From: an uncultured Pelagimonas sp.
GTDB lineage: Bacteria; Pseudomonadota; Alphaproteobacteria; Rhodobacterales; Rhodobacteraceae
DNA length: 64,000 nucleotides
Direction of reading: 5' to 3'
Assembly (NCBI GenBank): GCA_947499735.1
Contig: CANMPP010000001.1
Span: forward strand, 620,001 to 684,000
In this document: piece after piece, positions 1 through 64,000 of the stretch
How the letters are laid out: each line of letters starts with the position of its first letter
Position numbering within the stretch: the first letter of the stretch is position 1
Made by a program: the position numbers and the translations under genes
Notes under the pieces: model-generated
Told to the model about the DNA's origin: nothing
Database searches by the model: none
The model's input: the letters and a program-made list of their open reading frames with translations, nothing else

Positions 1-454
1 CCGTTCCTACACGTTCGATTAGCTGATCTGTCGTGTCAAAAACGGGCAAATCAGCGCCAACAGAAACCGTTGGAGTTTGTCCGCCAATGACACGCCAAAG
101 CGGTTTGTTCTGGGATTTGGCATAAGCATCCCACCAAGCGCAATCGAATGCTGATTTGGCAAATTCGTTCCCTTTGATGGCGCTTAAAGCCGTCTGCAAA
201 GCCTCACCACTTTCAATGTGGGCACCCAAGAGTAATGGCGCGATGGCTTTCTCTGCTACGCCATATGCTCCAGCAGCATATTCGGCATTATACAGCGGCA
301 TAATTGCGGGTGTGGATTCACCCCAACCAACGCCGGTATCTGTTTCAAGTCTTACAACCAAGCTTTCTGTTTCGCTTTGCATCCCATACGCGGTGCGCCA
401 AGGTTCGGTCAGGGGAACACGAACGTAATAGAGATCAATGTTGTGAATTTTCAT
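1..454 (-). CDS. Mandelate racemase/muconate lactonizing enzyme family protein (N-terminal part, cut by window edge)
   Basis: The reading frame is open from an ATG at 454 to the window edge, giving 151 residues of an enolase-superfamily protein. The visible part is the N-terminal capping domain: the start MKIHNIDLYYVRVPLTEPWR, a GWGESTP segment typical of the family, KGNEFAKSAFDCAWWD (the helix before the barrel) and VGADLP at the first barrel strand. The KGN-FAKSA-D pattern resembles N-succinylamino acid racemases and o-succinylbenzoate synthases more than dipeptide epimerases. The catalytic lysines and metal ligands lie outside the window, so the substrate cannot be told. No link to the siderophore genes is evident; a 530 bp gap separates it from the TonB receptor on the same strand. 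Confidence 0.85.
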   Translation of the reverse strand, partial: MKIHNIDLYYVRVPLTEPWRTAYGMQSETESLVVRLETDTGVGWGESTPAIMPLYNAEYAAGAYGVAEKAIAPLLLGAHIESGEALQTALSAIKGNEFAKSAFDCAWWDAYAKSQNKPLWRVIGGQTPTVSVGADLPVFDTTDQLIERVGT

Positions 455-937
455 GCAGAGTCTCTTTTAATTTCAAGGCTTTGTAATAGGATTCTTGTAT
501 CCTTGCAGCCCATCCTTCGCCTGCTTGCAGGCGCTTTAAGAAGAATGGCGAAACAAACGAAACGAGAGCAGGGTGCGCGCTAATACTCTGACTATCCCGC
601 ATTTTTTCCCATAGGCAAGTGACTTGGTTGAATAAAGGCATCTGCCATGTTTTTGAAGCAATTACATGTCACTTTGCTAAGCAAGTTTTTCGCGTGCATG
701 GTATTGGGGCCAATCCGTGCCCAAGTCGCATGCATGTCCCAGTGTCTTATTTAGCAGTGAACGGATCGCGCAAGGGCCTGCAAAAGCGATTTTGAGAATG
801 GCCCGCGTTTCGTCTGCTAGCAGCAGCGCTAGGGCTTGTGTGATGTGCTTTGTATCTCCTGTGTAGCGCGCCGGCGTCGTTTTGCGCTTTTCCACCTAGT
901 GGTTGCCTTGCTTGGGGAGATCTTTGAGCCAAGAAAT
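455..937. other. Intergenic stretch without a convincing gene
   Basis: This stretch lies between the terminator of the TonB receptor gene and the start of the racemase-like gene on the minus strand. It must hold the racemase promoter. Only short minus-strand frames of 60 to 72 codons occur, without ribosome binding sites or recognisable motifs, so I call none of them. Confidence 0.5.
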
Positions 938-977
938 TTAAAAAATTCCGCGCTCATGTATCATTTTGAGCGCGGAA
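938..977 (-). terminator. Rho-independent terminator of the TonB receptor gene
   Basis: Read on the minus strand, a perfect 10 bp stem (TTCCGCGCTC with GAGCGCGGAA) closes a 12 nt loop and is followed by TTTTTT and further T-rich sequence. It begins 11 bp after the receptor stop codon. Confidence 0.85.
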
Positions 978-988
978 CTGATTTGATA

Positions 989-3070
989 TTAGAAGTTTAC
1001 TTGAAGACCCAGCCCGATTTCACGGGGTTGAACGACCGTTGCTTCATAAGCTGTGATGCTGCGGCTGTAACGCATGCTGGTGACTGCGTCCTCGCCGAAG
1101 ACATTGTTCACATAGGCATACAACTCTAGCTTCTCTGTTGGGGTATAGCTGGCCCGTAGATCCGTGACGGAATACGCGTCGATTTCAGCGTCGTCGGTAT
1201 TTTCGTCATCTGAATAGTAGGAACCGCTATAGCGGAAGTTACCGCTGAGTGTGACATTCGGGTGAACGTCCCAATCGGCACTTAGGCTAAAGGTGCTGCT
1301 TGGGGCATTGCTAAAGCTGTTGCCACTGTAGTCGCCATAAGAGCTTGTGAATACGTCAGTTTCTGTTTTCAGCAGGCCTAAGCTAGCTTTGAGGTCCAAT
1401 GTGTCCGTTGCTTGGAAATCAACCCCTAGCTCAAAGCCATATGCATGGGCTTCTTCAGCATTGACCGTTACCGCTTCGTAATATCCATCCACGACCTCGG
1501 ATGTTACATAACGCTGCATGTCTTCATACACGGTATAAAACAGGTTGGCTGTCAGCCCCAAACGGTTGTTGAACGCCTGAGTTCTTGCGAAGATCTCGTA
1601 ATTCATCGAGGTCTCTTCGTCGAATTCGATCCATTCTTGCGAAGATAGCCCAAGTACGACCCCACCAGGATTGTATCCTTTAGAAACCATGACACCGATT
1701 GTTGTGTCTTCATTCACATCATAGGCAAGCGTGAATTTGGGCAGCACAGCGTTGAACGTTTCATCATAGTCCAGATCCTCTGACGCAAATGAACTCGTGC
1801 CGGTACGTTGAACGCGATCGCTTTGGAACCGCAATGATGCGCCCAAATACAGCCTATCGGTTAGACGATAGTCCACACCCGCAAACACGCCAAGACTGTC
1901 TTTTTCGTCTTCAAACAGGGATTCACTGATCAGGTACAGGCTTTCATCACTGTCCGTATGCGATGCAAATACGCCAACCACACCGCTGAGCGTGTCGGTT
2001 TCATCGCCAAACACAAGACGCAATTCGTTCGAAATATTCTGCTGATCGATTTCGGCACTCCCAAAATAATCTGGAGATGTTGTGCGTTCTGTCAGCATGG
2101 ATGAGTATTGGATTTGGTTTGTAAGGGTTACACCATTATCAAACTCATAGCTCAGGTCATGAATCGCGGTATCGGTTTCCTGTGTCCAGCTTGGATTGGA
2201 TGTCGCTTCGCTTTCGTAGTCACCATAATCGCCAGTGGCCGCTTCCCAAGTTGGGCGATTGCTTTTGGAATGGGCATAGGTGAACTGAGAGCTAAACTGA
2301 GAAAACTGCGAAGGTTCCCACAACAGCTTAAGACGTGCGGTTGTCGAGCTATGGTCTTGATCAGTATCTCCCAGCGAGAACGCTGAGTTTGTGTAATCAA
2401 TGTAGTTTTCGCGCTGCGTGTGTTCGAATGTCAGACGCGCTGCGACATCTTTTGCAATTTGGCCAGACGCCACTAGGGCACCAGTACGCTTGCCACCGGA
2501 CCCAAGTTCGAGCTTGATCGCACCTTCTGGTGTAAAGGTGGGATCAGCCGTATCGATAATCAAAGCACCGGCGATACTGTTGGCACCTTGGCTTACGGTT
2601 TGTGGCCCGCGGAACAATTCAATGTTTTCAACATCCCACAAGGAAGATGTCGCGTACACAAGTTCGTTGTAGCTCAGGTAGTGGCCGTCAACATTCACAG
2701 CAAGACGCGGTGCGCTGCCACCGAAGAACGCCGTTGCACCAGAATTCGGACCTTCGCCATCCTGCCCCCGGATTGTTGGCGTGCCGTCCTGGCCACCCTC
2801 TGCTGGAAGCGTCAAGTTTGCCATGCTGCCGAGGACGTCACTGACGGAATCTGCACCTTTCAGTGCTGCAATTTCTTCGCCATCAACCACCGTTACCGAG
2901 GACGCGGTACGTTGCTGGCTTCGTGTCATTGTGTCGCCAGTGATGTATATCGTTCCGAGATAGGTCGAGTCGTCTAGACTGTCTTGTGCCAATACTGAAA
3001 TGGGTGAGAATGCGCATATCGCAGCAAAACTTACACCACCGAGCAATCGCGCGGTTCGCCGTTGTTCCAT
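989..3070 (-). CDS. TonB-dependent outer-membrane siderophore receptor
   Basis: This 693-residue protein has the layout of a ligand-gated outer-membrane channel. A signal peptide ending at VLAQ is followed by a short segment with the TonB-box-like TIYITG, then a plug domain (about residues 50 to 175) with IRGQDGEGPNSGA, VDGHYLSY and IELFRGPQ. The rest is a 22-strand barrel ending in the terminal aromatic signature LGLQVNF. It should carry a ferric siderophore over the outer membrane using energy from TonB-ExbBD. It is divergent from entC and shares a 430 bp control region containing an iron-box-like palindrome, so it is the likely receptor for the siderophore made by this cluster. The exact ligand is inferred from context only. 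Confidence 0.9.
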   Translation of the reverse strand: MEQRRTARLLGGVSFAAICAFSPISVLAQDSLDDSTYLGTIYITGDTMTRSQQRTASSVTVVDGEEIAALKGADSVSDVLGSMANLTLPAEGGQDGTPTIRGQDGEGPNSGATAFFGGSAPRLAVNVDGHYLSYNELVYATSSLWDVENIELFRGPQTVSQGANSIAGALIIDTADPTFTPEGAIKLELGSGGKRTGALVASGQIAKDVAARLTFEHTQRENYIDYTNSAFSLGDTDQDHSSTTARLKLLWEPSQFSQFSSQFTYAHSKSNRPTWEAATGDYGDYESEATSNPSWTQETDTAIHDLSYEFDNGVTLTNQIQYSSMLTERTTSPDYFGSAEIDQQNISNELRLVFGDETDTLSGVVGVFASHTDSDESLYLISESLFEDEKDSLGVFAGVDYRLTDRLYLGASLRFQSDRVQRTGTSSFASEDLDYDETFNAVLPKFTLAYDVNEDTTIGVMVSKGYNPGGVVLGLSSQEWIEFDEETSMNYEIFARTQAFNNRLGLTANLFYTVYEDMQRYVTSEVVDGYYEAVTVNAEEAHAYGFELGVDFQATDTLDLKASLGLLKTETDVFTSSYGDYSGNSFSNAPSSTFSLSADWDVHPNVTLSGNFRYSGSYYSDDENTDDAEIDAYSVTDLRASYTPTEKLELYAYVNNVFGEDAVTSMRYSRSITAYEATVVQPREIGLGLQVNF

Positions 3071-3195
3071 TCGTTTTACCTTTGGTTTCTTTGGCTTGCG
3101 GAGAATGGCTGGCGATAAGTTGAAGATTATTCGGCGCTTGCGCGCGGAATTATGGCACCTAACTACGCTTCTTTGAGCGAGAGCTAAAACAATAA

Positions 3196-3212
3196 TTGAC
3201 TAAAAACATCAG
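3196..3212. promoter_or_regulatory. Iron-box-like operator (TGA-N9-TCA) in the divergent receptor/entC promoter
   Basis: TGACTAAAAACATCA fits the TGA-N9-TCA palindrome known for iron-responsive RirA-type boxes in alphaproteobacteria. It overlaps a possible -35 (TTGACT at 3196) that with GATCAT at 3218 could form a promoter towards entC. A better match lies upstream of the second TonB receptor at 31449. The regulator is not in the window. Confidence 0.5.
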
Positions 3213-3213
3213 G

Positions 3214-3235
3214 ATGTGATCATTTCGCATCACGT
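3214..3235. promoter_or_regulatory. Dyad GTGAT-N8-ATCAC next to the iron box
   Basis: Perfect 5 bp arms (extending to 7 with one mismatch) flank an 8 bp spacer just beside the TGA-N9-TCA motif. It is a candidate site for a second DNA-binding protein; nothing in the sequence names it. Confidence 0.3.
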
Positions 3236-3503
3236 CATCAGTCGCCCGTTGTAACGACCTGCAAGTATCCGACTTTTTTACTCAATTAATTCTTGAAGGC
3301 CGTTATGCTCTCTGACATACCGTATTCAGGCAGCAGATTCCCATCAGAACGCGTTCTGGTTGTGTGTCGCAAATGCGGCATTTTCGAACCCGCCACCCTC
3401 CAGAAAATCCCAGCTGATCGCAAATTCTGCGGACGGTACTTTCGTGAACTGGGCGCGCAGGGGGCAGTCATCTGCGCTTGCGCGCGAGACCAAAGGCGGC
3501 CAC

Positions 3504-4709
3504 ATGACTTCGCAATTCCTCAATGCGTGTCCACAAAATCAAGCACACGTTATCCCCGAACAGCCATTTTCATTTCGCAATAGTGACGGAATGATTTGTG
3601 CCGCAGGCACGGTGCAACCCATTCCCAGAGGGGACGACCAAACCCTAAGTGATCGAACCGCGGCTTTCTTTGAAAATGCGAATGATGATGCACTGCTTGG
3701 GGGTGCCCTTCCTTTTCACAAGTCAGAATTTGACTATCTGTGGCAGGTCGATCGGGCAGATGGGCTTTGGCCAGCGAACAGCCCCAGCCCAAATGCGCAT
3801 GCCGTACCGGATGTGATTTCAAGTCCAGATGCGCAACCACCAGCGCAAACATACATGCAAAGCGTTTCGCGCGCGCTGCACATCATGCAGGCGGAAGAGG
3901 CGTTACCGCAAGGATTAAGTAAGGTCGTTTTGGCCCGCACGCTGATGCTTGAGCATGGCAAAGATATCGCGATTCCCGATGTTTTGGCCAAACTGTCCCA
4001 AGATCCATCTGTAACGGCGTTTCAGGTTGCTTTGCCTCCTGATGAGAACGATCCGAAACCCCGCCATTTGGTTGGTGCTACGCCCGAACTTCTGATCCAG
4101 AAAAAAGGCGCCGATATCTTGTCACATCCCTTAGCTGGATCTGCACGTCGCCAAGCCGATGCAACTGCCGATGCTGCAACTGCCGAGACATTGAAAGCGT
4201 CTTCAAAAGACCAGTATGAACACGCATTTGTCGTGGAATATATCCTAGATACACTTGCCCCATATTGCCGCGAACTGGGTGCTCCTGATGGGACAACATT
4301 AACCGCGACGCGCTCGATGTGGCATCTTGGGACAATGATCAAAGGCGTCTTGAAAGATCCAGATACACCCGCAGTGCTGTTGACGTCGAAATTGCATCCA
4401 ACACCAGCAGTTTGCGGCATGCCATGTCAACGCGCGGCCAATCTCATTCGGGAACTCGAACCGGTGCCACGGGATTTTTATGCGGGCGCTGTTGGATGGT
4501 GCAATCGTCGCGGTGATGGTGCGTGGTATCTGGCCATTCGATGTGCAGAACTATGTGGCCGCCAAGCCCGCCTATACGCAGGCGCTGGCATTGTTTTGGG
4601 GTCAGACCCACGGGCGGAAGCCGTAGAAACCGGTGCAAAATTTGGCGCGCTTTTATCCGCATTGGGGCTGCCAAGTGACGCCGCATTGCAAGATCTGAAT
4701 CAACTCTAA
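3504..4709 (+). CDS. entC: Isochorismate synthase (EntC/DhbC family)
   Basis: Converts chorismate to isochorismate, the first step of 2,3-dihydroxybenzoate synthesis. The family signatures are present in order: GATPELL near residue 191, LAGSARR near 210, SKDQYEH, the LHPTPAVCG block, IRCAEL near 345 and YAGAGIVLGSDP near 357. I chose the ATG at 3504, preceded by AAAGGCGG, giving 401 residues, close to the 391 of E. coli EntC. An open frame continues upstream to 3360, but that extension (Arg/Ser-rich) does not resemble the family. It is the first gene of a tight entC-entB-entA operon and is divergent from the receptor gene. Confidence 0.95.
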   Translation: MTSQFLNACPQNQAHVIPEQPFSFRNSDGMICAAGTVQPIPRGDDQTLSDRTAAFFENANDDALLGGALPFHKSEFDYLWQVDRADGLWPANSPSPNAHAVPDVISSPDAQPPAQTYMQSVSRALHIMQAEEALPQGLSKVVLARTLMLEHGKDIAIPDVLAKLSQDPSVTAFQVALPPDENDPKPRHLVGATPELLIQKKGADILSHPLAGSARRQADATADAATAETLKASSKDQYEHAFVVEYILDTLAPYCRELGAPDGTTLTATRSMWHLGTMIKGVLKDPDTPAVLLTSKLHPTPAVCGMPCQRAANLIRELEPVPRDFYAGAVGWCNRRGDGAWYLAIRCAELCGRQARLYAGAGIVLGSDPRAEAVETGAKFGALLSALGLPSDAALQDLNQL

Positions 4710-4723
4710 GGACGACCAAACAT

Positions 4724-5371
4724 ATGGCCATTCCCGGAATTCCATCCTATCCGCTACCAGCACAAGACGCGTTGCCAAATTCCCGTGCGCCTTGGGTCTT
4801 CGCGCCTGGGCGTGCCGCCCTGTTGATCCATGATATGCAACGCTATTTTTGTGCGCCCTTTGCACAGGATGACGCCCCATTGCCGGATATTATCCGCAAT
4901 ATCGCATCACTCGCTCACGCAGCCCGTATCTGCAATATTCCTGTCTTTTATACTGCACAAGAAGGGGACCAGTTTAGACCAGATCGCGGATTACAGGCTG
5001 ACCTTTGGGGTCCCGGCATGTCCCGGTGGCCCGAGCATCAGGACATCGTGCCAGAATTGGCACCAACAGAAACAGACATCGTTCTGGTCAAACATCGCTA
5101 TAGCGCATTTCAACGATCTAATCTTGAAACGCTGATGCGCGCGCGCGGGCGGGATCAATTGCTGATTACTGGTGTCTATGCACATATTGGCTGTCTCGCG
5201 ACAGCAGTGGAAGCATTCCAACGCGACATCGAACCTTTTACCATCGCAGATGCGCAAGCAGATTTTGACGCTGACCGTCATACAATGGCGATGAACTGGG
5301 TTGCTGGATGTTGTGGTGCCGTCATTTCAACGGCTGATGTTTTGTCCGCAATGCCTGAGGATTCCGAATGA
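4724..5371 (+). CDS. entB: Isochorismatase (EntB N-terminal domain only)
   Basis: Hydrolyses isochorismate to 2,3-dihydro-2,3-dihydroxybenzoate and pyruvate. The 215 residues align along the isochorismatase half of EntB: start MAIPGIPSYPLP, LLIHDMQRYF with the catalytic Asp at 37, YTAQ, WGPGM, LVKHRYSAF with the catalytic Lys at 123, and GVYAHIGC. The C-terminal aryl carrier domain of EntB is absent; a separate carrier gene lies at 6796 to 7047. This is a complete single-domain form, not a truncation. The gene follows entC by 14 bp and overlaps entA by 4 bp (ATGA). Confidence 0.95.
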   Translation: MAIPGIPSYPLPAQDALPNSRAPWVFAPGRAALLIHDMQRYFCAPFAQDDAPLPDIIRNIASLAHAARICNIPVFYTAQEGDQFRPDRGLQADLWGPGMSRWPEHQDIVPELAPTETDIVLVKHRYSAFQRSNLETLMRARGRDQLLITGVYAHIGCLATAVEAFQRDIEPFTIADAQADFDADRHTMAMNWVAGCCGAVISTADVLSAMPEDSE

Positions 5372-6144
5372 AGCTAAGCGGATTTGAAGGGCGCAGTGCC
5401 TTTGTCACAGGCGCTGCGGGCGGAATAGGTTTAGAAACAGTCGCGTTACTACACGCTGCCGGCGCAAGTGTTGTGGCCACGGATACAGCGGATGCGTTGA
5501 ACGCGTTGCCTGTAGATGATCGCCCCAACGCTGCGGCTTGGATCCCATGCGATTTACGCGATGCGACTGCCGTTGCTGCGATGGTCGAACAAGCAGATAC
5601 TGTTGCTGCACCGATTAGCCTAGCTGTTCATGCGGCGGGGGTTGTATCCGTTGGATCGCTTTTGGAAACTTCATCTGAGGAATGGCACCGCGTTCAAGAT
5701 ATCAATCTGAATGGCAGTTTTCACGTGATGCATTGCTTGGGCAGTCGCTTGATCAAACAGCCCGATGCGGCCCTTGTCGTTATTAGTTCGAACGCCGCGA
5801 CGATTCCGCGTTTAAATATGGGGCCTTATTGTGCGTCAAAGGCAGCTCTGACGATGCTAACACGGTGTTTCGGGCTGGAATTGGCGCAACATGGGGTGCG
5901 GTGCAATGTCATCGCGCCCGGATCCACGCTGACGCCAATGCAAACCGGGATGTGGCAGGATGACCAAGACCCCAAACGCGTGATTGCGGGTAATTTGGAA
6001 AGTTACCGGACAGGTATTCCATTGGGCAAACTGGCAACGCCGAAAGATATCGCAGAGGCGGCGCTATTCTTGCTTTCAGATCAGGCAGGTCACATCACTA
6101 TGGCTGACTTGTATATCGATGGCGGTGCGACATTACGCGGGTAA
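5368..6144 (+). CDS. entA: 2,3-dihydro-2,3-dihydroxybenzoate dehydrogenase
   Basis: A 258-residue short-chain dehydrogenase that oxidises dihydro-DHB to 2,3-dihydroxybenzoate with NAD+. The dinucleotide motif TGAAGGIG is at residues 14 to 21. The catalytic Ser is in VVISSNAA near 140, and Tyr154 and Lys158 lie in PYCASKAAL. The C-terminal IDGGATLRG is typical. Position directly after entB with a 4 bp overlap makes the EntA assignment firm. The 3' end overlaps the convergent entD gene by 55 bp, so no terminator separates them. Confidence 0.95.
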   Translation: MKLSGFEGRSAFVTGAAGGIGLETVALLHAAGASVVATDTADALNALPVDDRPNAAAWIPCDLRDATAVAAMVEQADTVAAPISLAVHAAGVVSVGSLLETSSEEWHRVQDINLNGSFHVMHCLGSRLIKQPDAALVVISSNAATIPRLNMGPYCASKAALTMLTRCFGLELAQHGVRCNVIAPGSTLTPMQTGMWQDDQDPKRVIAGNLESYRTGIPLGKLATPKDIAEAALFLLSDQAGHITMADLYIDGGATLRG

Positions 6145-6815
6145 TTTGGTAAAGTGACGGCTGTTAGAACCCCGTCTTTGCACGGGATCAGCAGCGGTGT
6201 TATCGCGCGACCTGCGCACCAGTCAGGTGTCAGGTCGCGTGTTAATCTTAGATATGGGGCAGGGTGCGCATCAACGCACAGCTCTGCCGCGTCGAAATCA
6301 AAGCGTTTGTCGATCAGTGGGCTAAGCGCTTTAAATAGGCTTTCCTTGGCAGAAAAGATCAAAGCGATCCATAACGGATCCCCCTTGAAATGCGCGCGTT
6401 CATAAGGTGTCAAAGCCACGGGCGCGATGTCTTTCGCGACCTCAACGCTTAAATGTTGTTCTATATCAATGCCAAGGCCGCACCAATTCCCAGCATGTCC
6501 GGCAATTGCCACAGAACGCCCATTGCAGTGGCTAATCGACCCTCTCAACCCGTTTGGCCAAATTGGCGCACCGTCCATGCCGCGCGCGACATTGCAGGGC
6601 TTGCCGGATAGGCGCGCACCCACCTTTGCCGCTGCAATCCGTCCGGCCTTATGCTGTGCGGCCCTGCGTTCCCGCCCGGTTTCAACATCGTTGTTAGATT
6701 TCCAACCGGCAGATTGCATGTGGATACAGCAAGTTGGCAGCGAAGTGCGGAGATGGCCAATGGCCATCTTCCAGTCTGCCAGTACATGCGGTGCTTTAAC
6801 TGGCGGCTTTTGCAT
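6090..6815 (-). CDS. entD: 4'-phosphopantetheinyl transferase (EntD-like)
   Basis: Moves phosphopantetheine from CoA to the carrier proteins of the siderophore assembly line. Motifs of the EntD/Sfp superfamily are clear: GSISHC near residue 92, GLGIDIE near 115 (metal-binding Asp and Glu) and FSAKESLFKAL near 154. I take the ATG at 6815; a TTG lies one codon upstream and an internal ATG at 6767 is possible. The start lies inside the 3' end of the carrier gene, suggesting translational coupling. The 3' end runs 55 bp into entA on the other strand. Confidence 0.9.
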   Translation of the reverse strand: MQKPPVKAPHVLADWKMAIGHLRTSLPTCCIHMQSAGWKSNNDVETGRERRAAQHKAGRIAAAKVGARLSGKPCNVARGMDGAPIWPNGLRGSISHCNGRSVAIAGHAGNWCGLGIDIEQHLSVEVAKDIAPVALTPYERAHFKGDPLWIALIFSAKESLFKALSPLIDKRFDFDAAELCVDAHPAPYLRLTRDLTPDWCAGRAITPLLIPCKDGVLTAVTLPNYPRNVAPPSIYKSAIVM

Positions 6816-7047
6816 CAATCAAAGCGGACCATGCATTCAGTGTTGGATCTTTTGCCAAATCTTCAAAGCTAACGATAATCCCGCGTTCTTTTAGTTCCCC
6901 TGCAAATTTCATCACGCGCAAAGAATCTAAGCCATAGAAAATTAAGCTTTCGGCTGGATCGATTGGGCCTTCGTCTTCGATTAATTGCGATACTCGCGTT
7001 TCCAACCACTCGAAATCGGTTGCGTCGACAGTCTTCATTTCGGTCAC
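6796..7047 (-). CDS. Stand-alone aryl carrier protein
   Basis: An 83-residue carrier protein that should hold 2,3-dihydroxybenzoyl as a thioester. The attachment motif GLDSLRVM places the phosphopantetheine serine at residue 42, between short helices typical of carrier domains. I use the GTG start at 7047 because GAAGGAAA sits 5 nt upstream; an ATG three codons on has poorer spacing. It lies between entE and entD on the minus strand and supplies the carrier that EntB lacks here. In vibriobactin synthesis this role is played by the carrier half of VibB. Confidence 0.9.
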   Translation of the reverse strand: MTEMKTVDATDFEWLETRVSQLIEDEGPIDPAESLIFYGLDSLRVMKFAGELKERGIIVSFEDLAKDPTLNAWSALIDAKAAS

Positions 7048-7061
7048 ATCAATTTCCTTCG

Positions 7062-8669
7062 TTATTGAGTTTCTAAGATAGTTTCGCGCAACGCACGTTT
7101 GTTGATTTTGCCCACAGCCGTTAGCGGCATGGCTTCGACAAAAACGATACGGTCTGGCAGCTTGTATTCGGCAATGCCCTGATCAATCAGATGGCGACGT
7201 AGGGCGACGGGACGTACTGGATTTCGCGCAACCAATACAGCGCAGCCGCGTTCGCCTAGCCGAGCATCCGGTTGCGCGATCAGCGCAGCTTCTAGAACCT
7301 CTGGATGGCGCAGCAGCAAGCTTTCGACTTCTTCAGCCGCGATCTTTTCACCACCTCGGTTGATCTGATCCTTCACGCGGCCCACAACGCGCAAATACCC
7401 GTCCTGATCACGCTGTACGAGATCGCCACTGTGATAGAACCCATCATTGTCAAAGGCTGCTTGATTATGGGTGGGGCTGCGGAAATAACCGCGGAACGTA
7501 TAAGGCCCGCGCACCCAAAGCTGCCCTGTTTCGCCGTCGGCGCAATCATGCCCGTCCGCGTCACGCACCCGAACGTCGTCATCTTCGCAGATCGGGCGAC
7601 CTTGGGTCGTGAAAATACGTTCGCTGTTGTCATCAAGCCGCGTGTAATTCACCAAACCTTCCGCCATGCCAAAGACTTGCTGCAATTTGCATCCCAATAC
7701 TTCGGGAACCTGCCGAGCAAGGGTTTCAGCAAAGCTGGCACCGCCCACCTGAACCAGTTCCAAACTATCAGGTGGTTGCAAACCTGCACGCACGGCCTCT
7801 AGCCACAAACCCACAGCCGAAGGAACCAATGCTGCCATCGTTACCCCGTGCTTTTCAATCAGATCAAAGCACAAATTGGGTTCAGGGCTATCTGCCATGA
7901 CAACAGTTCCGCCAGCAAAGAAAACACCCAGGGCGCCGGGTGAGCTTAGTACGTAATTATGTGGGGCAGGCAGTGCGCATAGAAATCGCGTTTGGGGGGT
8001 TAGTTCGCAAATTTCGGCACTGGCACGCACAGAATAATCGTAATCATTGTGCGTGCGCGGGATCAGTTTTGGCGTGCCGGTACTGCCGCCTGATAATTGA
8101 TAAAAGGCAACATCATGAGCCGCGATATCTGGCCAATTTCCGGCGGGCGCATCATCAGCCAGCAACCATTGCCGTAAATCTGAGTGAGGATCCGGATCAT
8201 CAAGGAACAGGCATAGTTCGATCCCTTGCGAAATTTCGCGCAATTCCCCTGTAAAGGTGTCATCCTTGAACAACGGGTGGGCCCGCGATCCAATGAGCAG
8301 CTTGGGTTGCAATTGTTGAACATAGGATCGTAGCTCTAATGCGCGGTGGTTGAATAGCGCATTGACGGGGCGGATCCCGGCCTTAAGCAAGGCGAAAAAC
8401 GTGATGTAGAATTCTGCGCAATTCGGCAGCTGAACCACCGCATGATCCCCCTGTGCAATCCCACTGTCCAAAAGCCGAATCGCCAAGGCTGAGGACGCTT
8501 TATCAAGATCTCTATAGCTGATCGCACGTGTTCCGCATTGGATCGCGCAGGAGTCTGGGCGTGCCTCAGCTTGCACACGTAAGCCGTGTGTTATGGGTTT
8601 ATCGATCCAATATCCCTTTTGTCGATAAAGTTGGATTAAATCGTTTGGCCAAGGGGTGAAATCAGTCAT
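7062..8669 (-). CDS. entE: 2,3-dihydroxybenzoate-AMP ligase (EntE/DhbE)
   Basis: A 535-residue adenylating enzyme that activates 2,3-dihydroxybenzoate and loads it onto the aryl carrier. Seen are the ATP-binding loop LSGGSTGTPKLIPRTHNDY (near residue 195), FGMAEG, YHSGDLV, the GRVKDQINRGGEKI hinge and a C-terminal lysine in VGKINKRALR. The start MTDFTPWP and the early GYWIDKP match the EntE/DhbE family (fuller N terminus than luciferase-type ligases). It leads the minus-strand operon entE - carrier - entD and is divergent from the NRPS gene. Confidence 0.95.
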   Translation of the reverse strand: MTDFTPWPNDLIQLYRQKGYWIDKPITHGLRVQAEARPDSCAIQCGTRAISYRDLDKASSALAIRLLDSGIAQGDHAVVQLPNCAEFYITFFALLKAGIRPVNALFNHRALELRSYVQQLQPKLLIGSRAHPLFKDDTFTGELREISQGIELCLFLDDPDPHSDLRQWLLADDAPAGNWPDIAAHDVAFYQLSGGSTGTPKLIPRTHNDYDYSVRASAEICELTPQTRFLCALPAPHNYVLSSPGALGVFFAGGTVVMADSPEPNLCFDLIEKHGVTMAALVPSAVGLWLEAVRAGLQPPDSLELVQVGGASFAETLARQVPEVLGCKLQQVFGMAEGLVNYTRLDDNSERIFTTQGRPICEDDDVRVRDADGHDCADGETGQLWVRGPYTFRGYFRSPTHNQAAFDNDGFYHSGDLVQRDQDGYLRVVGRVKDQINRGGEKIAAEEVESLLLRHPEVLEAALIAQPDARLGERGCAVLVARNPVRPVALRRHLIDQGIAEYKLPDRIVFVEAMPLTAVGKINKRALRETILETQ

Positions 8670-8828
8670 TACATATCCGGTCTTGTTAGTAAAGGTCTGT
8701 ATGGGCGAGTCTGTTTTTCGCCATCAAAAACCACCCATTCGTCTGAGAATTTTTAAATTACATATATATTTCATATCTTTAATCTCATTTCCGGCGACGG
8801 CGGAAGATTCCACAGGTTGACGCTCGTT

Positions 8829-8842
8829 AATACTTGAGTATT
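8829..8842. promoter_or_regulatory. Dyad AATACT-TG-AGTATT in the entE/NRPS divergent promoter region
   Basis: Perfect 6 bp arms around a 2 bp centre lie in an AT-rich divergent intergenic region, 31 bp before the NRPS start. It could be an operator; no TGA-N9-TCA iron box was found in this gap. Confidence 0.3.
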
Positions 8843-8873
8843 TATGTATGGTATTGTCAACGGGTGATTGCAG

Positions 8874-11800
8874 ATGTATGAAATAACCGCAATGCAGGCT
8901 GCCTGCTGGGTCAATGGACACGCTAAAGATGAAGGTTCAGCCGAGCCTTCTGCGCATTTATACGTCGAACTGGATAGTCGTGAAGGTCAGGCACTAATAG
9001 ACGCAGACAGGCTGGCACGTGCGGTTTTGGCACTGTTGCAGCGTCACAATCACCTGCGGCTGACCTTTGATGATCAAGGGGTCCCTTCGATTGCCGACCT
9101 TTCTTCGCAGCACCGTTTGTATTTCAATGATTTGAGGGATCTGGATCCTGCAGGTTGTGAAGAGAAACTGAGACACATTCGCGCGTCCAAAACGCACCAA
9201 CGTTTAGCCCTTAGGGACGGTGTTGCTTGCGAATTCACGTTAAGCCAGTTGCCTGGCGGAAAGCATCGCCTGCACATAGATTTGGATATGATCGCGTCAG
9301 ATCCATCATGTTTTCCGTATGTGATGGCTGACTTGGCGGTGCTGTACGAACTAGATGCAAAAGCGCTGGATCGCGCCGCTGGTGACTTTGTGAAGCACCG
9401 TCAGGCCTATCGGGCAGACCCTGCGCGATCACATCAGGAAGCTATTGCACGCACATGGTGGAAAGATCAGATTGCTGACCTGCCGCCCGCACCAAACCTG
9501 CCTGCACCAGAACATCCCCAAACGCACGACACCGCACAAAGCACGCGTTTTGCTGCAACGCTGACTGATGCGGAAACAGCTGCATTTTTGAAATATGCAC
9601 GCGCAATTCGTGCGACTCCTTCCAGCCTAGCGTTGTCATTGTTTGCAAAAGAATTAGGACACGCCACTGGCCAATCAGCATTGCGTTTGACGGTTCCGAT
9701 GTTTGAACCGCAGAACATGTCGGAACAAGGGCCCACAATTGGAGATTTTTCCAATTTCACCTTGATGGGTGTGGACCACATTGATGCAACACTGGATGTG
9801 CTGACGGAACATGTGCAGACACGGTTGGTTCAGGCCATTTCGCACAGCGCAAGGCCCGGCCCGCAGCTGATGCGTGATTTGGCGCGCCATTTGGGATCTG
9901 TGCCGAGTGCACCGGTGGTCTTTACTGCAGGGTTTGACCACCCGCTGGGTTCGATACTGCCAGATCTTGCGCGCAATCTATTTGGTGATCTCGTTTGGAG
10001 CGTGTCACAAGGCCCTGGCGTTGCGCTTGATGCCCAAATTGCAAAGCTTGGTGATCAGATTTTGATCAATTGGGATATCAGGTTGGATCTGGTGGATGAA
10101 CAATGGATCAAAGCCCTATTTGATCGCTTTGTCACGCGCCTGCGCACGCTGCAACAGGACGTGGATAATATCGATCACAGCAAGCCGCTTTCGCAGTTGC
10201 AATGCGCGTATATCCTTGGGCGGAAAACAACGCTTCCGCTAGGTGGTGTGGCAATGCAAGAGGTTCGACTGTTTCGCGGAACCTTTGATTTGGAACGGCT
10301 GCAGGATCGTTTGGATGTTCTTTGTACGCAGCACCCGGCACTTCGCACGCGTATCAATGAACGTGATCAACGCATGTATTATGTACCAAAAGATACGGCT
10401 CCGCTTGATCTATACGACCTAAGTGACGATCAAAATGCACCAGAACAATTGGCGGCGTTTTGGGACAGTTTCAAAAACGAGCTGTGCGCGCTTGACGGGC
10501 CTTTGTGGCAGGTTTGCGCAGTCAAAATGCCAGCAGGTCAAGAAGATGCAGTGGCTGTGCGGTTTGATGCTTTAGCCCTAGATGGGCCAGCAATCGCAAA
10601 AATCTGTGCAGATATGTTCGTATCAAAACCAATGATCGAAGAGCCTGCACAAATATCCGAGCCCCCGGTGTCCGCTGCACAGCGCAATGTGGACGCGGCC
10701 TATTGGGCGCAAGCGTTACAAGATATCGATGCAGGGCCAAACCTGCCTTGGGTAACACCATTGCACCAGATCAGAACATCACGTTACCGCCGAGAGTCAC
10801 AACGGATTACCGCACAACAGCGGCGTGAATTGCAGCGTGCAGCGGCAAAAAGTAAGCTGTTCTTAAACAGTCTGCTGAGCTCTGTTGTGCTGGAAATTCT
10901 GGCGCGGTTTACCCCAGACATGCGGTTATATGTTGGCTTGCCAACCGCGCCTGCGCTGGACAATGCTGACCTTGGCAACCGGGCATCCTTTATCGTCGTC
11001 GACCATGATGCCGGTATAAGCACACCCGCTGAACGCGCAGCTGTTTTACAGTCAAAAACGATGGCGGGCTTGTCCCATATGGAGCATTCTGGTGTGGATC
11101 TGGCCCGGCAATTGCTGTCTCAGACCAAGGAAGCGCTGGCTTTGCCTATCGTCTTGACGAACGGGTTAAACTGGGCGCGACCTGATCCCGATGTATCTAT
11201 GTATGAAGTGGCCGGTCAGACGCAAACGCCACAAGTGGCGCTGGATATTCGTTTGATGAACGGGTCGGATGGCGGGATTGAAATCGCAGCTGACTATGCT
11301 GAATCTGCGTTAGAGGCCGACACTGTGCACGCCATGTTGATGGCAATAACCGCTGCGTTGAAAAACATCTATGATCTAGGCTCTTTGGATTTGCCGACGC
11401 CTTTGGTGGCATCCGCCAGCCCTGAACAATATCCCAATGTGACAAACCTTGATCCCTATTTGCTAAAAATCGCTGACAACCTTAGGGCAGGGCAGGGGAC
11501 CGCGCTGATCCAAGGCACGACGCATATCAGCTACGGCGCTTTGCGCGATAAGATCGAAGCAATCCTTGGTTGGTTTGCCCAGAATGGAATTCACAGCGGT
11601 GCGGTGCTGGCCATTCATCTGCCGCGCGGAATTGATCATATCGCGCTCCAACTTGCGGCAGCTCTTTCGGGGGTTATCTGGGTGCCTTTGGACGTGTCCG
11701 CGCCCGTGGAACGTCGTGACTATCAACTGGCGCGCTGCGCGCCGTCTCTTGTCGTATCACAAGACGATATTGATCTTTGGCGCTGCATCAAACCTGATCT

Positions 11801-13214
11801 ATTGCTGAACGCAGATCGTCAAGATTTACCCGAGGATACAGTCCTTTCTGAACGCAGCCTCAATCGTGATGCGGGATATTATTTGTTCACCTCGGGGACG
11901 ACCGGTGCGCCAAAATGCGTTGTGCTGAACAATCGGGCGACATCGAATGTGTTAGATCAAACGCTGCACGCATGGAACGTTAGCCCCAAAGATGTTGTGA
12001 TGTCGGTCACGCCCCTGCATCACGATATGTCTGTGTTTGATATTTTTGGCACTTTGAGTGCAGGTGCGACACTGGTCATGCCCGATCTGGGCCAAGACAA
12101 AGATGCGATGGAATGGGCGCAAATTGTGGCGCGTCATAACGTAACCCTCTGGGTATCTGTTCCTGCCATTCTTGAAATGCTTTTGGATAGCGCGCGACCA
12201 GAGCAATTAGGATCGCTGCGTCTGATCGCCCAAGGTGGTGATTACATCAAACCCGCTCAAATCGCGCTTCTGCGGGACATATGTGCGCGCGCAAAATTGG
12301 TTTCGCTAGGCGGTCCGACCGAGACCACGATTTGGAGCATTTGGCATGACATCGGGTCTGAAACCGGCGCCGTGCCTTATGGGCGTGCGCTAAAGGGTGC
12401 TGAATATCTGATCTGTAACCCCGCGGGCGAGCCGTGCCCAACCGGCGTTGTTGGGCGCATACATACTGCGGGTGATTGTTTGTCTCTGGGATATCTGGAC
12501 GATGGCAACCTGGTCTCGACGGGTTTTGTGTCCTTGCCTGATCACAATGGCAATCCTCGTCGCGCATTCCGCACGGGTGATTTGGGAAAATGGGCCCCAG
12601 ATGGCACGATAACCTTCGCTGGACGTGTGGGCGGCTATGTCAAAGTGCGCGGGGTGCGCGTGTCGCTAGGGGATATTGAAAGCACCCTTGGTCAACATGA
12701 AAGCCTGCGCCAGTCTATGGTTGTTGATCTTGTTTCTGACGACGGGCGTGACACGTCTCTTGCTGCCCTATGCGTCAGTCATGAAAACACCCAGCCTAGC
12801 ACAGCAGACCTACGTAAATATATGCGTGAGAAGCTGCCTCAATCACATTTACCAGACCGCTTTATATTTGTGCCATCCCTCCCGTTGTCTGCAAATGGAA
12901 AACCGGACAAAGCGGCCGCGCGCCGTTTGGCGGAGAAAACATCGACAATGCCGCCAGCACCGAAACCAAACGCGTCAGACCAACAGCTGACGACGCAAGT
13001 TTTGAACATCTATCTGGAACATCTGGGCGCGCATGGGGATGCAGATAGCATCTTGCTGGATCTTGGATTGATGCCAAACCATCTGGCGCCCATCGCAACG
13101 GCACTAAACTCCCGACTTGGTTGCAAATTAAACCCAATGCAATTGATCCGCGCACGCACCGCACGGCAAGCTGCCGCGATTGTTGCGCAACAGCCTGTAC
13201 TTTCGGCCACTTGA
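8874..13214 (+). CDS. NRPS with domains Cy-Cy-A and a degenerate carrier (VibF N-terminal part)
   Basis: About 1446 residues. A first cyclization-type domain (about 1 to 435) has Asp138 and Asp143 of the D-x4-D-x2-S motif, with Cys146 in place of Ser. A second (about 440 to 855) opens with QLQCAYILGR...LPLGG and has Asp565 and Asp570, with Ala in place of Ser. The adenylation domain (about 870 to 1355) has FTSGTTGAPK at 1004, GGPTETT at 1147, RTGDL and NGKPDK near 1341. Residues 1366 to 1435 are carrier-like, but the attachment site reads DLGLMPNHL and has no serine. Tandem Cy-Cy-A is the opening of VibF, which activates threonine and forms methyloxazoline. The ATG at 8874 follows GGGTG; a TTG two codons earlier is possible. 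Confidence 0.92.
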   Translation: MYEITAMQAACWVNGHAKDEGSAEPSAHLYVELDSREGQALIDADRLARAVLALLQRHNHLRLTFDDQGVPSIADLSSQHRLYFNDLRDLDPAGCEEKLRHIRASKTHQRLALRDGVACEFTLSQLPGGKHRLHIDLDMIASDPSCFPYVMADLAVLYELDAKALDRAAGDFVKHRQAYRADPARSHQEAIARTWWKDQIADLPPAPNLPAPEHPQTHDTAQSTRFAATLTDAETAAFLKYARAIRATPSSLALSLFAKELGHATGQSALRLTVPMFEPQNMSEQGPTIGDFSNFTLMGVDHIDATLDVLTEHVQTRLVQAISHSARPGPQLMRDLARHLGSVPSAPVVFTAGFDHPLGSILPDLARNLFGDLVWSVSQGPGVALDAQIAKLGDQILINWDIRLDLVDEQWIKALFDRFVTRLRTLQQDVDNIDHSKPLSQLQCAYILGRKTTLPLGGVAMQEVRLFRGTFDLERLQDRLDVLCTQHPALRTRINERDQRMYYVPKDTAPLDLYDLSDDQNAPEQLAAFWDSFKNELCALDGPLWQVCAVKMPAGQEDAVAVRFDALALDGPAIAKICADMFVSKPMIEEPAQISEPPVSAAQRNVDAAYWAQALQDIDAGPNLPWVTPLHQIRTSRYRRESQRITAQQRRELQRAAAKSKLFLNSLLSSVVLEILARFTPDMRLYVGLPTAPALDNADLGNRASFIVVDHDAGISTPAERAAVLQSKTMAGLSHMEHSGVDLARQLLSQTKEALALPIVLTNGLNWARPDPDVSMYEVAGQTQTPQVALDIRLMNGSDGGIEIAADYAESALEADTVHAMLMAITAALKNIYDLGSLDLPTPLVASASPEQYPNVTNLDPYLLKIADNLRAGQGTALIQGTTHISYGALRDKIEAILGWFAQNGIHSGAVLAIHLPRGIDHIALQLAAALSGVIWVPLDVSAPVERRDYQLARCAPSLVVSQDDIDLWRCIKPDLLLNADRQDLPEDTVLSERSLNRDAGYYLFTSGTTGAPKCVVLNNRATSNVLDQTLHAWNVSPKDVVMSVTPLHHDMSVFDIFGTLSAGATLVMPDLGQDKDAMEWAQIVARHNVTLWVSVPAILEMLLDSARPEQLGSLRLIAQGGDYIKPAQIALLRDICARAKLVSLGGPTETTIWSIWHDIGSETGAVPYGRALKGAEYLICNPAGEPCPTGVVGRIHTAGDCLSLGYLDDGNLVSTGFVSLPDHNGNPRRAFRTGDLGKWAPDGTITFAGRVGGYVKVRGVRVSLGDIESTLGQHESLRQSMVVDLVSDDGRDTSLAALCVSHENTQPSTADLRKYMREKLPQSHLPDRFIFVPSLPLSANGKPDKAAARRLAEKTSTMPPAPKPNASDQQLTTQVLNIYLEHLGAHGDADSILLDLGLMPNHLAPIATALNSRLGCKLNPMQLIRARTARQAAAIVAQQPVLSAT

Positions 13215-13229
13215 CTCGAAGGAAATTCA

Positions 13230-14624
13230 ATGTCTGCGTTCCAATCTTCGGCTCCATGGCTCGATCTGACACTTGCTCAGTTCGATTTCTGGGAAGAATT
13301 CCGTCTGCATCCTGACCGCCCGTTATCGACCATCGCCCATTGCACCGTTATCACCGGTCCTTTGGATGAAGCCGCACTCATCGGAGCGCTGAAACAGGTC
13401 GCGCGAGAAACTGACGTGTTTGCCTTGCAGTTTCAGGATGGTCCCGATGGACCACGCCAGAAAATTGACCCTGCGCGGATCCCAACCGTGCAGTATCTTG
13501 ACCTGTCTTCTGAAACGGACCCGGACAGGGCTGGACGTAAGATGATGGAAGCGGACATCGCAAAACCGATTGATCTGGAACAGGATCAAATTTCTGCGCT
13601 TTGGTTGTTGAAAATAGGGCCAGCCCGTTGGTTGTGGTATCTTAGAGGGCATCACATCATGCTAGATGGTTACGGTGTTTCGTTGGTCGAACGTCGCACT
13701 GCCGCCCTTTATGCAGAGGCCCTTGGTAAACCCGCAGACTTGGGTGCATTCGAACCCTTTCATCTCTATCTGGATGAAGAAACGGCGTACCGTGAAGGCC
13801 CCCACCATGCACGCAACAACCAGCATTGGCAGCAGGTCCTGAAAGACGGCCCGCCGCTGACGATTTTGGAAAAGAATGACGAGGATTATGGCTGCTCTTC
13901 GCTCAGTTCGGCACCTGATGTGTCCCCCCAAGTACCAGCTGCGTTACGTGAGGCCGCTGCCACCTATGACATCGGCTGGCCTGATCTGTTAACCCTTCTT
14001 ACAGCCGCCTGGCTGGCACGGGATTTGAAGACGGGTGATAAAGGCCTGCCAATTTGGCTGCCTTATATGAGCCGATTTGGAAGCGTAAGCGCCCAAATCC
14101 CAGCACTTGTGGTCAATATACTCCCGCTCATTGTGACAAAAATTCCAAACGAAACACTGGGCGATTACCTGTCCCGAATGGGCAAAGTCTTGCGTCAATT
14201 GCGCCGTCATGGCCGTTACCGTGTTGAACAACTTGCTGCGGATCATGGGCTAAAAGAAGGGCAACGGTTTTTCTTTTCGCCTCTGATAAATGTCTTGCCC
14301 TTTGATCCCCCTCAATTTGTCGGATGCAGCGCCAGGCGTGAAGTTCTGGCTGCGGGGCCGGGGGATGGTTTCAACCTGACATGGGGCGCGGCATCTGATG
14401 CCAGTGACCTCGCCCTTTGGATTGATGCCGATCCAGCATCACAAGACGAATTTACAGCCGGCAATGCGGATCTTGTTCCCTTTGTGATCCGGGCCTGCGC
14501 CGCAGGTGCCATAACCGTGCCACTTGATGACCTGTTACAGGCCAGCACTGCAGCCCAATCGATGACGGTTTGCAATAAACCTACACCAATGAGGCCGATC
14601 ACTGGCCGCCTAGAGGACACATGA
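13230..14624 (+). CDS. Stand-alone condensation enzyme (VibH-like amide synthase)
   Basis: A free-standing NRPS condensation domain of 464 residues, near the size of VibH (about 440). The catalytic motif is HHIMLDG at residues 141 to 147. VibH joins dihydroxybenzoyl from a carrier protein to a primary amine of norspermidine, and this gene sits in the same company (EntE, free aryl carrier, Cy-Cy-A NRPS). I infer acylation of a polyamine, most likely spermidine in an alphaproteobacterium. A ribosome site GAAGGAAA precedes the ATG, 16 bp after the NRPS stop, and the 3' end overlaps fepB by 4 bp. Confidence 0.88.
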   Translation: MSAFQSSAPWLDLTLAQFDFWEEFRLHPDRPLSTIAHCTVITGPLDEAALIGALKQVARETDVFALQFQDGPDGPRQKIDPARIPTVQYLDLSSETDPDRAGRKMMEADIAKPIDLEQDQISALWLLKIGPARWLWYLRGHHIMLDGYGVSLVERRTAALYAEALGKPADLGAFEPFHLYLDEETAYREGPHHARNNQHWQQVLKDGPPLTILEKNDEDYGCSSLSSAPDVSPQVPAALREAAATYDIGWPDLLTLLTAAWLARDLKTGDKGLPIWLPYMSRFGSVSAQIPALVVNILPLIVTKIPNETLGDYLSRMGKVLRQLRRHGRYRVEQLAADHGLKEGQRFFFSPLINVLPFDPPQFVGCSARREVLAAGPGDGFNLTWGAASDASDLALWIDADPASQDEFTAGNADLVPFVIRACAAGAITVPLDDLLQASTAAQSMTVCNKPTPMRPITGRLEDT

Positions 14625-15565
14625 AACGCCGTTCCTTTCTAACCGCCAGCACCTGTGCCGCAGCTACATTTACTTTGGGATCATCCAGCATGGCCGAAAC
14701 CGGTTGGCCGCGCAGCGTTCCAAATGCAGATGGCCGTGAAACCATTTTGACGGCGCCGCCAAAGCGCATAGTTTCAACATCCGTCACCCTTGCAGGTAGT
14801 CTATTGGCAATTGGCGCACCGCTTATTGCCACAGCTACAACTGTACGCGGTGATTTTTTCGGACAATGGGAACATGTTGCGGAAGAACAGGGTGTTGAAA
14901 AACTTTGGCGCGCAGGTTCTGTCGATCTAGAAGCGGTCTGGTCGTACGCTCCTGACCTCATCCTCGTTTCAGCAACGGGTGCAGATTCAGTTGTGGCACA
15001 ACGTGCGGCACTAGAAGAAATCGCGCCAGTTCTGGTGATTGATTATGGCGCGCTTGATTGGACGGGCCTTGCGCAATTACTGGGTCAAGCGATCGGTCAC
15101 GAAACCCAAGCTCAGGCCATGCTGACAGATTTCGAGACGCAATTGCAAACAATGCGCACCCGGTTGCAGCTGCCCGAAGGTCTGACCAATATCGTCAGTT
15201 ACAATGGCCCCGGCGCACCCAATCCCGTTGCGCGGGCGAATGGTGTGCATGGTCGGTTACTTTCAGCGCTGGGCTTTTCTTTAGAAGATCCGCCCATAAA
15301 CTGGCAAAGCGCAAATGTGCCACCGGCGGCGGATTTCATTCGTTCGGCCTATGAACATCTAACAGAGCTGACAGCACAAACGACCTTTGTTTTGTCTGGA
15401 ACAGATGAAGACGCGCAGCGCCTGTTGGACGACCCAATCCTGAGCAATCTTCCCTCAGTGCAACTGGGTCAGGTTTATGGGTTGGGGGCAAATTCGTTCA
15501 GGATCGATTATTACAGCGCCTCAGAAATCGTGTCCAACATTGCGCAACGGTTTGGCCGGAGCTAA
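14621..15565 (+). CDS. fepB: Periplasmic ferric-catecholate binding protein
   Basis: This 314-residue solute-binding protein delivers a ferric siderophore to the inner-membrane permease. The N terminus MKRRSFLTASTC carries a twin-arginine-like signal. The mature part tracks FepB closely: WPRSVPNADGRETI, PPKRIVSTSVTLAGSLLAIGAP, DLILVSATGADS and near the end VYGLGANSFRIDYYSA. It overlaps the VibH-like gene by 4 bp, so uptake and synthesis genes are translationally linked. Likely ligand: the product of this cluster. Confidence 0.92.
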   Translation: MKRRSFLTASTCAAATFTLGSSSMAETGWPRSVPNADGRETILTAPPKRIVSTSVTLAGSLLAIGAPLIATATTVRGDFFGQWEHVAEEQGVEKLWRAGSVDLEAVWSYAPDLILVSATGADSVVAQRAALEEIAPVLVIDYGALDWTGLAQLLGQAIGHETQAQAMLTDFETQLQTMRTRLQLPEGLTNIVSYNGPGAPNPVARANGVHGRLLSALGFSLEDPPINWQSANVPPAADFIRSAYEHLTELTAQTTFVLSGTDEDAQRLLDDPILSNLPSVQLGQVYGLGANSFRIDYYSASEIVSNIAQRFGRS

Positions 15566-15568
15566 CGC

Positions 15569-16579
15569 ATGGCACCAAACCTTTCGCCCACACAACGCCT
15601 GTTGCTTGGCGGGGCAATTTTATTTGTTGTGGCGACCTCATTCCTGGGCCTGTTTATTGGTCCACGCACGATCCCCATTGAAACCACATTTGCAGCGTTG
15701 CGGAATTTTGACGCCAGCGATAGCGCGCATCTTTTGGTGCGCGAGCAACGTTTGCCACGCGTATTTTTGGGTTTGATTGTTGGCGGCGCATTAGGTGCAG
15801 CTGGGGGTGTGATGCAAACACTGACGCGCAATCCTTTGGCAGATCCCGGCCTGCTTGGTGTTTCTGCAGGTGCCACCCTTGCAATTGTGTGCCTGATCGC
15901 GGCAACGGGCCAGATAAATATCGGCGCGTCGCTTTGGGCTGGTGTGTGTGGCGCGGGTCTTGGCGGCATTGCCGTCTTTTTGCTGGCAGGCATGACGCAG
16001 GCCCATGATCCGGTCCGGTTGGTGTTGGCGGGGGCGGCTTTATCAATCGTGTTGATGACCTTAACTCGCGTGATTACCGTCAATGCGGAAGCACAAGTGT
16101 TCGACCAGTTCCGCCACTGGGCTGTTGGTTCATTGCAGGGACGTAGCTGGAGCGTGTTGTGGCCCAGCCTATGGTTGACGTTTGTCGGGGGCTTAGCTGC
16201 ATTCGCATTGTCCCGACCCCTTGATGCTTTGGCATTGGGGCAGGAGTTTGGGCACAGCCTTGGGGCGGATCCACGCAGAGTTTGGTTTGCAGCGGCCATT
16301 GTGATTGTGGTGCTGTGTGGGACGGCGACGGCGGCTGCGGGCCCGATCAGTTTTGTCGGTTTGGCCGCACCACATTTAGCGCGCCATATCGCCGGGTCGG
16401 CACATCGCGCACTTTTGCCGCTGTCCATGCTGATCGGCGCGGCATTGGTGAGCATCGCAGATCTTTTGGGACGGATCATTGAACCTGCTTCGCCCATCGA
16501 TGTCGGCATTATGTCTGCGTTGATTGGGGGACCTGTTTTTGTCGTTTTGGCACGCCGTTTGCGGACCAGCGGGTTATGA
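15569..16579 (+). CDS. fepD: Ferric siderophore ABC permease, FepD type
   Basis: A 336-residue FecCD-family permease with about nine to ten membrane helices. Family marks are LRLPRV-like EQRLPRVFLGLIVGGALGAAGGVMQTLTRNPLADPGLLG, then GPISFVGLAAPHLAR and a C-terminal glycine-rich helix. It is the first of two permease subunits, 3 bp after fepB, and overlaps fepG by 4 bp. Works with FepG and the ATPase at 19927. Confidence 0.92.
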   Translation: MAPNLSPTQRLLLGGAILFVVATSFLGLFIGPRTIPIETTFAALRNFDASDSAHLLVREQRLPRVFLGLIVGGALGAAGGVMQTLTRNPLADPGLLGVSAGATLAIVCLIAATGQINIGASLWAGVCGAGLGGIAVFLLAGMTQAHDPVRLVLAGAALSIVLMTLTRVITVNAEAQVFDQFRHWAVGSLQGRSWSVLWPSLWLTFVGGLAAFALSRPLDALALGQEFGHSLGADPRRVWFAAAIVIVVLCGTATAAAGPISFVGLAAPHLARHIAGSAHRALLPLSMLIGAALVSIADLLGRIIEPASPIDVGIMSALIGGPVFVVLARRLRTSGL

Positions 16580-17610
16580 GCGCGTCGTCACGTTTCGTTC
16601 TGCGTTGGGGGCGTTGGTCCCTTGTTTGCGAGCGACGATCGCTTTGGCTAAACGTCACTTTTTTCGCGCTGATCCTGCTGGGATCAACGGTGTCGTTGAT
16701 GCTGGGGCGGATGCAAATTGGCGCGGATGCAATATGGCAAACCTTGAACGGTCAGGCACCTACGCGTGCTATTGAACATATTCTGATCGACATTCGCTTG
16801 CCGCGATTATTGGTTACGATTGGGGCAGGTGCCGCGCTTGGTGCTTCGGGCGCGGTGTTTCAAAGCATCTCGCGCAATCCTCTGGGCTCACCGGATGTGA
16901 TCGGATTTACCGCAGGCGCTGCCACCGGCGCGCTGATCTGGATCATTGTGTTTGGTGGTTCAGGGGCCAATGTTGTGCTGGCATCTTTGATGGGCGCACT
17001 TTTGACCGGAGGTGTCGTTTATTTCTTAGCCCGAAAAGATGGCCATGTCAGTGCATACCGTTTGGTCCTGACGGGGATTGGCATTGGTGCCGTTTTGCAT
17101 GCAATCAACGCGCTTTTACTTGTTAAAGGACATATCGACCTTGCGATTTCAGCCAACCTTTGGCTTGCAGGATCTGTTGATGGTCGCGATTGGGGCCATG
17201 TTTGGCCACTTTGGCTGGGGCTAACTGTGTTGATTGGCCCGATGCTAATTGGCATGCGCCCACTTGGCTGGATGGAAATGGGGGACGATCTTGCCGGCCC
17301 CCTTGGTGTTCCTGTTGAACAGGTTCGGCGCTGGATGTTGCTTGCGGCGCTGGTATTGGCCGGGCTGGCCACCAGCGCGACAGGGCCCATTGCATTTGTC
17401 GCATTGGCAGCCCCCCAACTTGCGCGCAGATTAACCCGTGCACCGACACAGCCGTTGATTGGGGCGGCTTTATTTGGGGCTTGTTTGTTGCTGGGCGCAG
17501 ACCTGCTGACACGCATTGCACCTTTTGATTGGACCATGCCAATCGGCCAAGTCACCGGCATCATCGGAGGCCTTTATCTGAGCTGGTTGTTGTTAGGTAA
17601 CCGGTTGTGA
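16576..17610 (+). CDS. fepG: Ferric siderophore ABC permease, FepG type
   Basis: The partner permease of 344 residues. Seen are IRLPRLLVTIGAGAALGAS, FQSISRNPLGSPDVIGF and GPIAFVALAAPQLAR, the segments that contact the ATPase in BtuCD-type importers. The unusually long N terminus before the first membrane helix (about 30 residues) is as in FepG. It overlaps fepD by 4 bp and is followed by a 132 bp gap before the second NRPS gene. Confidence 0.92.
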   Translation: MSASSRFVLRWGRWSLVCERRSLWLNVTFFALILLGSTVSLMLGRMQIGADAIWQTLNGQAPTRAIEHILIDIRLPRLLVTIGAGAALGASGAVFQSISRNPLGSPDVIGFTAGAATGALIWIIVFGGSGANVVLASLMGALLTGGVVYFLARKDGHVSAYRLVLTGIGIGAVLHAINALLLVKGHIDLAISANLWLAGSVDGRDWGHVWPLWLGLTVLIGPMLIGMRPLGWMEMGDDLAGPLGVPVEQVRRWMLLAALVLAGLATSATGPIAFVALAAPQLARRLTRAPTQPLIGAALFGACLLLGADLLTRIAPFDWTMPIGQVTGIIGGLYLSWLLLGNRL

Positions 17611-17745
17611 AATTGTGCGTTTTATTTCCGACAAAAATACTTGACATTGCATCGGATGTGACCTTGGTTGCAGGCCTCAGGTCTTCCCTCTTTGGCGAGG
17701 GTTCCCAGCTCTCAAAAACGTTCCCAGAACCAGTAGGATCTCGTG

Positions 17746-19893
17746 ATGACCGAGCATAATCCGCATTCCAACAAGCAACTCAGCGCGCGTGCGGCAACCC
17801 CGCAAGAAGCCCAGATATGGCTGGAACATCAGCAAAGCGAAACCGGTGTCGCACCGATTGTTGAAATCCTAGAACTGCCCGCTGGAACAGATCCAGGGAC
17901 TGTTGCGGCCAGCTTTGTTCAAATGGGCAATGACACACCAGAACTGATAAGATGCTATCAGTTTGATGAAACCGGTGAATTGCTGGTTTATCCCGGACAA
18001 ACATCCGCGCCGTTACATATTCGCTGGGTACAGAATGTATCGGACATCGAAAACATGGCGCTTGATCTGGCGTCGGAACCTTGGGATTTGGCGGAACGTG
18101 GCCCAGTAAGATTGGCCATCCTGTTGGGAAGTAGCACATCGCATCTCGCACTAATTCGCCACCCGATTGCGGTAGATCTACCCAATACTGAATCTTTGTT
18201 CGCTGCACTTGTGCCTCGTTCTAAAAATCAGGCAACGGAAATAGCGCCAAGCACGGATCCAACAGATCGGACTGCGCAAATTATTCTGGATGAATTCCGC
18301 CTTGCCTTAGATGCGCCAGACATGACGGCCGATTGTGATTTCTTTGATTTCGGCGGACATTCTTTGATTGCGACACGCGTGATCGGCCGTCTTGCCGCAC
18401 GTCATGGCATTTCATTGAAGTTCAACGATTTGTTTTCACATACGACGGCAGCCACACTTGCGCCGCTTGCCGAAACCGAAACGGGCCTCATTGACCAGCA
18501 AGCGGGCGATTGGGCTGCCGTGACACCTGGGACATTGCCCGCGCCAGTGGAAACAAGCAGCCGAACACCTTTGTCGCATGCACAGGCCTCTTTGTGGAAA
18601 ATATACTCTGCTCTCGGATTTGGTCCGACATTCAACATCCCCTTTGCATTGCGGTTTCTCGATCCAGTAGATGAAACCGTTTTTGCTGCGGCCTTTCGTG
18701 ATATTCTGGAGCGCCATTCTGCCTTGCGCAGCCGTTTCATCAGCCAAGGCAGCGATATCGTTCAAGACTGCATGCCCATGTCAGAGGTCGATCAGCAGCA
18801 ATGGTTTTGGCATTCAGAAGGAATTCAAGACATAGCGCCGATCCTCGCAGAAGAAGCGGCGTATGATTTTGATCTCGCGCAGGAATTGCCCATTCGGTTG
18901 CGCTTTGTGCGCGATTCCCAAGGGCAGGTGCTATCCTTCCTGTTCCACCACATTGTGCTGGATGAATGGTCGGTGAACTTGATGATGGATGATCTTGCAT
19001 TTGCATACGCCGCTCGTAATAGCGGCAGGGCACCCGTCTGGCCCCAGCCCATCGCACCGTTCCATGATTTTGCCCGCAAGCAGGCCGAGGCAGGGTTTGA
19101 TCAGAAAGCCCTAGATTATTGGGTCGATGCGCTAAAGGATGCATCCCCACCCAAACCTATTCGTGCGAATGCGGCGGCACCATTGCCATCGGCTACCGAT
19201 GCACATGTTGCTGATGGCGGTTGGACAGAGATCATGTTGGACCGCGCGGTTTCAGATGCGCTATATGCCTTGTCAAAAGAATGTTCCGCATCTTTGTTCA
19301 ACACTGTTTACGCAGCGATTTCATGCGCTTTGCAACGTCTTGCAGGTTTGGATGATCTCACAATCGGGACATCTGCATCTGGACGCACGGACCCGGATTA
19401 TTTTGATACGGTGGGGTATTTCACAACTGTAACCGCCCATTCATTGCGCGCGCCGGGCCACATGACCCCTCGGGGATTGATTGCCACTGTGCGTGACATG
19501 ATAAACGGGTCATTGCCGCATTGTGAAATTCCAATTGATTTGGTTGAAGATGCCCTTTCGGGTGGCACAGCCCCTTTGGGCGAACATATGTTCGAGGTCT
19601 TCATCCAAATCCATGCACAAAACAAATTGAACGGCACATTCGAAGGCCCGCATGGCCCGATCAGGTTCCGACAAGTCGATCCCGAAAAGAGCGAATCCGT
19701 GCTTGGTTTGCAATTTGAGGTCGTCGAAGATGTGATCGAGGGGGCAAAACGACTGCGTATGATGATGAGCTATCGGAGTGCACATTATTCCGCAGATGAT
19801 GTGACAGCGCTTGTTGCGGCTGTCAAAAACACCTGCGCAGCCTTTGCCAGAACCAATGCTGTTGACCGTACTCTTTCAGAGCTATTGCCCTGA
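17746..19893 (+). CDS. NRPS with relic condensation lobe, carrier domain and condensation domain (VibF C-terminal part)
   Basis: About 715 residues. Residues 20 to 150 resemble only the N-terminal lobe of a condensation domain (QIWLEHQQ, PWDLAERGPVRLAILL, HLALIRHPIAVDL). The HHxxxD motif is altered to HP at 139 and 140, and the second lobe is missing. A normal carrier domain follows with FGGHSLIATRV, Ser206 being the attachment site. Then comes a full condensation domain with HHIVLDEWS (His401, His402, Asp406). This order matches the C1-PCP-C2 end of VibF, where C1 is reported to be dispensable. It should receive threonine from the A domain of the other polypeptide in trans. ATG 17746 follows AGGA; a GTG lies one codon earlier. 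Confidence 0.88.
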   Translation: MTEHNPHSNKQLSARAATPQEAQIWLEHQQSETGVAPIVEILELPAGTDPGTVAASFVQMGNDTPELIRCYQFDETGELLVYPGQTSAPLHIRWVQNVSDIENMALDLASEPWDLAERGPVRLAILLGSSTSHLALIRHPIAVDLPNTESLFAALVPRSKNQATEIAPSTDPTDRTAQIILDEFRLALDAPDMTADCDFFDFGGHSLIATRVIGRLAARHGISLKFNDLFSHTTAATLAPLAETETGLIDQQAGDWAAVTPGTLPAPVETSSRTPLSHAQASLWKIYSALGFGPTFNIPFALRFLDPVDETVFAAAFRDILERHSALRSRFISQGSDIVQDCMPMSEVDQQQWFWHSEGIQDIAPILAEEAAYDFDLAQELPIRLRFVRDSQGQVLSFLFHHIVLDEWSVNLMMDDLAFAYAARNSGRAPVWPQPIAPFHDFARKQAEAGFDQKALDYWVDALKDASPPKPIRANAAAPLPSATDAHVADGGWTEIMLDRAVSDALYALSKECSASLFNTVYAAISCALQRLAGLDDLTIGTSASGRTDPDYFDTVGYFTTVTAHSLRAPGHMTPRGLIATVRDMINGSLPHCEIPIDLVEDALSGGTAPLGEHMFEVFIQIHAQNKLNGTFEGPHGPIRFRQVDPEKSESVLGLQFEVVEDVIEGAKRLRMMMSYRSAHYSADDVTALVAAVKNTCAAFARTNAVDRTLSELLP

Positions 19894-19926
19894 TCTAACC
19901 ACATTTTTAGCGCGTCAGAGGCCCAT

Positions 19927-20745
19927 GTGACCACCACTTCTGCCCCAAGCCAGCCATCCGAGACACGATCAACATCACGCCTAAAGGCCCAAGGGCTGTC
20001 GCTGAATTATCCTGGTAAGGCCGTCAGTTCTGGTATGTCATTGGAAATCAAAGATGGCACTTTTTCCGTTATTATTGGCCCCAATGGATGTGGGAAATCG
20101 ACCTTGTTGCGCGGTTTATGCAACCTATTGCCACCCAGTGCGGGTCACGTTCTTTTGGATGGTCGGGACATTGCGCGCCTTCCATCCCGCGAATTGGCCA
20201 AGCAAGTTGGGCTGCTACCACAAAGTGCACAAGCCCCCTCTGGGATCACCGTGGCGGATTTGGTGTCGCGTGGGCGTTACCCACATCAAGGACCTTTTCG
20301 CCAATATAGTGTCGATGATGAGCGCATCGTTGCACGGTCTATGAAGGCCGCTGGCATTCAAGACTTAGCGCATCAAAGTGTTGAGTCTCTATCGGGGGGG
20401 CAACGTCAACGCGTTTGGGTTGCATTGGTCCTTGCACAAGAAACCCCAATTCTGTTGCTGGATGAACCAACAACTTATCTAGATATCGCGCATCAGCTGG
20501 AATTGCTGTCCCTTCTGGGCAATCTCAATCGGGAAGGTGGGCGTACAATTGTGGCTGTGTTGCACGATCTTAATCAGGCCTGTCGGTATGCTGATCATTT
20601 GATTGTTATGAAGGATGGTGGCGTCGTCACCGAAGGATCGCCTGCTGACCTTATGACATCGGAATTGCTGCAACAGGTCTTTGGACTGGACGCTATTATC
20701 ATTGACGATCCGATCAGTCACACCCCGTTGATCGTGCCTAAGTGA
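19927..20745 (+). CDS. fepC: Ferric siderophore ABC transporter ATPase
   Basis: A 272-residue ATPase for the FepBDG importer. Walker A is GPNGCGKST, the Q-loop region PQSAQAPSG, the signature LSGGQRQRVW and Walker B ILLLDEPTTYLD, followed by the switch His in VLHDLNQA. This is the FepC/FecE subfamily. The start is GTG at 19927 with AGAGG 8 nt upstream; no in-frame ATG precedes the first conserved block. Its stop codon directly abuts the stop codon of the convergent transporter gene (TGA then TCA), leaving no room for a terminator. Confidence 0.93.
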   Translation: MTTTSAPSQPSETRSTSRLKAQGLSLNYPGKAVSSGMSLEIKDGTFSVIIGPNGCGKSTLLRGLCNLLPPSAGHVLLDGRDIARLPSRELAKQVGLLPQSAQAPSGITVADLVSRGRYPHQGPFRQYSVDDERIVARSMKAAGIQDLAHQSVESLSGGQRQRVWVALVLAQETPILLLDEPTTYLDIAHQLELLSLLGNLNREGGRTIVAVLHDLNQACRYADHLIVMKDGGVVTEGSPADLMTSELLQQVFGLDAIIIDDPISHTPLIVPK

Positions 20746-22539
20746 TCATTGCGCCACTGACCACTTTTTCACGGCCCCCTGTGCAGCCCACATGCGGGCA
20801 TAACGGCCTGTTTCGGCGTGCAGATCGGTGTGTTTTCCTGACTGAACCAGGGACCCGTCCTCAATCACCAGAATCTGATCAGCGCCAACAATTGTGGACA
20901 AACGATGCGCTATCACAATGACGGTTTTGCTTGCGATTAAGGCATCAAGTGCACGTTGGACGGCAAGTTCGCTTTCAGTATCAAGCGCCGCGGTGGGTTC
21001 ATCCAGAATGATGATTGGCGCATCCTTTAGCAAAGCCCGCGCAATCGAAATACGCTGACGTTCCCCACCAGACAAGCGTCCTCCGATTTCCCCCAATGGC
21101 GTTTGCCACCCGTCTGGCAAACGTTCGATAAAATCCAAACACTGTGCAGCCCTAGCCGCTGCGCGGACCTCTTCATCGGATGCTTCGGGGCGGCCCATGC
21201 GAATATTCGCAAGCACGCTGTCATTCAGCAGATACACGTCCTGAAACACGACAGACAGCAGGCTGTTTAACTGATCTGCTGGGATGTTACGCAAATCCAC
21301 GCCCCCAATTTTAACGCTACCTTGTTGCGGATCAAAATGTCGCAACAACAATCGGGTCAATGTTGTTTTGCCACAACCCGATGGGCCAACCAGTGCAGTC
21401 AGTGAATGTTCCGGCAAATCAGCGTTAAAGTTGGATATCGCTGTTGTATCGGACTGCGCATAGGCAAAATCGACATTGTCGAACTGAATGCTAAATTCAG
21501 ACGGCATCTGCATCGGATGCGATTGCTGTAGGGGCTTGGTGGCCATCAATGCGCCAATTCGTTCAAGCGCCGCTTCCATAACCTCAAGCATTGCCGTGTA
21601 TAGGATAAACGTCGACAAAGGTTCAGACAGTCGCACAACGATCACAAAAATCGCGGCAAGGGTGGCTGGGTGTAAGCTGCCTGAAACCACCAGCCAGACG
21701 CCGATCCCCAACACGATCACCAAGCCCAGTTCGACGATGCTGGCCACGATAATGTTGGGTTTGGCGCCTTTGCGATGGCCAAAGGCCTGAATCGCTTCAA
21801 GTTTGTGAAATGTTTGGGACAACCGTTCCGCTTTTTCGCCCGCCCGGCCAGCGGCCCGTAAAATCGCAAGACCTTGTGTATATTCCAGCACATCTGCGCT
21901 GGCATCTTGATGTGCCTGACCCAGAATGCGTTTCCCACGTCCCAGCGCGGGACGTCGCCATCGATATAGCGGAACAATCGTTGGGAAAATCAGCAGCAGT
22001 AACAACCCCATACGCCAGTCAAACAAGGCTATACCAAGGGCCGCGCAAAACGGCGTCACGATGGCCGTGAACAGCAGGTTCAAGACCGTCAAGGCGTACA
22101 GCAAGTTTTCATCAACATTGCCGAGCACCATCGAATTCAGCTCGCCGGCACGTTTATTCTGCAGCTGTTCCAATGGAATTTCGCGCAACTTTGCGCCCAA
22201 CTGCCCGCGCAGCCGCCATGTGGCACGCACCATACGGCCATCAAAATCAAATCCTTGGGCAAACCACCGCAAGGCGGATGCGGCGGCCATAAGGGCCGCC
22301 ATCAAGCCGAACCAATATAGTGCATGGCCTATATCAGGGTTGACGATAGCTGCGGTGAACAGGGGGGCGATCACAGCCAATCCAAAACCTTGCAATGCGG
22401 CGGCCAAAATTAATCCCGCCAACGAACGCCGCAACCCTGGGGCCGCTTCCGGCCCCACACTTTGGGCCAGCTGACGGAATGTCGTTAGAAAAGAGGTCGC
22501 GCTTTGCTTGCGCGGCGGCGTATTGGTCTCAGTTGTCAT
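20746..22539 (-). CDS. ABC transporter with fused permease and ATPase, YbtQ/IrtB-like
   Basis: A 597-residue half-transporter: six membrane helices (about residues 35 to 310) then an ATPase with GPSGCGKTT, LSGGERQRISIARALL, IIILDEPTAALD and IAHRLST. It pairs with the next gene, which it overlaps by 4 bp. Heterodimers of this exporter-fold kind in siderophore clusters (YbtPQ, IrtAB) are known to import ferric siderophores or help release their iron, despite the fold. Here it may take up the ferric catecholate or export the free siderophore. Sequence alone does not decide direction. Confidence 0.88.
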   Translation of the reverse strand: MTTETNTPPRKQSATSFLTTFRQLAQSVGPEAAPGLRRSLAGLILAAALQGFGLAVIAPLFTAAIVNPDIGHALYWFGLMAALMAAASALRWFAQGFDFDGRMVRATWRLRGQLGAKLREIPLEQLQNKRAGELNSMVLGNVDENLLYALTVLNLLFTAIVTPFCAALGIALFDWRMGLLLLLIFPTIVPLYRWRRPALGRGKRILGQAHQDASADVLEYTQGLAILRAAGRAGEKAERLSQTFHKLEAIQAFGHRKGAKPNIIVASIVELGLVIVLGIGVWLVVSGSLHPATLAAIFVIVVRLSEPLSTFILYTAMLEVMEAALERIGALMATKPLQQSHPMQMPSEFSIQFDNVDFAYAQSDTTAISNFNADLPEHSLTALVGPSGCGKTTLTRLLLRHFDPQQGSVKIGGVDLRNIPADQLNSLLSVVFQDVYLLNDSVLANIRMGRPEASDEEVRAAARAAQCLDFIERLPDGWQTPLGEIGGRLSGGERQRISIARALLKDAPIIILDEPTAALDTESELAVQRALDALIASKTVIVIAHRLSTIVGADQILVIEDGSLVQSGKHTDLHAETGRYARMWAAQGAVKKWSVAQ

Positions 22540-24395
22540 TGAGCAGGCTCCTCTTGCGCGATTGTTCTGTCTGCGTCAGTTCCACCCAAGGACCAGTTTT
22601 GTGCCTGTTCGTAATTGTTCCACAGGCGTGCATAAATCCCTTGTTTGGCGACTAAATCATCATGATCACCGCGTTCTGAAATCTGTCCCTTGTCAAAAAC
22701 CAAAATCTGATCCGCGTCTCGGATCGTGGCCAAACGATGTGCCACCATGATGACTGTTCGCCCCTTCATCAACGCAGATAGAGCAGCGATTAATTCAGCT
22801 TCATTTTCGGGATCGGAAAAAGCTGTGGCTTCATCGAGGACCAAAATAGGACGGCTTTGCAAAAGCGCGCGGGCAATAGAGATCCGTTGCCGTTGTCCGC
22901 CTGATAAAAACACACCGCGTTCCCCAACAGGCGTGTCGTACCCTTGGGGGAGATCGCAAATGAAGTCATGTGCTTGCGCGGCAGTTGCAGCGGCAATGAC
23001 CGCTTCATCGCTTGCCTCAGGGTTTCCAATGCGAATATTTTCCGCAATTGAATCAGCAAACAAAAAGCTTTCCTGAAAAACAAATGCAACTTGTTCCATC
23101 AGCTGGTCAGACGTCATATCGCGAATGTCGTGGCCGCCCAACATAATGCGGCCTGATGTGACGTCCCAAAACCGTGGGATCAAACGCGCAACCGTCGTCT
23201 TGCCGGCCCCTGATGGTCCCACGAGCGCGGTCACGCTGCCCTCTGGCACCGAAAAACTGATATCGCGCAAGGCTGGATCTAAATCTGCTCCGTATGAGAA
23301 AGTCACATTATCAAACTGCAAAGCGGGTGCTGATGGATCCAAACCTAACCGAGACTGCGGTTCGACTGTGGAGGGGTGCTGCAGTTCAGGGGCGTTCATG
23401 ATCTCTTCAATGCGGATAACACTCAGCGTGACTTTTTCAATCATGTGACGCAGCATCATCATAGGCATCATGGCTTCTGCCATGCCTGTGCAAATCAAAA
23501 GCACACCTAACCAACGCGATACAGACAGATCATCCAAGGATGTCAGCCAGAGCCCCGTTCCCAAGACAAGCGTCAAAGTCGGCATCGGGCTCAGCACGAG
23601 CCAGGAAAATCGTGCAGGAAACCCAGCGGCCCGGTACCAGTCTAACATCACGGTCAAATAGCCATCTAGCGCATCCTGATAGCGACCAAAGCTGGTTTTC
23701 CCGCTGTCAAAATTGCGCACAACAGGCATAGCTTGAACGTATTCCACCACTGCTGCACTGACTTTTTCCCGTGCCGTATTGTATTTGCGCACCATATCCC
23801 GGCGCTGCTTTTGGGCCCTTGTCAAAATGCTATAGCCCAATGCTAAGATCAGCAATGCGACCAGCGCCAACCGCCAATCTAAGATGATCAACAGGCCCAA
23901 TGTCACAACAGGTGTGACATAGGCCCGCGCGTAAAGTGGCGTGCTGTCCGCCACAAACACATGCAGTGCTTTCACATCGTCATGAATAACCTTGGCCAGC
24001 GCGCCAGCACCTTGGGTTTCCACATATCCAAGCGACACTCGCGCCAACCGTTCAGCCAAACCAATGCGCAAAATACGCTCTAGTCGAAATGCGGCATAAT
24101 GGGCCTGATTAAACGCGCCAAGTCGCGCAACATAGGCCGCTACGGTACAAATCGCGGCCCCAATAAACCACAGCCAAGGAACAGTTTCGGGATGTGCCAG
24201 AAGGTGCTGAATAACCATCATAAGCTGCAACATCACGGCCAGGCCAAACAAAGCTGAACCAGCGGAAATCGCCATGGCCAGCTTAATCTGTGTTTGAACT
24301 GGCTTCAGAATACGCCAAGGAGACGCGCGTTTTTTGCGGATCGGTGGAGCAGAGTTTTCAGGAGAATCCTCGTTCAGATCAGTATCGACCGCCAT
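22536..24395 (-). CDS. ABC transporter with fused permease and ATPase, YbtP/IrtA-like
   Basis: The 619-residue partner of the preceding half-transporter. A charged N terminus of about 40 residues precedes six membrane helices, then the ATPase with GPSGAGKTT, LSGGQRQRISIARALL, ILVLDEATAFSD and VAHRLATI. The SFSYGADLDPALRDISF entry is typical of the IrtA/YbtP group. Mycobacterial IrtA carries an extra siderophore-reductase domain at its N terminus; here it is absent. Both genes are read from a promoter in the 24396 to 24721 gap. Confidence 0.88.
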   Translation of the reverse strand: MAVDTDLNEDSPENSAPPIRKKRASPWRILKPVQTQIKLAMAISAGSALFGLAVMLQLMMVIQHLLAHPETVPWLWFIGAAICTVAAYVARLGAFNQAHYAAFRLERILRIGLAERLARVSLGYVETQGAGALAKVIHDDVKALHVFVADSTPLYARAYVTPVVTLGLLIILDWRLALVALLILALGYSILTRAQKQRRDMVRKYNTAREKVSAAVVEYVQAMPVVRNFDSGKTSFGRYQDALDGYLTVMLDWYRAAGFPARFSWLVLSPMPTLTLVLGTGLWLTSLDDLSVSRWLGVLLICTGMAEAMMPMMMLRHMIEKVTLSVIRIEEIMNAPELQHPSTVEPQSRLGLDPSAPALQFDNVTFSYGADLDPALRDISFSVPEGSVTALVGPSGAGKTTVARLIPRFWDVTSGRIMLGGHDIRDMTSDQLMEQVAFVFQESFLFADSIAENIRIGNPEASDEAVIAAATAAQAHDFICDLPQGYDTPVGERGVFLSGGQRQRISIARALLQSRPILVLDEATAFSDPENEAELIAALSALMKGRTVIMVAHRLATIRDADQILVFDKGQISERGDHDDLVAKQGIYARLWNNYEQAQNWSLGGTDADRTIAQEEPAQ

Positions 24396-24721
24396 TGCCT
24401 GCCTCTTGATAGATGATATCTTTTGGCTAGGCTTTCGGCACGGCCGCTGCGTCTTGGCTGATCATTGGCAGAATATCCACTACAGAACATAAGCACAAGC
24501 AGGCTAACGAGCTTGCAGTCAATTTGCGTGGAAAAATGCCCCATGCTTGTTTCTGTGAACAGCAGGGGCGTTTGGTGATCGGGAATGTGGTTGTGTATCC
24601 GACCCAGAGACCTCGGCCTTTTTCAGATATGTTGATGTCGCCGCCTTAAAATTTCAAATGGCGCGCTCATATAAAATGTATGTGTTTTATTTCTAAGCCC
24701 ATCAGGCCGTACAGTTTTGTT
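24396..24721. other. Intergenic gap between the transporter pair and the protease gene
   Basis: Both flanking genes are on the minus strand, so this gap holds the end of the protease transcript and the promoter of the transporter pair. I found no TGA-N9-TCA box, no strong hairpin with a T-run and no credible small gene. Confidence 0.4.
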
Positions 24722-25555
24722 TTAAGGCGCAAGTGTCCATTCTAGGATTTTGATCAAGCGCTTGCGCGTTAACCTTACAGCGACACTGCATTTCTGATCT
24801 GAAGACGAAGCAACGTGAATTCCGGCAATCGTTAGACCGAAAATTTCATCAAATTTCATAACAAGGCTTGAACCATTTCCACCCATGAACGTGTCGATCT
24901 TATGGGTGATGAGGCCGTAATCTTCAGTTGTAACCGCTCCATGTGCGGTCCACATGGTGCCTTTGGGCTTATCACTGGAATAACCAGATAGGCTTGCTTG
25001 ATTTTCTTCCAATTGCTCGTCTGTCGGCACACCCATGGGCAGGCTTGGATTTACGACTGGTTTCTTTAGACGAACAACCGCGAAGTCATTTTCGTAATGC
25101 GAAAAACCTTCGATTGCACCGTCATTTTCCAAAGGGCTTGGTAGGTTTAAATCTTTGTAGGCGCGCGGAAAGAAAAATTTTGATGCCGCAACATAGCCAT
25201 ACGGCATCTTGTCGCCATTGCGGGCGGGAATGAAAAAGACTTGGGTCGCTTGGCCACCGATATCTGCGCCATAGACATTATGCGCCGCTGTCAAAACATG
25301 GGTTTCATCAATCAAAGTGGCTGTGCTTGTATATGTCTTGCCATTTGGAAATTTAACGACAAGCTGTCCGATCGCATTGAAAGGGTATTGTGTTGTGTCT
25401 GTCACCTGGCTGCGCGTGTCAGGGGGAAACACAATATCCATAGTGTCATTCAGAAAATCGCAAATATGTGCCCGAGTTTCGGCGCTGTGTTGTCTTTTTA
25501 CGTTTGTAAGGTCACACACCACGTCTTCGATCTGTAATTGTCTCAGGTTATTCAT
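24722..25555 (-). CDS. Trypsin/V8-like serine protease
   Basis: A chymotrypsin-fold protease of 277 residues when started at ATG 25555, which has a strong site GAAGGGGAAAG just upstream; the frame continues to 25747 without such a site. Catalytic residues are visible: His92 in VLTAAHNVYG, Asp157 in ENDFAVVRL and probably Ser229 in GGNGSSL, where most relatives have GNSGSP. The AAHNV and NDFAV contexts are those of glutamyl endopeptidase/V8-type enzymes. No signal peptide is seen with this start, so it may act in the cytosol. It is divergent from the regulator, haloperoxidase-like and subtilase genes and may belong with them. Confidence 0.82.
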   Translation of the reverse strand: MNNLRQLQIEDVVCDLTNVKRQHSAETRAHICDFLNDTMDIVFPPDTRSQVTDTTQYPFNAIGQLVVKFPNGKTYTSTATLIDETHVLTAAHNVYGADIGGQATQVFFIPARNGDKMPYGYVAASKFFFPRAYKDLNLPSPLENDGAIEGFSHYENDFAVVRLKKPVVNPSLPMGVPTDEQLEENQASLSGYSSDKPKGTMWTAHGAVTTEDYGLITHKIDTFMGGNGSSLVMKFDEIFGLTIAGIHVASSSDQKCSVAVRLTRKRLIKILEWTLAP

Positions 25556-25895
25556 CTTCTTTCCCCTTCCCAAACCCATAACGGGTTTGGCAAATCTTGT
25601 GTCTCGGTTCCAAAAATGCAGCTTTCGCGCTGGATCTTCTGACCTCGGGATTTTGCGGAGAACGTCGCAAACCAGAGCGAGCATCTTTGATGTCACTATC
25701 ATGTCGAAGGCCACAGAGATTGTCCTGAAACCTATCCGAAATTTCACAAAGCGTCTTTTTGCAATCCTTCGGTGAAAAGGTTTTTTGGCGTATCGGTTTT
25801 GATTGATTTTGGATAAATGTATTTATTTATCATATGGTTATGTGGTTTTCCCACTGCGCCATACACGTGCCTGACAGACTCGATAGCCCTACGAT

Positions 25896-25907
25896 CCTTA
25901 CGTAAGG
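25896..25907. promoter_or_regulatory. Perfect 12 bp palindrome CCTTACGTAAGG
   Basis: A self-complementary site in the divergent region between the protease and the regulator, 30 bp from a second and longer palindrome. A homodimeric DNA-binding protein is the natural reader. Confidence 0.4.
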
Positions 25908-25937
25908 GTAAGAATGTCGATTTTTGCAGGGCCTAAA

Positions 25938-25953
25938 GGTTAACGCGTTAACC
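25938..25953. promoter_or_regulatory. Perfect 16 bp palindrome GGTTAACGCGTTAACC
   Basis: A 16 bp perfect palindrome followed on the plus strand by ATTTTTT. It may be an operator. As RNA it could also fold into a 5 bp hairpin with a T-run, so a weak terminator is the alternative. Confidence 0.45.
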
Positions 25954-26467
25954 ATTTTTTATCGAAAACCTTCGGCGAGATTTCGTTTTTTTTTCAGGTC
26001 GCGGCGAAAACTTTCTGGCATCCTTGGTTTTAAGAAATACGAAATGGGGAGCCATAGGATTGGCACGGCGGAATAGACAACTGGATCAATCACTGATCTC
26101 GGAGCTGAATGGGGCGGGGATGGCGCCCAATTCTGTGTCTGGTCCACGCAGCGCCATACATCGCCGTTTTGGTCAAAGAGAAAAGAGGCATTTGCGACAG
26201 GTCCGTGAACCGTTTCGTCCCAATTCTGCTAGGCTTCGGTCTAGGGTTGTATCTGGGGCGCAGGCAAAATGTTCACGTGCTTCCCTATCTCGAGTTCATT
26301 TTTTTTGCTATTGCCCAGTTGATGACGTGAGTAGCTCCATTTCTGTAAAAAGACATGGATCATTAAGCCGAATCTTGTACCGACGCTCAGAAATATCTGT
26401 TTTTTGTGATCGTAGCGTGTTGGTATCTATTCGGAACTTGCCATCGGCGGGGGAGGCCTACATTTCT

Positions 26468-28045
26468 GTGTCTAAGCAGAGTGAGCCGGGCGTTGTATCG
26501 CTCGGGGATGCATATTTTGACCTTGGCACTAGTCGTCTTTTAACCAAGGATGGCGACGAAATCGTGTTGCGTCTACAATCTGCACGTGTGCTGCAAATGC
26601 TTGCGGAAAATTGCGGGCAGTTGGTGGCGCGTGATGATTTGGTTGACCATGTCTGGCCGAATGCATTCGTAACAGACGATAGCTTGACGCAATGTATTGC
26701 GGATATACGTAAAGCACTTGGTGATACCAATCGGGCGCTTGTGAAAACTCTGCCAAAGCGGGGGTATCTGTTAGATGGGCAGATGTCTGCTGGCGCTGGC
26801 CAACAGGTCACAGAAAAAGGCGATGATGTTCTCGCGGCCAGGTTAGACCCAAGGGATGTTTTGCCAACGATTGCAGTTTTTCCCGTTCAGTCCGTGACTG
26901 GTACAGGGGGGGATGCGCTTCGTATGTTCATAGCTGATGAAGTTGTTTCATCGCTTGGCCGATCCAAAGATCTTAATGTCATCTCTCGCATGTCAACGGT
27001 TCAATTCGCGAATGCAGAGCAGGATAAACATCTTTTGGGTCGTGATCTGAATGCGGATTTTGTTGTATCTGGGCATGTCCAAACGATTTCAGATAAAGCC
27101 CATATTTTCATTGAATTTTTTGACACGCAAAGCAAGCTGGTTCTCTGGTCGGATCGCTTTCAGTTGTCCGTTGAACAGGTTTTGGAAAACGGAGATTGGG
27201 CTGAGCATGTCGTGTCCCATATCCGTAACGCCATAATGGCAAATGAAGTTGCGCGCGTGCGCACATTGCCATTGGAAAACCTTAAACTCTACAGCGTTTT
27301 GCATGGTGCTGTGGGCTTGATGCACAGGCTTTCACCGAAGGAATTTAACGAAGCAAAGGCGCTGCTTGACTATTTGGTCGAACAGGCACCGCATAATCCT
27401 GCACCTTTGGCATGGCTCGCACGTTGGCATGTTTTAAAGGCTGTGCAGGGGTGGGCGGTGGACATTCAAAAAGAAGCTCGATTGGCAGTGGATTGCGCCC
27501 GGCGTTCTTTGGACATCGATCCAGATAATTCTTTGGCGCTTGCAAGCCTTGGGTTTGTTATGACCAACTTGGTGCATGACTTTGATGAAGCGTATTTCTA
27601 CTACGATGCTGCCCTTAGCATTAATCCAAATGATGCGACGGCAAGAGCTTTGCGCGGCATGTTGCAGGCCTTTTGCGATAAAGCTGATGTGGGTTTGCGC
27701 GACAACGAGCGCGCACTGCATTTGACGCCACGTGATCCTATTCGCTTTTTGTATCTAAATTTGGCGTCTGGGACCAATTTGTCAGCGGGCAATTTTGAAC
27801 GTGCGGTCGCTTTGGCGAAAGAGTCGTTGAGGCTCAATCGAACACATGTGTCGACATTGCGCACTTTGGCCGCTGCCCAAGAGGGCGCAGGTCATCACCA
27901 AGAGGCGCAACATACGGTGCGTGATCTTATGCATTTACAACCAGGATTGCGCGTGAGCACCTGGCTTGCCAATTCACCCAGCCGTTCTTTTGACAACGGT
28001 AAACGATTTGCAGATCTGCTCAAAAACGCCGGTGTTCCCGGGTAA
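26468..28045 (+). CDS. Winged-helix transcriptional regulator with TolB-like and TPR domains (CadC/adenylate-cyclase-like layout)
   Basis: About 525 residues from a GTG start with GGGGGAGG 11 nt upstream. Residues 10 to 103 form an OmpR/CadC-type winged helix (LGDAYFDLGTSRLLTKDGDE, LVARDDLVDHVWPNAFVTDDSLTQCI, KTLPKRGYLL). Residues about 125 to 240 are the TolB-like domain (PTIAVFPVQSVTG, LNADFVVSGHV) often found with such regulators. The rest is helical repeats of TPR type (LDIDPDNSLALASLGFV, LSINPNDATARALRGML, LRLNRTHVSTLRTLAA). It has no membrane helix. It precedes the GGY/PAP2 gene by 29 bp and probably controls this locus. The signal sensed is unknown. Confidence 0.8.
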   Translation: MSKQSEPGVVSLGDAYFDLGTSRLLTKDGDEIVLRLQSARVLQMLAENCGQLVARDDLVDHVWPNAFVTDDSLTQCIADIRKALGDTNRALVKTLPKRGYLLDGQMSAGAGQQVTEKGDDVLAARLDPRDVLPTIAVFPVQSVTGTGGDALRMFIADEVVSSLGRSKDLNVISRMSTVQFANAEQDKHLLGRDLNADFVVSGHVQTISDKAHIFIEFFDTQSKLVLWSDRFQLSVEQVLENGDWAEHVVSHIRNAIMANEVARVRTLPLENLKLYSVLHGAVGLMHRLSPKEFNEAKALLDYLVEQAPHNPAPLAWLARWHVLKAVQGWAVDIQKEARLAVDCARRSLDIDPDNSLALASLGFVMTNLVHDFDEAYFYYDAALSINPNDATARALRGMLQAFCDKADVGLRDNERALHLTPRDPIRFLYLNLASGTNLSAGNFERAVALAKESLRLNRTHVSTLRTLAAAQEGAGHHQEAQHTVRDLMHLQPGLRVSTWLANSPSRSFDNGKRFADLLKNAGVPG

Positions 28046-28074
28046 ATTTTGAGCAAAATTAGGAGCTATTTGAT

Positions 28075-29274
28075 ATGAGTATTTTTCCACAAGGCGCTCA
28101 CGGCGGCTACGGAGGTTATGGCGGTTACGGTGGCTATGGCGGTTACGGCGGCTATGGTGGTTACGGCGGCTATGGTGGTTACGGCGGCTATGGCGGTTAC
28201 GGCGCGCCATCTGAAAACCCGGTTTTGGCCGGGGGGCTTATGACGTCACATGATGGCACTACGGGCGCAATTCTGGATCATCCAGCTGAGGTCGTTGCAG
28301 GCGTTGCAAATTCAACAGAGAATTTGCCTAGACTGTCCGCCGCGGTTCGTGCTGCTATTTATCAGGCCGAATTGGCACCTACCATTGATATCATCTATGA
28401 TACAAATACTGTTTTTCCACAGGCGGTTTTGCGACGTCGTGTCAGCGAAAACCCTCTGAAACACACGTTTCAAATGCAAGACATGGTGTCGATGACGGCC
28501 CCGACTATGGATCAGTTCCAGGCGCAAATGGAACAGGTTTGGGGATATTCGCGTATTCGAACAGATCGGGCTGCTGAAATCACAACGCAGGTCTCTATAC
28601 CCGTTCCATATTTTTCAGCGATTGGATTTATGGATGCTGGGCGCACGCCGTACACTTTGGAATTCCTCTTTGCGGCCCTTGCGTTTACGTCTTCTGCTTA
28701 CCAACGCATGAAATATACCTTGGCCGTTAAACGACCAATTGAATTTTCACCTCAACTTCAGCCCATGATCCCAACGCCTACCCATGGTTCTTTGCCCAGC
28801 GGGCACGCGACCGAGGCGTTCTTGATGGCGCGGTTGATCTGGAAATTGCTGCTGCATAGTAAGGCACCGCAATATTGCGACACCGCGCATTGGGGTGAAA
28901 TGTTGATGCGGCTGGCATCCAGAATTGCGACGAACAGAACTGTTGCTGGTGTCCATTTCCCTGTCGACAGTGTCGCGGGCTGCGTATTGGGTCTGACATT
29001 GGCCGAGCACATATATTCATTATGCTGTGGCGGTGCGTGGTGGCAGTCGTCCTTCGTTGGTACGCAATTCGCGCCTGAAGAGGATTTTGATTGGCACAAA
29101 ATTTACAGGGCCGATGGGGACCAAATGAAGACATCGGCTGAATCTTCTGTCGGTCAATGGCTTGTAGGTGAAGAAATGCCGGGTGATCCCGGTGCAAAAC
29201 AATCGCTCGTTTTGTCCTGGCTGTGGTCCAAGGCAGTTGCTGAATGGCAAGACATCACGCCTGAATTTTTGTGA
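28075..29274 (+). CDS. PAP2/vanadium-haloperoxidase-fold protein with N-terminal Gly-Gly-Tyr repeats
   Basis: A 399-residue protein of two parts. Residues 10 to 42 are eleven perfect GGY units. The C-terminal domain has the full active site of the PAP2/vanadium haloperoxidase fold: Lys213 to Arg220-Pro221 (K-x6-RP), PSGH at 241 to 244, and Arg288, His294 and Asp298 (R-x5-H-x3-D). Such enzymes either hydrolyse phosphoesters or, with vanadate bound, oxidise halides. Which applies here is not evident. It has no signal peptide and no clear membrane helices, unlike lipid phosphatases, which favours the soluble haloperoxidase-type group. Strong site TTAGGAG upstream. The next gene, a subtilase, starts 9 bp after its stop. 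Confidence 0.85.
   Translation: MSIFPQGAHGGYGGYGGYGGYGGYGGYGGYGGYGGYGGYGGYGAPSENPVLAGGLMTSHDGTTGAILDHPAEVVAGVANSTENLPRLSAAVRAAIYQAELAPTIDIIYDTNTVFPQAVLRRRVSENPLKHTFQMQDMVSMTAPTMDQFQAQMEQVWGYSRIRTDRAAEITTQVSIPVPYFSAIGFMDAGRTPYTLEFLFAALAFTSSAYQRMKYTLAVKRPIEFSPQLQPMIPTPTHGSLPSGHATEAFLMARLIWKLLLHSKAPQYCDTAHWGEMLMRLASRIATNRTVAGVHFPVDSVAGCVLGLTLAEHIYSLCCGGAWWQSSFVGTQFAPEEDFDWHKIYRADGDQMKTSAESSVGQWLVGEEMPGDPGAKQSLVLSWLWSKAVAEWQDITPEFL
28102..28200 (+). repeat. Eleven tandem 9-bp units encoding Gly-Gly-Tyr
   Basis: Ninety-nine bases made of GGN GGN TAY units in frame within the PAP2-like gene. The third codon positions vary between units (GGC/GGT/GGA, TAC/TAT), so the amino acid pattern is more conserved than the DNA. 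Slippage could still change the copy number. Confidence 0.95.
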
Positions 29275-29283
29275 GGTTGCGCC

Positions 29284-31299
29284 ATGTTAAAATGGACGAC
29301 TTATGAAGGTAATAGTGGTGTGGATGTTTTAGACCAAATCAGCGATTATCGCCTTGGTTTAACATCCGAAACCGATGTGTCACTCGACGAGGCAAACGCA
29401 CGAGACCAGCGATGGTGGTCAGTATTGATTGAATTGGAAAACATTTCGATCAATCAGTTCTGTGCAGAGGTTTCGGCCTACGAAAGTGATCTGCTGATCC
29501 CTGTCGCATACGATCAGGCTGATCGTGAAAAGGTTCTTCCACGGCAGCCCGTGGCGATTTACGCACGCAGGCGGCTGATTAAGGTTCTGAACCAAAACGA
29601 AAACCAGTATCATGTTGCGTCCCTCCAGTTGGGGGCGCTGACACCAATAGATACGTTGTCGTTTGATCCTAAACCGCCACGGCTGAAACCAATAAACGTG
29701 CCCGATGATACGGTTGTGACCGCTGTGGTCGATTTCGGCATCGCAATCGGACATGACTGCTTGCGCAAAGGTCCGACCTCTACGCGTGTCGAATATGCGA
29801 GCATCTTGGGGGCTAAATCTGTTTCTGATGGATCAACTTCGGTTGGGCGCGTATTGGAACGTCGAGAAATCGACCGCCAATTGTCCGATTGGCAATTTAG
29901 CGATTTGCTAGATGAGGACGGCTTCTATCAATCCGTTGGCATCGTCGATTGGAATTCTGATTATGTGTCGCCAGTCGCCATGAACAGTTCCCATGGCACA
30001 TCGGTGGTTAGTCTGGCGGCAGGTATACCGATGCGTGATGCTTGCGAAAACAGACCTGTCATCTGCGTTTCACTACCGGCAGAAATCGTTGAAGATACGA
30101 CAGGCCGTGGTGCATTGCCGACGCTTTATCTGGCGTTCCAAATCCTCTCTCAACAAGCGGCGCGTTTTCGGTGTGAAAACGGCAGCAAACCACCCGTGGT
30201 TTTCAATTTCTCGTTTGGCAATTCGGGGGGGCCGCATGATGGAACCGGGCCATTTTCTTCCTTGTTTGAATATGTCTTTGGCCCGCACAGCCAATGGAAA
30301 GAAACGGATCAAACTGCGTGGCTGACTTTGCCGGCTGGGAACTTGAATCTCAGCAGATTGCACGCCCAGACGAATGCAAAAGACACCCATCTCGACTTGG
30401 TTGTCATGCCTGATGACCAGACCCCGACTTTTGTGGAGATGTGGTTGCCTGTGTCTCCTCCGGGTGCCAATCAACCTTTAACGGAATTTCGCGTTGAAAC
30501 ACCGTCAGGGCAGATGGGTTCTATTCCATCCACTCCTGGCGCGAAATCGTCTCTTGTAGATGATTGTGGACGAGAAATTGCGCGATTGGCATGTCAGCGT
30601 GTGGGTGTTTTGACGGATAGGGTTCTGGTGACGCTATCGATCAGCGCCACAGCAACCTTATCTGGACGAACAACAGAAACGGCACCGCAGGGCGTTTGGG
30701 CGATTGATATCGAACAGCCCGATTGCGAAGCTAGCGGTCCGATTGAAATCTGGATTTTGCGTGATGAAGCTGTGCCAGGATTGGCTCCAAATGTTCGGCA
30801 GTCTTGGTTTGGGAACGAAGACTACAAGCGGTTCGACAAATTTGGCGCGCCTCTGGCTGTGGATCCTCCACACAATCCAAGCCCCGTGCGGCGCTCTGGA
30901 ACGCTGAGCGGATTTGCATGTGGCCCAACACCTGTTGTTGTTGCGTCCTTTACTGAACGCGACGCGGGTCTGTCTGACTATTCGGCGTCAGGTCCGTTGT
31001 CAGCGCGTGCAATCCCACCAGATTTGCCGCGCACCGGCCCGGATCTTGCGGCAAAGGCAGACATCAGCAATGTTGTGCCTGGGGTGTTGGCCGCTGGTTC
31101 GCGCAGTGGATCCTGGTCCCGGATTTCCGGCACCAGCGCGGCATCACCCAAAGTGGCACAGTTGGCAACACAGGAAATCGCTGATTGGCAAGGGTCCGCC
31201 CGTGACTGGGTCACAGCGGTTGTACAACAGCGCCCCTTCTATCTGCGCGATAAGTCAGATGTATATCGCGCCGGTGCAGGTGGTGTGAGAACCGAATAA
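29284..31299 (+). CDS. Subtilisin-family (S8) serine protease
   Basis: A 671-residue subtilase with an intact active site: Asp150 in VTAVVDFGIAIGH, His237 in NSSHGTSVVSLAAG, the oxyanion Asn353 in LPAGN and Ser618 in SGTSAASPKVAQLA. About 145 residues precede the catalytic domain. A 260-residue insertion between Asn353 and Ser618 is beta-rich (EFRVETPSGQMGS, SPVRRSGTLSGFA). There is no signal peptide, so the enzyme seems cytoplasmic or is released by another route. It is translated right after the GGY/PAP2 gene, and the two products probably act together; the repeat tail is an obvious candidate substrate or recognition tag, which is inference. Confidence 0.88.
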   Translation: MLKWTTYEGNSGVDVLDQISDYRLGLTSETDVSLDEANARDQRWWSVLIELENISINQFCAEVSAYESDLLIPVAYDQADREKVLPRQPVAIYARRRLIKVLNQNENQYHVASLQLGALTPIDTLSFDPKPPRLKPINVPDDTVVTAVVDFGIAIGHDCLRKGPTSTRVEYASILGAKSVSDGSTSVGRVLERREIDRQLSDWQFSDLLDEDGFYQSVGIVDWNSDYVSPVAMNSSHGTSVVSLAAGIPMRDACENRPVICVSLPAEIVEDTTGRGALPTLYLAFQILSQQAARFRCENGSKPPVVFNFSFGNSGGPHDGTGPFSSLFEYVFGPHSQWKETDQTAWLTLPAGNLNLSRLHAQTNAKDTHLDLVVMPDDQTPTFVEMWLPVSPPGANQPLTEFRVETPSGQMGSIPSTPGAKSSLVDDCGREIARLACQRVGVLTDRVLVTLSISATATLSGRTTETAPQGVWAIDIEQPDCEASGPIEIWILRDEAVPGLAPNVRQSWFGNEDYKRFDKFGAPLAVDPPHNPSPVRRSGTLSGFACGPTPVVVASFTERDAGLSDYSASGPLSARAIPPDLPRTGPDLAAKADISNVVPGVLAAGSRSGSWSRISGTSAASPKVAQLATQEIADWQGSARDWVTAVVQQRPFYLRDKSDVYRAGAGGVRTE

Positions 31300-31306
31300 A
31301 CATCAG

Positions 31307-31337
31307 TTGGGCGGCGGCAATTTTGACTGTCGCCCAA
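31307..31337 (+). terminator. Hairpin after the subtilase gene
   Basis: TTGGGCG pairs perfectly with CGCCCAA across a 17 nt loop, 8 bp after the stop codon. There is no following T-run, so it may be a weak terminator or an mRNA end-protecting hairpin. Confidence 0.4.
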
Positions 31338-31448
31338 TGTCATTTAGACATGGCCTGTCTGTAGTTGGATTGGTCAAAATTGTATTTTGATCGTAAAAAT
31401 CCTGAAATTTTCCATTCAGGCAACAATTTTGTTGCTCGATTGACAGTA

Positions 31449-31469
31449 TTCTGACTGTTATAATCAGAA
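31449..31469 (+). promoter_or_regulatory. Iron-box-like operator over an extended -10 promoter
   Basis: TTCTGA-N9-TCAGAA is a perfect 6 bp inverted repeat matching the TGA-N9-TCA iron box. Inside it lies TGTTATAAT (31456 to 31464), an extended -10 element. A repressor bound here would block the promoter of the TonB receptor gene, as expected for iron-dependent control. Confidence 0.6.
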
Positions 31470-31581
31470 AACATTCCTATCACCTTCAATTCGCACCCAC
31501 AGCGTCATTACAGCGCTCGCAGGCAGCGATACGTCGCAACCCAAAATCACGATGATACACGACACTTGAGAGGGTTTGGGG

Positions 31582-33549
31582 ATGCAGAAGACACTCTATG
31601 GCGTGCTGTTGGCGACAACAGCCGGTATTTCACCAATTTGGGCGCAAGAAACGCCATTTGAAGCCAATGCAGTATATCTAGGTACGCTGACGCTTTCCAC
31701 AACCAACCCAGAAGATGTTGCGATCAGCACTGACGATTTGGAACAAAGCAATCCTGGCGATTTGCAGGACATCTTCAAAGCCGAGCCAACGATTTCCGTT
31801 GGCAGTTCCATTCCAGCGTCTCAAAAAATTTACGTGAATGGTGTTGAGGAAGTGAACCTTGCGGTTAGCATCGATGGTGCCCGCCAGAACAACCGCATCT
31901 TCCACCACAGTGCGACCACAATTATTGATCCCGACTTGTTGAAAGCGGTACGTGTTGATCCGGGCGTAGCACCTGCGGATGCTGGCCCTGCGGCACTTGC
32001 TGGGGCGATCGCATGGGAAACCAAGGACGTTGCCGACCTTCTTGCTGATGGCGACGCATCCGGCGCGAGCGCGAACCTTGAATTTGACAGCAATGGCTCT
32101 GTCTGGAACCGCAGTGCATCCGCTTATGGTCGCAGCGGCAATTTCGAAGTGCTCGGCTTTATGAAATGGGCAGATGGTGCAGATAATCGTGTCGATGGCG
32201 ATGGCGATGATATTCCCGGTTCAGGTACTAACCTAACAAGCGGTTTGGCAAAAATTGCTTGGGAAGGCCAAAGTGGCGATCGCGTTGAATTCTCGTATGA
32301 AAAAGTAATCGACGACACATATCGTCCATACCGCGCCAACTTGGCAGACCTAACCGGCAGGGACCAAGGCGAGCGCATCTATGACATTGAAAGACAAAAC
32401 ATTGTCTTGACCTATACGGATGAAACACCTTCGGGATTGTGGGATCCGACAATTCGTGTTGCCTATAATGAAACCGAATTGACCAATGCTGAAGAAGAGC
32501 AATTCACATATGGTCGCACAAATAGTTTCAATGCTCTGTTGCAGAACAAATTTTCTTTGGAAAATGGCGATGTAACAGTGGGCTTCGATTATTACCGAAA
32601 CGAAGCGTCACTTGAATATGTTGACTACTCTGGGACTTGGGACAGTCAAGATTTAAGTGAAACACTGATCAACTATGGTGCATTTGCACAGGCACGTTTG
32701 ACACCTGTTGACGGGCTTGATGTTTCCCTTGGCATGCGGGCTGATTTGCAGGACTTTTCGGCGCATGATGAACTTGGCGGTTTCGAAGACTACGATGAAA
32801 CGGTATCCGGTTTCTCTGGCAACATGTCCGCATCTTATGATCTAGGCGATTTCATCACTGTAAGTGCAGGGTATTCCAACGTTTGGGGCGGAATTCAGCT
32901 GGCTGAAAACTATATTATGCACTCTGGATGGGCATATTCTAGCGACGGTTTTGATACCGTGCGGGCAAAAAGCAAATTCCTTGCTGCTGAGATTTTTGCA
33001 GGTGATTTGGCATTCGACGCAAAGGTCTTTGAGACAACCATTAAAGATGCGCGTCTTGCCTCATATCGCGGCGGTCCGAATGTGACTGCTAACTTGCAAA
33101 GCTTGGGTTTCGAAGTGGGTGCGTCTTATAACTGGGGTGCCGGATTTGCACGCCTTGCCTATGCCAACATAGAAACCGAAGTGAATGGTGATGCTGCAGA
33201 TTCCTATTCTGGCCTGTATCTGACAACACCTTTGGGTGAAGAAATTGTCCTGCAAGCTGCACATAGCTTTGATAATCTTGGTCTACGTGTCGGTGGCGAT
33301 GTGCAATGGGTTCTCGAAAACGCAGAAGTCATCGATGATGGGCTTGTCCTGCCAGCCTATTCAGTCGCCAATATTTGGGCTGACTATACACCAGCTGCTA
33401 TGGATAATCTGATCATCCGTGCTGAGATCAATAACCTGTTCGACGAGACCTACGCGGCCCGTGCCACCTATGGTCAAGAGTTTGACAGCGTTGAACCTCT
33501 GTACGAACCTGGCCGTTCCTTCAAGATCAGTGCGACTTACAAATTCTAA
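31582..33549 (+). CDS. TonB-dependent outer-membrane receptor
   Basis: About 655 residues with a signal peptide ending at WAQ. The plug domain has NPGDLQDIFKAEPTISVG, VNGVEEVNLAVSIDGARQNNRIFHH and the block DPDLLKAVRVDPGVAPADAGPAALAGAI, followed by a barrel ending in SFKISATYKF. The plug sequence is like receptors annotated for haem or xenosiderophores, so the ligand is open. The following FatB/CeuE-type importer favours a siderophore. ATG 31582 has GAGAGGG 7 nt upstream; a TTG two codons earlier is less likely. It has its own promoter with an iron-box-like operator and a strong terminator. Confidence 0.88.
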   Translation: MQKTLYGVLLATTAGISPIWAQETPFEANAVYLGTLTLSTTNPEDVAISTDDLEQSNPGDLQDIFKAEPTISVGSSIPASQKIYVNGVEEVNLAVSIDGARQNNRIFHHSATTIIDPDLLKAVRVDPGVAPADAGPAALAGAIAWETKDVADLLADGDASGASANLEFDSNGSVWNRSASAYGRSGNFEVLGFMKWADGADNRVDGDGDDIPGSGTNLTSGLAKIAWEGQSGDRVEFSYEKVIDDTYRPYRANLADLTGRDQGERIYDIERQNIVLTYTDETPSGLWDPTIRVAYNETELTNAEEEQFTYGRTNSFNALLQNKFSLENGDVTVGFDYYRNEASLEYVDYSGTWDSQDLSETLINYGAFAQARLTPVDGLDVSLGMRADLQDFSAHDELGGFEDYDETVSGFSGNMSASYDLGDFITVSAGYSNVWGGIQLAENYIMHSGWAYSSDGFDTVRAKSKFLAAEIFAGDLAFDAKVFETTIKDARLASYRGGPNVTANLQSLGFEVGASYNWGAGFARLAYANIETEVNGDAADSYSGLYLTTPLGEEIVLQAAHSFDNLGLRVGGDVQWVLENAEVIDDGLVLPAYSVANIWADYTPAAMDNLIIRAEINNLFDETYAARATYGQEFDSVEPLYEPGRSFKISATYKF

Positions 33550-33572
33550 TCCCTCAGGATTTGAAGCACTCG

Positions 33573-33607
33573 GCGCGCGTTTCTTCGGAAGCGCGCGCTT
33601 TTTATTT
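33573..33607 (+). terminator. Rho-independent terminator with UUCG tetraloop
   Basis: An 11 bp stem (one G-T pair) is closed by a C-TTCG-G tetraloop and followed by TTTTTATTT, 23 bp after the receptor stop codon. The T-run runs into the 3' end of the convergent regulator gene. Confidence 0.92.
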
Positions 33608-34510
33608 GCGTATTTTGCGTTCGGCATCAAAGGCCGCCGATATATGTGCGTGCATCAGGTTTGCTGCATCTTGCATTTTTCCAGCCGCAATCCGGTCCAA
33701 AATATCGATATGTTCCAGACAAGCGGTTTGGGTCCGTGCGGTTTCTTGATAATGACGATATTCAAACATGCGCCCAACCGGTTCGTAGTAGTTCAACGCA
33801 TTGATAATAAACCGATTATGGCAGGCCGTGATCAGCGAGCCATGTAATGCATCATTGGCGTCGTAAATTTCGCTGACGTCAAAATTTGTTTCCAACCGGT
33901 TCATAAGATCGACCTGTTGGGCGCGCAGCGCGGCAATTTTTTCCGCAGAGATCGAAAAGCCGGGTTGAAGTAACGCAGAGGGTTCCAAAAGCAATCTGAA
34001 CCGGTACATGTCAGCGTCGTCTTCTGTACGTGTTTTCAAAGAGTTGGAAAATACCCAGCGGTCGTCGCCGGTTTGTTCTATCAATTCTTGCGTCTGCAAG
34101 CGCTGAATTGCCAAGTTGAGGGGGCGGTTTTCTACAAGAAAGCGGTCGGCGATTTCAGATGTGTGGAATGCTCCGGCCAGGCTGCCATCAATATGGGCGT
34201 TGATCATTGCATTGTAAATTCTGCGCACGGACTGAAACGTGGTTTCCAACCGAATGTCAGGCAGGTCAGTCGCGTCACAAATCAGAAAATATCCCCGACC
34301 AGCAATGTGTTCGGTCACGCCAAGGTCGCATAAGTGATCCAATGCGGCCCGAACTGGGCTGCGTGAAACATTGAATTTTCGCGCGATTGAAGATTCCCGC
34401 AGGGATGCGCCTGCGGCCATGCGATTTCCGCGAATAATTTCTAAGATCTCGCTGATCAATTCGCGTTGCAGGTCTGAAATCTCGGGAGGGGATTGATTTG
34501 CATTGGGCAT
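33602..34510 (-). CDS. GntR-family regulator with two winged-helix segments and an FCD domain
   Basis: At 302 residues this is about 60 longer than usual FCD regulators. Residues 12 to 75 are a GntR winged helix (LRESSIARKFNVSRSPVRAALDHLCDLGV). Residues 93 to 155 look like a second winged helix (HTSEIADRFLVENRPLNLAIQRLQTQELIEQ). The FCD effector domain fills 160 to 300 with the metal-site style residues in DANDALHGSL, EHIDIL and MHAHI. It is divergent from the alpha/beta hydrolase gene across a 12 bp perfect palindrome, so it probably controls that gene and perhaps itself. FCD ligands are usually small carboxylates; none can be named here. Confidence 0.85.
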   Translation of the reverse strand: MPNANQSPPEISDLQRELISEILEIIRGNRMAAGASLRESSIARKFNVSRSPVRAALDHLCDLGVTEHIAGRGYFLICDATDLPDIRLETTFQSVRRIYNAMINAHIDGSLAGAFHTSEIADRFLVENRPLNLAIQRLQTQELIEQTGDDRWVFSNSLKTRTEDDADMYRFRLLLEPSALLQPGFSISAEKIAALRAQQVDLMNRLETNFDVSEIYDANDALHGSLITACHNRFIINALNYYEPVGRMFEYRHYQETARTQTACLEHIDILDRIAAGKMQDAANLMHAHISAAFDAERKIRK

Positions 34511-34525
34511 GGATTTGAGATAGCG

Positions 34526-34537
34526 GTCTGGCCAGAC
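34526..34537. promoter_or_regulatory. Perfect palindrome GTCTGGCCAGAC, candidate GntR operator
   Basis: A 12 bp self-complementary site lies 15 bp from the start of the GntR gene and about 80 bp before the hydrolase gene. FCD-type GntR proteins commonly bind short palindromes of this kind near their own promoter. Confidence 0.45.
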
Positions 34538-34615
34538 AGGCTCAAGGGGCTACGCGAATGCGTGATCCATGCTCCTATCCAAGATCCTGATTGATTTTTG
34601 CAAGGATTGTGCTCT

Positions 34616-35455
34616 GTGACTGTTGCATCATCGCTCCCAGACATGCCGTTGACGCCGTTCGATAAAGGCGCGACGCCGCTTTATGCGTTCCAAGGCGATA
34701 CGCGGCTGAGTTATTGTCTTTATGTTCCCAAAAGCCACACGCGTGACGGCACAAATACATATCCGTTGATTGTTGCTGTGCATGGAACGGAACGTGGCGC
34801 GACTGAGTATCGTGATGGTTTTTCGGAATTTGCCGAGACCCATCAAGCCATTGTGTTAGCACCACTTTTCCCAGCAAATTTGTTTTTCATAGGGGATCTT
34901 GAAAACTACAAATTGTTACATGCAGGAGGCGTGCGCTTTGATCTGGCTCTCTTGAGCATGATCGATGAAGCCGCCGCACGTTATCGCATGGATGCAGACA
35001 AATTCCTGATGTTCGGTTTTTCCGGTGGCGGACATTTTGCGCATAGATTTTTGTACACTCATCCCGACCGCTTAAAAGGCGTCTGCATTGGCGCGCCTGG
35101 CGTTGTGACCTTGGCGAACCCCAATTTGAAATATCCTTTAGGCTTGAACGGCATGGCGGATTTTTTAGGCGGACCGATTCAGCCGGAAAACATCCCGGAC
35201 GTTCCAATACACTGCGTCGTCGGTGCAGAGGACACGTATACCCGGGGCATCACTGTCTTGGAGGGAAGCGAAGTTTTCTGGACGCCGGGGATCAACGACA
35301 CAGGTTTGACCCGTATCGATCGCCTGAACACTTTGGCCCAATCGTTGCGCGATGCTGGATGTGATGTGACCATGGAAATCGTGCCGGGCTGTGGACATGA
35401 TCCACGTCCGTTAATCCCGTCTGTCCAAAGCTTTTTTAAAAGGTTTTTTGACTGA
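34616..35455 (+). CDS. Alpha/beta hydrolase, possibly a siderophore esterase
   Basis: A 279-residue hydrolase. The nucleophile is the Ser in MFGFSGGGHFAHRF, the acid probably the Asp in VVGAEDTYTR, and the base the His in VPGCGHDPRP. PLIVAVHGTERGATEYRD supplies the oxyanion region. The layout resembles small esterases of the PHB-depolymerase/feruloyl-esterase kind. Between a TonB receptor and a siderophore importer, cleavage of an imported siderophore or its breakdown product is plausible but not shown by motifs. The GTG at 34616 has AAGGA at good spacing; a TTG at 34598 is the upstream alternative. Confidence 0.75.
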   Translation: MTVASSLPDMPLTPFDKGATPLYAFQGDTRLSYCLYVPKSHTRDGTNTYPLIVAVHGTERGATEYRDGFSEFAETHQAIVLAPLFPANLFFIGDLENYKLLHAGGVRFDLALLSMIDEAAARYRMDADKFLMFGFSGGGHFAHRFLYTHPDRLKGVCIGAPGVVTLANPNLKYPLGLNGMADFLGGPIQPENIPDVPIHCVVGAEDTYTRGITVLEGSEVFWTPGINDTGLTRIDRLNTLAQSLRDAGCDVTMEIVPGCGHDPRPLIPSVQSFFKRFFD

Positions 35456-35567
35456 TCAACGAGCAGAAAACACCGCAAATTTTGCCCATAACTTCTGTGG
35501 GCACTTTATGTGCGAAATGCGTGCATAAATGGACGAAATATTTTTGTGCGTTTTCAATCCGATATGC

Positions 35568-35582
35568 CCCTATCAAATAGGG
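35568..35582. promoter_or_regulatory. Inverted repeat CCCTAT-CAA-ATAGGG before the siderophore importer operon
   Basis: Perfect 6 bp arms with a 3 bp centre lie 121 bp upstream of the binding-protein start. The direct repeat GATATG flanks both sides. It is a candidate operator; it is not a TGA-N9-TCA iron box. Confidence 0.35.
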
Positions 35583-35702
35583 TGCGATATGTATCTTAGT
35601 TTTTTGGTCGGCTTATACTCTGGACACCCCAGAACCAAGCGTCTAAGCCACTGTTAACGCGCAAGCTAACCGACCAGCCAGCGCATGAGGATGAGGTATG
35701 CC

Positions 35703-36599
35703 ATGACCCTGAAATATGCGATTGCAACTGCTGCGCTTTTGTCTGCTACGGCGGCGTTTTCCGAAGAAGTGACCGTTGACACCTATGTCGGTGAAGTCAG
35801 TGTCGAAACAGGTGCTGAAACGATTTCTGTTCTGGATGTCGCAGCCATCGATACACTGGATGCACTGGGCGTGAAAATTGCTGGCGTACCTGAAAACGTA
35901 TATGTCAGCTATCTGGATCATGTTGTGGAAAATGCAACGGCTGTTGGTACGTTGTTTGAGCCAGATTTCGAAGCATTGGCCATACTTGGAACAGATCTGA
36001 TCGTTGCCGGAGGGCGTTCATCCCGTCGCGTCGAAGAACTATCAGAGGTCGCGCCGACCGTTGATATGACCATTTGGGGCGAAGGACATGTTGATCAGGT
36101 GCTATCGCGTCTTGATGCCTTGGCGCAAATCACCGGTACAACCGACGCGGCAGAGGGGGTTAAGTCAACATTTCTTGCCAAGTTGGATGAAGCAAAGGCG
36201 GCTGTCGCCGGTAAAGGCAATGCATTGGTCGTGCTGACCAACGGTCCTGCGGTTTCTGTATACGGCAAAGGATCGCGATTTGGATGGTTGCATGCTGCAC
36301 TGGAACTGCCAGAAGCGGTTGCAGACGTTGATGCGCAAACCCATGGGGAAGCCGTGTCCTTTGAATTTATCGCAGAGGCCAACCCGGATTGGATGATCGT
36401 GATTGACCGTGCGGCAGCCATTGGCGCGGACAATCAGGCCGCAGCAACGACATTGGATAATGCTTTGGTGGCAGGCACGACGGCTGCGCAAAATGGGCAG
36501 ATCGTGTATCTAAATCCGTCAGACATCTACATTTCTGGTGGCGGTGTTCAATCTATGGCGCGCACTATGGATGAAATCATTGCTGGCTTTGGCGGATAA
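35703..36599 (+). CDS. Siderophore ABC transporter binding protein, FatB/CeuE type
   Basis: About 298 residues from the ATG at 35703, which follows GAGG; two in-frame ATGs lie 12 and 18 bp upstream. A signal peptide (MTLKYAIATAALLSATAAFS) is followed by the FatB/CeuE pattern: VAAIDTLDALGVKIAGVPE, DLIVAGGRSSRR, VVLTNGPAVSVYGKGSRFGW, ANPDWMIVIDRAAAIG and the end YLNPSDIYISGGGVQSM. The RSSRR and GSRFGW segments line the siderophore pocket in this family, which binds tetradentate catecholates and related siderophores. It heads a four-gene importer operon. Confidence 0.9.
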   Translation: MTLKYAIATAALLSATAAFSEEVTVDTYVGEVSVETGAETISVLDVAAIDTLDALGVKIAGVPENVYVSYLDHVVENATAVGTLFEPDFEALAILGTDLIVAGGRSSRRVEELSEVAPTVDMTIWGEGHVDQVLSRLDALAQITGTTDAAEGVKSTFLAKLDEAKAAVAGKGNALVVLTNGPAVSVYGKGSRFGWLHAALELPEAVADVDAQTHGEAVSFEFIAEANPDWMIVIDRAAAIGADNQAAATTLDNALVAGTTAAQNGQIVYLNPSDIYISGGGVQSMARTMDEIIAGFGG

Positions 36600-36606
36600 A
36601 TTTTGA

Positions 36607-37566
36607 ATGCGGTTTATGCGTGCGCCTAAACCTGTTTTCGCGATTTTGATCGTGATTATGCTCATCCTTTCGGGGGTGAGCATCTTTATTGGTGCGGGCG
36701 ATATGTCTTGGGACAATCCCAACGCCTTACAAATTCTGATGATCAGTCGCCTTCCACGTACAGCTGCGATTATTCTGACAGGCGTCAGTACAGCCATCAC
36801 CGGCGTCATTATGCAGCTTTTGGTCCGGAACAAATTCGTTGAACCGGGCACAACCGGCACGACCGAGGCCGCAATGATCGGTCTTTTGATCGTGGCCGCG
36901 TGGATGCCTGGCTGGCCCGTTTTTGCAAAAATGACCTTTGCGGCGCTTTGCGCTCTTATCGGCTTGGGCATTTTTTTCGCGTTGGCGCGTCGATTGCCGG
37001 CTGAGCAACCCTTGCTGATACCCTTGGTCGGCCTAATCTATGGCGGAATTTTGGGGGCGGTTGCAACGTTCGTCGCGTATCAGGCCGACCTGATGCAATA
37101 TCTTGGGATTTGGCTGACCGGCGAATTTTCTGGAATTCTTGCAGGGCGGTATGAGCTGCTTTGGATAGCTGGCGCTTTGGCCTTGGTGACCTATGCGGTG
37201 GCAGATCAATTCACCATTGTCGGATTGGGCAAAGAGACCAGCCTGTCTTTGGGCCTGAAATATGGTCAAGTCACAGCGATTGGGGTGGGCGCTGTTGCAA
37301 TTTCGTCCAGCCTTGTGGTCGTGACCGTCGGCGTGATCCCGTTCATCGGTTTGGTCGTGCCAAATATCGTGTCACGCGCCATGGGGGACAATCTACGGGA
37401 AAGCCTGCCTATCGTGGCCTGTCTGGGGGCGGTTGCGTTGCTAAGCGCGGATATCTTAGGTCGCGTTTTGCGCTACCCGTATGAAATTCCAGCAGGAACT
37501 GTGTTTGGCGTTATCGGAGCAGTGGTGTTTCTATGGCTTTTATTGGGGCGAAGATCCCATGCCTGA
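36607..37566 (+). CDS. Siderophore ABC permease, FatD/CeuB type
   Basis: A 319-residue FecCD-family permease, the first of two. Seen are ISRLPRTAAIILTGVSTAI, MQLLVRNKFVEPGTTGT and IPFIGLVVPNIVSR near the ATPase contact. It starts 7 bp after the binding-protein gene and overlaps the next permease by 8 bp. Confidence 0.9.
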   Translation: MRFMRAPKPVFAILIVIMLILSGVSIFIGAGDMSWDNPNALQILMISRLPRTAAIILTGVSTAITGVIMQLLVRNKFVEPGTTGTTEAAMIGLLIVAAWMPGWPVFAKMTFAALCALIGLGIFFALARRLPAEQPLLIPLVGLIYGGILGAVATFVAYQADLMQYLGIWLTGEFSGILAGRYELLWIAGALALVTYAVADQFTIVGLGKETSLSLGLKYGQVTAIGVGAVAISSSLVVVTVGVIPFIGLVVPNIVSRAMGDNLRESLPIVACLGAVALLSADILGRVLRYPYEIPAGTVFGVIGAVVFLWLLLGRRSHA

Positions 37567-38503
37567 TACACGTTTAATCGTTCTCTTTCTTGTACTGATC
37601 GGGGCAGGGGTAACCTATTTGACCTGGGGATTGGCCGGGCCAATTGCGTTTATTTTGAAACTGCGCGCGATCAAATTGGGCGGCTTGCTGGTCGTGGGGG
37701 CCGCGGTTGGCCTATCGACCATCTTGTTCCAGACCATCAGCCGAAATCGCGTTTTAACCCCGTCGATTATGGGCTTTGATGCGCTCTATGTCTTTGTGCA
37801 AACATCGTTGGTGTTTTTCCTAGGGGGGTTGGGGTTTTCCCAACTGCCACGTCAGCATCTATTTGCGGCGAATTCCGGGGCGCTGATCCTTTGCTCACTG
37901 GTTCTTTTCACGCTTGCCTTACGTAAAACCCGGCATGATATTCAGCTTATGATCCTTGTCGGGGTGGTCTTTGGACTGCTGTTTCGGTCGCTTAGCGCGC
38001 TTATGCAGCGGTTGATGGATCCGAGCGAATTTGCGATCCTTCAGTCCGTTTCGTTTGCGCAATTCAGCGGAATTGACCGCATTGAACTGTTGGCGTCTTT
38101 CATTGCATTGGGGGGCGTCGCGGTATGGCTTGTTTGGCGTACATCTGTGCTGGATGTGATGGCGCTAGGTAAACGCGAAGCCCGCAGTCTTGGTGTCGCG
38201 TATGATCGCGTGCAATTCGAAATCCTATGCGCCATTTCTTTGCTGGTTTCAGTTTCAACCGCATTGGTCGGCCCTATTGTCTTTCTTGGTCTGCTTGTAT
38301 CGGCATTGGCGCATAGTTTGATGCAAACCCACCGCCATGCTTTGTTACTGCCTGCCAGCGCAATGATCGCCGCTTTGATCCTTGTGGCCGGGCAAGCGGG
38401 ATTTGAGCGTATTCTAAACCTCCAGTCTACCTTGACCGTTGTGATCGAATTCACCGGCGGCCTGTTGTTCCTGATCCTTCTGATGCGAGGCAAAATACAA
38501 TGA
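37559..38503 (+). CDS. Siderophore ABC permease, FatC/CeuC type
   Basis: The second permease, 314 residues from ATG 37559 (MPDTRLIVLF), 8 bp inside the first. An open frame extends upstream to 37481 but lacks family similarity. Marks include RAIKLGGLLVVGAAVGLSTI, FQTISRNRVLTPSIMGFDALYV and GPIVFLGLLVSALA. It overlaps the ATPase gene by 4 bp. Confidence 0.9.
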   Translation: MPDTRLIVLFLVLIGAGVTYLTWGLAGPIAFILKLRAIKLGGLLVVGAAVGLSTILFQTISRNRVLTPSIMGFDALYVFVQTSLVFFLGGLGFSQLPRQHLFAANSGALILCSLVLFTLALRKTRHDIQLMILVGVVFGLLFRSLSALMQRLMDPSEFAILQSVSFAQFSGIDRIELLASFIALGGVAVWLVWRTSVLDVMALGKREARSLGVAYDRVQFEILCAISLLVSVSTALVGPIVFLGLLVSALAHSLMQTHRHALLLPASAMIAALILVAGQAGFERILNLQSTLTVVIEFTGGLLFLILLMRGKIQ

Positions 38504-39270
38504 TCACTGTTCAGGGCCTATACCATCAATTGGGCGGCAACCCTGTTTTGCGCGATGTCTCGATCAGCCTGCCAAGCAACAAGATGACTGCGATCATTGG
38601 ACCCAATGGGGCAGGGAAATCGACGCTTCTGGACGTGATTGCCCGCCAAAGCAAATTGCAGCAGGGGCAGTTGTATCTGGACGATCAGGACATGACACAA
38701 ATCAAACCTCAGGATTTGGCATTGCGCATGGCTCTTGTGTCTCAGCAAAACGGGATTGCCAGCCGGATCCGCATTCGTGATCTGGTCGGCTTTGGGCGCT
38801 GGCCCCATCATCAAGGCCGCCCGCAGGCGCAAGACCTCGACAAAACCGCTGAAGCCTTGGATCGGTTTGATCTAAACGGGCTTGGCGGGCGGTTTCTGGA
38901 TGAAGTGTCCGGCGGGCAGCGACAGCGCGCCTTTGTTGCCATGGCGTATTGTCAGGATACCGATTGGCTGTTGCTGGACGAACCGCTGAACAATCTGGAT
39001 TTGCGATACGCGACGGCACTGATGGTTCAGCTTAGAGCGTTGTCGCAAGTTCAATCCAAAGGAATAGCCATCGTCATTCACGATTTGAATTATGCATTGA
39101 ACTATGCCGATCATATTGTGGCTTTGAAAGAGGGGCAGCTGGCCTTTGAAGGGGCCGTGTCTGATGTTGCCAATTCCGAAAACCTGACCGGGCTTTATGA
39201 TACGCCGGTAGAGGTGACAAAAACGGAAAAAGGGCTGTTTGTGCAGCATCATCTGATGGCCGCGTCCTAG
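38500..39270 (+). CDS. Siderophore ABC transporter ATPase, FatE/CeuD type
   Basis: A 256-residue ATPase for the second siderophore importer: Walker A GPNGAGKST, signature VSGGQRQRAFVAM, Walker B WLLLDEPLNNLD and switch His in VIHDLNYAL. The LDEPLNNLD form is characteristic of the FatE/CeuD/YclP group. It ends the operon; a hairpin with a short T-run follows. Confidence 0.92.
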   Translation: MITVQGLYHQLGGNPVLRDVSISLPSNKMTAIIGPNGAGKSTLLDVIARQSKLQQGQLYLDDQDMTQIKPQDLALRMALVSQQNGIASRIRIRDLVGFGRWPHHQGRPQAQDLDKTAEALDRFDLNGLGGRFLDEVSGGQRQRAFVAMAYCQDTDWLLLDEPLNNLDLRYATALMVQLRALSQVQSKGIAIVIHDLNYALNYADHIVALKEGQLAFEGAVSDVANSENLTGLYDTPVEVTKTEKGLFVQHHLMAAS

Positions 39271-39276
39271 TGCAAG

Positions 39277-39310
39277 AACGGCGTTTCTGACGGGTTTTGT
39301 GCCGTTTTAT
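39277..39310 (+). terminator. Possible terminator of the siderophore importer operon
   Basis: AACGGC pairs with GCCGTT over an 18 nt loop, followed by TTAT. The stem is short, so the call is weak. Confidence 0.35.
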
Positions 39311-39391
39311 GACGCGTTTTTATGCATTCCTATGCTTTCAAACGGCTCGTTTGCCCCTAAAAACTTGACCTTATGCATCTGTATCAGGCTG

Positions 39392-39520
39392 AGTGGCCTT
39401 GCAGGGTGCTTAGGGTTCCGTTGCTTGGGGTCATAACTCTTGCAAGCAGGTCCGAGAAGCACCACTTCGGCGGCAAATTCCGTTGAAGCACACGGCGGGC
39501 CAAAATCCCGGGAGGCTACT
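39392..39520 (+). promoter_or_regulatory. Guanidine-I (ykkC) riboswitch
   Basis: The conserved blocks of the ykkC class occur in order: CTTAGGGTTCCG at 39409, GGTCCGAGAAG near 39448, and ACACGGCGGGCCAAAATCCC followed by GGGAG at 39490 to 39514. P1 closes from 39392-39400 (AGTGGCCTT) with 39512-39520 (GAGGCTACT), with two G-T pairs. A short GCGCT/GGCGC hairpin with TTTCTCTTTT follows at 39521 to 39547 and may be the expression-platform terminator. This class turns genes on when free guanidine is present. It precedes the ABC permease, ATPase and guanidine hydrolase genes. Confidence 0.95.
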
Positions 39521-39555
39521 GCGCTGGTTGATGGCGCGTTTCTCTTTTGTGGGCC

Positions 39556-39588
39556 TGCGTCATGCCAGTTTTCAAACGACGTGACGCA
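39556..39588 (+). promoter_or_regulatory. Hairpin TGCGTCA/TGACGCA in the leader between riboswitch and first gene
   Basis: A perfect 7 bp stem with a 19 nt loop lies in the leader downstream of the riboswitch and before a short leader reading frame. It may be part of the expression platform or shape leader translation. Confidence 0.35.
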
Positions 39589-39600
39589 AGCGAGGACTTT

Positions 39601-39651
39601 ATGAATATATTTCTAAATTTTAGCTTCAACGCCCCGTGCGCAGGAGCCTAA
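39601..39651 (+). CDS. Possible 16-codon leader peptide
   Basis: ATG at 39601 follows GAGGA with 5 nt spacing and encodes MNIFLNFSFNAPCAGA before a TAA at 39649, four bases before the permease ATG. The AGGAG that serves the permease lies inside it, so translation of the leader could uncover or occupy that site. Only spacing and the ribosome site support it. Confidence 0.3.
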   Translation: MNIFLNFSFNAPCAGA

Positions 39652-39655
39652 ACAC

Positions 39656-40468
39656 ATGCGATTGATCAACCGTGTTCCCGACCGACCTCTTTCCGTTTTT
39701 CTATTGGCTTTGCCATTTGTTGCCATCTGTGTGGCTTATGCGATTGGGTCGGATATTCGCCTGACGGCAAACCCATCTGACAAATTACTGCCTGCGCCTG
39801 AAACGATTTGGAATACGGCAATGCGCCTGATTTCTGAACCTGACCGTCGCAGCGAAACAATCCTATTTTGGCGTGACACATGGTCTAGCCTGTACCGCCT
39901 GCTGTTTGGTGTCGCGATATCTGCGACCATTTCGCTGATCGTTGGGATGGCGATTGGTCTTTTGCCGTTCATGCGATCTTTTATGTCCACTTTCGTTGCG
40001 GTCCTATCCATGGTTCCGCCACTTGCCTTGCTGCCGATCCTATTCATCGTGTTTGGCCTTGGAGAAGTGTCCAAGATCGTGCTGATCGTTGTTGGAATTA
40101 CACCATTTATGACGCGTGACATCGCCCAACGCGTGTTGGATATTCCGACCGAGCAATTGGTCAAAGCACAGACATTGGGGGCATCAACCTGGGTCATCGC
40201 ATCCCGCGTGGCCCTACCGCAAGTATTGCCGCGTTTGATTTCCAATGTTCGGTTGTCATTGGGGTCTGCCTGGTTGTTCCTGATCGCGGCCGAGGCCGTC
40301 GCATCCAATGTTGGCTTGGGCTATCGGATCTTCTTGGTGCGCCGGTACTTAGCTATGGATGTCATCCTGACCTATGTCATCTGGATCACGATCCTTGCCT
40401 TTATCTTGGATTGGTTGCTGAAGAACGTTTCCAAATACGCATTCCCTTGGATGGAGGAAGGCCTATGA
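39656..40468 (+). CDS. ABC permease of the nitrate/sulfonate/taurine type, probable guanidine importer
   Basis: A 270-residue membrane protein of the SsuC/TauC family with about six helices and the cytoplasmic loop EQLVKAQTLGASTWVIASRVALPQVLPR that docks to the ATPase. It lies behind a guanidine-I riboswitch, and transporters of this type are a known part of that regulon. The matching binding protein is not in this operon but under a second riboswitch at 52464 to 53745. AGGAG precedes the start and the ATPase gene overlaps its end by 4 bp. Confidence 0.9.
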   Translation: MRLINRVPDRPLSVFLLALPFVAICVAYAIGSDIRLTANPSDKLLPAPETIWNTAMRLISEPDRRSETILFWRDTWSSLYRLLFGVAISATISLIVGMAIGLLPFMRSFMSTFVAVLSMVPPLALLPILFIVFGLGEVSKIVLIVVGITPFMTRDIAQRVLDIPTEQLVKAQTLGASTWVIASRVALPQVLPRLISNVRLSLGSAWLFLIAAEAVASNVGLGYRIFLVRRYLAMDVILTYVIWITILAFILDWLLKNVSKYAFPWMEEGL

Positions 40469-41235
40469 GCTTTGTAACTGTAAGAGATGTCTGGCAAAGC
40501 TATGGTGGTCGCCCGATCCTAGAACGCGTGAATGTCGATATCGAAGAAGGCGAATTTATTTCGATTGTCGGGGCATCTGGATGTGGGAAATCGACCTTTT
40601 TGCGCATGCTTTTGGCGCAGGAATTGCCCAGTCGGGGCGCTATCCAAATCGAAGGCGGTGATCCAGCCAAAGAGCCAGGCATCGAACGCGGTGTGGTTTT
40701 CCAAAAATATTCTGTCTTTCCCCATCTAACCGTTCGGCAAAATTTGTTGGCGGCAGAAGGGTTCTGCACGCCCTTGGGGTTCTTGCCACGCAAGGCACGG
40801 AAATCCGCGAATATGCGATCGCAAAACACTTTGGACCGGATCGGACTGTCACATGTGGCAGATCAGTATCCCGCATCGCTTTCAGGTGGGATGCAGCAAA
40901 GACTGGCAATTGGCCAAGCGTTGATGGCAACGCCGCGCGTGTTGCTGTTGGACGAACCTTTTGGGGCTTTGGATCCTGGTACCCGCTTGCAAATGCATGA
41001 TTTCCTGATGGAGTTGCGCGCGGAAACGGGCATGACGATCTTTATGGTTTCGCATGATCTGGAAGAAGCGTTCAAACTAGGCGACCGCGTTCTTGTATTT
41101 GACAAACCGCGTTGGGATCCGCATGATCCAGGCCTTTACGGGGCGACCATCACCTATGATTTCGATGCACGCACAGGCGGTATCCCGTATCAGAACATTC
41201 TGAATGATTATCCCGGTTTGATGGCCGCGGAATAA
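40465..41235 (+). CDS. ABC transporter ATPase, probable guanidine importer
   Basis: A 256-residue ATPase of the nitrate/taurine family: Walker A GASGCGKST, Q-loop VVFQKYSVFPHLTV, signature LSGGMQQRLAIGQAL, Walker B VLLLDEPFGALD and switch His in VSHDLEEAF. The C-terminal 30 residues (FDARTGGIPYQNILNDYPGL) extend beyond the usual end. The ATG at 40465 overlaps the permease stop (ATGA) and follows GGAGGAAGG. Confidence 0.92.
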   Translation: MSFVTVRDVWQSYGGRPILERVNVDIEEGEFISIVGASGCGKSTFLRMLLAQELPSRGAIQIEGGDPAKEPGIERGVVFQKYSVFPHLTVRQNLLAAEGFCTPLGFLPRKARKSANMRSQNTLDRIGLSHVADQYPASLSGGMQQRLAIGQALMATPRVLLLDEPFGALDPGTRLQMHDFLMELRAETGMTIFMVSHDLEEAFKLGDRVLVFDKPRWDPHDPGLYGATITYDFDARTGGIPYQNILNDYPGLMAAE

Positions 41236-41252
41236 TCGGTTCAGAACCAATC

Positions 41253-41284
41253 CCTGCGCGCGCTTGCCGGGCTCCGCGCGCAGG
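41253..41284 (+). other. Strong stem-loop between the ATPase and guanidine hydrolase genes
   Basis: CCTGCGCGC pairs perfectly with GCGCGCAGG over a 14 nt loop, without a T-run. Such GC-rich intercistronic hairpins often protect or separate parts of an operon mRNA, and could set hydrolase levels apart from transporter levels. Confidence 0.5.
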
Positions 41285-41340
41285 TTGTCACCAAGGCCCG
41301 GAGGCCGCCCAAATACGGGCCAATCCGAACAGGAGAACGT

Positions 41341-42609
41341 ATGTTTTCTTTTGACAAATCCCGCTCGCATCATCCGCGCGATGCTGTGGAACACGCTGCA
41401 CGCTGGGACAAACGTGCGCACCATCCAGACCTGACCAAATTGGCAGGTTGGAAAGCGATGCAAAAAGAGGGTGATATCCCTGAGGGCCGCGCGGCTGAAG
41501 AACGTGCATGGGCCCTGCGCATGGGTCTGACGGGTGCAGACAGCATCGACGATAAATCGATCCCCACGTTTGCCCGCGGTGAGCTGCCCCATTACGCAGG
41601 CATCAATACGTTTCTAAAAGCGCCATATACCGAAGATGTTTTGGAGGTTGCCAATTACGATGCGACCGTTCTGGGCATTCCGTTCGATGGTGGCACAACC
41701 TATCGTCCGGGCACACGCTTTGGTCCGCAAGGTGTGCGTAAGATTTCTGCGCTTTACACGCCCTATAACTACGAATTGGGCGTCGATCTGCGCGAACAAA
41801 TGACTCTATGTGATGCAGGCGATGTGTTTACGATCCCTGCAAATATCGAGAAAAGCTTTGACCAGATCAGCCGTGGTGTCAGCCATGTATTCAGCTCTGG
41901 CAGCTTGCCGATCATGATTGGTGGCGACCATTCCATTGGTTTCCCTTGTGTGCGTGGTATTGCCGAATGCACGTCCAAGCGGATCGGCATCGTCCATTTT
42001 GACCGCCACGCGGATATTCAGGAAAAAGACCTGGATGAACGCATGCATACAACGCCGTGGTTCCATGCGACCAATATGCCAAATGTTCCGGCAACAAACC
42101 TTGTTCAGATCGGCATTGGCGGCTGGCAGGTCCCCCGTGAAGCTGTGAAAGTCGCGCGTGAGCGTAACACAAACATCATCACCATGGGCGACGTGGAAAA
42201 GATGGGCATCGATAAGACCATCGAAATGGCGTTGGAAATGGCATGGAAAGATGTCGATATGGTCTATATGTCCTTCGACATTGACAGCATCGATTGCGGA
42301 TTTGTGCCCGGCACAGGCTGGCCAGAACCGGGTGGTTTCCTACCGCGCGAGGCCTTGGCATTGGCATCTGGTATCGCGGCCGAGGGCATTTGCGGCCTAG
42401 AACTCGTCGAAGTTTCGCCGCCATATGATACATCTGATATCACGGCCTTGATGGGCACACGGGTGATTGTGGATGTTCTGGGCGGCATGGTGTCCAGTGG
42501 CAAACTGGGGGCACATAAGCGTCATATCGACAAACCAGTTGCTCTTCCGCATGGTGAATTTGAAGGCAAACGTTGGTCCAATCCCCATCCTCATAAGGTG
42601 GGCGAATAA
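41341..42609 (+). CDS. gdmH: Ureohydrolase-family guanidine hydrolase (GdmH-like)
   Basis: A 422-residue arginase/agmatinase-fold enzyme. Metal ligands are visible: His197 in GGDHSIG, Asp221, His223 and Asp225 in HFDRHADIQ, and Asp313 and Asp315 in SFDIDSID. The family usually has HFDAH; the HFDRHAD and LDERMHTTPWFHATN forms and the long N terminus (about 100 residues before LGIPFDGGTTYRPGTRFGP) set it apart from agmatinases. Together with the riboswitch this points to the nickel-dependent guanidine hydrolases that yield urea and ammonium. AGGAG precedes the start. A His-rich protein gene overlaps its stop codon (TAATG). Guanidinobutyrase activity is the main alternative. Confidence 0.8.
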   Translation: MFSFDKSRSHHPRDAVEHAARWDKRAHHPDLTKLAGWKAMQKEGDIPEGRAAEERAWALRMGLTGADSIDDKSIPTFARGELPHYAGINTFLKAPYTEDVLEVANYDATVLGIPFDGGTTYRPGTRFGPQGVRKISALYTPYNYELGVDLREQMTLCDAGDVFTIPANIEKSFDQISRGVSHVFSSGSLPIMIGGDHSIGFPCVRGIAECTSKRIGIVHFDRHADIQEKDLDERMHTTPWFHATNMPNVPATNLVQIGIGGWQVPREAVKVARERNTNIITMGDVEKMGIDKTIEMALEMAWKDVDMVYMSFDIDSIDCGFVPGTGWPEPGGFLPREALALASGIAAEGICGLELVEVSPPYDTSDITALMGTRVIVDVLGGMVSSGKLGAHKRHIDKPVALPHGEFEGKRWSNPHPHKVGE

Positions 42610-43070
42610 TGCCGCACGATCACCCACATCACCACCACCAGCATCATGAACATGATCACGTTACGCATGGGGCAGGGCACAACCATACCCACGCGGATCA
42701 CTTGCACAGCCATATGCATCATGAAGATGAAGCCGCCGACCTGCAGGTTCTAGCAACCCAGTTTATCGAAGGGTTTCTGCAGGCTAGCGACAAGACCAGT
42801 TATCTGAAACTTGCGGGCGTTCCGTTTGAGCGGCCCGGCAAAGATGGTGAAAAGGCCTTAAAACTGATCGATGTCGAGCTGAAAACAGACTGGCAGGTCG
42901 GAACGGCCTCGCCCAGCTTTGGCTCGCGCGAGCTCAGCTATCTGCCCTTTCCGGGGCAAATGGTTCAGGAACGCACAAATATGTCGTTGATCTATGTCTC
43001 AATGGATGAAAAATCCACTTTGGACATCCGCGACTTTCTTTATCAACGTAAACAAGAGATCGACCAATGA
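42609..43070 (+). CDS. His-rich protein, possible nickel-handling partner of the guanidine hydrolase
   Basis: A 153-residue protein whose first 38 residues hold 19 histidines, as in nickel or zinc storage tails. The remaining 110 residues (LATQFIEGFLQASDKTSYLKLAGVPFERPG, FGSRELSYLPFPGQM) form a small domain I do not recognise. It is translationally coupled to the hydrolase gene (overlap at TAATG) and to the next small gene (ATGA). In cyanobacteria the guanidine hydrolase needs nickel and HypA/HypB-like helper proteins; those are not seen here, so this protein may do that job. That is inference. Confidence 0.8.
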   Translation: MPHDHPHHHHQHHEHDHVTHGAGHNHTHADHLHSHMHHEDEAADLQVLATQFIEGFLQASDKTSYLKLAGVPFERPGKDGEKALKLIDVELKTDWQVGTASPSFGSRELSYLPFPGQMVQERTNMSLIYVSMDEKSTLDIRDFLYQRKQEIDQ

Positions 43071-43219
43071 AGTACATTTCTTTGACCGCAGCAGCCCTAT
43101 CCCTTGCGACGCCAGCCTTGGCGCATGAAGGTGCGGCACATGTGCATCCACACGGATACGAAACTGCACTGATACTGGCCTTAGTCGCGTTGGGTGTTTA
43201 CATTATCGCCAAGCGATAA
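43067..43219 (+). CDS. 50-residue His-containing membrane peptide
   Basis: ATG 43067 overlaps the upstream stop (ATGA). The product starts with a signal-like segment ending in LATPALA, then HEGAAHVHPHG with four histidines, then one hydrophobic helix (ALILALVALGVYIIA) and KR. If cleaved, a short periplasmic His patch would be tethered to the inner membrane; if not, two helices would flank it. Its place in a nickel-enzyme operon suggests metal binding. I know of no characterised relative. Confidence 0.75.
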   Translation: MKYISLTAAALSLATPALAHEGAAHVHPHGYETALILALVALGVYIIAKR

Positions 43220-43239
43220 AAACAAACCGGAGGTCGGGC

Positions 43240-44130
43240 ATGACAGAGATATCAACGCAACATTTGCGTGTCTTTGAACCCCAGCCCGGCCTTTTGGCAT
43301 TTTATGATGGGCGCGTGGACAACACGCGCCTGTTTTCATCCCAGCCAAATTGGTTGGATGATGGCGGTTTTGCACTGGGCATTGCCAGCTATGTGATCTG
43401 GGATGGGGATGAGGCGCTGGTCTATGACACGCATTTGTCCATTGAACATGCGGAAACCATTCGTGCCGTTCTGGCCTTGCGCGGGATCACGAAAATTTCT
43501 GTCGTCCTCAGTCACCATCATTTGGATCATGTGGCAGGTAACGAAGTCTTTGCCGATTGTGACATCTGGGCTGAAACCCGATGTGCCACGGCTTTAAAGG
43601 CCGTTGAAAGAGAATTCGCCAAATCTACCCCGCCAATCAAGCCGTTGGTGCATCCGAATAAAGTGTTTTCCGGTGAAAAGACGCTGCGTGTCGGACGGCG
43701 CAAAGTGCAGTTGATGCCGTTTGATATTCACAGCTCAGATGGACTGGTTATTTATATCCCGCACAATCAGATCCTACTGGCCGGGGACACGTTAGAGGAT
43801 CCGATCACGTATTTCGCGGAAGCCGACAAAATCGATACGCATCTGTCAGAACTGGCCCGCATGGATAAATTGGACATCCGCGCTATTTACCCAAATCACG
43901 GCTGCCCAGAGCGGATTTCAGGTGGTGGATATAAGTCCGACCTTATTGCCGCCACGCGGTCTTATTTGCAGAAAATGCAAGCCGTGGCAGCCAATCCAGC
44001 GCTTGGGGATGTCCCTTTAAGTGAATTTATCAAGCCTGAATTGACCAGTGGTGCTGTATCTTACTATGCAGAATACGAGGCGGTGCATAACGGGAACCTC
44101 AAACAGATATTTGAGACCCCCAAAGTTTAA
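43240..44130 (+). CDS. Metallo-beta-lactamase-fold hydrolase
   Basis: A 296-residue protein with the HxHxDH signature (His92, His94, Asp96, His97 in SHHHLDHVAGN), the bridging Asp in LLAGDTLED and a late His in YPNHGCPE. The fold is firm; the substrate is not indicated. It is the last gene of the riboswitch operon, 20 bp after the membrane peptide, with a site ACCGGAGG upstream. Its stop codon overlaps that of the convergent oxygenase gene at TTTAA. Confidence 0.85.
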   Translation: MTEISTQHLRVFEPQPGLLAFYDGRVDNTRLFSSQPNWLDDGGFALGIASYVIWDGDEALVYDTHLSIEHAETIRAVLALRGITKISVVLSHHHLDHVAGNEVFADCDIWAETRCATALKAVEREFAKSTPPIKPLVHPNKVFSGEKTLRVGRRKVQLMPFDIHSSDGLVIYIPHNQILLAGDTLEDPITYFAEADKIDTHLSELARMDKLDIRAIYPNHGCPERISGGGYKSDLIAATRSYLQKMQAVAANPALGDVPLSEFIKPELTSGAVSYYAEYEAVHNGNLKQIFETPKV

Positions 44131-45164
44131 ACATCTTCGCGCTGCTTTGCTTCTTGTCCAAATGAAGACAGGTCATAGCTGTTTTCTGGCAGGATCAATT
44201 CCCCTTCTGCCAGGCGTTTCTTGAGATATTCAAAGGTCAACGCGGTCTGGACCAATAGATGTTCACCTGCCTTGATCGGTTCAAATTTCGCAGGCGTCTC
44301 TGGCGTTACAAATTGGGGAAGCGGTGCGATTTCGACAGAATAGTCGCAGGAAAAGAATAGGGGGAACGAATATCGTTCTTCTTTGACCTTCCGCACGCGG
44401 TGAGAGGTTGCAACAAACAATCCGTTTGTCAGCACCTCTAACATATCTCCGACATTGACGATGATCGCCCCCGGAACAGGCGGGGCGTCGATCCAATCGC
44501 CATCGGCATTCATGACTTCCAATCCTGGTGTGCGGGACAACAACAGAGTGAATAGTTCATAGTCAGTATGTGCGCCAATTCCCGGACGATCTTCGGCACC
44601 GGCATTAAAGGGGTAATGGATCATCCTGAGTTGCGATGGTGGCGTTGTGACCAAAGGATCAAGGTGATCTGGCGGCAATCCCAAGGCTTCGCAGAACCCC
44701 TGTAACAATCGCCGACCCAGCGAAAATGCGTCGTTGAAATAGCCTTCAACCGCTTCGCGAAACCCTAGGTCGGGGCTTGGCCATTGATTAGGGCCTACAA
44801 ATTTGTCTCCAGCCAAGATTCTGGGATGATCGGCGGGCACTTCTTGGGACAGGTCAAACGCTTCTTTGGCATCTGCTGTGCCGCCGGCAAAACGTTCTTC
44901 TCCCTCGGGCACATATCCCCGGTGATATTGGGATTTTCCGATATAGACGGACATTTTGTCTTCGAGGGGGCGCGCAAAAAATGCTTTGGCGGCATCATGC
45001 AGGGCGTCTATTTTGGTCTGAGAAATCCCATGGCCGGAAATGTATAGAAATCCAACGTCAGTCGCCGCTAAACGGATGTCTTTGATGACTTGGGCATGCG
45101 CATCTGCATCTGTGCCTCCAAGGGCAGAAATGTCGACGACTGGGATTTCGTGAAAGCTGGCCAT
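44127..45164 (-). CDS. 2-oxoglutarate/Fe(II) oxygenase of the isopenicillin N synthase family
   Basis: A 345-residue non-haem iron oxygenase. Iron ligands are His199 and Asp201 in GIGAHTDYELFTLL and His255 in FVATSHRV; Arg264 and Ser266 in RYSFPLF bind 2-oxoglutarate. The N-terminal IPVVDISAL and VGFLYISGHG are family marks. ATG 45164 has AAGGAGG 7 nt upstream; an open frame runs on to 45227 without support. The family includes the ethylene-forming enzyme and plant homoarginine hydroxylases, both of which release guanidine. Adjacency to the guanidine operon makes such a reaction worth testing, but the substrate cannot be read from the sequence. Confidence 0.88.
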   Translation of the reverse strand: MASFHEIPVVDISALGGTDADAHAQVIKDIRLAATDVGFLYISGHGISQTKIDALHDAAKAFFARPLEDKMSVYIGKSQYHRGYVPEGEERFAGGTADAKEAFDLSQEVPADHPRILAGDKFVGPNQWPSPDLGFREAVEGYFNDAFSLGRRLLQGFCEALGLPPDHLDPLVTTPPSQLRMIHYPFNAGAEDRPGIGAHTDYELFTLLLSRTPGLEVMNADGDWIDAPPVPGAIIVNVGDMLEVLTNGLFVATSHRVRKVKEERYSFPLFFSCDYSVEIAPLPQFVTPETPAKFEPIKAGEHLLVQTALTFEYLKKRLAEGELILPENSYDLSSFGQEAKQREDV

Positions 45165-45183
45165 GGAATGCCTCCTTGGGTAG

Positions 45184-45795
45184 TTAAAATGTTTCGGTTG
45201 CACCAACGCACCAATCGGTGTCTGCAACGGTTTGCGGAGTTATGGACATCACCTCTTCGATTTTAGCGTGCTCACCGATTTGCGTTTCGATGGCGCCAAA
45301 TCGCGGGCAGACACCTTTTATCTTAGCGTGCTCGCTTGGCTGTCCGGGCTGACCAACTTGTGCAAATTCAAATCCACCAAAGCGTAGGCGTGCGGCGTGT
45401 CGACCATCCCTATGGGTCAGCCAAAGTGCAAAATCACCAGGACCAACGGACCCAGCCCGACGCCACAACTCCGTATAGGTTTGGTGCACGCCGAATTCCC
45501 ATAGATCTTCACCATCCCAGGCCAACTGTCCCGCATCAGGGAATTCAGGTTGATCGAAGCTCATCAGATCCATTTGCCACGTGAAAACGATCTCTTGCTG
45601 CAGTAACTGCCCGGAAAACGCAACGCGACTAGTGGGTTCGACACGCAGATCCCCAAAGAGATTCTGACCCTGCAGCCAAAACACTTGGCTTTCCGTATCT
45701 TTCAAATCGGGGGTTTGAATAAGATCTCTGCGCCACACGCCCGGCAATTGGGCCAGTGATGCAGGGCTTGTTTTACCTGGTGCGTGTTCCATCAT
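45184..45795 (-). CDS. Conserved protein of unknown function
   Basis: About 203 residues from ATG 45795; the frame is open to 45915. The N terminus LAQLPGVWRRDLIQTPDLKDTESQVFWLQGQNLFGDLRVE, rich in aromatic and beta-prone residues, looks like a small beta-barrel or lipocalin-like domain, with further segments AWDGEDLWEFGVHQTY and FALWLTHRDGRHAARLRFGG. There is no signal peptide and no motif I can link to an activity. A short direct repeat (EHAKI) occurs near the C terminus. It lies 19 bp before the oxygenase gene, so the two are probably co-translated and functionally linked. Confidence 0.7.
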   Translation of the reverse strand: MMEHAPGKTSPASLAQLPGVWRRDLIQTPDLKDTESQVFWLQGQNLFGDLRVEPTSRVAFSGQLLQQEIVFTWQMDLMSFDQPEFPDAGQLAWDGEDLWEFGVHQTYTELWRRAGSVGPGDFALWLTHRDGRHAARLRFGGFEFAQVGQPGQPSEHAKIKGVCPRFGAIETQIGEHAKIEEVMSITPQTVADTDWCVGATETF

Positions 45796-45923
45796 GTTGG
45801 CAACTCTGCCCAAGGTTTTGAACGAAGAGAAACCCAATCTCGGATATGATCCGGTTTGGACGTATTTAGTGAAAGGCTGGATGAAATTTGCGGCACAAAT
45901 TCTGTGCCAAAACATGCCAGTTT

Positions 45924-46742
45924 CTAGCCAAGCTCTAATGTAGCGGCCGCAAATAGATCCAGCGGTTGATATGAAAAGCTTCCACGATACATGCGTGCCG
46001 TTTCAAAACTGGGTTTCATAGCAAAAGCATTGCACAATTCGGTCAACTGGCTGGCAGAGCCAGGAACATCAATGACGATGTCAGGCCCGAAGACATGCGC
46101 GACATGTTGCATAAGGGCCTGCGCGTCTTGAGGCGATTTTGCCAGAAGTGGGCCAATTTTTGTGCCGTTTTGGCAAGATCGCGCCGTGCAGAACGCACCG
46201 CTATCTTTGCATATGAACGTTTTTCTACTTGGTGTGTTTAACATCCACGCAGTTAAATAGGCTGGTTTATGCACGCCGGAGGCCGCAGCCTCTTTTGTGA
46301 CCAGTGCAGATACATCTGAGGTTTCTGCCAAGCGGATCGAGGCGGCGTTTTTGGGCGCAATACTACCCTCGAACCGCACCGTCGCCCCCGCGCTTTCAAA
46401 GCCTGACGCTGTATAATTCGCCTGTTGTTCCGGAACACCGTCTAACGCGACAATGCGTGGGCCGGCGTGATCTAGCGCAAATTTCCACAGATCATATCCG
46501 ATCCCTTTTCCGCGAAATGCCGGCAGCACGATATACAGGCCAAGAAAGGCAAAGGTCCGATTGTGATTGACGACAGAAATCGCTGCAATTGGATTGTCTT
46601 GTTGTGTCGCTACAAAAAAGCCTTGTGGGTCAGCGTTGTAAAACGCTGCTGCATCTTCAAGGCCTGGGTTCCATCCTTCGGCAGCGGCCCATTCTAGAAT
46701 TGTGGCGATTTCAGATTTTGTTGCATTTCGAAAATCGATCAT
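45924..46742 (-). CDS. GNAT acetyltransferase with YitH-type C-terminal domain
   Basis: A 272-residue protein. The first 125 residues are a GNAT domain with the acetyl-CoA loop in VLPAFRGKGIGYDLW (motif R-x-x-G-x-G) and LDGVPEQQANYTASGF. The second half (SDVSALVTKEAAASGVHKPAYLTAWMLN, GPLLAKSPQDAQALMQHV) matches the C-terminal GNAT-like domain of YitH-type proteins. The substrate is unknown, perhaps an amino or guanidino compound given the neighbours. It overlaps the upstream regulator gene by 4 bp. Confidence 0.85.
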   Translation of the reverse strand: MIDFRNATKSEIATILEWAAAEGWNPGLEDAAAFYNADPQGFFVATQQDNPIAAISVVNHNRTFAFLGLYIVLPAFRGKGIGYDLWKFALDHAGPRIVALDGVPEQQANYTASGFESAGATVRFEGSIAPKNAASIRLAETSDVSALVTKEAAASGVHKPAYLTAWMLNTPSRKTFICKDSGAFCTARSCQNGTKIGPLLAKSPQDAQALMQHVAHVFGPDIVIDVPGSASQLTELCNAFAMKPSFETARMYRGSFSYQPLDLFAAATLELG

Positions 46743-47449
46743 TGGGACAGCGCGGCTTTTAAGGACACGTTGGTGTTTTGCGCCTCGCGCAAATCCAGTT
46801 GCGAGACAAGATCAAGCAAATGGCCTTTCATCAATTCCTCTGCGCTGTTGCCATCTTTGTTTTCAAACGCATCTAGCAGCGCATGATGCGCATGGCTTTC
46901 GCAAAGCGCATTGCGACGCCGCCAGTAGAGCGCAATCACAAGAGATGACCGTGACACGAGTTGGCGGATGAAAGTTTCGATTGTGGCATGGTCCGAAATG
47001 CGCGCTATTTCTACGTGGAAATCACCGGATAGCTTTAGTGCGAGCCCGTATTTACCGCTGGCCAAGGCCGCATGTTCATCTTCAATATGTTGGTTCAACA
47101 TAGTGATGTCTGCGGGCGTCATGCGTTCGGCAGCGGCGCGTGCGGTTTGTGGTTCTAACAAAGCGCGGGCTTCGAAGACCTCGCGGGCTTCTTTGATTGT
47201 GGGCTTGGCTACGAATGCACCGCGATTGCGTTCAATCGTCACAAGGCCCTCGTGACCCATGGCACGCAAAGCCTGACGAACAATGGTTCGGCTGACGCCA
47301 AAGATTTCGCCAACCTCGTCTTCATTTAGCTTCATGCCTGGCAAAAGGCGGTGCTCGTGAACGGCATCCGTAAGGCGCGCAGCGATATCTTCTGATGTTG
47401 CCACGGATTTGGAATTGCTGCTTTGGGAACCACTATCTTTCATGCGCAC
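46739..47449 (-). CDS. GntR-family (FCD) transcriptional regulator
   Basis: A 236-residue regulator: winged helix at residues 20 to 88 (GMKLNEDEVGEIFGVSRTIVRQALRAMGHEGLV) and an FCD effector domain with residues for a metal site (DFHVEIARISDH, HAHHALLDAFE). It leads a minus-strand operon with the GNAT, unknown and oxygenase genes, and is divergent from the Pot-type transporter. A palindromic site in the gap is a likely operator for both directions. Confidence 0.9.
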   Translation of the reverse strand: MRMKDSGSQSSNSKSVATSEDIAARLTDAVHEHRLLPGMKLNEDEVGEIFGVSRTIVRQALRAMGHEGLVTIERNRGAFVAKPTIKEAREVFEARALLEPQTARAAAERMTPADITMLNQHIEDEHAALASGKYGLALKLSGDFHVEIARISDHATIETFIRQLVSRSSLVIALYWRRRNALCESHAHHALLDAFENKDGNSAEELMKGHLLDLVSQLDLREAQNTNVSLKAALSQ

Positions 47450-47514
47450 CTCTTATTGGCCATCACTGTCAGGGCCGGGCTCTGGGTGCAAGGGGATCGT
47501 GGCTTGCTTGGTAA

Positions 47515-47526
47515 ATCGTATACAAT
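47515..47526. promoter_or_regulatory. Candidate GntR operator ATCGTATACAAT
   Basis: A near-perfect 12 bp palindrome (one mismatched pair) with the GTATAC core common in FCD/VanR-type GntR operators. It lies in the divergent gap between the regulator and the transporter operon, 65 bp from the regulator start. Confidence 0.55.
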
Positions 47527-47667
47527 TTGAGTCTCTATATTGAACATTGTGCGCCTCAGTCGCACGCAATTCGGGCAAGTTGTGTTTCCTGATCGCCAAG
47601 TTGAAAAAAAATCTCTGTGTTCCGCAGATGTGTCGTCAATCCTAGCCGTACTAACACACGAGGCGAT

Positions 47668-48651
47668 ATGCAAAACGCACCAGATCTAGAATTCGTGGCG
47701 CTGACCAAATCATACGGTGATACTATTGCCGTAGATTCAATCGGCTATCACTTTGCAGCTGGCACATATGCCTGCTTGCTTGGCCCGTCGGGATGTGGAA
47801 AATCTTCGACATTGCGCATGGTTGCGGGGCATGAAACCGTTTCCAATGGGTCAATCCTGTTAGGGGGACGTGATATTTCGCATCTGCCACCGGCGAAACG
47901 GGGCACGGCTATGATGTTTCAAAACTATGCTCTGTTTCCCCATCTTAGCGTCATCGACAATGTCGCCTTTAGTTTGAAAATGAAGGGCGTGGATCGGGCG
48001 ACCCGGCTTGGACATGCGGCTGAGATGTTGGATCTGGTCGATATGTCGGACTATGCGCAACGCTTGCCATCTATGTTGTCCGGTGGTCAGCAGCAACGGG
48101 TTGCTTTGGCCCGTGCGTTGATAACGAAACCGCAGGTACTGTTATTGGATGAACCGCTATCAGCGCTCGATCCATTCCTGCGCATCCGTATGCGGGCTGA
48201 ATTAAAACGGTTGCAGCGCGAATTGGGCATTACTTTTATCCATGTCACGCATGGGCAGGACGAGGCGCTGGCGTTGGCCGATGAAATCGTGGTGATGAAC
48301 AATGCCAAGATTGAACAAGCAGGTAAAACGCGTCAGGTTTTTGAAGCGCCCGCCACCGCATTTGTTGCGCGTTTCCTTGGATCTCATAACGTGATTTCTT
48401 TGCCGGGCGGGCCCGTGGCAGTACGTTCGGATGCACTGCAATTGGGCGTGCCAGAGGGCGCGCGGATGCAGGGGAAAATCACCAATATTGAATATCAAGG
48501 AACACATGTCGCCCTAACGGCTGCGGTCGCCGGGGATCAGGATGTCACGGCATTGTTGCCAGATAAAGTTTTCTTCGATGCACCGAAGGATTTGGGTGAG
48601 GCTGTTGGCCTCTATTGGGAGGATCAGGCGGCCCATGCCCTGAGCGCTTGA
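47668..48651 (+). CDS. ABC transporter ATPase, PotA type
   Basis: A 327-residue ATPase of the spermidine/putrescine/2-aminoethylphosphonate importer group: Walker A GPSGCGKSS, MMFQNYALFPHLSV, signature [15 protein letters not shown], Walker B VLLLDEPLSALD and a C-terminal TOBE-like regulatory part (VRSDALQLGVPEGARMQGKI). I chose ATG 47668, after GAGGCG; the frame opens at 47617. First gene of an importer operon with one binding protein and two permeases. Confidence 0.9.
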   Translation: MQNAPDLEFVALTKSYGDTIAVDSIGYHFAAGTYACLLGPSGCGKSSTLRMVAGHETVSNGSILLGGRDISHLPPAKRGTAMMFQNYALFPHLSVIDNVAFSLKMKGVDRATRLGHAAEMLDLVDMSDYAQRLPSMLSGGQQQRVALARALITKPQVLLLDEPLSALDPFLRIRMRAELKRLQRELGITFIHVTHGQDEALALADEIVVMNNAKIEQAGKTRQVFEAPATAFVARFLGSHNVISLPGGPVAVRSDALQLGVPEGARMQGKITNIEYQGTHVALTAAVAGDQDVTALLPDKVFFDAPKDLGEAVGLYWEDQAAHALSA

Positions 48652-48682
48652 AAAATATTGAAAAACTGACGGGGAAATTAAA

Positions 48683-49957
48683 ATGACAACTATTCCAAAA
48701 ATCCGCTATTCGCGGCGATCGATGCTGAAAACAGGGGCTGCGGCTGCGGCGGCTTCAACACTTTCTGCTCCAATGGTTTGGGGCCAAGCGATCAAAGACG
48801 TCACGCTGCGCCAATTCGGGACAGGTGTATCCAACCTGAATGAAGTTGCTACAAAGGTAAAAGAGGATCTGGGGTTCACCCTAGAAATGACCGCGCTGGA
48901 TTCCGACAGCGTGACGCAGCGCGCGGCCACGCAGCCAGACAGTTTTGATATCGCAGATATCGAATACTGGATCTGTAAAAAGGTTTGGCCGACAGGCAAC
49001 CTGCAGGCGATGGATACGTCCAAAATCACCAATTACGACAAGATCGTTGGCACGTTCCGTTCTGGTAAATTGACGCCGGAAAGCGTTATTGCGCAAGGTA
49101 CAGCGCCGCACACAGTTGGCTTTACAATAGGCGCTGACGGCAAAGAATTCGTGCAGGAAGAGTCCGGTTGGATGACTCTGATCCCAACGATCTACAATGC
49201 TGACACATTGGGTATTCGCCCAGATCTGATCGGTCGTCCGATCAAGAATTGGTCGGAATTGCTGAACCCAGAATTCAAGGGCAAAGCATCCATTTTGGAC
49301 ATTTCTTCCATTGGTATCATGGACATGGCGATGGTCGTGGAATCCATGGGTGAATACAAATACCCAGATAAGGGTAATATGACCAAAGAAGAAATCGACA
49401 TGACGCTCGGTATCTTCACGGAAGCCAAGAAAGCCGGTCAATTCCGTGCGTTCTGGAAATCCTTTGATGAATCCGTGAACCTGATGGCATCGGGCGAAGT
49501 TGTGATACAATCCATGTGGTCCCCTGCGATCACAGCCGTGCGCTCGCAAGGCATTCCATGTGTCTATCAGCCACTGGAAGAGGGTTATCGCTCTTGGGGT
49601 GGTGGTCTTGGCCTGTCGGCATCTCTGTCGGGTATCGAACTGGATGCGGCCTATGAATATATCAACTGGTACCTGTCCGGTTGGGTTGGTGGTTTCCTGA
49701 TGCGTCAGGGTTATTATTCCGCTGTGCCTGAGACATCCAAAGACTTTATGACAGCGGATGAATGGGGCTTTTGGTTCGAAGGTAAAGCGGCTGAAGGCGA
49801 CATTACGAACCCATTTGGCACTGTTATGGAAAAAGCTGGCGCCGTGCGTGACGGTGGATCCTTTTATGACCGTATGGGCGCTGTCGCGTGCTGGAACGCG
49901 GTTATGGACGAAAACCAATATATGGTTCGCAAATGGAACGAATTCATCGCGGCTTAA
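48683..49957 (+). CDS. Pot-type ABC transporter binding protein with Tat signal
   Basis: A 424-residue extracytoplasmic binding protein. The N terminus RRSMLKTGAAAAAASTL followed by MVWGQA is a twin-arginine signal. Later segments (DIADIEYWICKKVWPTGNLQAMD, LIPTIYNADTLGIRPDL, WGGGLGLSASLSGIELDAAYEYINWYLSG) are those of PotD-like proteins. Ligand not predictable; polyamines, guanidino compounds or betaine-like solutes are all possible. A stem-loop follows the gene. Confidence 0.9.
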   Translation: MTTIPKIRYSRRSMLKTGAAAAAASTLSAPMVWGQAIKDVTLRQFGTGVSNLNEVATKVKEDLGFTLEMTALDSDSVTQRAATQPDSFDIADIEYWICKKVWPTGNLQAMDTSKITNYDKIVGTFRSGKLTPESVIAQGTAPHTVGFTIGADGKEFVQEESGWMTLIPTIYNADTLGIRPDLIGRPIKNWSELLNPEFKGKASILDISSIGIMDMAMVVESMGEYKYPDKGNMTKEEIDMTLGIFTEAKKAGQFRAFWKSFDESVNLMASGEVVIQSMWSPAITAVRSQGIPCVYQPLEEGYRSWGGGLGLSASLSGIELDAAYEYINWYLSGWVGGFLMRQGYYSAVPETSKDFMTADEWGFWFEGKAAEGDITNPFGTVMEKAGAVRDGGSFYDRMGAVACWNAVMDENQYMVRKWNEFIAA

Positions 49958-49970
49958 GCGATGGAAAACC

Positions 49971-50002
49971 GCATCTCCGGGGAAGCTCGGGGATGCTCTT
50001 TT
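49971..50002 (+). terminator. Stem-loop after the binding-protein gene (partial terminator)
   Basis: GCATCTCC pairs with GGGGATGC (one G-T) over a 10 nt loop and is followed by TCTTTT. Between binding-protein and permease genes such hairpins lower downstream transcription and stabilise the binding-protein mRNA. Confidence 0.6.
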
Positions 50003-50028
50003 GACAATAAATTCCCGAATTGATCCGA

Positions 50029-50910
50029 ATGACCTCTTTAAAATCACGACTGTCTGGCAACCTAAATCGCCATATCATGGGCTGGCTGATGGCTATGCCA
50101 ATGGCGTTGGTGCTGTTGGTCTTTCTGATGGCCCCGATTGTCATGATAACGGTCGTTAGTTTTTGGGGTGCCACCGAATGGTCGATCTATCCGGCCTTTC
50201 AATTCGACAATTACGAATTCCTTCTCACGTCAGAGGTCACCTATCGCGTGTTTCTCAACACGTTCAAATATGCGTTGATCACGTGGATCTGTACGCTGTT
50301 GATCGGGTTTACGGTCGCATATTTTCTGGCATTCCATGTCCGCAGCTTAACCTGGCAAATCGCCTTGTTTCTGCTGTGCACCATTCCATTTTGGACATCC
50401 AATATCATCCGCATGATTTCGTGGATTCCATTCTTGGGACGCAATGGTTTGGCAAATTCCGCGTTGATATCTTGGGGTGTTATTGATGAACCGGTTGAGT
50501 GGCTTTTGTTCAGCGATTTTAGTGTAATACTGGCGTTTGTTCACCTCTATACGCTGTTTATGGTCGTGCCTATTTTTAACACGATGATGCGGATTGATAA
50601 GTCTTTGATCGAGGCGGCCGTGGATGGCGGTGCCAAGGGGTGGCAGGTTCTGTGGTATGTGATCATTCCACTGACCAAACCGGGCATTATGATTGGCACC
50701 ATATTCGTTGTAACACTGGTGATGGGCGATTTCATCACGGTCCGCTTCATGAGCGGCAGTCAATCCGCCAATGTCGGGCGCATGATTCAAAATGATATCG
50801 GCTTGCTGCAATACCCTTCTGCGTCAGCGACAGCGGTGATCCTGCTGATTACAGTGCTGATGGTGATCGGGATCCTGTTGCGTTTTGTTGATATCCGAAA
50901 GGAACTATGA
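50029..50910 (+). CDS. ABC transporter permease, PotB type
   Basis: A 293-residue permease with six helices and the loop LIEAAVDGGAKGWQVLWYVIIPLTKPG that docks to the ATPase. ATG 50029 is used; a TTG three codons upstream is possible and neither has a strong ribosome site. It overlaps the next permease by 4 bp. Confidence 0.9.
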   Translation: MTSLKSRLSGNLNRHIMGWLMAMPMALVLLVFLMAPIVMITVVSFWGATEWSIYPAFQFDNYEFLLTSEVTYRVFLNTFKYALITWICTLLIGFTVAYFLAFHVRSLTWQIALFLLCTIPFWTSNIIRMISWIPFLGRNGLANSALISWGVIDEPVEWLLFSDFSVILAFVHLYTLFMVVPIFNTMMRIDKSLIEAAVDGGAKGWQVLWYVIIPLTKPGIMIGTIFVVTLVMGDFITVRFMSGSQSANVGRMIQNDIGLLQYPSASATAVILLITVLMVIGILLRFVDIRKEL

Positions 50911-51749
50911 TGGAGCCGCGCCCCACATCCTTTTACATTCTGTCAGCAATCTTTGTGCTGTTCCTTGTGTTCCTCTATGGTCCAACCTTGACCATCGCCA
51001 TTTTGTCCTTCCAAGGGCCCGGCGGAGGGCTGACCTTTCCAATGCGCGGAGTGTCCCTGCATTGGTTTAAGGACCTGTTCCAGCAACAAGCCGTTGGGGA
51101 TATTTGGGGATCTTTTTCGCGCTCGATTGTCCTGGGTCTGATGGTGATGGTGACCACGGTTGTGGTTTCGGTCATGGGTGGTTTGGCATTTCGCAAGCGA
51201 TTTGCCGGGTCGGGAATTCTATTCTATCTGATCATCACATCGCTTGTGATCCCATCTATCCTTATCTCGCTGGGTGTTGGTCTGATATGGTCCCAGGCAG
51301 GTCTGAATGTGCATTGGTCTACAACGGGTTATGGCGCGCAACTAACTTGGACCTTGCCTTTTGGTTTGCTGATTATGTTTGCCGTCTTCAACCGGTTTGA
51401 TCAAAGCTTTGAAGAAGCTGCGCGCGATCTGGGTGCGAGCCCGTGGCAAACATTACGCCATGTGGTTCTGCCGATCATCGCGCCATCCTTGATCGGTGTT
51501 GCGCTGTTTGGCTTTACGCTCAGCTATGATGAATTTGCGCGCACGCTGCTGACATCGGGCAGCTACAACACGTTGCCGCTAGAAATTTTCGGTATGACGA
51601 CCAATGTGACAACACCGGTGCTGTTTGCTTTGGGCACGCTGACAACGGTATTTTCTCTGCTGATCATTGGGGTTTTCTTGATCCTTGCATGGATCATGAA
51701 CCGCAAAAGATCCCGTCAGGGATCGGACGCTGGCAAAGGGTTGGTATAG
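50907..51749 (+). CDS. ABC transporter permease, PotC type
   Basis: A 280-residue partner permease with six helices and the docking loop FEEAARDLGASPWQTLRHVVLPIIAPS. The segment SYDEFARTLLTSGSYNTLPLEIF is typical of the PotC side of the dimer. The racemase gene begins 6 bp later. Confidence 0.9.
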   Translation: MMEPRPTSFYILSAIFVLFLVFLYGPTLTIAILSFQGPGGGLTFPMRGVSLHWFKDLFQQQAVGDIWGSFSRSIVLGLMVMVTTVVVSVMGGLAFRKRFAGSGILFYLIITSLVIPSILISLGVGLIWSQAGLNVHWSTTGYGAQLTWTLPFGLLIMFAVFNRFDQSFEEAARDLGASPWQTLRHVVLPIIAPSLIGVALFGFTLSYDEFARTLLTSGSYNTLPLEIFGMTTNVTTPVLFALGTLTTVFSLLIIGVFLILAWIMNRKRSRQGSDAGKGLV

Positions 51750-51755
51750 TCCCGA

Positions 51756-52397
51756 ATGGCTGTCATTCTTATCAACCCAAACAGCACTGCCGCTATGACA
51801 GATGCAATGGTTCATGCTGCTAGGCTGGCAGCGCCTGACATTGAATTTATTGGATGGACCTCTTTTGAAGGACCCGCGTCCATTCAAGGGGATGCCGATG
51901 GTATCGCCGCCGAAGCGCCTTTGCTGGAGCTTGTGGCGCAAGCGGAACGTGATGGGGTGCAGGGTATCATCATCGGCTGCTTTGACGATACGGCATTAAA
52001 CCAAGCGGCGCGTATGGCATCTTGTCCGGTGATTGGTATCGGGCAAGCGGCCTATATATACGCAGCGTTGCGGCAATTGCGGTTTAGTGTCGTGACCACT
52101 TTGGCGGTTTCTGTGCCGATTTTGGAACGCAATATATCGGCATATGGGCTGTCTGGCCTGTTGGGGCAGGTACGTGCCTCCGACGTGGCGGTTCTGGATC
52201 TGGAGGCCGATCCTAAAAGCGCTGGTCGCAAGATTTTGACAGAGGCCCGCAATGCCCAAACAGAGGATGGGATTGATGCCGTCATTTTGGGGTGTGGTGG
52301 GATGGTACAGGTCTTTGATAGGGTCAAGCAGGATCTGGATGTCGCTGTATTGGATCCTGTGGCCTGTGCTGCACGCAGTTTTCGGTGGCTGATCTAG
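51756..52397 (+). CDS. Aspartate/glutamate/hydantoin racemase-family protein
   Basis: A 213-residue protein of the Asp/Glu/hydantoin racemase fold. The start ILINPNSTAAMTDAM and the two catalytic cysteine regions IIIGCFDD and VILGCGGM are intact, which fits a two-base, cofactor-free racemase. The NPNST opening is typical of hydantoin racemases and related allantoin-type enzymes. As the last gene of the Pot-type importer operon, it probably acts on the imported compound or its derivative. Confidence 0.85.
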   Translation: MAVILINPNSTAAMTDAMVHAARLAAPDIEFIGWTSFEGPASIQGDADGIAAEAPLLELVAQAERDGVQGIIIGCFDDTALNQAARMASCPVIGIGQAAYIYAALRQLRFSVVTTLAVSVPILERNISAYGLSGLLGQVRASDVAVLDLEADPKSAGRKILTEARNAQTEDGIDAVILGCGGMVQVFDRVKQDLDVAVLDPVACAARSFRWLI

Positions 52398-52412
52398 CAT
52401 GATTTCTGGTTT

Positions 52413-52438
52413 GCAGGGGACCTATCGCGGCCCCCTGC
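52413..52438. terminator. Hairpin between convergent racemase and binding-protein genes
   Basis: GCAGGGG pairs with CCCCTGC, with extra CC/GG pairing inside, midway between two convergent genes. There is no clear T-run on either side, but the place suits a two-way terminator. Confidence 0.45.
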
Positions 52439-52463
52439 ACATGTTTGGTTGAACCCTTGCTGA

Positions 52464-53534
52464 TTACAGTGCGCCGTCTGCGGCCATTTGCATGAATTCG
52501 GAATTGAAGCGGAACTGGACGTTGTTTGGATCGCCTGTGATTGTTCCGTCTGGATATTCGATCCCTACGAAATCTGCGTCTGGTGCGCCTTCACCCAAGA
52601 TGCCTTTGTCGAAGAGAAAATTCGCGATGTAGCTCATGGTCGTGGGCAATTCCGGGGATGTAGCCTGTGCAACAGCTGCGGCTGGATCGTAGAACATGTT
52701 TGTCGCAGCGAGCTGTGCTTTATACCCTGCAAGATCTGTACCGGATGCGACGGCCATCGCTGTCAGGACGTCTTCATCGCCTGCGGCCATGAGGGATGTC
52801 ACTTCGTACCATGCGCCTACCAGTGCTTTGCCAAATTCTGGGTATTCTGCCAAAGTTTCTGTGTTCACCACCAAAAGATCCAAAATTTCGCCAGGGATTT
52901 TCGAGCTGTCATACAGGATGTTTGCGTTCGGGTCCGTGTCCACGATTTCCTGAACGATAGGGTTCCAGGTCACAACGACCTCAACCTCTGGCGCAGAATA
53001 GGCGGCGATCATATCAGCGTCAGATGTGTTGATCACTGTGGCCAATTGGGATTCTTTCAAACCCACACTGTCAAGCGCGCGGGCGAGCAGGTAGTGTGAT
53101 ACGGATAGTTCGACCAAGTTTACGGGCTTGTCGACCAGGTCTTCCAATGTGCCGGGTTGGTTGAAAATGATTGCGTCATTTCCGTTGGAATAATCACCAA
53201 TCACAAGAGCGGTCGTATCCACGCCGCCAGCAGAAGGGATAGACAATGTATCCATGTTGGTCGCAGAAACACCATCGAATGCGCCGGCGGTGTATTGGTT
53301 GATGCTTTCAACATAATCGTTGATCTGGACGGCTTCGATGTCGATGCCATATTTGTCAGCCCATTTGTCCAAAATGCCGCTGTCTTCCATATAACCCCAT
53401 GGCATCCAACCGACATAGATGGACCAACCGATTGTAAAAGAAGGCTTGTCTTGGGCAAAGGCCGCGGGTGCTGCGACTGTCGTTGATGCCAGAGCGGTTG
53501 CTGTAGCCAAGCGTTTGAGAGTTGTCAGTGTCAT
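52464..53534 (-). CDS. NMT1/SsuA-type binding protein, probable guanidine-importer component
   Basis: About 356 residues from ATG 53534 (MTLTTLKRLATATALASTTVAAPAAFAQ, a signal peptide); the frame opens 48 bp earlier but in an unlikely place. The body fits nitrate/taurine-type binding proteins: FTIGWSIYVGWMPWGYMED, YSNGNDAIIF, VNLVELSVSHYLLARAL and EVEVVVTWNPIV. A guanidine-I riboswitch lies 79 bp upstream in its leader. The importer operon at 39656 to 41235, of the same family and under the same riboswitch class, lacks a binding protein, so this is the likely missing subunit. Confidence 0.88.
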   Translation of the reverse strand: MTLTTLKRLATATALASTTVAAPAAFAQDKPSFTIGWSIYVGWMPWGYMEDSGILDKWADKYGIDIEAVQINDYVESINQYTAGAFDGVSATNMDTLSIPSAGGVDTTALVIGDYSNGNDAIIFNQPGTLEDLVDKPVNLVELSVSHYLLARALDSVGLKESQLATVINTSDADMIAAYSAPEVEVVVTWNPIVQEIVDTDPNANILYDSSKIPGEILDLLVVNTETLAEYPEFGKALVGAWYEVTSLMAAGDEDVLTAMAVASGTDLAGYKAQLAATNMFYDPAAAVAQATSPELPTTMSYIANFLFDKGILGEGAPDADFVGIEYPDGTITGDPNNVQFRFNSEFMQMAADGAL

Positions 53535-53612
53535 AGTTACCCCGTTGTCATCCGCCAATTTATGTGTGGACTTACCGTGCAACGCGGATAGAGGAACGCA
53601 GGCAAGCCTTGC

Positions 53613-53745
53613 GCAGTGACCTCCCGGGATTTTGGCCCGCCGTGTACCCCAACGCTATTGCGCTAAGGCGGCACTTCTCGGACCTGACTTTGACGGTGTA
53701 TCACCTGCCAAACGGAACCCTAAGTGCCCTGCAAGGACATCTTAG
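53613..53745 (-). promoter_or_regulatory. Second guanidine-I (ykkC) riboswitch
   Basis: On the minus strand the same conserved blocks occur as in the copy at 39392: CTTAGGGTTCCG, AGGTCCGAGAAG and ACACGGCGGGCCAAAATCCC plus GGGAG. The variable arms differ between copies, while P1 (TGTCCTT with GAGGTCA, one mismatch) is kept. It sits in the leader of the binding-protein gene. A possible following hairpin (CGCAAGGC/GCCTGCG with a bulge) has only a weak T-run. Confidence 0.95.
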
Positions 53746-53953
53746 GATGCAGAGGCGATAGGACCCAAAGGCAGGATGGCAGATCGTGTCTGATTTTTGG
53801 GAGAATGCTGGAAAAATGCTATTTCTGCATAATTTTTGCGCGAAACAGGTACTGTTTCTGTGTTCAAACAGCCCTTTTTGATGGGCGATATGATCCTGAT
53901 GATCTGCAAAAAGGCACGTCATGTGTCGCGGCTGTGGCTTGGCCTGACTCGTG
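53746..53953. other. Gap holding the promoter for the riboswitch-led binding-protein gene
   Basis: The gap lies between the end of the aconitase X gene and the second riboswitch, both read on the minus strand. The riboswitch transcript must start here. I found no convincing terminator or gene. Confidence 0.4.
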
Positions 53954-55636
53954 TTAGGTGTTGCTTATCCAGCTTGGTGGCGTGTTTGGTGCCATGCCGG
54001 TTTGTGCGGCAATCGCGCAATAGGATAGGGGGCCAAATCGAACAGAGCGTTCTGAAAGAGCGGGCGCATAATGGGCGTATTTCCCTGAATTGGTCATCAG
54101 GGTTTTGGTGTCAGGGGGGAAAACGGGTTCGGAAATTGAACACCAACACAGGTCGGGAATGATCTGAATGCCGGCCTGTTCCAATCGATCCTTTACACCA
54201 TTGTCCGAAATCGTCTTCAACGTGTCGCGCCCAAGCGTAATGATGGCGGATACCTCGTCAGTCACATGCGTGCCATCCATCAATTTGGCAAAAGCGTGAC
54301 ATTCTGTTGCCGAAAAATGTGGGCTGCCTAATGCGATCAGGTCAATTTTATGATCGGCTTTATTAAAGCCCCGCCACAGGTCGGCAAACTGTTTGGATGT
54401 GATGTGTACCTGTGGTGCATCCGCTTCTGCAGGCATATGTGCTTCCGGTGTTATGCCATGGACATGCAGCATTGGCGCAGCCGAGGTCGTTCCAAATGCG
54501 GCGCAAAGCGCTTTTAAGTCATCGGTGCTGGGATTGGATGCGTGCAAACCCTGTATCAATGGAATTCTGTCAGGAGCTGCTTTGCCTGCAAGCCAGCCCA
54601 ACATGGGCCAAAATGCATCATCGGCATCATCTGGTGCATCAACATGCAGAATAATTTGCGGGCGGCGCGCGTCATTTAGGTACACGCCAGATCGGACCGC
54701 ACGACCGGTTAGGGCTACGCACAGATCCATGAAATCGGCATGTTTGATTGTGCGAGCGCCAAGAACGCTATTGGCATAAATGACGGCGTTGCTTTCTGCC
54801 CATGCGATGTTTTCTCCGGTCTCGGGTTGATCGTCCAGAAGGTAGGGGGCGCATGTAAATGAGGGGCGGGCACCCATTTCGACATAAGCATCTGCCAGTC
54901 TTTGCGCAGGCTGTCCGAAAGATTCCGCAACACCTTGCATGCGCCAATTTGCATGATCGACCGAAATGGCGTTCATCGTCGTTGGTACGCAAACCCGCCC
55001 GCCCAGGTCAGCCATTTTACGGGCGAAGGTTAGGAATGCGGGGCCGGCGTAAATACAGCCGTCAATATGGACCCGGCTGACATCGATTAGCTCGTGCGAT
55101 TGTGTGGCCTTGGCCATCGCGACAATTATTTCCATTGCGGTTTGGGCCGCAGCCCCGCGCGACCCGGCCAGAATGGCGCTGTCCTGATCACTCAATTGGA
55201 TAGGTTGCATCGTGTCATTGTTAATCTCTAGCGTCAGGTCATCTGCCAAGATCTCATTTTCGGTAATGCTGGCATATGTCTGCATGGCAAGCGCATCATA
55301 ATCCGCGTGGCTTAGTCGCAGGATGGCAATGTCGTGATCAAACAATTTGCCTGCAATCAGGGCGCCCAAAGTTAGGATGTCTTCCGTCTCGCGAAAAATG
55401 ATGGCTTTGGGCGCGTTACCCGCAAAGGCCAAGCCCAATAAGACACCGCTGCCAGTGCAGGATCCTCGGCTGGTGGGCATCATAACAATTTTACCGGCCA
55501 AGCTGGCCCTGAATTGGGGATGCATGCGATCCATGATCACGCCGGTTTCAGGATCTACGCCCCCCCAAAAACTGACGCCTTCGTCACAGACCAGAATGGG
55601 GCCATCACAAACTGAAGTCACAAGGCGGATCGGCAT
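53954..55636 (-). CDS. Aconitase X fusion protein, cis-3-hydroxy-L-proline dehydratase-like
   Basis: A 560-residue fusion of the small AcnX domain (DUF126, residues 1 to about 135, with MMPTSRGSCTGSGVLLGLAF) and the large one (DUF521, about 145 to 555). The large part has VHIDGCIYAGPAFLTFARKMADLGGRV, CAPYLLDDQPETGENIAWAESNAVIYANSVLGART and LCWCSISEP, with cysteines expected to bind an iron-sulfur cluster. Characterised bacterial AcnX enzymes dehydrate cis-3-hydroxy-L-proline to pyrroline-2-carboxylate; mevalonate-5-phosphate dehydratase is the archaeal relative. The nearby pyrroline-2-carboxylate reductase-like gene supports the first role. Divergent from the XRE regulator. Confidence 0.88.
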   Translation of the reverse strand: MPIRLVTSVCDGPILVCDEGVSFWGGVDPETGVIMDRMHPQFRASLAGKIVMMPTSRGSCTGSGVLLGLAFAGNAPKAIIFRETEDILTLGALIAGKLFDHDIAILRLSHADYDALAMQTYASITENEILADDLTLEINNDTMQPIQLSDQDSAILAGSRGAAAQTAMEIIVAMAKATQSHELIDVSRVHIDGCIYAGPAFLTFARKMADLGGRVCVPTTMNAISVDHANWRMQGVAESFGQPAQRLADAYVEMGARPSFTCAPYLLDDQPETGENIAWAESNAVIYANSVLGARTIKHADFMDLCVALTGRAVRSGVYLNDARRPQIILHVDAPDDADDAFWPMLGWLAGKAAPDRIPLIQGLHASNPSTDDLKALCAAFGTTSAAPMLHVHGITPEAHMPAEADAPQVHITSKQFADLWRGFNKADHKIDLIALGSPHFSATECHAFAKLMDGTHVTDEVSAIITLGRDTLKTISDNGVKDRLEQAGIQIIPDLCWCSISEPVFPPDTKTLMTNSGKYAHYAPALSERSVRFGPLSYCAIAAQTGMAPNTPPSWISNT

Positions 55637-55698
55637 TTTGAAATCCTATCGATTGCGGGATGGTCACGGTGTTTGCCGTGGGCTGTCTAAATTCAGTA

Positions 55699-55727
55699 TT
55701 GGCATAAAGAATATGAATTGGTAATAA
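55699..55727 (+). promoter_or_regulatory. Sigma-70-type promoter of the XRE-cupin regulator operon
   Basis: TTGGCA and TAATAA are separated by 17 bp, 33 bp upstream of the regulator ATG. Confidence 0.5.
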
Positions 55728-55760
55728 AAGAAAAAATTGTACTATTGGGAAAGTGCCTGA

Positions 55761-56381
55761 ATGCTGCCGGATCAAACGGATTGGGACGTGGAAAAGCCAA
55801 AGTTGCGACAGGCTTTGGGCATGCGGATGAAGTCCGAGAGAACAGCATGCGGTTTGACATTAGAGGCTGCGGCAGAGCGTTCTGGCCTGGCGGTCTCTAC
55901 GATCCATAAGATTGAAAACGGGCGCGTGTCCCCCAGTTATGAAAACCTTGTTCGCATCGCGCGGGCCTATGATGTTGGCATTGAAAGGCTGATCTCGGCC
56001 GAGGCGCAGACGCCACCTACGACCCGAATGACTGTCACACGGGCCGGGGATGGGCGTCATGTGCGCACGGATAAGTTTGAATACGAAATGCTGTGCAATT
56101 CGCTGGCGGAAAAAAAGATCATGCCGCTGGTGACATCGGTTACGCGTCGGGATCCCCTGATGGAGGATGATCTGGAAGGGCATGCGGGCGAGGAAGTGTT
56201 GTTTGTCTTGTCAGGATCAATTGAACTGGTGGTGCAGCATTATGCGCCCGTTACATTGGAAACCGGGGACTGCGCTTATTTTGATAGCATGTTGAAACAT
56301 GGCTTGCGCAACATCGGCGATGGTGATGCGCGCGTTTTTTGGGCGTGCACCTATGTAGATATGAAACCGGAGCATCACTAA
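55761..56381 (+). CDS. XRE-family regulator with C-terminal cupin domain
   Basis: A 206-residue regulator. Residues 20 to 78 form a helix-turn-helix (MKSERTACGLTLEAAAERSGLAVSTIHKIENGRVSP). Residues 125 to 200 form a cupin sensor domain (HAGEEVLFVLSGSIELVVQHYAPVTLETGDCAYFDSMLKHGLRN). This type often senses a small metabolite of the pathway it controls. It is divergent from the AcnX gene and its stop overlaps the start of the reductase gene (TAATG), so it likely controls both. Confidence 0.9.
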   Translation: MLPDQTDWDVEKPKLRQALGMRMKSERTACGLTLEAAAERSGLAVSTIHKIENGRVSPSYENLVRIARAYDVGIERLISAEAQTPPTTRMTVTRAGDGRHVRTDKFEYEMLCNSLAEKKIMPLVTSVTRRDPLMEDDLEGHAGEEVLFVLSGSIELVVQHYAPVTLETGDCAYFDSMLKHGLRNIGDGDARVFWACTYVDMKPEHH

Positions 56382-57415
56382 TGTCTGACATCACGCTAAC
56401 ATATGCGGATCTGCAGGGGCGTGTTGCCCGTATTTTTGAAAATGCTGGTGTGCGCTCTGCCACGGCTGGTGCTGTTGCCCATGTCATTGCGGCGGGTGAA
56501 CGTGATGGGTGTAAGTCGCATGGGATCTATCGCACCCAGGGGTGCCTTGCGACGCTTTCTGCTGGGAAAGTTCTGCCACAGGTGGTTCCTGAACTGCACG
56601 ATTCTGGGCAGGCGGTGATCGAAGTGGATGCTGGTGGTGGATTTTCCCCTGCAGCCTTTGACGTAGCCGAGGACATTCTTGTCGAGCGCGCCAAAGAACT
56701 TGGGGTTGCCGCGTTGGTGATCCGGGACTGTCTGCATTTTTCTGCGCTTTGGTACGAGGTTGAAAAACTAGCAGAGCGCGGGCTGGCGTCACTGTCAATG
56801 TGCCCCAGCTACGCAACTGTCGCGCCGTCGGGTGGTAAGGAGCCATTACTGGGAACCAACCCGTTTGCCTTTGGCTGGCCGCGCGCTGGGGAATTTCCCT
56901 ATGTGTTTGATTTTGCCACATCTGTAGCCGCGCGAGGTGAGATTGAGTTGCATCGTCGTGCAGGAACTGACCTGCCTGCCGGGTGGGCGGTGGATCGGGA
57001 TGGAAACCCGACAACGGATCCTCAAACCGCTCTTGATGGGGCGATGCTGCCTTTCGGTGCGCATAAAGGATCGGCAATTTCTACGATGATTGAACTGCTC
57101 TCTGGTGCGATGTTGGGTGAATTTATGAGCCAAGAGGCGCTTGAATTTACGGGAACGACGTCCTTGTTGCCGCGTCACGGCGCATTGATCCTTGCGCTAT
57201 CACCTGCCGTATTTGCCAAAAGATCTGGCAGAGATCCCATTGCCGAAGGCGAACGTTTGATCGATGCGATTGCGGGGCAGGGTGCTAGGCTGCCATCCCA
57301 GCGCCGCTTTGCTGCGCGGGCCCAATCCGAGCGGGATGGTATTGTTCTGACGGCTGCTGAATTCGCGTCATTAGAGCAAATGGAAAAGGATCCCTTTGGG
57401 GCGATTTCAGATTAA
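56381..57415 (+). CDS. Malate/L-lactate dehydrogenase-family oxidoreductase, probable pyrroline-2-carboxylate reductase
   Basis: A 344-residue enzyme of the LDH2/MDG2 family from ATG 56381 (an extension to 56339 overlaps the regulator and is unlikely). The catalytic His is in ERDGCKSHGIYRT; LLGTNPFAFGWP and the NAD(P)-contact region PFGAHKGSAISTMIELLSGAMLG follow. Members of this family reduce pyrroline-2-carboxylate or piperideine-2-carboxylate to L-proline or L-pipecolate. Coupling to the regulator and closeness to AcnX suggest the reduction of pyrroline-2-carboxylate formed from hydroxyproline. Confidence 0.85.
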   Translation: MSDITLTYADLQGRVARIFENAGVRSATAGAVAHVIAAGERDGCKSHGIYRTQGCLATLSAGKVLPQVVPELHDSGQAVIEVDAGGGFSPAAFDVAEDILVERAKELGVAALVIRDCLHFSALWYEVEKLAERGLASLSMCPSYATVAPSGGKEPLLGTNPFAFGWPRAGEFPYVFDFATSVAARGEIELHRRAGTDLPAGWAVDRDGNPTTDPQTALDGAMLPFGAHKGSAISTMIELLSGAMLGEFMSQEALEFTGTTSLLPRHGALILALSPAVFAKRSGRDPIAEGERLIDAIAGQGARLPSQRRFAARAQSERDGIVLTAAEFASLEQMEKDPFGAISD

Positions 57416-57427
57416 GTGATAAAGGTC

Positions 57428-57453
57428 ACCGCAATTGGCCACGCTGTTGCGGT
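57428..57453 (+). terminator. Hairpin after the reductase gene
   Basis: ACCGCAA pairs perfectly with TTGCGGT over 12 nt, 12 bp after the stop, followed by TTATGG. The T-run is short, so efficiency may be low. Confidence 0.45.
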
Positions 57454-57519
57454 TTATGGCCGCCGCGTTGATGGCACATAAGCACGATGTGCGGTGCACG
57501 CCCCTGTTTATTCGCCGTT

Positions 57520-58266
57520 CTAGTCTGATATGTCGCTGGGTTGAGCAAGATAATTGATCTGCATAAATTCTTTTAGGCGATCATCGAAAATGCGCGTGTG
57601 TTCATGGGCCAGTCGGTCGGCTTCTACTGTGTTTTGGTTCTTGATGGCGGCGATCATCAAATGATGTTCTGGGCTGAACGGAAATGGTCCGCCCTGTTTA
57701 CGGATATGTTTGAAATGAAAATGCAAAACCCGTCTGCCTTCATCTAGCAGACGTTCGTAAGCTTTGGCGAGATAGGGATTGCCGCCTGCATTCGCGATTG
57801 CCATGTGAAACGTTTTGTTGGCCTCAGACATGGTAAGCGCATCACCGGTTTCACAAATCGCATCATAGCTTTCCGCCGCTTGCGTCATCACTGTGATGTC
57901 AGCATCGGTTCTGTGCATCGCTGCCAGAACGGTCACTGCGCGCTGAAGGTAATCAATGGCTTCAATAAAACGCGGCAGTAGTTCGATGTTCAGGGGCGCG
58001 ACGATCGTCGAGCGATTGGATAATGTGCGCACCAAACCATCTGCTGACAAACGCACTAGCGCTTCGCGAATGGGGGACCGTGACATAGAAAACCGCGCGG
58101 CCAAAGCGGTTTCATCCAAAGGCGAACTTGGCTCTAGCTTGAGTTCGAGAATCTCATTCTTCAGCTCGGTGTAGATATGGTGCGCGCCACCGCCGCGTTT
58201 GGGTGGGGGGGCTTTGGCGCTATCTTTTTCATCTTTGGGCATATGTGATCGTTCGCTATCCGTCAT
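57520..58266 (-). CDS. GntR-family (FCD) transcriptional regulator
   Basis: A 248-residue regulator with a Lys/Pro-rich N-terminal tail (about 25 residues), a winged helix (SSPLDETALAARFSMSRSPIREALVRLSADGLV) and an FCD domain (NKTFHMAIANAGGNPYLAKAYERL, SPEHHLMIAAIKNQNTVEADRLAHEH). It is divergent from the amino acid importer operon. Two copies of a clear palindromic element between them are its probable operators. ATG 58266 is used; a second ATG eight codons on is possible. Confidence 0.9.
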   Translation of the reverse strand: MTDSERSHMPKDEKDSAKAPPPKRGGGAHHIYTELKNEILELKLEPSSPLDETALAARFSMSRSPIREALVRLSADGLVRTLSNRSTIVAPLNIELLPRFIEAIDYLQRAVTVLAAMHRTDADITVMTQAAESYDAICETGDALTMSEANKTFHMAIANAGGNPYLAKAYERLLDEGRRVLHFHFKHIRKQGGPFPFSPEHHLMIAAIKNQNTVEADRLAHEHTRIFDDRLKEFMQINYLAQPSDISD

Positions 58267-58329
58267 GTTTGCCCAAAAGATAATCTAATCAGACGCGCAA
58301 TGAAATTTACCTCATGAATAGTATTGATT

Positions 58330-58347
58330 TGCCGACAATCTGTCGAC
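58330..58347 (-). promoter_or_regulatory. Operator copy 1, TGCCGACA-ATC-TGTCGAC
   Basis: Reads on the minus strand as GTCGACA-N3-TGTCGGCA, the same element found at 58366 in the opposite orientation. It lies 64 bp before the GntR start. Confidence 0.7.
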
Positions 58348-58365
58348 TAGCGTTGTGGAAAATAA

Positions 58366-58384
58366 TGTCGACAAAGTGTCGGCA
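58366..58384 (+). promoter_or_regulatory. Operator copy 2, TGTCGACA-AAG-TGTCGGCA
   Basis: A 7 bp imperfect-palindrome element matching copy 1 in inverted orientation, with centres 36 bp apart. It ends 32 bp before the importer binding-protein start, a good place for repression. Confidence 0.7.
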
Positions 58385-58416
58385 AGGAATCACCGCTTAC
58401 CCGACAGGAGCAACAC

Positions 58417-59430
58417 ATGAATAAATTAATGACGACAATAGCCGGGCTGTGCTTGGCGGCCGGCGCGGCATCGGCAGATAGCCGGTTGGACACGGTATTA
58501 GAACGCGGCAAACTGCTGTGTAGCGGCCATAACGGCAGCTTTCTTGGCTTTGCTGAAGTCGATGATGAAGGTAACTGGACCGGTTTGGATATCGATCTGT
58601 GCCGTGGTCTTGCGGCATCCCTCTTTGGAACATCCGAAGGGAATATGGATATCGTTCCAATTTCATGGGCACAGCGTTGGCCTGCGCTGCAATCTGGCGA
58701 CATTGATGTGATCATCAAACTGTCCGGCTGGTCCCAAAGCCGCGATACCGAATTGAACCTTGCCTATTCACGCCCATATTTTGTGGCGGGTTTCCACGTT
58801 ATGGCGCATGCCGAAATCGGCGCTGAAAGCGTTGCTGATTTGGACGGTGGATCGATCTGTGTATCCGCTGGTACCACAACCGAAAAATTCCTAGCCGCTT
58901 ATATTGAAGAGTTGGGCATTGACGCTGAAATCATCGTTTTTGAATCCGGTGATGAAGTGCGCACCGCCTATTTCAATGGCCGTTGCGATGGTCTGACCCT
59001 GCTGGCGCCACCATTGGCGGCGGCCCGTGCGACATCCGAAGATCCTTCCGCACATGTGATCCTGCCAGATGTTTTAGCGCTGGAACCAGAAGGTATCATC
59101 GTGCCCGAAGGTGATCCCGATTGGTTGGACGTTATGAACTGGATGCTGTCATCGCTTTGGTTTGCAGAACTGTATGACATCACAAGCGAGAACGTGGATG
59201 AATTCAAAGCAAATCCACCATCAGCGCAGATTGGTAAGTTCCTTGGTGTGACTCCTGGCTATGGATCGCGCTTGGGGCTGTCAGATGACTGGGCCTACAA
59301 TCTGATCAAAGAAGTCGGCAACTACGCTGAAATCTATGAGCGCAACATCGGCGCACCCTATCAACTGCCGCGGGCTATGAACCAGCTCTATAAGGATGGC
59401 GGATTGTTCTACCCATTGATGGTCGACTGA
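58417..59430 (+). CDS. aapJ: General amino acid ABC transporter binding protein, AapJ type
   Basis: A 337-residue periplasmic binding protein with signal peptide MNKLMTTIAGLCLAAGAASA. The AapJ pattern is clear: LDTVLERGKLLCSGHNGSFLGFAEVDDEG, WTGLDIDLCRGLAASLFG, VPISWAQRWPALQSGDIDVII and the end GLFYPLMVD. AapJ members bind L-amino acids broadly; here the neighbours suggest a proline- or hydroxyproline-like ligand. GACAGGAG precedes the start. It is the first gene of a six-gene run. Confidence 0.9.
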   Translation: MNKLMTTIAGLCLAAGAASADSRLDTVLERGKLLCSGHNGSFLGFAEVDDEGNWTGLDIDLCRGLAASLFGTSEGNMDIVPISWAQRWPALQSGDIDVIIKLSGWSQSRDTELNLAYSRPYFVAGFHVMAHAEIGAESVADLDGGSICVSAGTTTEKFLAAYIEELGIDAEIIVFESGDEVRTAYFNGRCDGLTLLAPPLAAARATSEDPSAHVILPDVLALEPEGIIVPEGDPDWLDVMNWMLSSLWFAELYDITSENVDEFKANPPSAQIGKFLGVTPGYGSRLGLSDDWAYNLIKEVGNYAEIYERNIGAPYQLPRAMNQLYKDGGLFYPLMVD

Positions 59431-59437
59431 TCCACCT

Positions 59438-59467
59438 TGGGGGCCCGAAGTCTCCCCTGGGTCCCCA
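59438..59467 (+). other. Stem-loop between binding-protein and permease genes
   Basis: TGGGGGCCC pairs with GGGTCCCCA (one G-T) over a 12 nt loop, 7 bp after the aapJ stop. No T-run follows; it probably stabilises the binding-protein mRNA relative to the permease part. Confidence 0.55.
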
Positions 59468-59506
59468 TTCAATTCCCTTCGTTTCGAAACAGCTACGGGT
59501 GCGCGC

Positions 59507-60676
59507 ATGCTTGCATTGCTCAAACAGAAATCATACCGGGACCGCACGCTTCAGACCCTCTTTGTGGGCGGTTTGGCTGTGATGCTTGTGATCTTTGTGA
59601 TGACCGCTCGGACAAATCTCGAAGCGCAAGGGATGACGTCGGGCTTTGATTTCCTGGAACGCGCCACAGGCTGGGGGGTTAGTTTTTCCCTGATCGATTT
59701 TTCGACATCAGATTCCTATTTAAAAGTGATTTGGGTGGGGTTGTTGAATTCGCTCTTTCTGGGCGTCATTTCTATGAGTTTCGCAACCATCATCGGGATC
59801 GCCATCGGCATCATGCGCGTGTCGGGCAATAAGATGGCTGAATTGATCGGAACCATCTATGTCGAAGTGTTCCGCAACCTTCCGCTCTTGCTGCAAGCCT
59901 TCTTTTGGTACGCGATCCTCACCACATTGCCCAAACCGCGTGATGCCTATGATATCGGTGGTATCGCGTTTCTAAGCGGGCGTGGTGTTTACCTGCCCGG
60001 ATTGAATGTGTCTGGACTGTCCGTATTTTTGTCTGCCATCGGATTGGTTATTGCGTTCGCCGTTTGGCTGAACCTTACAACCAGCCGCCGCTTTGCGAAA
60101 ATGATGCCAAAGGAAAAAACGGCGCGGGCCCGCAGCATTTGGTTGGCATGGGGTTTTGCGGCATGTGTCGTGATGGCGATGGGTCGTATTCCTGACACGC
60201 CATTGTTGAACCTGCCTTATTTGAAGGGTTTGAATTTCCGCGAAGGTATTCGTGTTTCACCCGAACTTTTGACCTGCATTGTCGCAATTTCCATATATGG
60301 CGGTGCCTATATCGGTGAAATCGTGCGGGCGGGCTTTAATGCGGTCAGCAATGGGCAAAAAGAGGCGGGCTTTGCGCTGGGCTTGACGCCTTGGCAAATC
60401 TTTACTCGTATCCGATTGCCCCTCGCGATCCGCGCTGTAATGCCGATGCTGATCAATCAATATGTCTGGTTGTTCAAAGCCACGACAATCGGCATCGCCG
60501 TTGGGTTTGTCGACTTCTTTATGGTGATCTCCACATCGATCAACCAATCCGGCCAAACGCTGGAATTGATTGCGATCCTGATGGGCGGATTTCTATGTAT
60601 CAACTACACCATGGCTTTTGCGCTGAATCGGGTCAATGACGCGATCAAGCTTAAAGGCACGCAGGCAAGGGGCTGA
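59507..60676 (+). CDS. aapQ: Amino acid ABC permease, AapQ type
   Basis: A 389-residue permease with about eight helices. FRNLPLLLQAFFWYAI, the long insertion typical of AapQ, and the ATPase-docking loop FNAVSNGQKEAGFALGLTPWQIFTRIRLPLAIR are present. It starts 76 bp after aapJ, beyond the stem-loop, and is followed 3 bp later by aapM. Confidence 0.9.
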   Translation: MLALLKQKSYRDRTLQTLFVGGLAVMLVIFVMTARTNLEAQGMTSGFDFLERATGWGVSFSLIDFSTSDSYLKVIWVGLLNSLFLGVISMSFATIIGIAIGIMRVSGNKMAELIGTIYVEVFRNLPLLLQAFFWYAILTTLPKPRDAYDIGGIAFLSGRGVYLPGLNVSGLSVFLSAIGLVIAFAVWLNLTTSRRFAKMMPKEKTARARSIWLAWGFAACVVMAMGRIPDTPLLNLPYLKGLNFREGIRVSPELLTCIVAISIYGGAYIGEIVRAGFNAVSNGQKEAGFALGLTPWQIFTRIRLPLAIRAVMPMLINQYVWLFKATTIGIAVGFVDFFMVISTSINQSGQTLELIAILMGGFLCINYTMAFALNRVNDAIKLKGTQARG

Positions 60677-60679
60677 GGG

Positions 60680-61750
60680 ATGGCACAAACATATTCCGGA
60701 CCCGGCGTGTTTAAACGCATACGCGACGATTATTTTTCAACCCGATTGAATACAGTGGTCACTTTGGGCTTTGCTGCTTTTGTGATTTGGGTTGTTTGGT
60801 CCCTCTTTGGTTGGGGCATTCAACAGGCCATTTGGAGCCCCGCAGACAAAGACCATTGCGGTCATGGCAGTGGCGGTGCCTGCTGGGCCGTGATTGCCGC
60901 GCGCTGGCGGTTGATCTTTTTCGGCCTGTTCCCGTTTGAAGAACAATGGCGATCGGGAATTGCATGCGCGGCGATTGTCCTAACGGGTGGTTTATCCTGT
61001 GTGCCTTGGTTCTGGTCCGCCCGCCGTTTAAGCGCGCTGTGGATCATAGGCTTTGCCGTGTTCTACTGTCTTATGCGTGGCGGTTTCTTTGGATTGACGC
61101 TGGTATCCGAACAGAATTGGGGTGGCCTGTCCCTGACGATTTTCATTTTCGCCAGTGTGACACTGATTGGTATGCCCTTGGCGATTGTCTTTGCCTTGCT
61201 GCGACAATCCCGATTGCCTTGGATTGCACGGACCATGGGCGTGGTCATTGATACGATCCGATCCCTGCCATTGCTGTCGATCCTGTTCACATTCGCTATC
61301 GTGATCCCCTTTGTCCTGCCGGGTTGGATGATCGGTGACAAATTATACCGGGTGATTGTTGGCTATGCGTTGTTCTTTGCGTGTTATCAGGCAGAAATTA
61401 TTCGCGGCGGCATTCAGTCTTTGCCAGCAGGACAAGACGAAGCCGCAATGGCGCTGGGCATGAGCTATTGGAACCGCATCAGCTATATCATTTTACCCCA
61501 AGCGTTCCGCAATGCCCTGCCGGCCACAATCAATCAGCTGGTGATCACGTTTAAAGAAACCTCTCTGGTCGTGATTATTGGCTTTTTCGAAATCTTGGCG
61601 TCTGGCAATGCCGCTTATGGCAATGCGGAATGGAACTTTGCCCATGTCGAAGTCTACTGCTTTGTCGGACTGATCTATTTCACCTTCGTCTTTGCGCTGT
61701 CACGATATGGCGCGTATCTGGAACGCCGCATGGCTGTTGTCGAAAGATAG
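60680..61750 (+). CDS. aapM: Amino acid ABC permease, AapM type
   Basis: A 356-residue permease with about eight helices, including the extended N-terminal half of AapM (WIVGFAVFYCLMRGGFFGLTLV-like region) and the docking loop IQSLPAGQDEAAMALGMSYWNRISYIILPQAFR. TIRSLPLLSILF is the counterpart of the AapQ FRNLPLL segment. A short gap of 9 bp leads to the ATPase. Confidence 0.9.
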   Translation: MAQTYSGPGVFKRIRDDYFSTRLNTVVTLGFAAFVIWVVWSLFGWGIQQAIWSPADKDHCGHGSGGACWAVIAARWRLIFFGLFPFEEQWRSGIACAAIVLTGGLSCVPWFWSARRLSALWIIGFAVFYCLMRGGFFGLTLVSEQNWGGLSLTIFIFASVTLIGMPLAIVFALLRQSRLPWIARTMGVVIDTIRSLPLLSILFTFAIVIPFVLPGWMIGDKLYRVIVGYALFFACYQAEIIRGGIQSLPAGQDEAAMALGMSYWNRISYIILPQAFRNALPATINQLVITFKETSLVVIIGFFEILASGNAAYGNAEWNFAHVEVYCFVGLIYFTFVFALSRYGAYLERRMAVVER

Positions 61751-61759
61751 GACACCCCT

Positions 61760-62506
61760 ATGACCAATTCACAATCCGCTGTTCGTATCTCTGATATGGA
61801 TAAATATTATGGGACGTTTCACGCGCTAAAGGGCATCAATCTTGATATCGCCAAAGGCGAAAAGATCGTGATCTGCGGACCCTCTGGTTCAGGTAAATCC
61901 ACACTTATCAGATGTATCAACCGGTTGGAGGAACATCAGGTCGGTTCCATCAATGTGCTGGGGACCGAACTGGATGACAATCTGGACAACATTGATGAAA
62001 TCCGTCGCGAAACGGGCATGGTGTTTCAGCATTTCAACCTTTTCCCCCATATGACGGTTTTGGAAAATTGTATCCTCGCACCGATGCTTGTGAGGAAACA
62101 AGAACGCCATCTTGCAGAACGTGACGCGATGGAGCTTTTGACAAAGGTCAAAATTCCAGAGCAGGCCGAAAAATACCCGGGTCAGTTATCTGGGGGACAA
62201 CAGCAGCGGGTGGCGATCGCGCGCGCGCTTTGCATGAAACCGGCGATCATGCTGTTTGACGAACCAACATCTGCCTTGGACCCTGAAATGATATCCGAAG
62301 TGTTGGATGTCATGGTGGGTCTCGCACATGAAGGTATGACGATGATCTGTGTGACGCACGAAATGGGCTTTGCCCGTCAGGTTGCAGATCGCGTCATTTT
62401 TATGGATGGCGGCGAAGTTATCGAACAAGCCCCGCCAGATCAGTTTTTCGACAACCCTCAACACGAACGAACACAAGCCTTTTTGGGTCAAATACTAGGA
62501 CACTGA
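61760..62506 (+). CDS. aapP: Amino acid ABC transporter ATPase, AapP type
   Basis: A 248-residue ATPase: Walker [27 protein letters not shown], signature [15 protein letters not shown], Walker [15 protein letters not shown] and switch His in [11 protein letters not shown], all of the polar amino acid family. The aminotransferase gene begins 1 bp after its stop. Confidence 0.93.
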
Positions 62507-62507
62507 C

Positions 62508-63434
62508 ATGACAACGGTAAATCTGGATAAAACAACAACACATGACAGCGAACATGATCCACGCAACGACGATATTCTGATCTATGTCAACGGTGAGCTA
62601 AAGCACAAAGGCGAGGCGATGGTGTCGGTCTATGATGCAGGCTTTATGCTGGGGGATGGCATGTGGGAAGGCATGCGGCTGTATAACGGGAAATGGGCCT
62701 TTTTTGACGAGCATATGGACCGTATGTTCAATTCTCTTAAAGCGGTGTCCATCAATTTGGATATGACGCCGGAGGATGTTCTTGCGATCCTGAATGAAAC
62801 GGCCGAAGCAAACGGCATGGTGACCGATGCGCATTGCCGCCTGATGATCACGCGCGGCAAAAAGGCCAAGCCGTTCCAGCATCCCGGCCTTAGCAAATGG
62901 GGCCCAACAGTTGTTGCGATTTTGGAACATTCCAAACCTGTTGATCGCCTGCAATCCGCGGGAATCCGTCTGGCCACTGTTCCGCAGGTGCGTGGCCTGC
63001 CCATGAGCCAAGACGCCAAATTCAATTCTCATTCCAAATTGAACTGCGTCATTGCCTGCATTCAGGCCGAACAAGCGGGCGCAGATGAAGGTTTGATGCT
63101 GGATCCGCATGGGTTTGTGAACACAACAAACGCGTGCAACTTTTTCATCGTGCGCCGCGGTGAGGTTTGGACCTCAACGGGCGATTACTGCATGAAAGGT
63201 GTGACCCGTCAAAAAGTGATCGACCTATGTCGCGACAATGGCATTCCTGTCTTTGAAAAGAACTATTCTCTCTACGAAGCCTATGGCGCGGATGAAGCAT
63301 TTTTGACCGGCACATTTGGCGCGCAAACGCCAGTTGGTGAAATTGATGGTAAAACCATTGGAACCGGGGATCGTCCGATTACCAAGAAAATCCAAGCCTT
63401 GTACAAACAGGCGATTGCCGATGATATCGCGTAA
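62508..63434 (+). CDS. Fold-type IV PLP aminotransferase (D-amino acid/branched-chain type)
   Basis: A 308-residue class IV aminotransferase. The PLP lysine is Lys177 in NSHSKLNCVIA. VYDAGFMLGDGMWEGMRLYNG, EGLMLDPHGFVNTTNACNFFIVRRGEVWT and CMKGVTRQKVIDLC are family marks. The NSHSKLN context is nearer to D-amino acid and omega-type transaminases than to IlvE. In this operon it probably acts on the imported amino acid or a pathway keto acid; the exact donor cannot be told. Confidence 0.85.
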   Translation: MTTVNLDKTTTHDSEHDPRNDDILIYVNGELKHKGEAMVSVYDAGFMLGDGMWEGMRLYNGKWAFFDEHMDRMFNSLKAVSINLDMTPEDVLAILNETAEANGMVTDAHCRLMITRGKKAKPFQHPGLSKWGPTVVAILEHSKPVDRLQSAGIRLATVPQVRGLPMSQDAKFNSHSKLNCVIACIQAEQAGADEGLMLDPHGFVNTTNACNFFIVRRGEVWTSTGDYCMKGVTRQKVIDLCRDNGIPVFEKNYSLYEAYGADEAFLTGTFGAQTPVGEIDGKTIGTGDRPITKKIQALYKQAIADDIA

Positions 63435-63437
63435 CCA

Positions 63438-64000
63438 ATGATCGACGTCATCAATAAAAATGGGCTCGTCCTTGTGGGCTGTGGCTTTATGGGAAAAGCC
63501 CTTTTGCAAGGGTGGTTGGCTGCAGGGGTATCCCCTGCGGCTGTCACCATCATGGATCCTTCACCGTCTGATTGGGTGCTTGCGCAACCCGGTTTGCGCG
63601 TGAATGATACCCCGCCTGTGTCGCCGGCCGTTGTTGTGATCGGTGTTAAGCCGCAAACCATGGACAGCGTATTGCCCAGCTTGGCGTCATTTGGTGGGGG
63701 TGAAACGATCATTGTCTCAATCGTGACAGGTATCGAGATCAAAGCATATGAAGCAGTTTTCGGCCCGCAAACGCCCGTGATCCGCAGCATGCCGAACTTG
63801 CCCGCATCCGTAGGGCAGGGGGTTACTGCGATCTATGGGAATACGGCGGCTGTTGGTGCGCCCATGCAGCTTGCCCAAACCCTGTTTGAGGCCGTTGGCA
63901 CCTGTGTCACACTGGACGACGAAGAGATGTTGCATCTGGTCACAGGTGTCGCCGGATCCGGTCCAGCCTACGCTTTCGCACTGGCTGAGGCGATGGCCAA
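63438..64000 (+). CDS. proC: Pyrroline-5-carboxylate reductase family protein (cut by window edge)
   Basis: The frame is open from ATG 63438 to the window end (187 residues). The Rossmann motif VGCGFMGKALLQGW lies near the start. VVIGVKPQTMDSVLP, IVSIVTGIEI, RSMPNLPASVGQGVTAIY and VTGVAGSGPAYAFALAEAMA follow, the last being the ProC dimer helix. ProC reduces pyrroline-5-carboxylate to L-proline; homologues in catabolic clusters can also reduce other cyclic imines. Given the operon, a specialised role beside a housekeeping ProC elsewhere is likely. Confidence 0.92.
   Translation, partial: MIDVINKNGLVLVGCGFMGKALLQGWLAAGVSPAAVTIMDPSPSDWVLAQPGLRVNDTPPVSPAVVVIGVKPQTMDSVLPSLASFGGGETIIVSIVTGIEIKAYEAVFGPQTPVIRSMPNLPASVGQGVTAIYGNTAAVGAPMQLAQTLFEAVGTCVTLDDEEMLHLVTGVAGSGPAYAFALAEAMA

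Follow-up and report, generated by a model that had tools for sequence, protein, structure and literature searches.

The siderophore synthetase encoded in the window, by which we mean the whole 64,000-nucleotide stretch of uncultured Pelagimonas sp. DNA that was analysed, is most probably a two-polypeptide enzyme of the VibF type, lying in a complete catechol-siderophore cluster and receiving its threonine in trans; we put the probability of this reading at about 0.88. The analysis directly supports the domain content, the motifs, the absence of a second carrier that would fit and the conservation of the two-gene layout. The enzyme is not VibF sensu stricto, as its six domains are spread over two genes with four further genes between them. 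These four were correctly recognized in the initial annotation as a VibH-like gene and three transport genes. They encode a VibH-like, stand-alone condensation (amide synthase) protein (13230–14624, + strand; Pfam Condensation), a FepB-like periplasmic siderophore-binding protein (14621–15565, +; Pfam Peripla_BP_2) and FecCD permeases 1 (15569–16579, +) and 2 (16576–17610, +), both identified with Pfam.

The cluster as a whole holds entCBA-like genes, VibE, an aryl carrier protein (ArCP), a phosphopantetheinyl transferase and the VibH-like protein, that is, the partner genes for DHB, for DHB-ArCP and for the amide synthase. On the + strand lie an isochorismate synthase (3360–4709; TIGR00543, over the cut-off), an isochorismatase lacking an ArCP domain (4724–5371; Pfam Isochorismatase spans nearly all of its 215 residues) and a VibA/EntA-like 2,3-dihydro-2,3-DHB dehydrogenase (5368–6144; the top NCBIfam matches are DhbA, slightly below the cut-off). 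On the − strand are a TonB-dependent siderophore receptor (989–3070; Pfam TonB barrel and plug), an EntD-like phosphopantetheinyl transferase (6090–6818; Pfam ACPS and 4PPT_N), the free-standing ArCP, with the motif GLDSLRVM (6796–7047; PF00550, E 4e-10, and genome scan), and a 2,3-dihydroxybenzoate-AMP ligase of the VibE/EntE kind (7062–8669; NCBIfam equivalogs over the cut-off). The ATPase of the siderophore ABC importer (19927–20745, +; Pfam ABC_tran) is also present. The free-standing ArCP had been missed in the initial annotation, as had the serine-less carrier at the end of the first protein described below. A scan for promoters and terminators around the gene at 17746–19893 gave no signal above chance.

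The first protein (8868/8874–13214, +; 1446 residues counted from the ATG) corresponds to the N-terminal part of VibF, with two Pfam Condensation matches and one to AMP-binding, and its start fits the family consensus M..LT.MQAA.W. Domain HMMs place Cy1 at 8874–10169, with the motif DMIASD, and Cy2 at 10176–11408, with DALALD; each domain retains the two aspartates of the DxxxxD motif, in columns that are invariant across the family alignment. The adenylation (A) domain follows at 11493–12908 (Pfam and alignment with EntF), and the specificity pocket, read by eye off the EntF alignment, is DMFVAGLIW, which differs from that of the threonine-activating BasA (DMFSAGLIW) at a single position, Val for Ser, and is close to DMFCAGLIW of Paracoccus denitrificans but unlike DLYNMSMIW of the cysteine-specific AngR. 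Judged from this pocket, the A domain probably activates threonine. The order Cy-Cy-A previously read from the sequence is thus borne out by Pfam and motifs, but not the claim that the chain ends there, since a carrier fold lacking the serine follows the A domain.

The second protein (17743/17746–19893, +; 715 residues counted from the ATG) corresponds to the C-terminal part of VibF and was rightly described as a condensation-domain relic, a PCP and a condensation domain, the last two being recovered by Pfam PP-binding and Condensation. The relic, C1 (17779–18243, +), has kept just the N-lobe of such a domain, and its HHxxxDG motif has degenerated to HPIAVDL. Its identity rests on hhalign, by which residues 12–166 align to the N-lobe of the protein's own C2 (97.1%, E 5e-11) and not to the C-lobe, and on the order of its elements in a confident AF2 model (pLDDT mostly 80–93), which is that of the C2 N-lobe; a fold search with the whole protein was dominated by PCP-C matches and gave little information on this part. 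The PCP (18277–18471, +; Pfam PP-binding, E 2e-10) is predicted to be functional, with the motif FFDFGGHSL and a serine (18361–18363) that is invariant in all rows of the alignment. C2 (18553–19890, +; Pfam) is intact, with HHIVLDE, and matches PCP-C structures with a VIA Z of around 33. Across the family the C1 N-lobe has been retained after repeated loss of the C-lobe, the tree forcing at least three label changes.

The split itself is usual for the family, and the less expected feature is the well-preserved yet serine-less carrier, hereafter the pseudo-carrier, with which the first chain ends (residues ∼1367–1439; 12972–13190, +). The carrier fold is present, and helix 2 does not begin with the serine that would take the phosphopantetheine. 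Loci taken from annotated-record collections contributed no rows to the structure predictions. In the AF2 model the domain is a four-helix carrier that superimposes on PCPs with a VIA Z of 13.2 and an rmsd of 1.1 over 72 residues, and PF00550 matches it in 54 of 61 family members; where G.DSL is expected, the sequence reads GLMPNHL, with proline at the serine position (13074–13076) and no serine at the site or adjacent to it. None of 91 copies has serine at the carrier site. The domain has instead a conserved motif of its own, GL[RL]PxHL...RCRNA, which in the AF2 model sits at the start of helix 2, where carriers touch their partners. Values of dN/dS are mostly low (0.05–0.51, median ∼0.12), and the pseudo-carrier is under purifying selection; it is kept across alpha-, beta- and gammaproteobacteria and ends every type of chain, whether Cy-Cy-A, Cy-Cy alone or A alone. 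A literature search on inactive, degenerate or vestigial PCPs, with most subscription papers outside its coverage, returned nothing relevant, the sole described case found being AngR, which carries a non-functional PCP (PMC5577590).

A genome-wide search found four intact carriers, namely AcpP, an AcpXL-type carrier that adjoins a ketosynthase and LpxD, the ArCP, and the PCP of the second protein, which is the only PCP among them. This is therefore the only plausible threonine carrier in the genome, and the A domain very likely loads it in trans, as the initial annotation had argued; the first protein has proline at its own carrier site. That annotation had also allowed for another carrier gene serving the first protein; besides the PCP, however, only AcpP, the AcpXL-type carrier and the ArCP are available. 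The first protein is very unlikely to charge its own C-terminal domain, and threonine is very unlikely to go onto the ArCP: the first protein does possess a carrier fold and the ArCP is a second intact carrier in the cluster, but the serine is missing from the pseudo-carrier of the window, as it is from the site in the 91 copies, and DHB requires the ArCP, since no such domain is attached to the isochorismatase of this cluster. Close homologues of this ArCP are fused to isochorismatase, that of Agrobacterium being ∼69% identical. We rejected both possibilities on the carrier-site motif and the genome-wide carrier evidence.

The chemistry and the product can be proposed by analogy with VibF, SchF, Pms and Bas. 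The VibE-like ligase would load DHB onto the free ArCP, while the A domain of the first protein would activate what is probably threonine and load it onto the PCP of the second. Following the roles mapped for VibF, Cy2 would condense DHB with Thr-S-PCP and Cy1 would cyclise the condensed product to the methyloxazoline; as the PCP lies on the second chain and these steps act on Thr-S-PCP, both Cy domains would have to reach it across chains. C2 would then hand the product to the DHB-polyamine made by the VibH-like protein. Candidates for mutual recognition of the chains are the pseudo-carrier at the end of the first and the C1 N-lobe at the start of the second.

VibF of Vibrio cholerae matches in its catalytic domains and likewise has an inactive C1, but it is a single chain in which C1 is fused between A and PCP. 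The initial annotation took this as the norm from which the window departs and contrasted the docking needed here with a VibF in which none is required. The split stands, but the contrast was too sharp: VibF is a dimer in which the inactive C1 acts as a dimerisation element, and heterodimers of its mutants show complementation (PMC5577590). Nor is the single chain the norm, because the two-gene form prevails in the family and split synthetases have been published for several siderophores: SchF1/F2/F3, PmsD/PmsG, BasD/BasA/BasB, AngN/AngR/AngM and the paired vibF genes of several vibrios (PMC13180887, PMC7962358, PMC12005286, PMC5577590). The serratiochelin/photobactin synthetase SchF1/SchF2/SchF3 of Serratia plymuthica is a VibF homologue in separate chains, accompanied by a VibH homologue; as proposed for the window, threonine is held in trans, on SchF3, which binds it and whose disruption abolishes serratiochelins (PMC7962358), but there are three chains rather than two and the DHB is supplied by an enterobactin cluster. 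The related Serratia sp. PL17 (locus L108) has the chains Cy, Cy-A-pseudo-carrier and C1-PCP-C, with a full-length C1. In the pseudomonine pair PmsD/PmsG, threonine is reported to be loaded in trans onto PmsG (PMC11308372), and Pseudomonas loci so organized encode Cy-Cy-A-pseudo-carrier and half C1-PCP-C proteins, as in the window; pseudomonine, however, is built from salicylate and N-hydroxyhistamine rather than DHB and a polyamine, and these loci lack VibH. BasD and BasA of acinetobactin and AngN of anguibactin end in the same pseudo-carrier, and BasB and AngM are half C1-PCP-C proteins like the second protein here, loaded by BasA (PMC12005286) and AngR (PMC5577590), respectively; unlike the window, these systems have the A domain on a further separate chain and no VibH, and AngR ends in another kind of dead carrier.

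The closest relative considered, the uncharacterized plasmid cluster of Rhodovulum sulfidophilum and Rhodovulum sp. MB263, has the same genes, order and split point, and shares the free ArCP, the half C1 and the pseudo-carrier, differing only in its plasmid location and in sequence divergence (56% identity for the first protein, 61% for the second, and 61% for the VibH-like protein, which occupies the equivalent position). The comparison with related Rhodobacteraceae that had been suggested thus finds both order and split kept at 56–61% identity, and related clusters occur in Loktanella, Yoonia and Falsirhodobacter. Around 65 loci from alpha-, beta- and gammaproteobacteria hold both genes in the same two-gene design, including Rhodovulum, Loktanella, Yoonia and every Vibrio species found with the system; this is the prevailing form of the family, and the split is not novel. 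Two Vibrio sets of 196 and 227 genomes, largely the same sample of the genus, contained two-gene forms only, and a search of them for the single-chain V. cholerae VibF gave no match. At many of the 65 loci the two genes lie on opposite strands, so that the two are not fragments of a broken gene. We found nothing in favour of an error in sequencing or assembly or of a recent break, and both are refuted by this arrangement and by the four intact intervening genes in an order conserved at 56–61% identity. The only fusion recovered, that of the Paracoccus denitrificans clade, is derived, and the fused protein has neither pseudo-carrier nor C1 relic. The distribution is patchy: when the family was sampled with one genome for each genus, a single genome out of 394 had the Cy-Cy gene.

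Why a dead carrier should be kept may be explained in two ways. It might serve within its own chain, by stabilizing the A or Cy domains or as a gate filling the carrier site, rather than in docking to the second protein. Its occurrence on all three types of chain is consistent with this, and its rate profile tracks that of Cy2 best (partial r 0.27), but the fused Cy-Cy-A of Paracoccus denitrificans manages without it; we regard such a role as possible, at somewhat less than even odds. Alternatively, the pseudo-carrier and the dead C1 N-lobe might form a docking pair that holds the two chains together, much as a carrier rests on a condensation domain. Consistent with this are the lack of serine in 91 of 91 copies, coupled with a conserved motif at the partner-contact site, the mostly low dN/dS, the persistence of the C1 N-lobe despite repeated C-lobe loss, the disappearance of both elements from the fused protein, and the assembly role that an inactive C1 already has in the VibF dimer (PMC5577590). 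Against it, the fusion happened only once in evolution, the dead carrier at the end of AngR is of a different kind, and the mirror-tree correlation between pseudo-carrier and C1 N-lobe over 65 paired loci, with partial control, was essentially zero (partial r −0.01; 161 of 300 permutations as high), although this measure is coarse and ignores phylogeny, so that the null result is neutral to mildly negative. The docking pair is accordingly a tentative proposal, with the odds against it, and its extension, in which split catechol-oxazoline synthetases across Proteobacteria would be joined by an undescribed pair of GL[RL]PxHL carrier and dead C N-lobe that is discarded on fusion, seems to us unlikely.

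The interest of this locus lies not in the split by itself but in the conservation, in these synthetases, of a carrier domain that does not carry. Should the pseudo-carrier act in docking or gating, it would offer a natural component with which to link NRPS chains, and testing it would be simple, because the fused Paracoccus denitrificans form, which lacks it, provides a ready-made control.

The synthetase is encoded by two genes, as the initial annotation described: the first (8874-13214, + strand) specifies Cy1-Cy2-A, the product of the second (17746-19893, +) begins with a condensation relic and continues with a PCP and a C domain, and between them lie genes for a VibH-like protein and for three siderophore-import proteins. 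The catechol set around these genes is complete, comprising genes for isochorismate synthase, isochorismatase, DHB dehydrogenase, PPTase, DHB-AMP ligase, an importer ATPase and a TonB receptor. The isochorismatase (4724-5371, +) has no ArCP domain, because the ArCP is a free-standing gene (83 aa; 6796-7047, −) between those for the PPTase and VibE; both it and the carrier-like end of the first protein were absent from the initial annotation. Rhodovulum plasmids have the identical gene set and order, at 56-61% identity; where their free-standing ArCP copies lie, the plasmid tables list no gene. The cluster is followed by two neighbouring ABC half-transporters (20746-24395, −), in which membrane and ATPase domains are fused; they are kept beside it in Rhodovulum and possibly serve siderophore export or YbtPQ-like import. 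Further on, a protein with about a dozen N-terminal GGY repeats (28075-29274, +) adjoins a subtilase-like gene (29284-31299).

The carrier-like domain that ends the first protein reads GLMPNHL at the serine site, compared with GLDSL in ArCPs; lacking the serine, this pseudo-carrier cannot be loaded. Searching the whole genome with PF00550 yielded no more than four intact carriers: AcpP, an AcpXL-type carrier adjoining a ketosynthase and LpxD, the ArCP, and the second protein's PCP. It is very likely, as had been claimed, that the A domain, whose pocket is nearer that of BasA (threonine) than that of AngR (cysteine), is served by a carrier on another chain. Among published relatives, BasA loads BasB (PMC12005286), AngR loads AngM (PMC5577590), PmsG carries loaded threonine (PMC11308372), and SchF3 holds threonine in a synthetase in pieces, SchF1F2F3 (PMC7962358, PMC5635690). 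Our sequence analysis established domains, motifs and carriers; by analogy with VibF and its relatives (PMC5577590), Cy2 would join ArCP-bound DHB to PCP-bound Thr, Cy1 would cyclise the product, and C2 would release it onto DHB-polyamine supplied by the VibH-like protein.

The split had been regarded as a departure from single-chain VibF, but proved to be the prevailing design and is not unusual. A Cy-Cy alignment scan of genome contigs gave 80 loci (Rhodobacteraceae, Rhizobiales, Pseudomonas, Xenorhabdus, Aeromonas, Chromobacterium, Acinetobacter, Vibrio, Serratia and others), among which two or three genes are the rule. Both parts were present at 65 loci, many with the genes on opposite strands. 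Every Vibrio copy found was also split. Published work is in accord: besides the relatives named above, V. splendidus has two vibF homologues with transport genes between them (PMC13180887). On one Roseibium aggregatum plasmid (NZ_CP045632.1; L025/L030), ~265 kb separate the C1-PCP-C gene from those for Cy and Cy-A. Fusion was recovered only in Paracoccus denitrificans and Paracoccus sp. MA, the latter synthetase being interrupted within Cy2 as two annotated genes, perhaps by a frameshift. On the PCP-C tree, this clade, albeit on a long branch, nests within alphaproteobacterial split forms with one origin (100/100), which indicates that fusion as recovered here is a derived condition and the window represents the common state. 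The window synthetase belongs to the VibF-type oxazoline siderophore synthetase family, in its usual split form, and would work in the same manner; it does not qualify as VibF proper, which is a single chain.

Residues 12-166 of the second protein align to the C2 N-lobe (hhalign), with HP where HH is expected. None of the loci examined retains HHxxxDG in the partner's C1. Some clades have this domain at full length, others, the window among them, only its N-lobe, and these states need several changes on the tree. Some Vibrio C1-PCP-C proteins have tandem PCPs ahead of the C domain (three in L142 and L146; two in L141 and L149-L152). The fused P. denitrificans protein has neither pseudo-carrier nor C1. 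A Paracoccus MAG locus (L043), the weakest of all for both (12 and 13 bits, respectively) and placed next to that clade with weak support, may be an intermediate. The pseudo-carrier and C1 N-lobe lie at a natural module junction, an appealing place for docking of the two chains, and the inactive C1 of VibF is known to hold its dimer together (PMC5577590); however, a direct test at the 65 loci with both parts found no correlated change between pseudo-carrier and C1 N-lobe, and we therefore consider docking rather unlikely.

The pseudo-carrier ends all chain types (Cy-Cy-A, Cy-Cy-only and A-only), and no normal PCP or ArCP replaces it among the split Cy-Cy-A chains surveyed. In 91 copies, recovered with a model itself derived from serine-less members, serine never occupies the site, proline does so in 87, and histidine follows two residues on in 86; a serine one position after the site (23/91) is not conserved. 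PF00550 singly matched 54 of 61 members, so that descent from a carrier is secure. The AF2 model (mean pLDDT moderate, 73) has four helices, helix 2 beginning at the proline of GLMPNHL, and by structural comparison it falls among PCPs and ACPs (Z 13.2, rmsd 1.1 over 72 residues). Its dN/dS (0.05-0.51, median ~0.12; 17 close pairs) is similar to that of the rest of the protein; selection retains the domain, which is not decaying. In the literature, we found a dead carrier described only for AngR, a different case, and the conserved dead carrier of the split synthetases is the single point deserving follow-up.

Follow-up and report, generated by a model that had tools for sequence, protein, structure and literature searches.

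The locus and its genes

The window analysed here, a 64,000-nucleotide stretch of DNA from an uncultured Pelagimonas sp., contains four adjacent open reading frames (ORFs) with the Pfam domains Trypsin, Trans_reg_C plus TPR, PAP2 and Peptidase_S8 (Table 1). The first-pass annotation had placed ORFs with these domains at the same positions. The last three genes are called REG, PAP and SUB below. The REG ORF opens at a TTG codon (26024), and a GTG codon (26468) stands directly before the winged-helix (wHTH) domain. The 912-bp control region originally described between REG and the divergent trypsin-like gene has this length only with starts at 25555 and 26468; it is not obtained when REG begins at 26024 or the trypsin-like ORF at 25747. 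Positions 17743-24395 of the window encode an NRPS-like protein, an iron-enterobactin-type ABC ATPase and two ABC exporter ORFs, which likely form a siderophore locus, and a haem/haemoglobin-type TonB receptor is encoded at 31576-33549, 3' of the REG-PAP-SUB cassette.

Table 1. Features of the cassette and the neighbouring protease gene, in window coordinates
Feature	Position	Strand	Description
Trypsin-like serine protease	25747..24722	-	likely ATG start 25555; judged a bystander
REG	26468..28045	+	OmpR/HilA-type winged helix, TolB-like region and six C-terminal TPRs
REG groove codons	T4p12 27668, T5p9 27770, T5p12 27779, T6p6 27863, T6p9 27872, T6p12 27881	+	
REG TPR5-6 and C-terminal cap	27746..28045	+	portion diverging upon array-unit switch
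PAP	28075..29274	+	soluble PAP2 / class A acid-phosphatase-fold enzyme
PAP N-terminal array (GGY)11	28102..28203	+	amino-acid perfect, predicted disordered
SUB	29284..31299	+	leaderless Csp-type subtilase, intact catalytic residues

PAP carries the PAP2 signature KxxxxxxRP - PSGH - SRxxxxxHxxxD in the form of K213..R220P221, P241SGH244 and R288..H294..D298, with N287 in place of serine before R288 in the window protein. Residues K213, R220, S242, H244, R288 and H294 are invariant in 60 homologues. The fold matches 7f17 (Z 18.1 over 200 residues at 2.3 Å) and PhoN (Z 18), whereas the matches to vanadium haloperoxidases are weaker, with Z of about 10-13 compared to about 18 for the acid phosphatases; the vanadate-binding residues of the haloperoxidases are common to PAP2 proteins. 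As modelled, PAP has the fold of the soluble class A acid phosphatases more than that of the vanadium haloperoxidases. Inspection of the PAP N-termini by eye revealed no PhoN/PhoC-type signal peptide, but a few residues followed by the repeat array. The (GGY)11 repeat of the window protein, previously described as its tail, is its N-terminal head (residues 10-43), and the head is predicted to be disordered.

In SUB, the residues D150, H237 and S618 as well as N353 are intact, and the first three are invariant in 40 homologues. The protein has a prodomain and an inserted beta domain, and shares its architecture with the clostridial Csp proteases (CspB, Z 31.3 over 417 residues). No recognisable export signal was seen in SUB by eye. 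With regard to the defence role suggested as a candidate in the first-pass annotation, neither PAP nor the window REG matches a PADLOC family; SUB matches IetS weakly (E 1e-3), and one cyclase-type REG matches PycC (E 5e-8) over the cyclase domain.

Linkage and distribution of the cassette

Of 395 genomes in the family, 115 contain a PAP homologue. At 103 of the 107 strong PAP places, SUB is found no more than 4 kb away (Fisher p about 1e-74, 395 genomes), and PAP is found near 109 of the 118 subtilase places in these genomes. Among 113 distinct loci, SUB is adjacent to PAP in all 113 and REG flanks PAP in 110, being co-directional with it in 88 and divergent in 22. This linkage in other genomes establishes REG, the repeat-bearing PAP2-fold enzyme and the leaderless subtilase as a genuine unit, and confirms the co-occurrence of subtilase and PAP2 protein for which the first-pass annotation had proposed a search. 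The scattered, unlinked homologues that were to count against the unit are not what is seen for these three genes. The trypsin-like gene, which had also been assigned to the unit, was rejected as a member because it is unlinked elsewhere: it gave one weak match in 123 neighbourhoods, and a homologue occurs in 2 of 121 related genomes, one of which is the source genome itself.

The hosts are Alphaproteobacteria and Betaproteobacteria, plus a few loci under other labels. One contig, assigned by its label to Oceanobacillus sp. HTM 045 (L129), equals in length a contig of an alphaproteobacterial genome (G004:C942, L051) and carries a matching cassette, probably owing to mislabelling or contamination. 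The cassette is near-core in one genus (52 of 67 genomes; 39 of 44 good genomes) and patchy in another (33 of 243). Plasmids of Phaeobacter carry it in the order REG-PAP-S8. Two plasmid copies look degraded (L160/L163): in Phaeobacter inhibens M647, REG is split and SUB shortened, and in Parasedimentitalea marina pW43B, PAP and SUB are in pieces. In a distant branch, REG and the array-headed PAP are kept without SUB, and for this reason REG together with PAP looks like the core of the cassette.

No universal fourth gene was found in the neighbourhoods, where ORFs were called mechanically. A Crp/Fnr-type cyclic-nucleotide-binding regulator adjoins the cassette in 10 loci (L123, L130, L134, L136, L137, L139, L143, L144, L145 and L162), and in some of these REG is of the cyclase type. 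Four loci (L050, L053, L071 and L120) have beside the cassette a gene for a protein that looks, by eye, like an animal-type haem peroxidase (PPVFTYxGQFI motif), and H1-like lysine/alanine-rich repeat proteins (AAPAKK) are found just upstream in the Hydrogenophaga-type loci L125, L136 and L138. The source genome has a second, diverged cassette at 685160-690470 of the contig (L054), about 1-6 kb past the window end. Its PAP, some 3 kb outside the window, has a (GAH)13 head and is 35% identical to the window PAP; its own subtilase is convergent and its own REG divergent. A small ORF between this PAP and REG resembles, by eye, a D-Ala-D-Ala carboxypeptidase/peptidoglycan-binding protein.

The repeat head of PAP

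Nearly every PAP opens with a near-perfect repeat of 2-4 residues, the unit of which varies by locus. There are 69 units among 114 distinct arrays, for example GGY, GAH, NAY, SAY, NAL, GGF, TGW, TAM, STQ, GRS, QG, GGAS and SGGM; the SUB-less branch has NR, SR, SK, DAR, NRD, NGGM and others. Repeat runs with a score of at least 12 occur in 104 of the 114 PAP homologues and in 4 of 810 other neighbouring ORFs, which puts the PAP repeats far above chance. A collagen-like head was rejected, as many units lack glycine (NAY, STQ, NHQ), and so was an acceptor array for halogenation or phosphorylation, as many units lack tyrosine, histidine, serine and threonine (GGV, GGA, NAL).

The copies within the arrays are identical in amino-acid sequence in 1007 cases out of 1017. 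They differ by about 0.93 synonymous changes per site and by 0.008 nonsynonymous ones, the latter value being biased low because the runs were chosen for identity, a bias of which the synonymous scrambling is free. Neighbouring copies share codons less often than shuffles do (lag-1 identity 0.277 against 0.366 expected, z = -12.5), and the tyrosine codons of the window (GGY)11 strictly alternate between TAC and TAT. Strains of Phaeobacter differ by whole 9-nt units, having 5, 6 or 7 copies of NSF. The tree of the PAP body requires at least 79 unit changes among its 113 tips, even between proteins that are about 90% identical. Recently switched arrays are sometimes identical at the DNA level (SGGM x7, SGGY), whereas older ones are codon-scrambled. 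Together with the number of switches, this difference between young and old arrays suggests that a new unit can expand as DNA, is then held perfect by protein-level selection even as its DNA copies drift apart synonymously, and eventually gives way to another unit. The array would represent a case of selection holding a protein repeat perfect while the underlying DNA scrambles.

The TPR groove of REG changes with the repeat unit

The evolution of REG was compared in phylogenetically independent pairs of loci that have the same or different units at matched PAP divergence. The groove was taken as positions 2, 5, 6, 9, 12 and 13 of the six TPRs, assigned by hand from the consensus. In the first data set, the divergence of REG is raised in the unit-switched pairs (p = 0.003). 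The effect is retained without the dominant clade (p = 0.008) and after removal of further units (p = 0.022), and the whole-TPR association weakens to p = 0.077 when the most dynamic units are left out. Divergence of the groove is raised as well (p = 0.001), beyond that of the non-groove TPR positions (p = 0.013) and of random column sets (p = 0.003). The identical groove test, repeated on new genomes from two other genera, gave p = 0.001, and p = 0.009 beyond the non-groove positions; a control with helix-A non-groove positions showed no extra effect (0.36). At PAP distances below 0.19 in this second set, groove divergence is at most 0.028 in all eight same-unit pairs and at least 0.056 in all eight switched pairs, without overlap.

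The signal is located in TPR5-6, which exceed TPR1-4 in both sets (MWU p = 0.008 and 6e-6, respectively). The responding positions are T4p12, T5p9, T5p12, T6p6, T6p9 and T6p12. T5p9 changed in 11 of 18 switched pairs compared to 2 of 30 same-unit pairs; the corresponding counts are 10 and 2 for T5p12, 9 and 3 for T6p6, and 9 and 2 for T6p9. In the Hydrogenophaga-like set, the groove signatures go with the unit and not with the PAP tree: SGGM is accompanied by PRCVLE, SGGA and SGGV by NLA/PRAI (NLG in one SGGV), and SGGI and SGGL by TAA/PRTI (TAS in one SGGI). In Microvirga-type loci, GGV and GGI accompany isoleucine or valine at T6p9. A simple size complementarity between bulky units and small groove residues was unsupported, the signs being mixed. 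The groove effect was not clearly replicated in the SUB-less branch, which offers too few close pairs.

The divergence of SUB is not raised in unit-switched independent pairs at matched PAP divergence (p = 0.97), and SUB was therefore rejected as the reader of the unit. By these comparisons, it is REG and not SUB that changes along with the repeat.

Block exchange and probable matching of groove and array

In co-directional loci, the near end of the REG TPR5-6 codons is a median of about 52 bp away from the array. In switched pairs, synonymous divergence is raised in TPR5-6, where non-groove residues are altered too, but TPR1-4 and the body of PAP remain alike. The short spacing and the raised synonymous divergence mean that the association of REG with the array is partly due to block recombination. 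As the synonymous rise is limited to TPR5-6, unit switches often go along with the exchange of a block running from the 3' part of REG into the 5' part of PAP.

Two observations argue for a need of the groove and the array to match as well. First, in non-sister species that have the same unit, the TPR5-6 groove varies little (0-0.08), although synonymous divergence is high. Second, the groove tracks the unit in loci with a divergent REG, where the end of the TPRs is far from the array: between SGD and SSD loci, 4 of 12 TPR5-6 groove residues and 0 of 24 in TPR1-4 have changed, and between SGE loci at 42% PAP divergence, 0 of 12 TPR5-6 groove residues have changed, this control consisting of few independent cases.

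Proposed mechanism

By combining these results, it is possible to describe how the cassette might work. REG and PAP are rather likely to be a cognate receptor-ligand pair, in which the array of PAP docks in the groove of TPRs 4-6 and sets the output of REG. Cognate recognition between groove and array is the best-supported statement of this analysis, and from it we infer that the two bind physically. The disordered head, in which one short unit is repeated about 5-20 times, would dock as an extended periodic peptide in the concave groove. Such a geometry is plausible, since designed helical-repeat proteins bind tripeptide-repeat peptides (PMC10115654). The PAP enzyme, or a peptide from its head, would then set the DNA-binding output of REG or, in those homologues that have a cyclase domain in place of the winged helix, the cyclase output.

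The contact would most likely be intracellular, no export signal having been seen, and the PAP head may hold REG in an inactive state or free REG from it. An intracellular lock is favoured over a secreted signal because the ligand is part of an enzyme that lacks an export signal. SUB, where present, might trim the head of PAP or bring about turnover of the complex. Cross-talk between paralogous or invading cassettes would be prevented by diversification. New units would arise when a single unit expands at the DNA level or when the block from the 3' part of REG to the 5' part of PAP is exchanged. A toxin-antitoxin-like role for the cassette is a further candidate.

Alternative explanations

The array might instead be a multi-copy precursor for peptide signalling of the RRNPP or pherotype kind, where SUB or other proteases free the peptides, which are exported, re-imported and bound by the REG TPRs as a cytoplasmic receptor, so that switching creates new communication groups. 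The presence of many identical copies next to a processing-type subtilase, a receptor groove that changes with the ligand, the exchange of receptor end and ligand as one block, and the logic of RRNPP systems, in which a cytoplasmic HTH plus TPR receptor has an adjacent cognate peptide gene (PMC10075063), are all in line with this explanation. It is nevertheless unlikely, for the ligand is fused to a 350-residue enzyme with an invariant active site, PAP N-termini have no export signal apparent to the eye, no exporter or permease is a conserved neighbour, SUB is absent from one branch, and the unit is identical among the Phaeobacter plasmid strains examined.

PAP might also be a harmful phosphatase that REG neutralises via the head, with SUB triggering activation and the pairs diversifying like toxins and antitoxins. 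The gene order with the putative antitoxin first, the union in a single protein of domains for DNA binding and for partner binding, the occurrence on plasmids, the patchy distribution in the family and the cognate co-diversification would suit such a conflict or addiction module. On the other hand, REG is 550-700 residues long and sometimes a cyclase, the cassette is near-core among the good genomes of one genus, degraded plasmid copies exist, and PADLOC has no family for PAP or the window REG and gives a weak match of SUB to IetS. Such a module is therefore rather improbable.

The first-pass annotation had suggested regulated cleavage or activation, by which the enzyme would be activated when SUB or the trypsin-like protease recognised the repeat and cut it. 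This is hardly to be expected, even though the array is predicted to be disordered, the active-site residues of SUB are invariant and its linkage is tight: SUB shows no raised divergence when the unit changes, it is missing from an entire branch that keeps the array, and the trypsin-like gene is not conserved. At a slightly lower level of likelihood stands homotypic assembly, in which the uniform repeat is a self-assembling or low-complexity module with drifting units and no dedicated reader; it accounts for arrays that are strictly uniform although the unit itself is free to vary, but fails to predict the change of the REG groove with the unit in two data sets and in the divergent loci. Neutral microsatellite slippage in a dispensable N-terminus, which would explain the 9-nt copy-number differences and the DNA-identical young arrays, can practically be dismissed, as it is contradicted by the codon data: the copies are identical as protein even though synonymous change is close to saturation, and neighbouring copies tend not to use the same codons.

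Comparison with known systems

The reading of REG and PAP as a cognate receptor and ligand can be set against several known systems. PAP shares its body fold and active-site residues with the class A acid phosphatases and other PAP2 proteins (7f17, PhoN), but is leaderless, headed by an array, extended by a long additional N-terminal region and linked to REG. SUB has the fold, prodomain and inserted beta domain of the clostridial Csp germination proteases, but occurs outside any sporulation context and is linked to REG and PAP. The domain order of REG is common to the wHTH-TPR regulators of the HilA/CadC type. We know of no HilA/CadC-type regulator that is paired with a peptide-array partner. 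In accord with the original remark that no described system with this gene set was known, no earlier description of the cassette was found in the open-access literature (subscription journals were outside the scope of the search). The sequence comparisons point to an unrecognised, fast-diversifying lock-and-key pair.

RRNPP pairs of Firmicutes consist of an intracellular HTH plus TPR receptor and an adjacent cognate gene for a secreted propeptide of 10-100 residues (PMC10075063). The cassette would have in common with them the adjacency of an HTH-TPR regulator to its cognate peptide-coding gene, peptide binding by the TPRs and matched specificity. The window REG (Trans_reg_C plus TPR) corresponds to such a receptor, although some homologues have a cyclase instead. 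PAP, however, is no small secreted propeptide, its array being fused to the enzyme and without a signal visible by eye. REG and PAP differ from RRNPP pairs also in that they are proteobacterial, the putative ligand is a perfect tandem array on a 350-residue enzyme, the unit differs in almost every lineage, and the output of REG is an OmpR/HilA-type wHTH or a cyclase.

The chances are about even that REG and PAP embody a natural 'repeat reads repeat' code, in which proteobacterial TPR grooves track a changing di-, tri- or tetrapeptide in dozens of cognate pairs spread by array replacement and block exchange, and which would constitute a previously unknown kind of signalling or conflict system, keyed by peptides, outside Firmicutes. 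If true, the cassette would be a cognate, diversifying regulator-enzyme system of Proteobacteria, with insulation, signalling and conflict as candidate roles. It would also provide a large natural collection of matched helical-repeat and peptide-repeat pairs, with at least 69 units and a specificity re-made at least 79 times, from which a readable code of protein-peptide recognition and orthogonal parts for synthetic biology might be derived.

A further parallel is artificial. Superhelical matching allows helical-repeat proteins designed de novo to bind peptides made of tripeptide repeats with high affinity, the groove of a helical repeat facing a tandem tripeptide as proposed here for REG and PAP (PMC10115654). 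The targets of the designed proteins adopt the polyproline II conformation, whereas the putative REG-PAP pairs are natural and evolving, and would extend such recognition to units of two and four residues.
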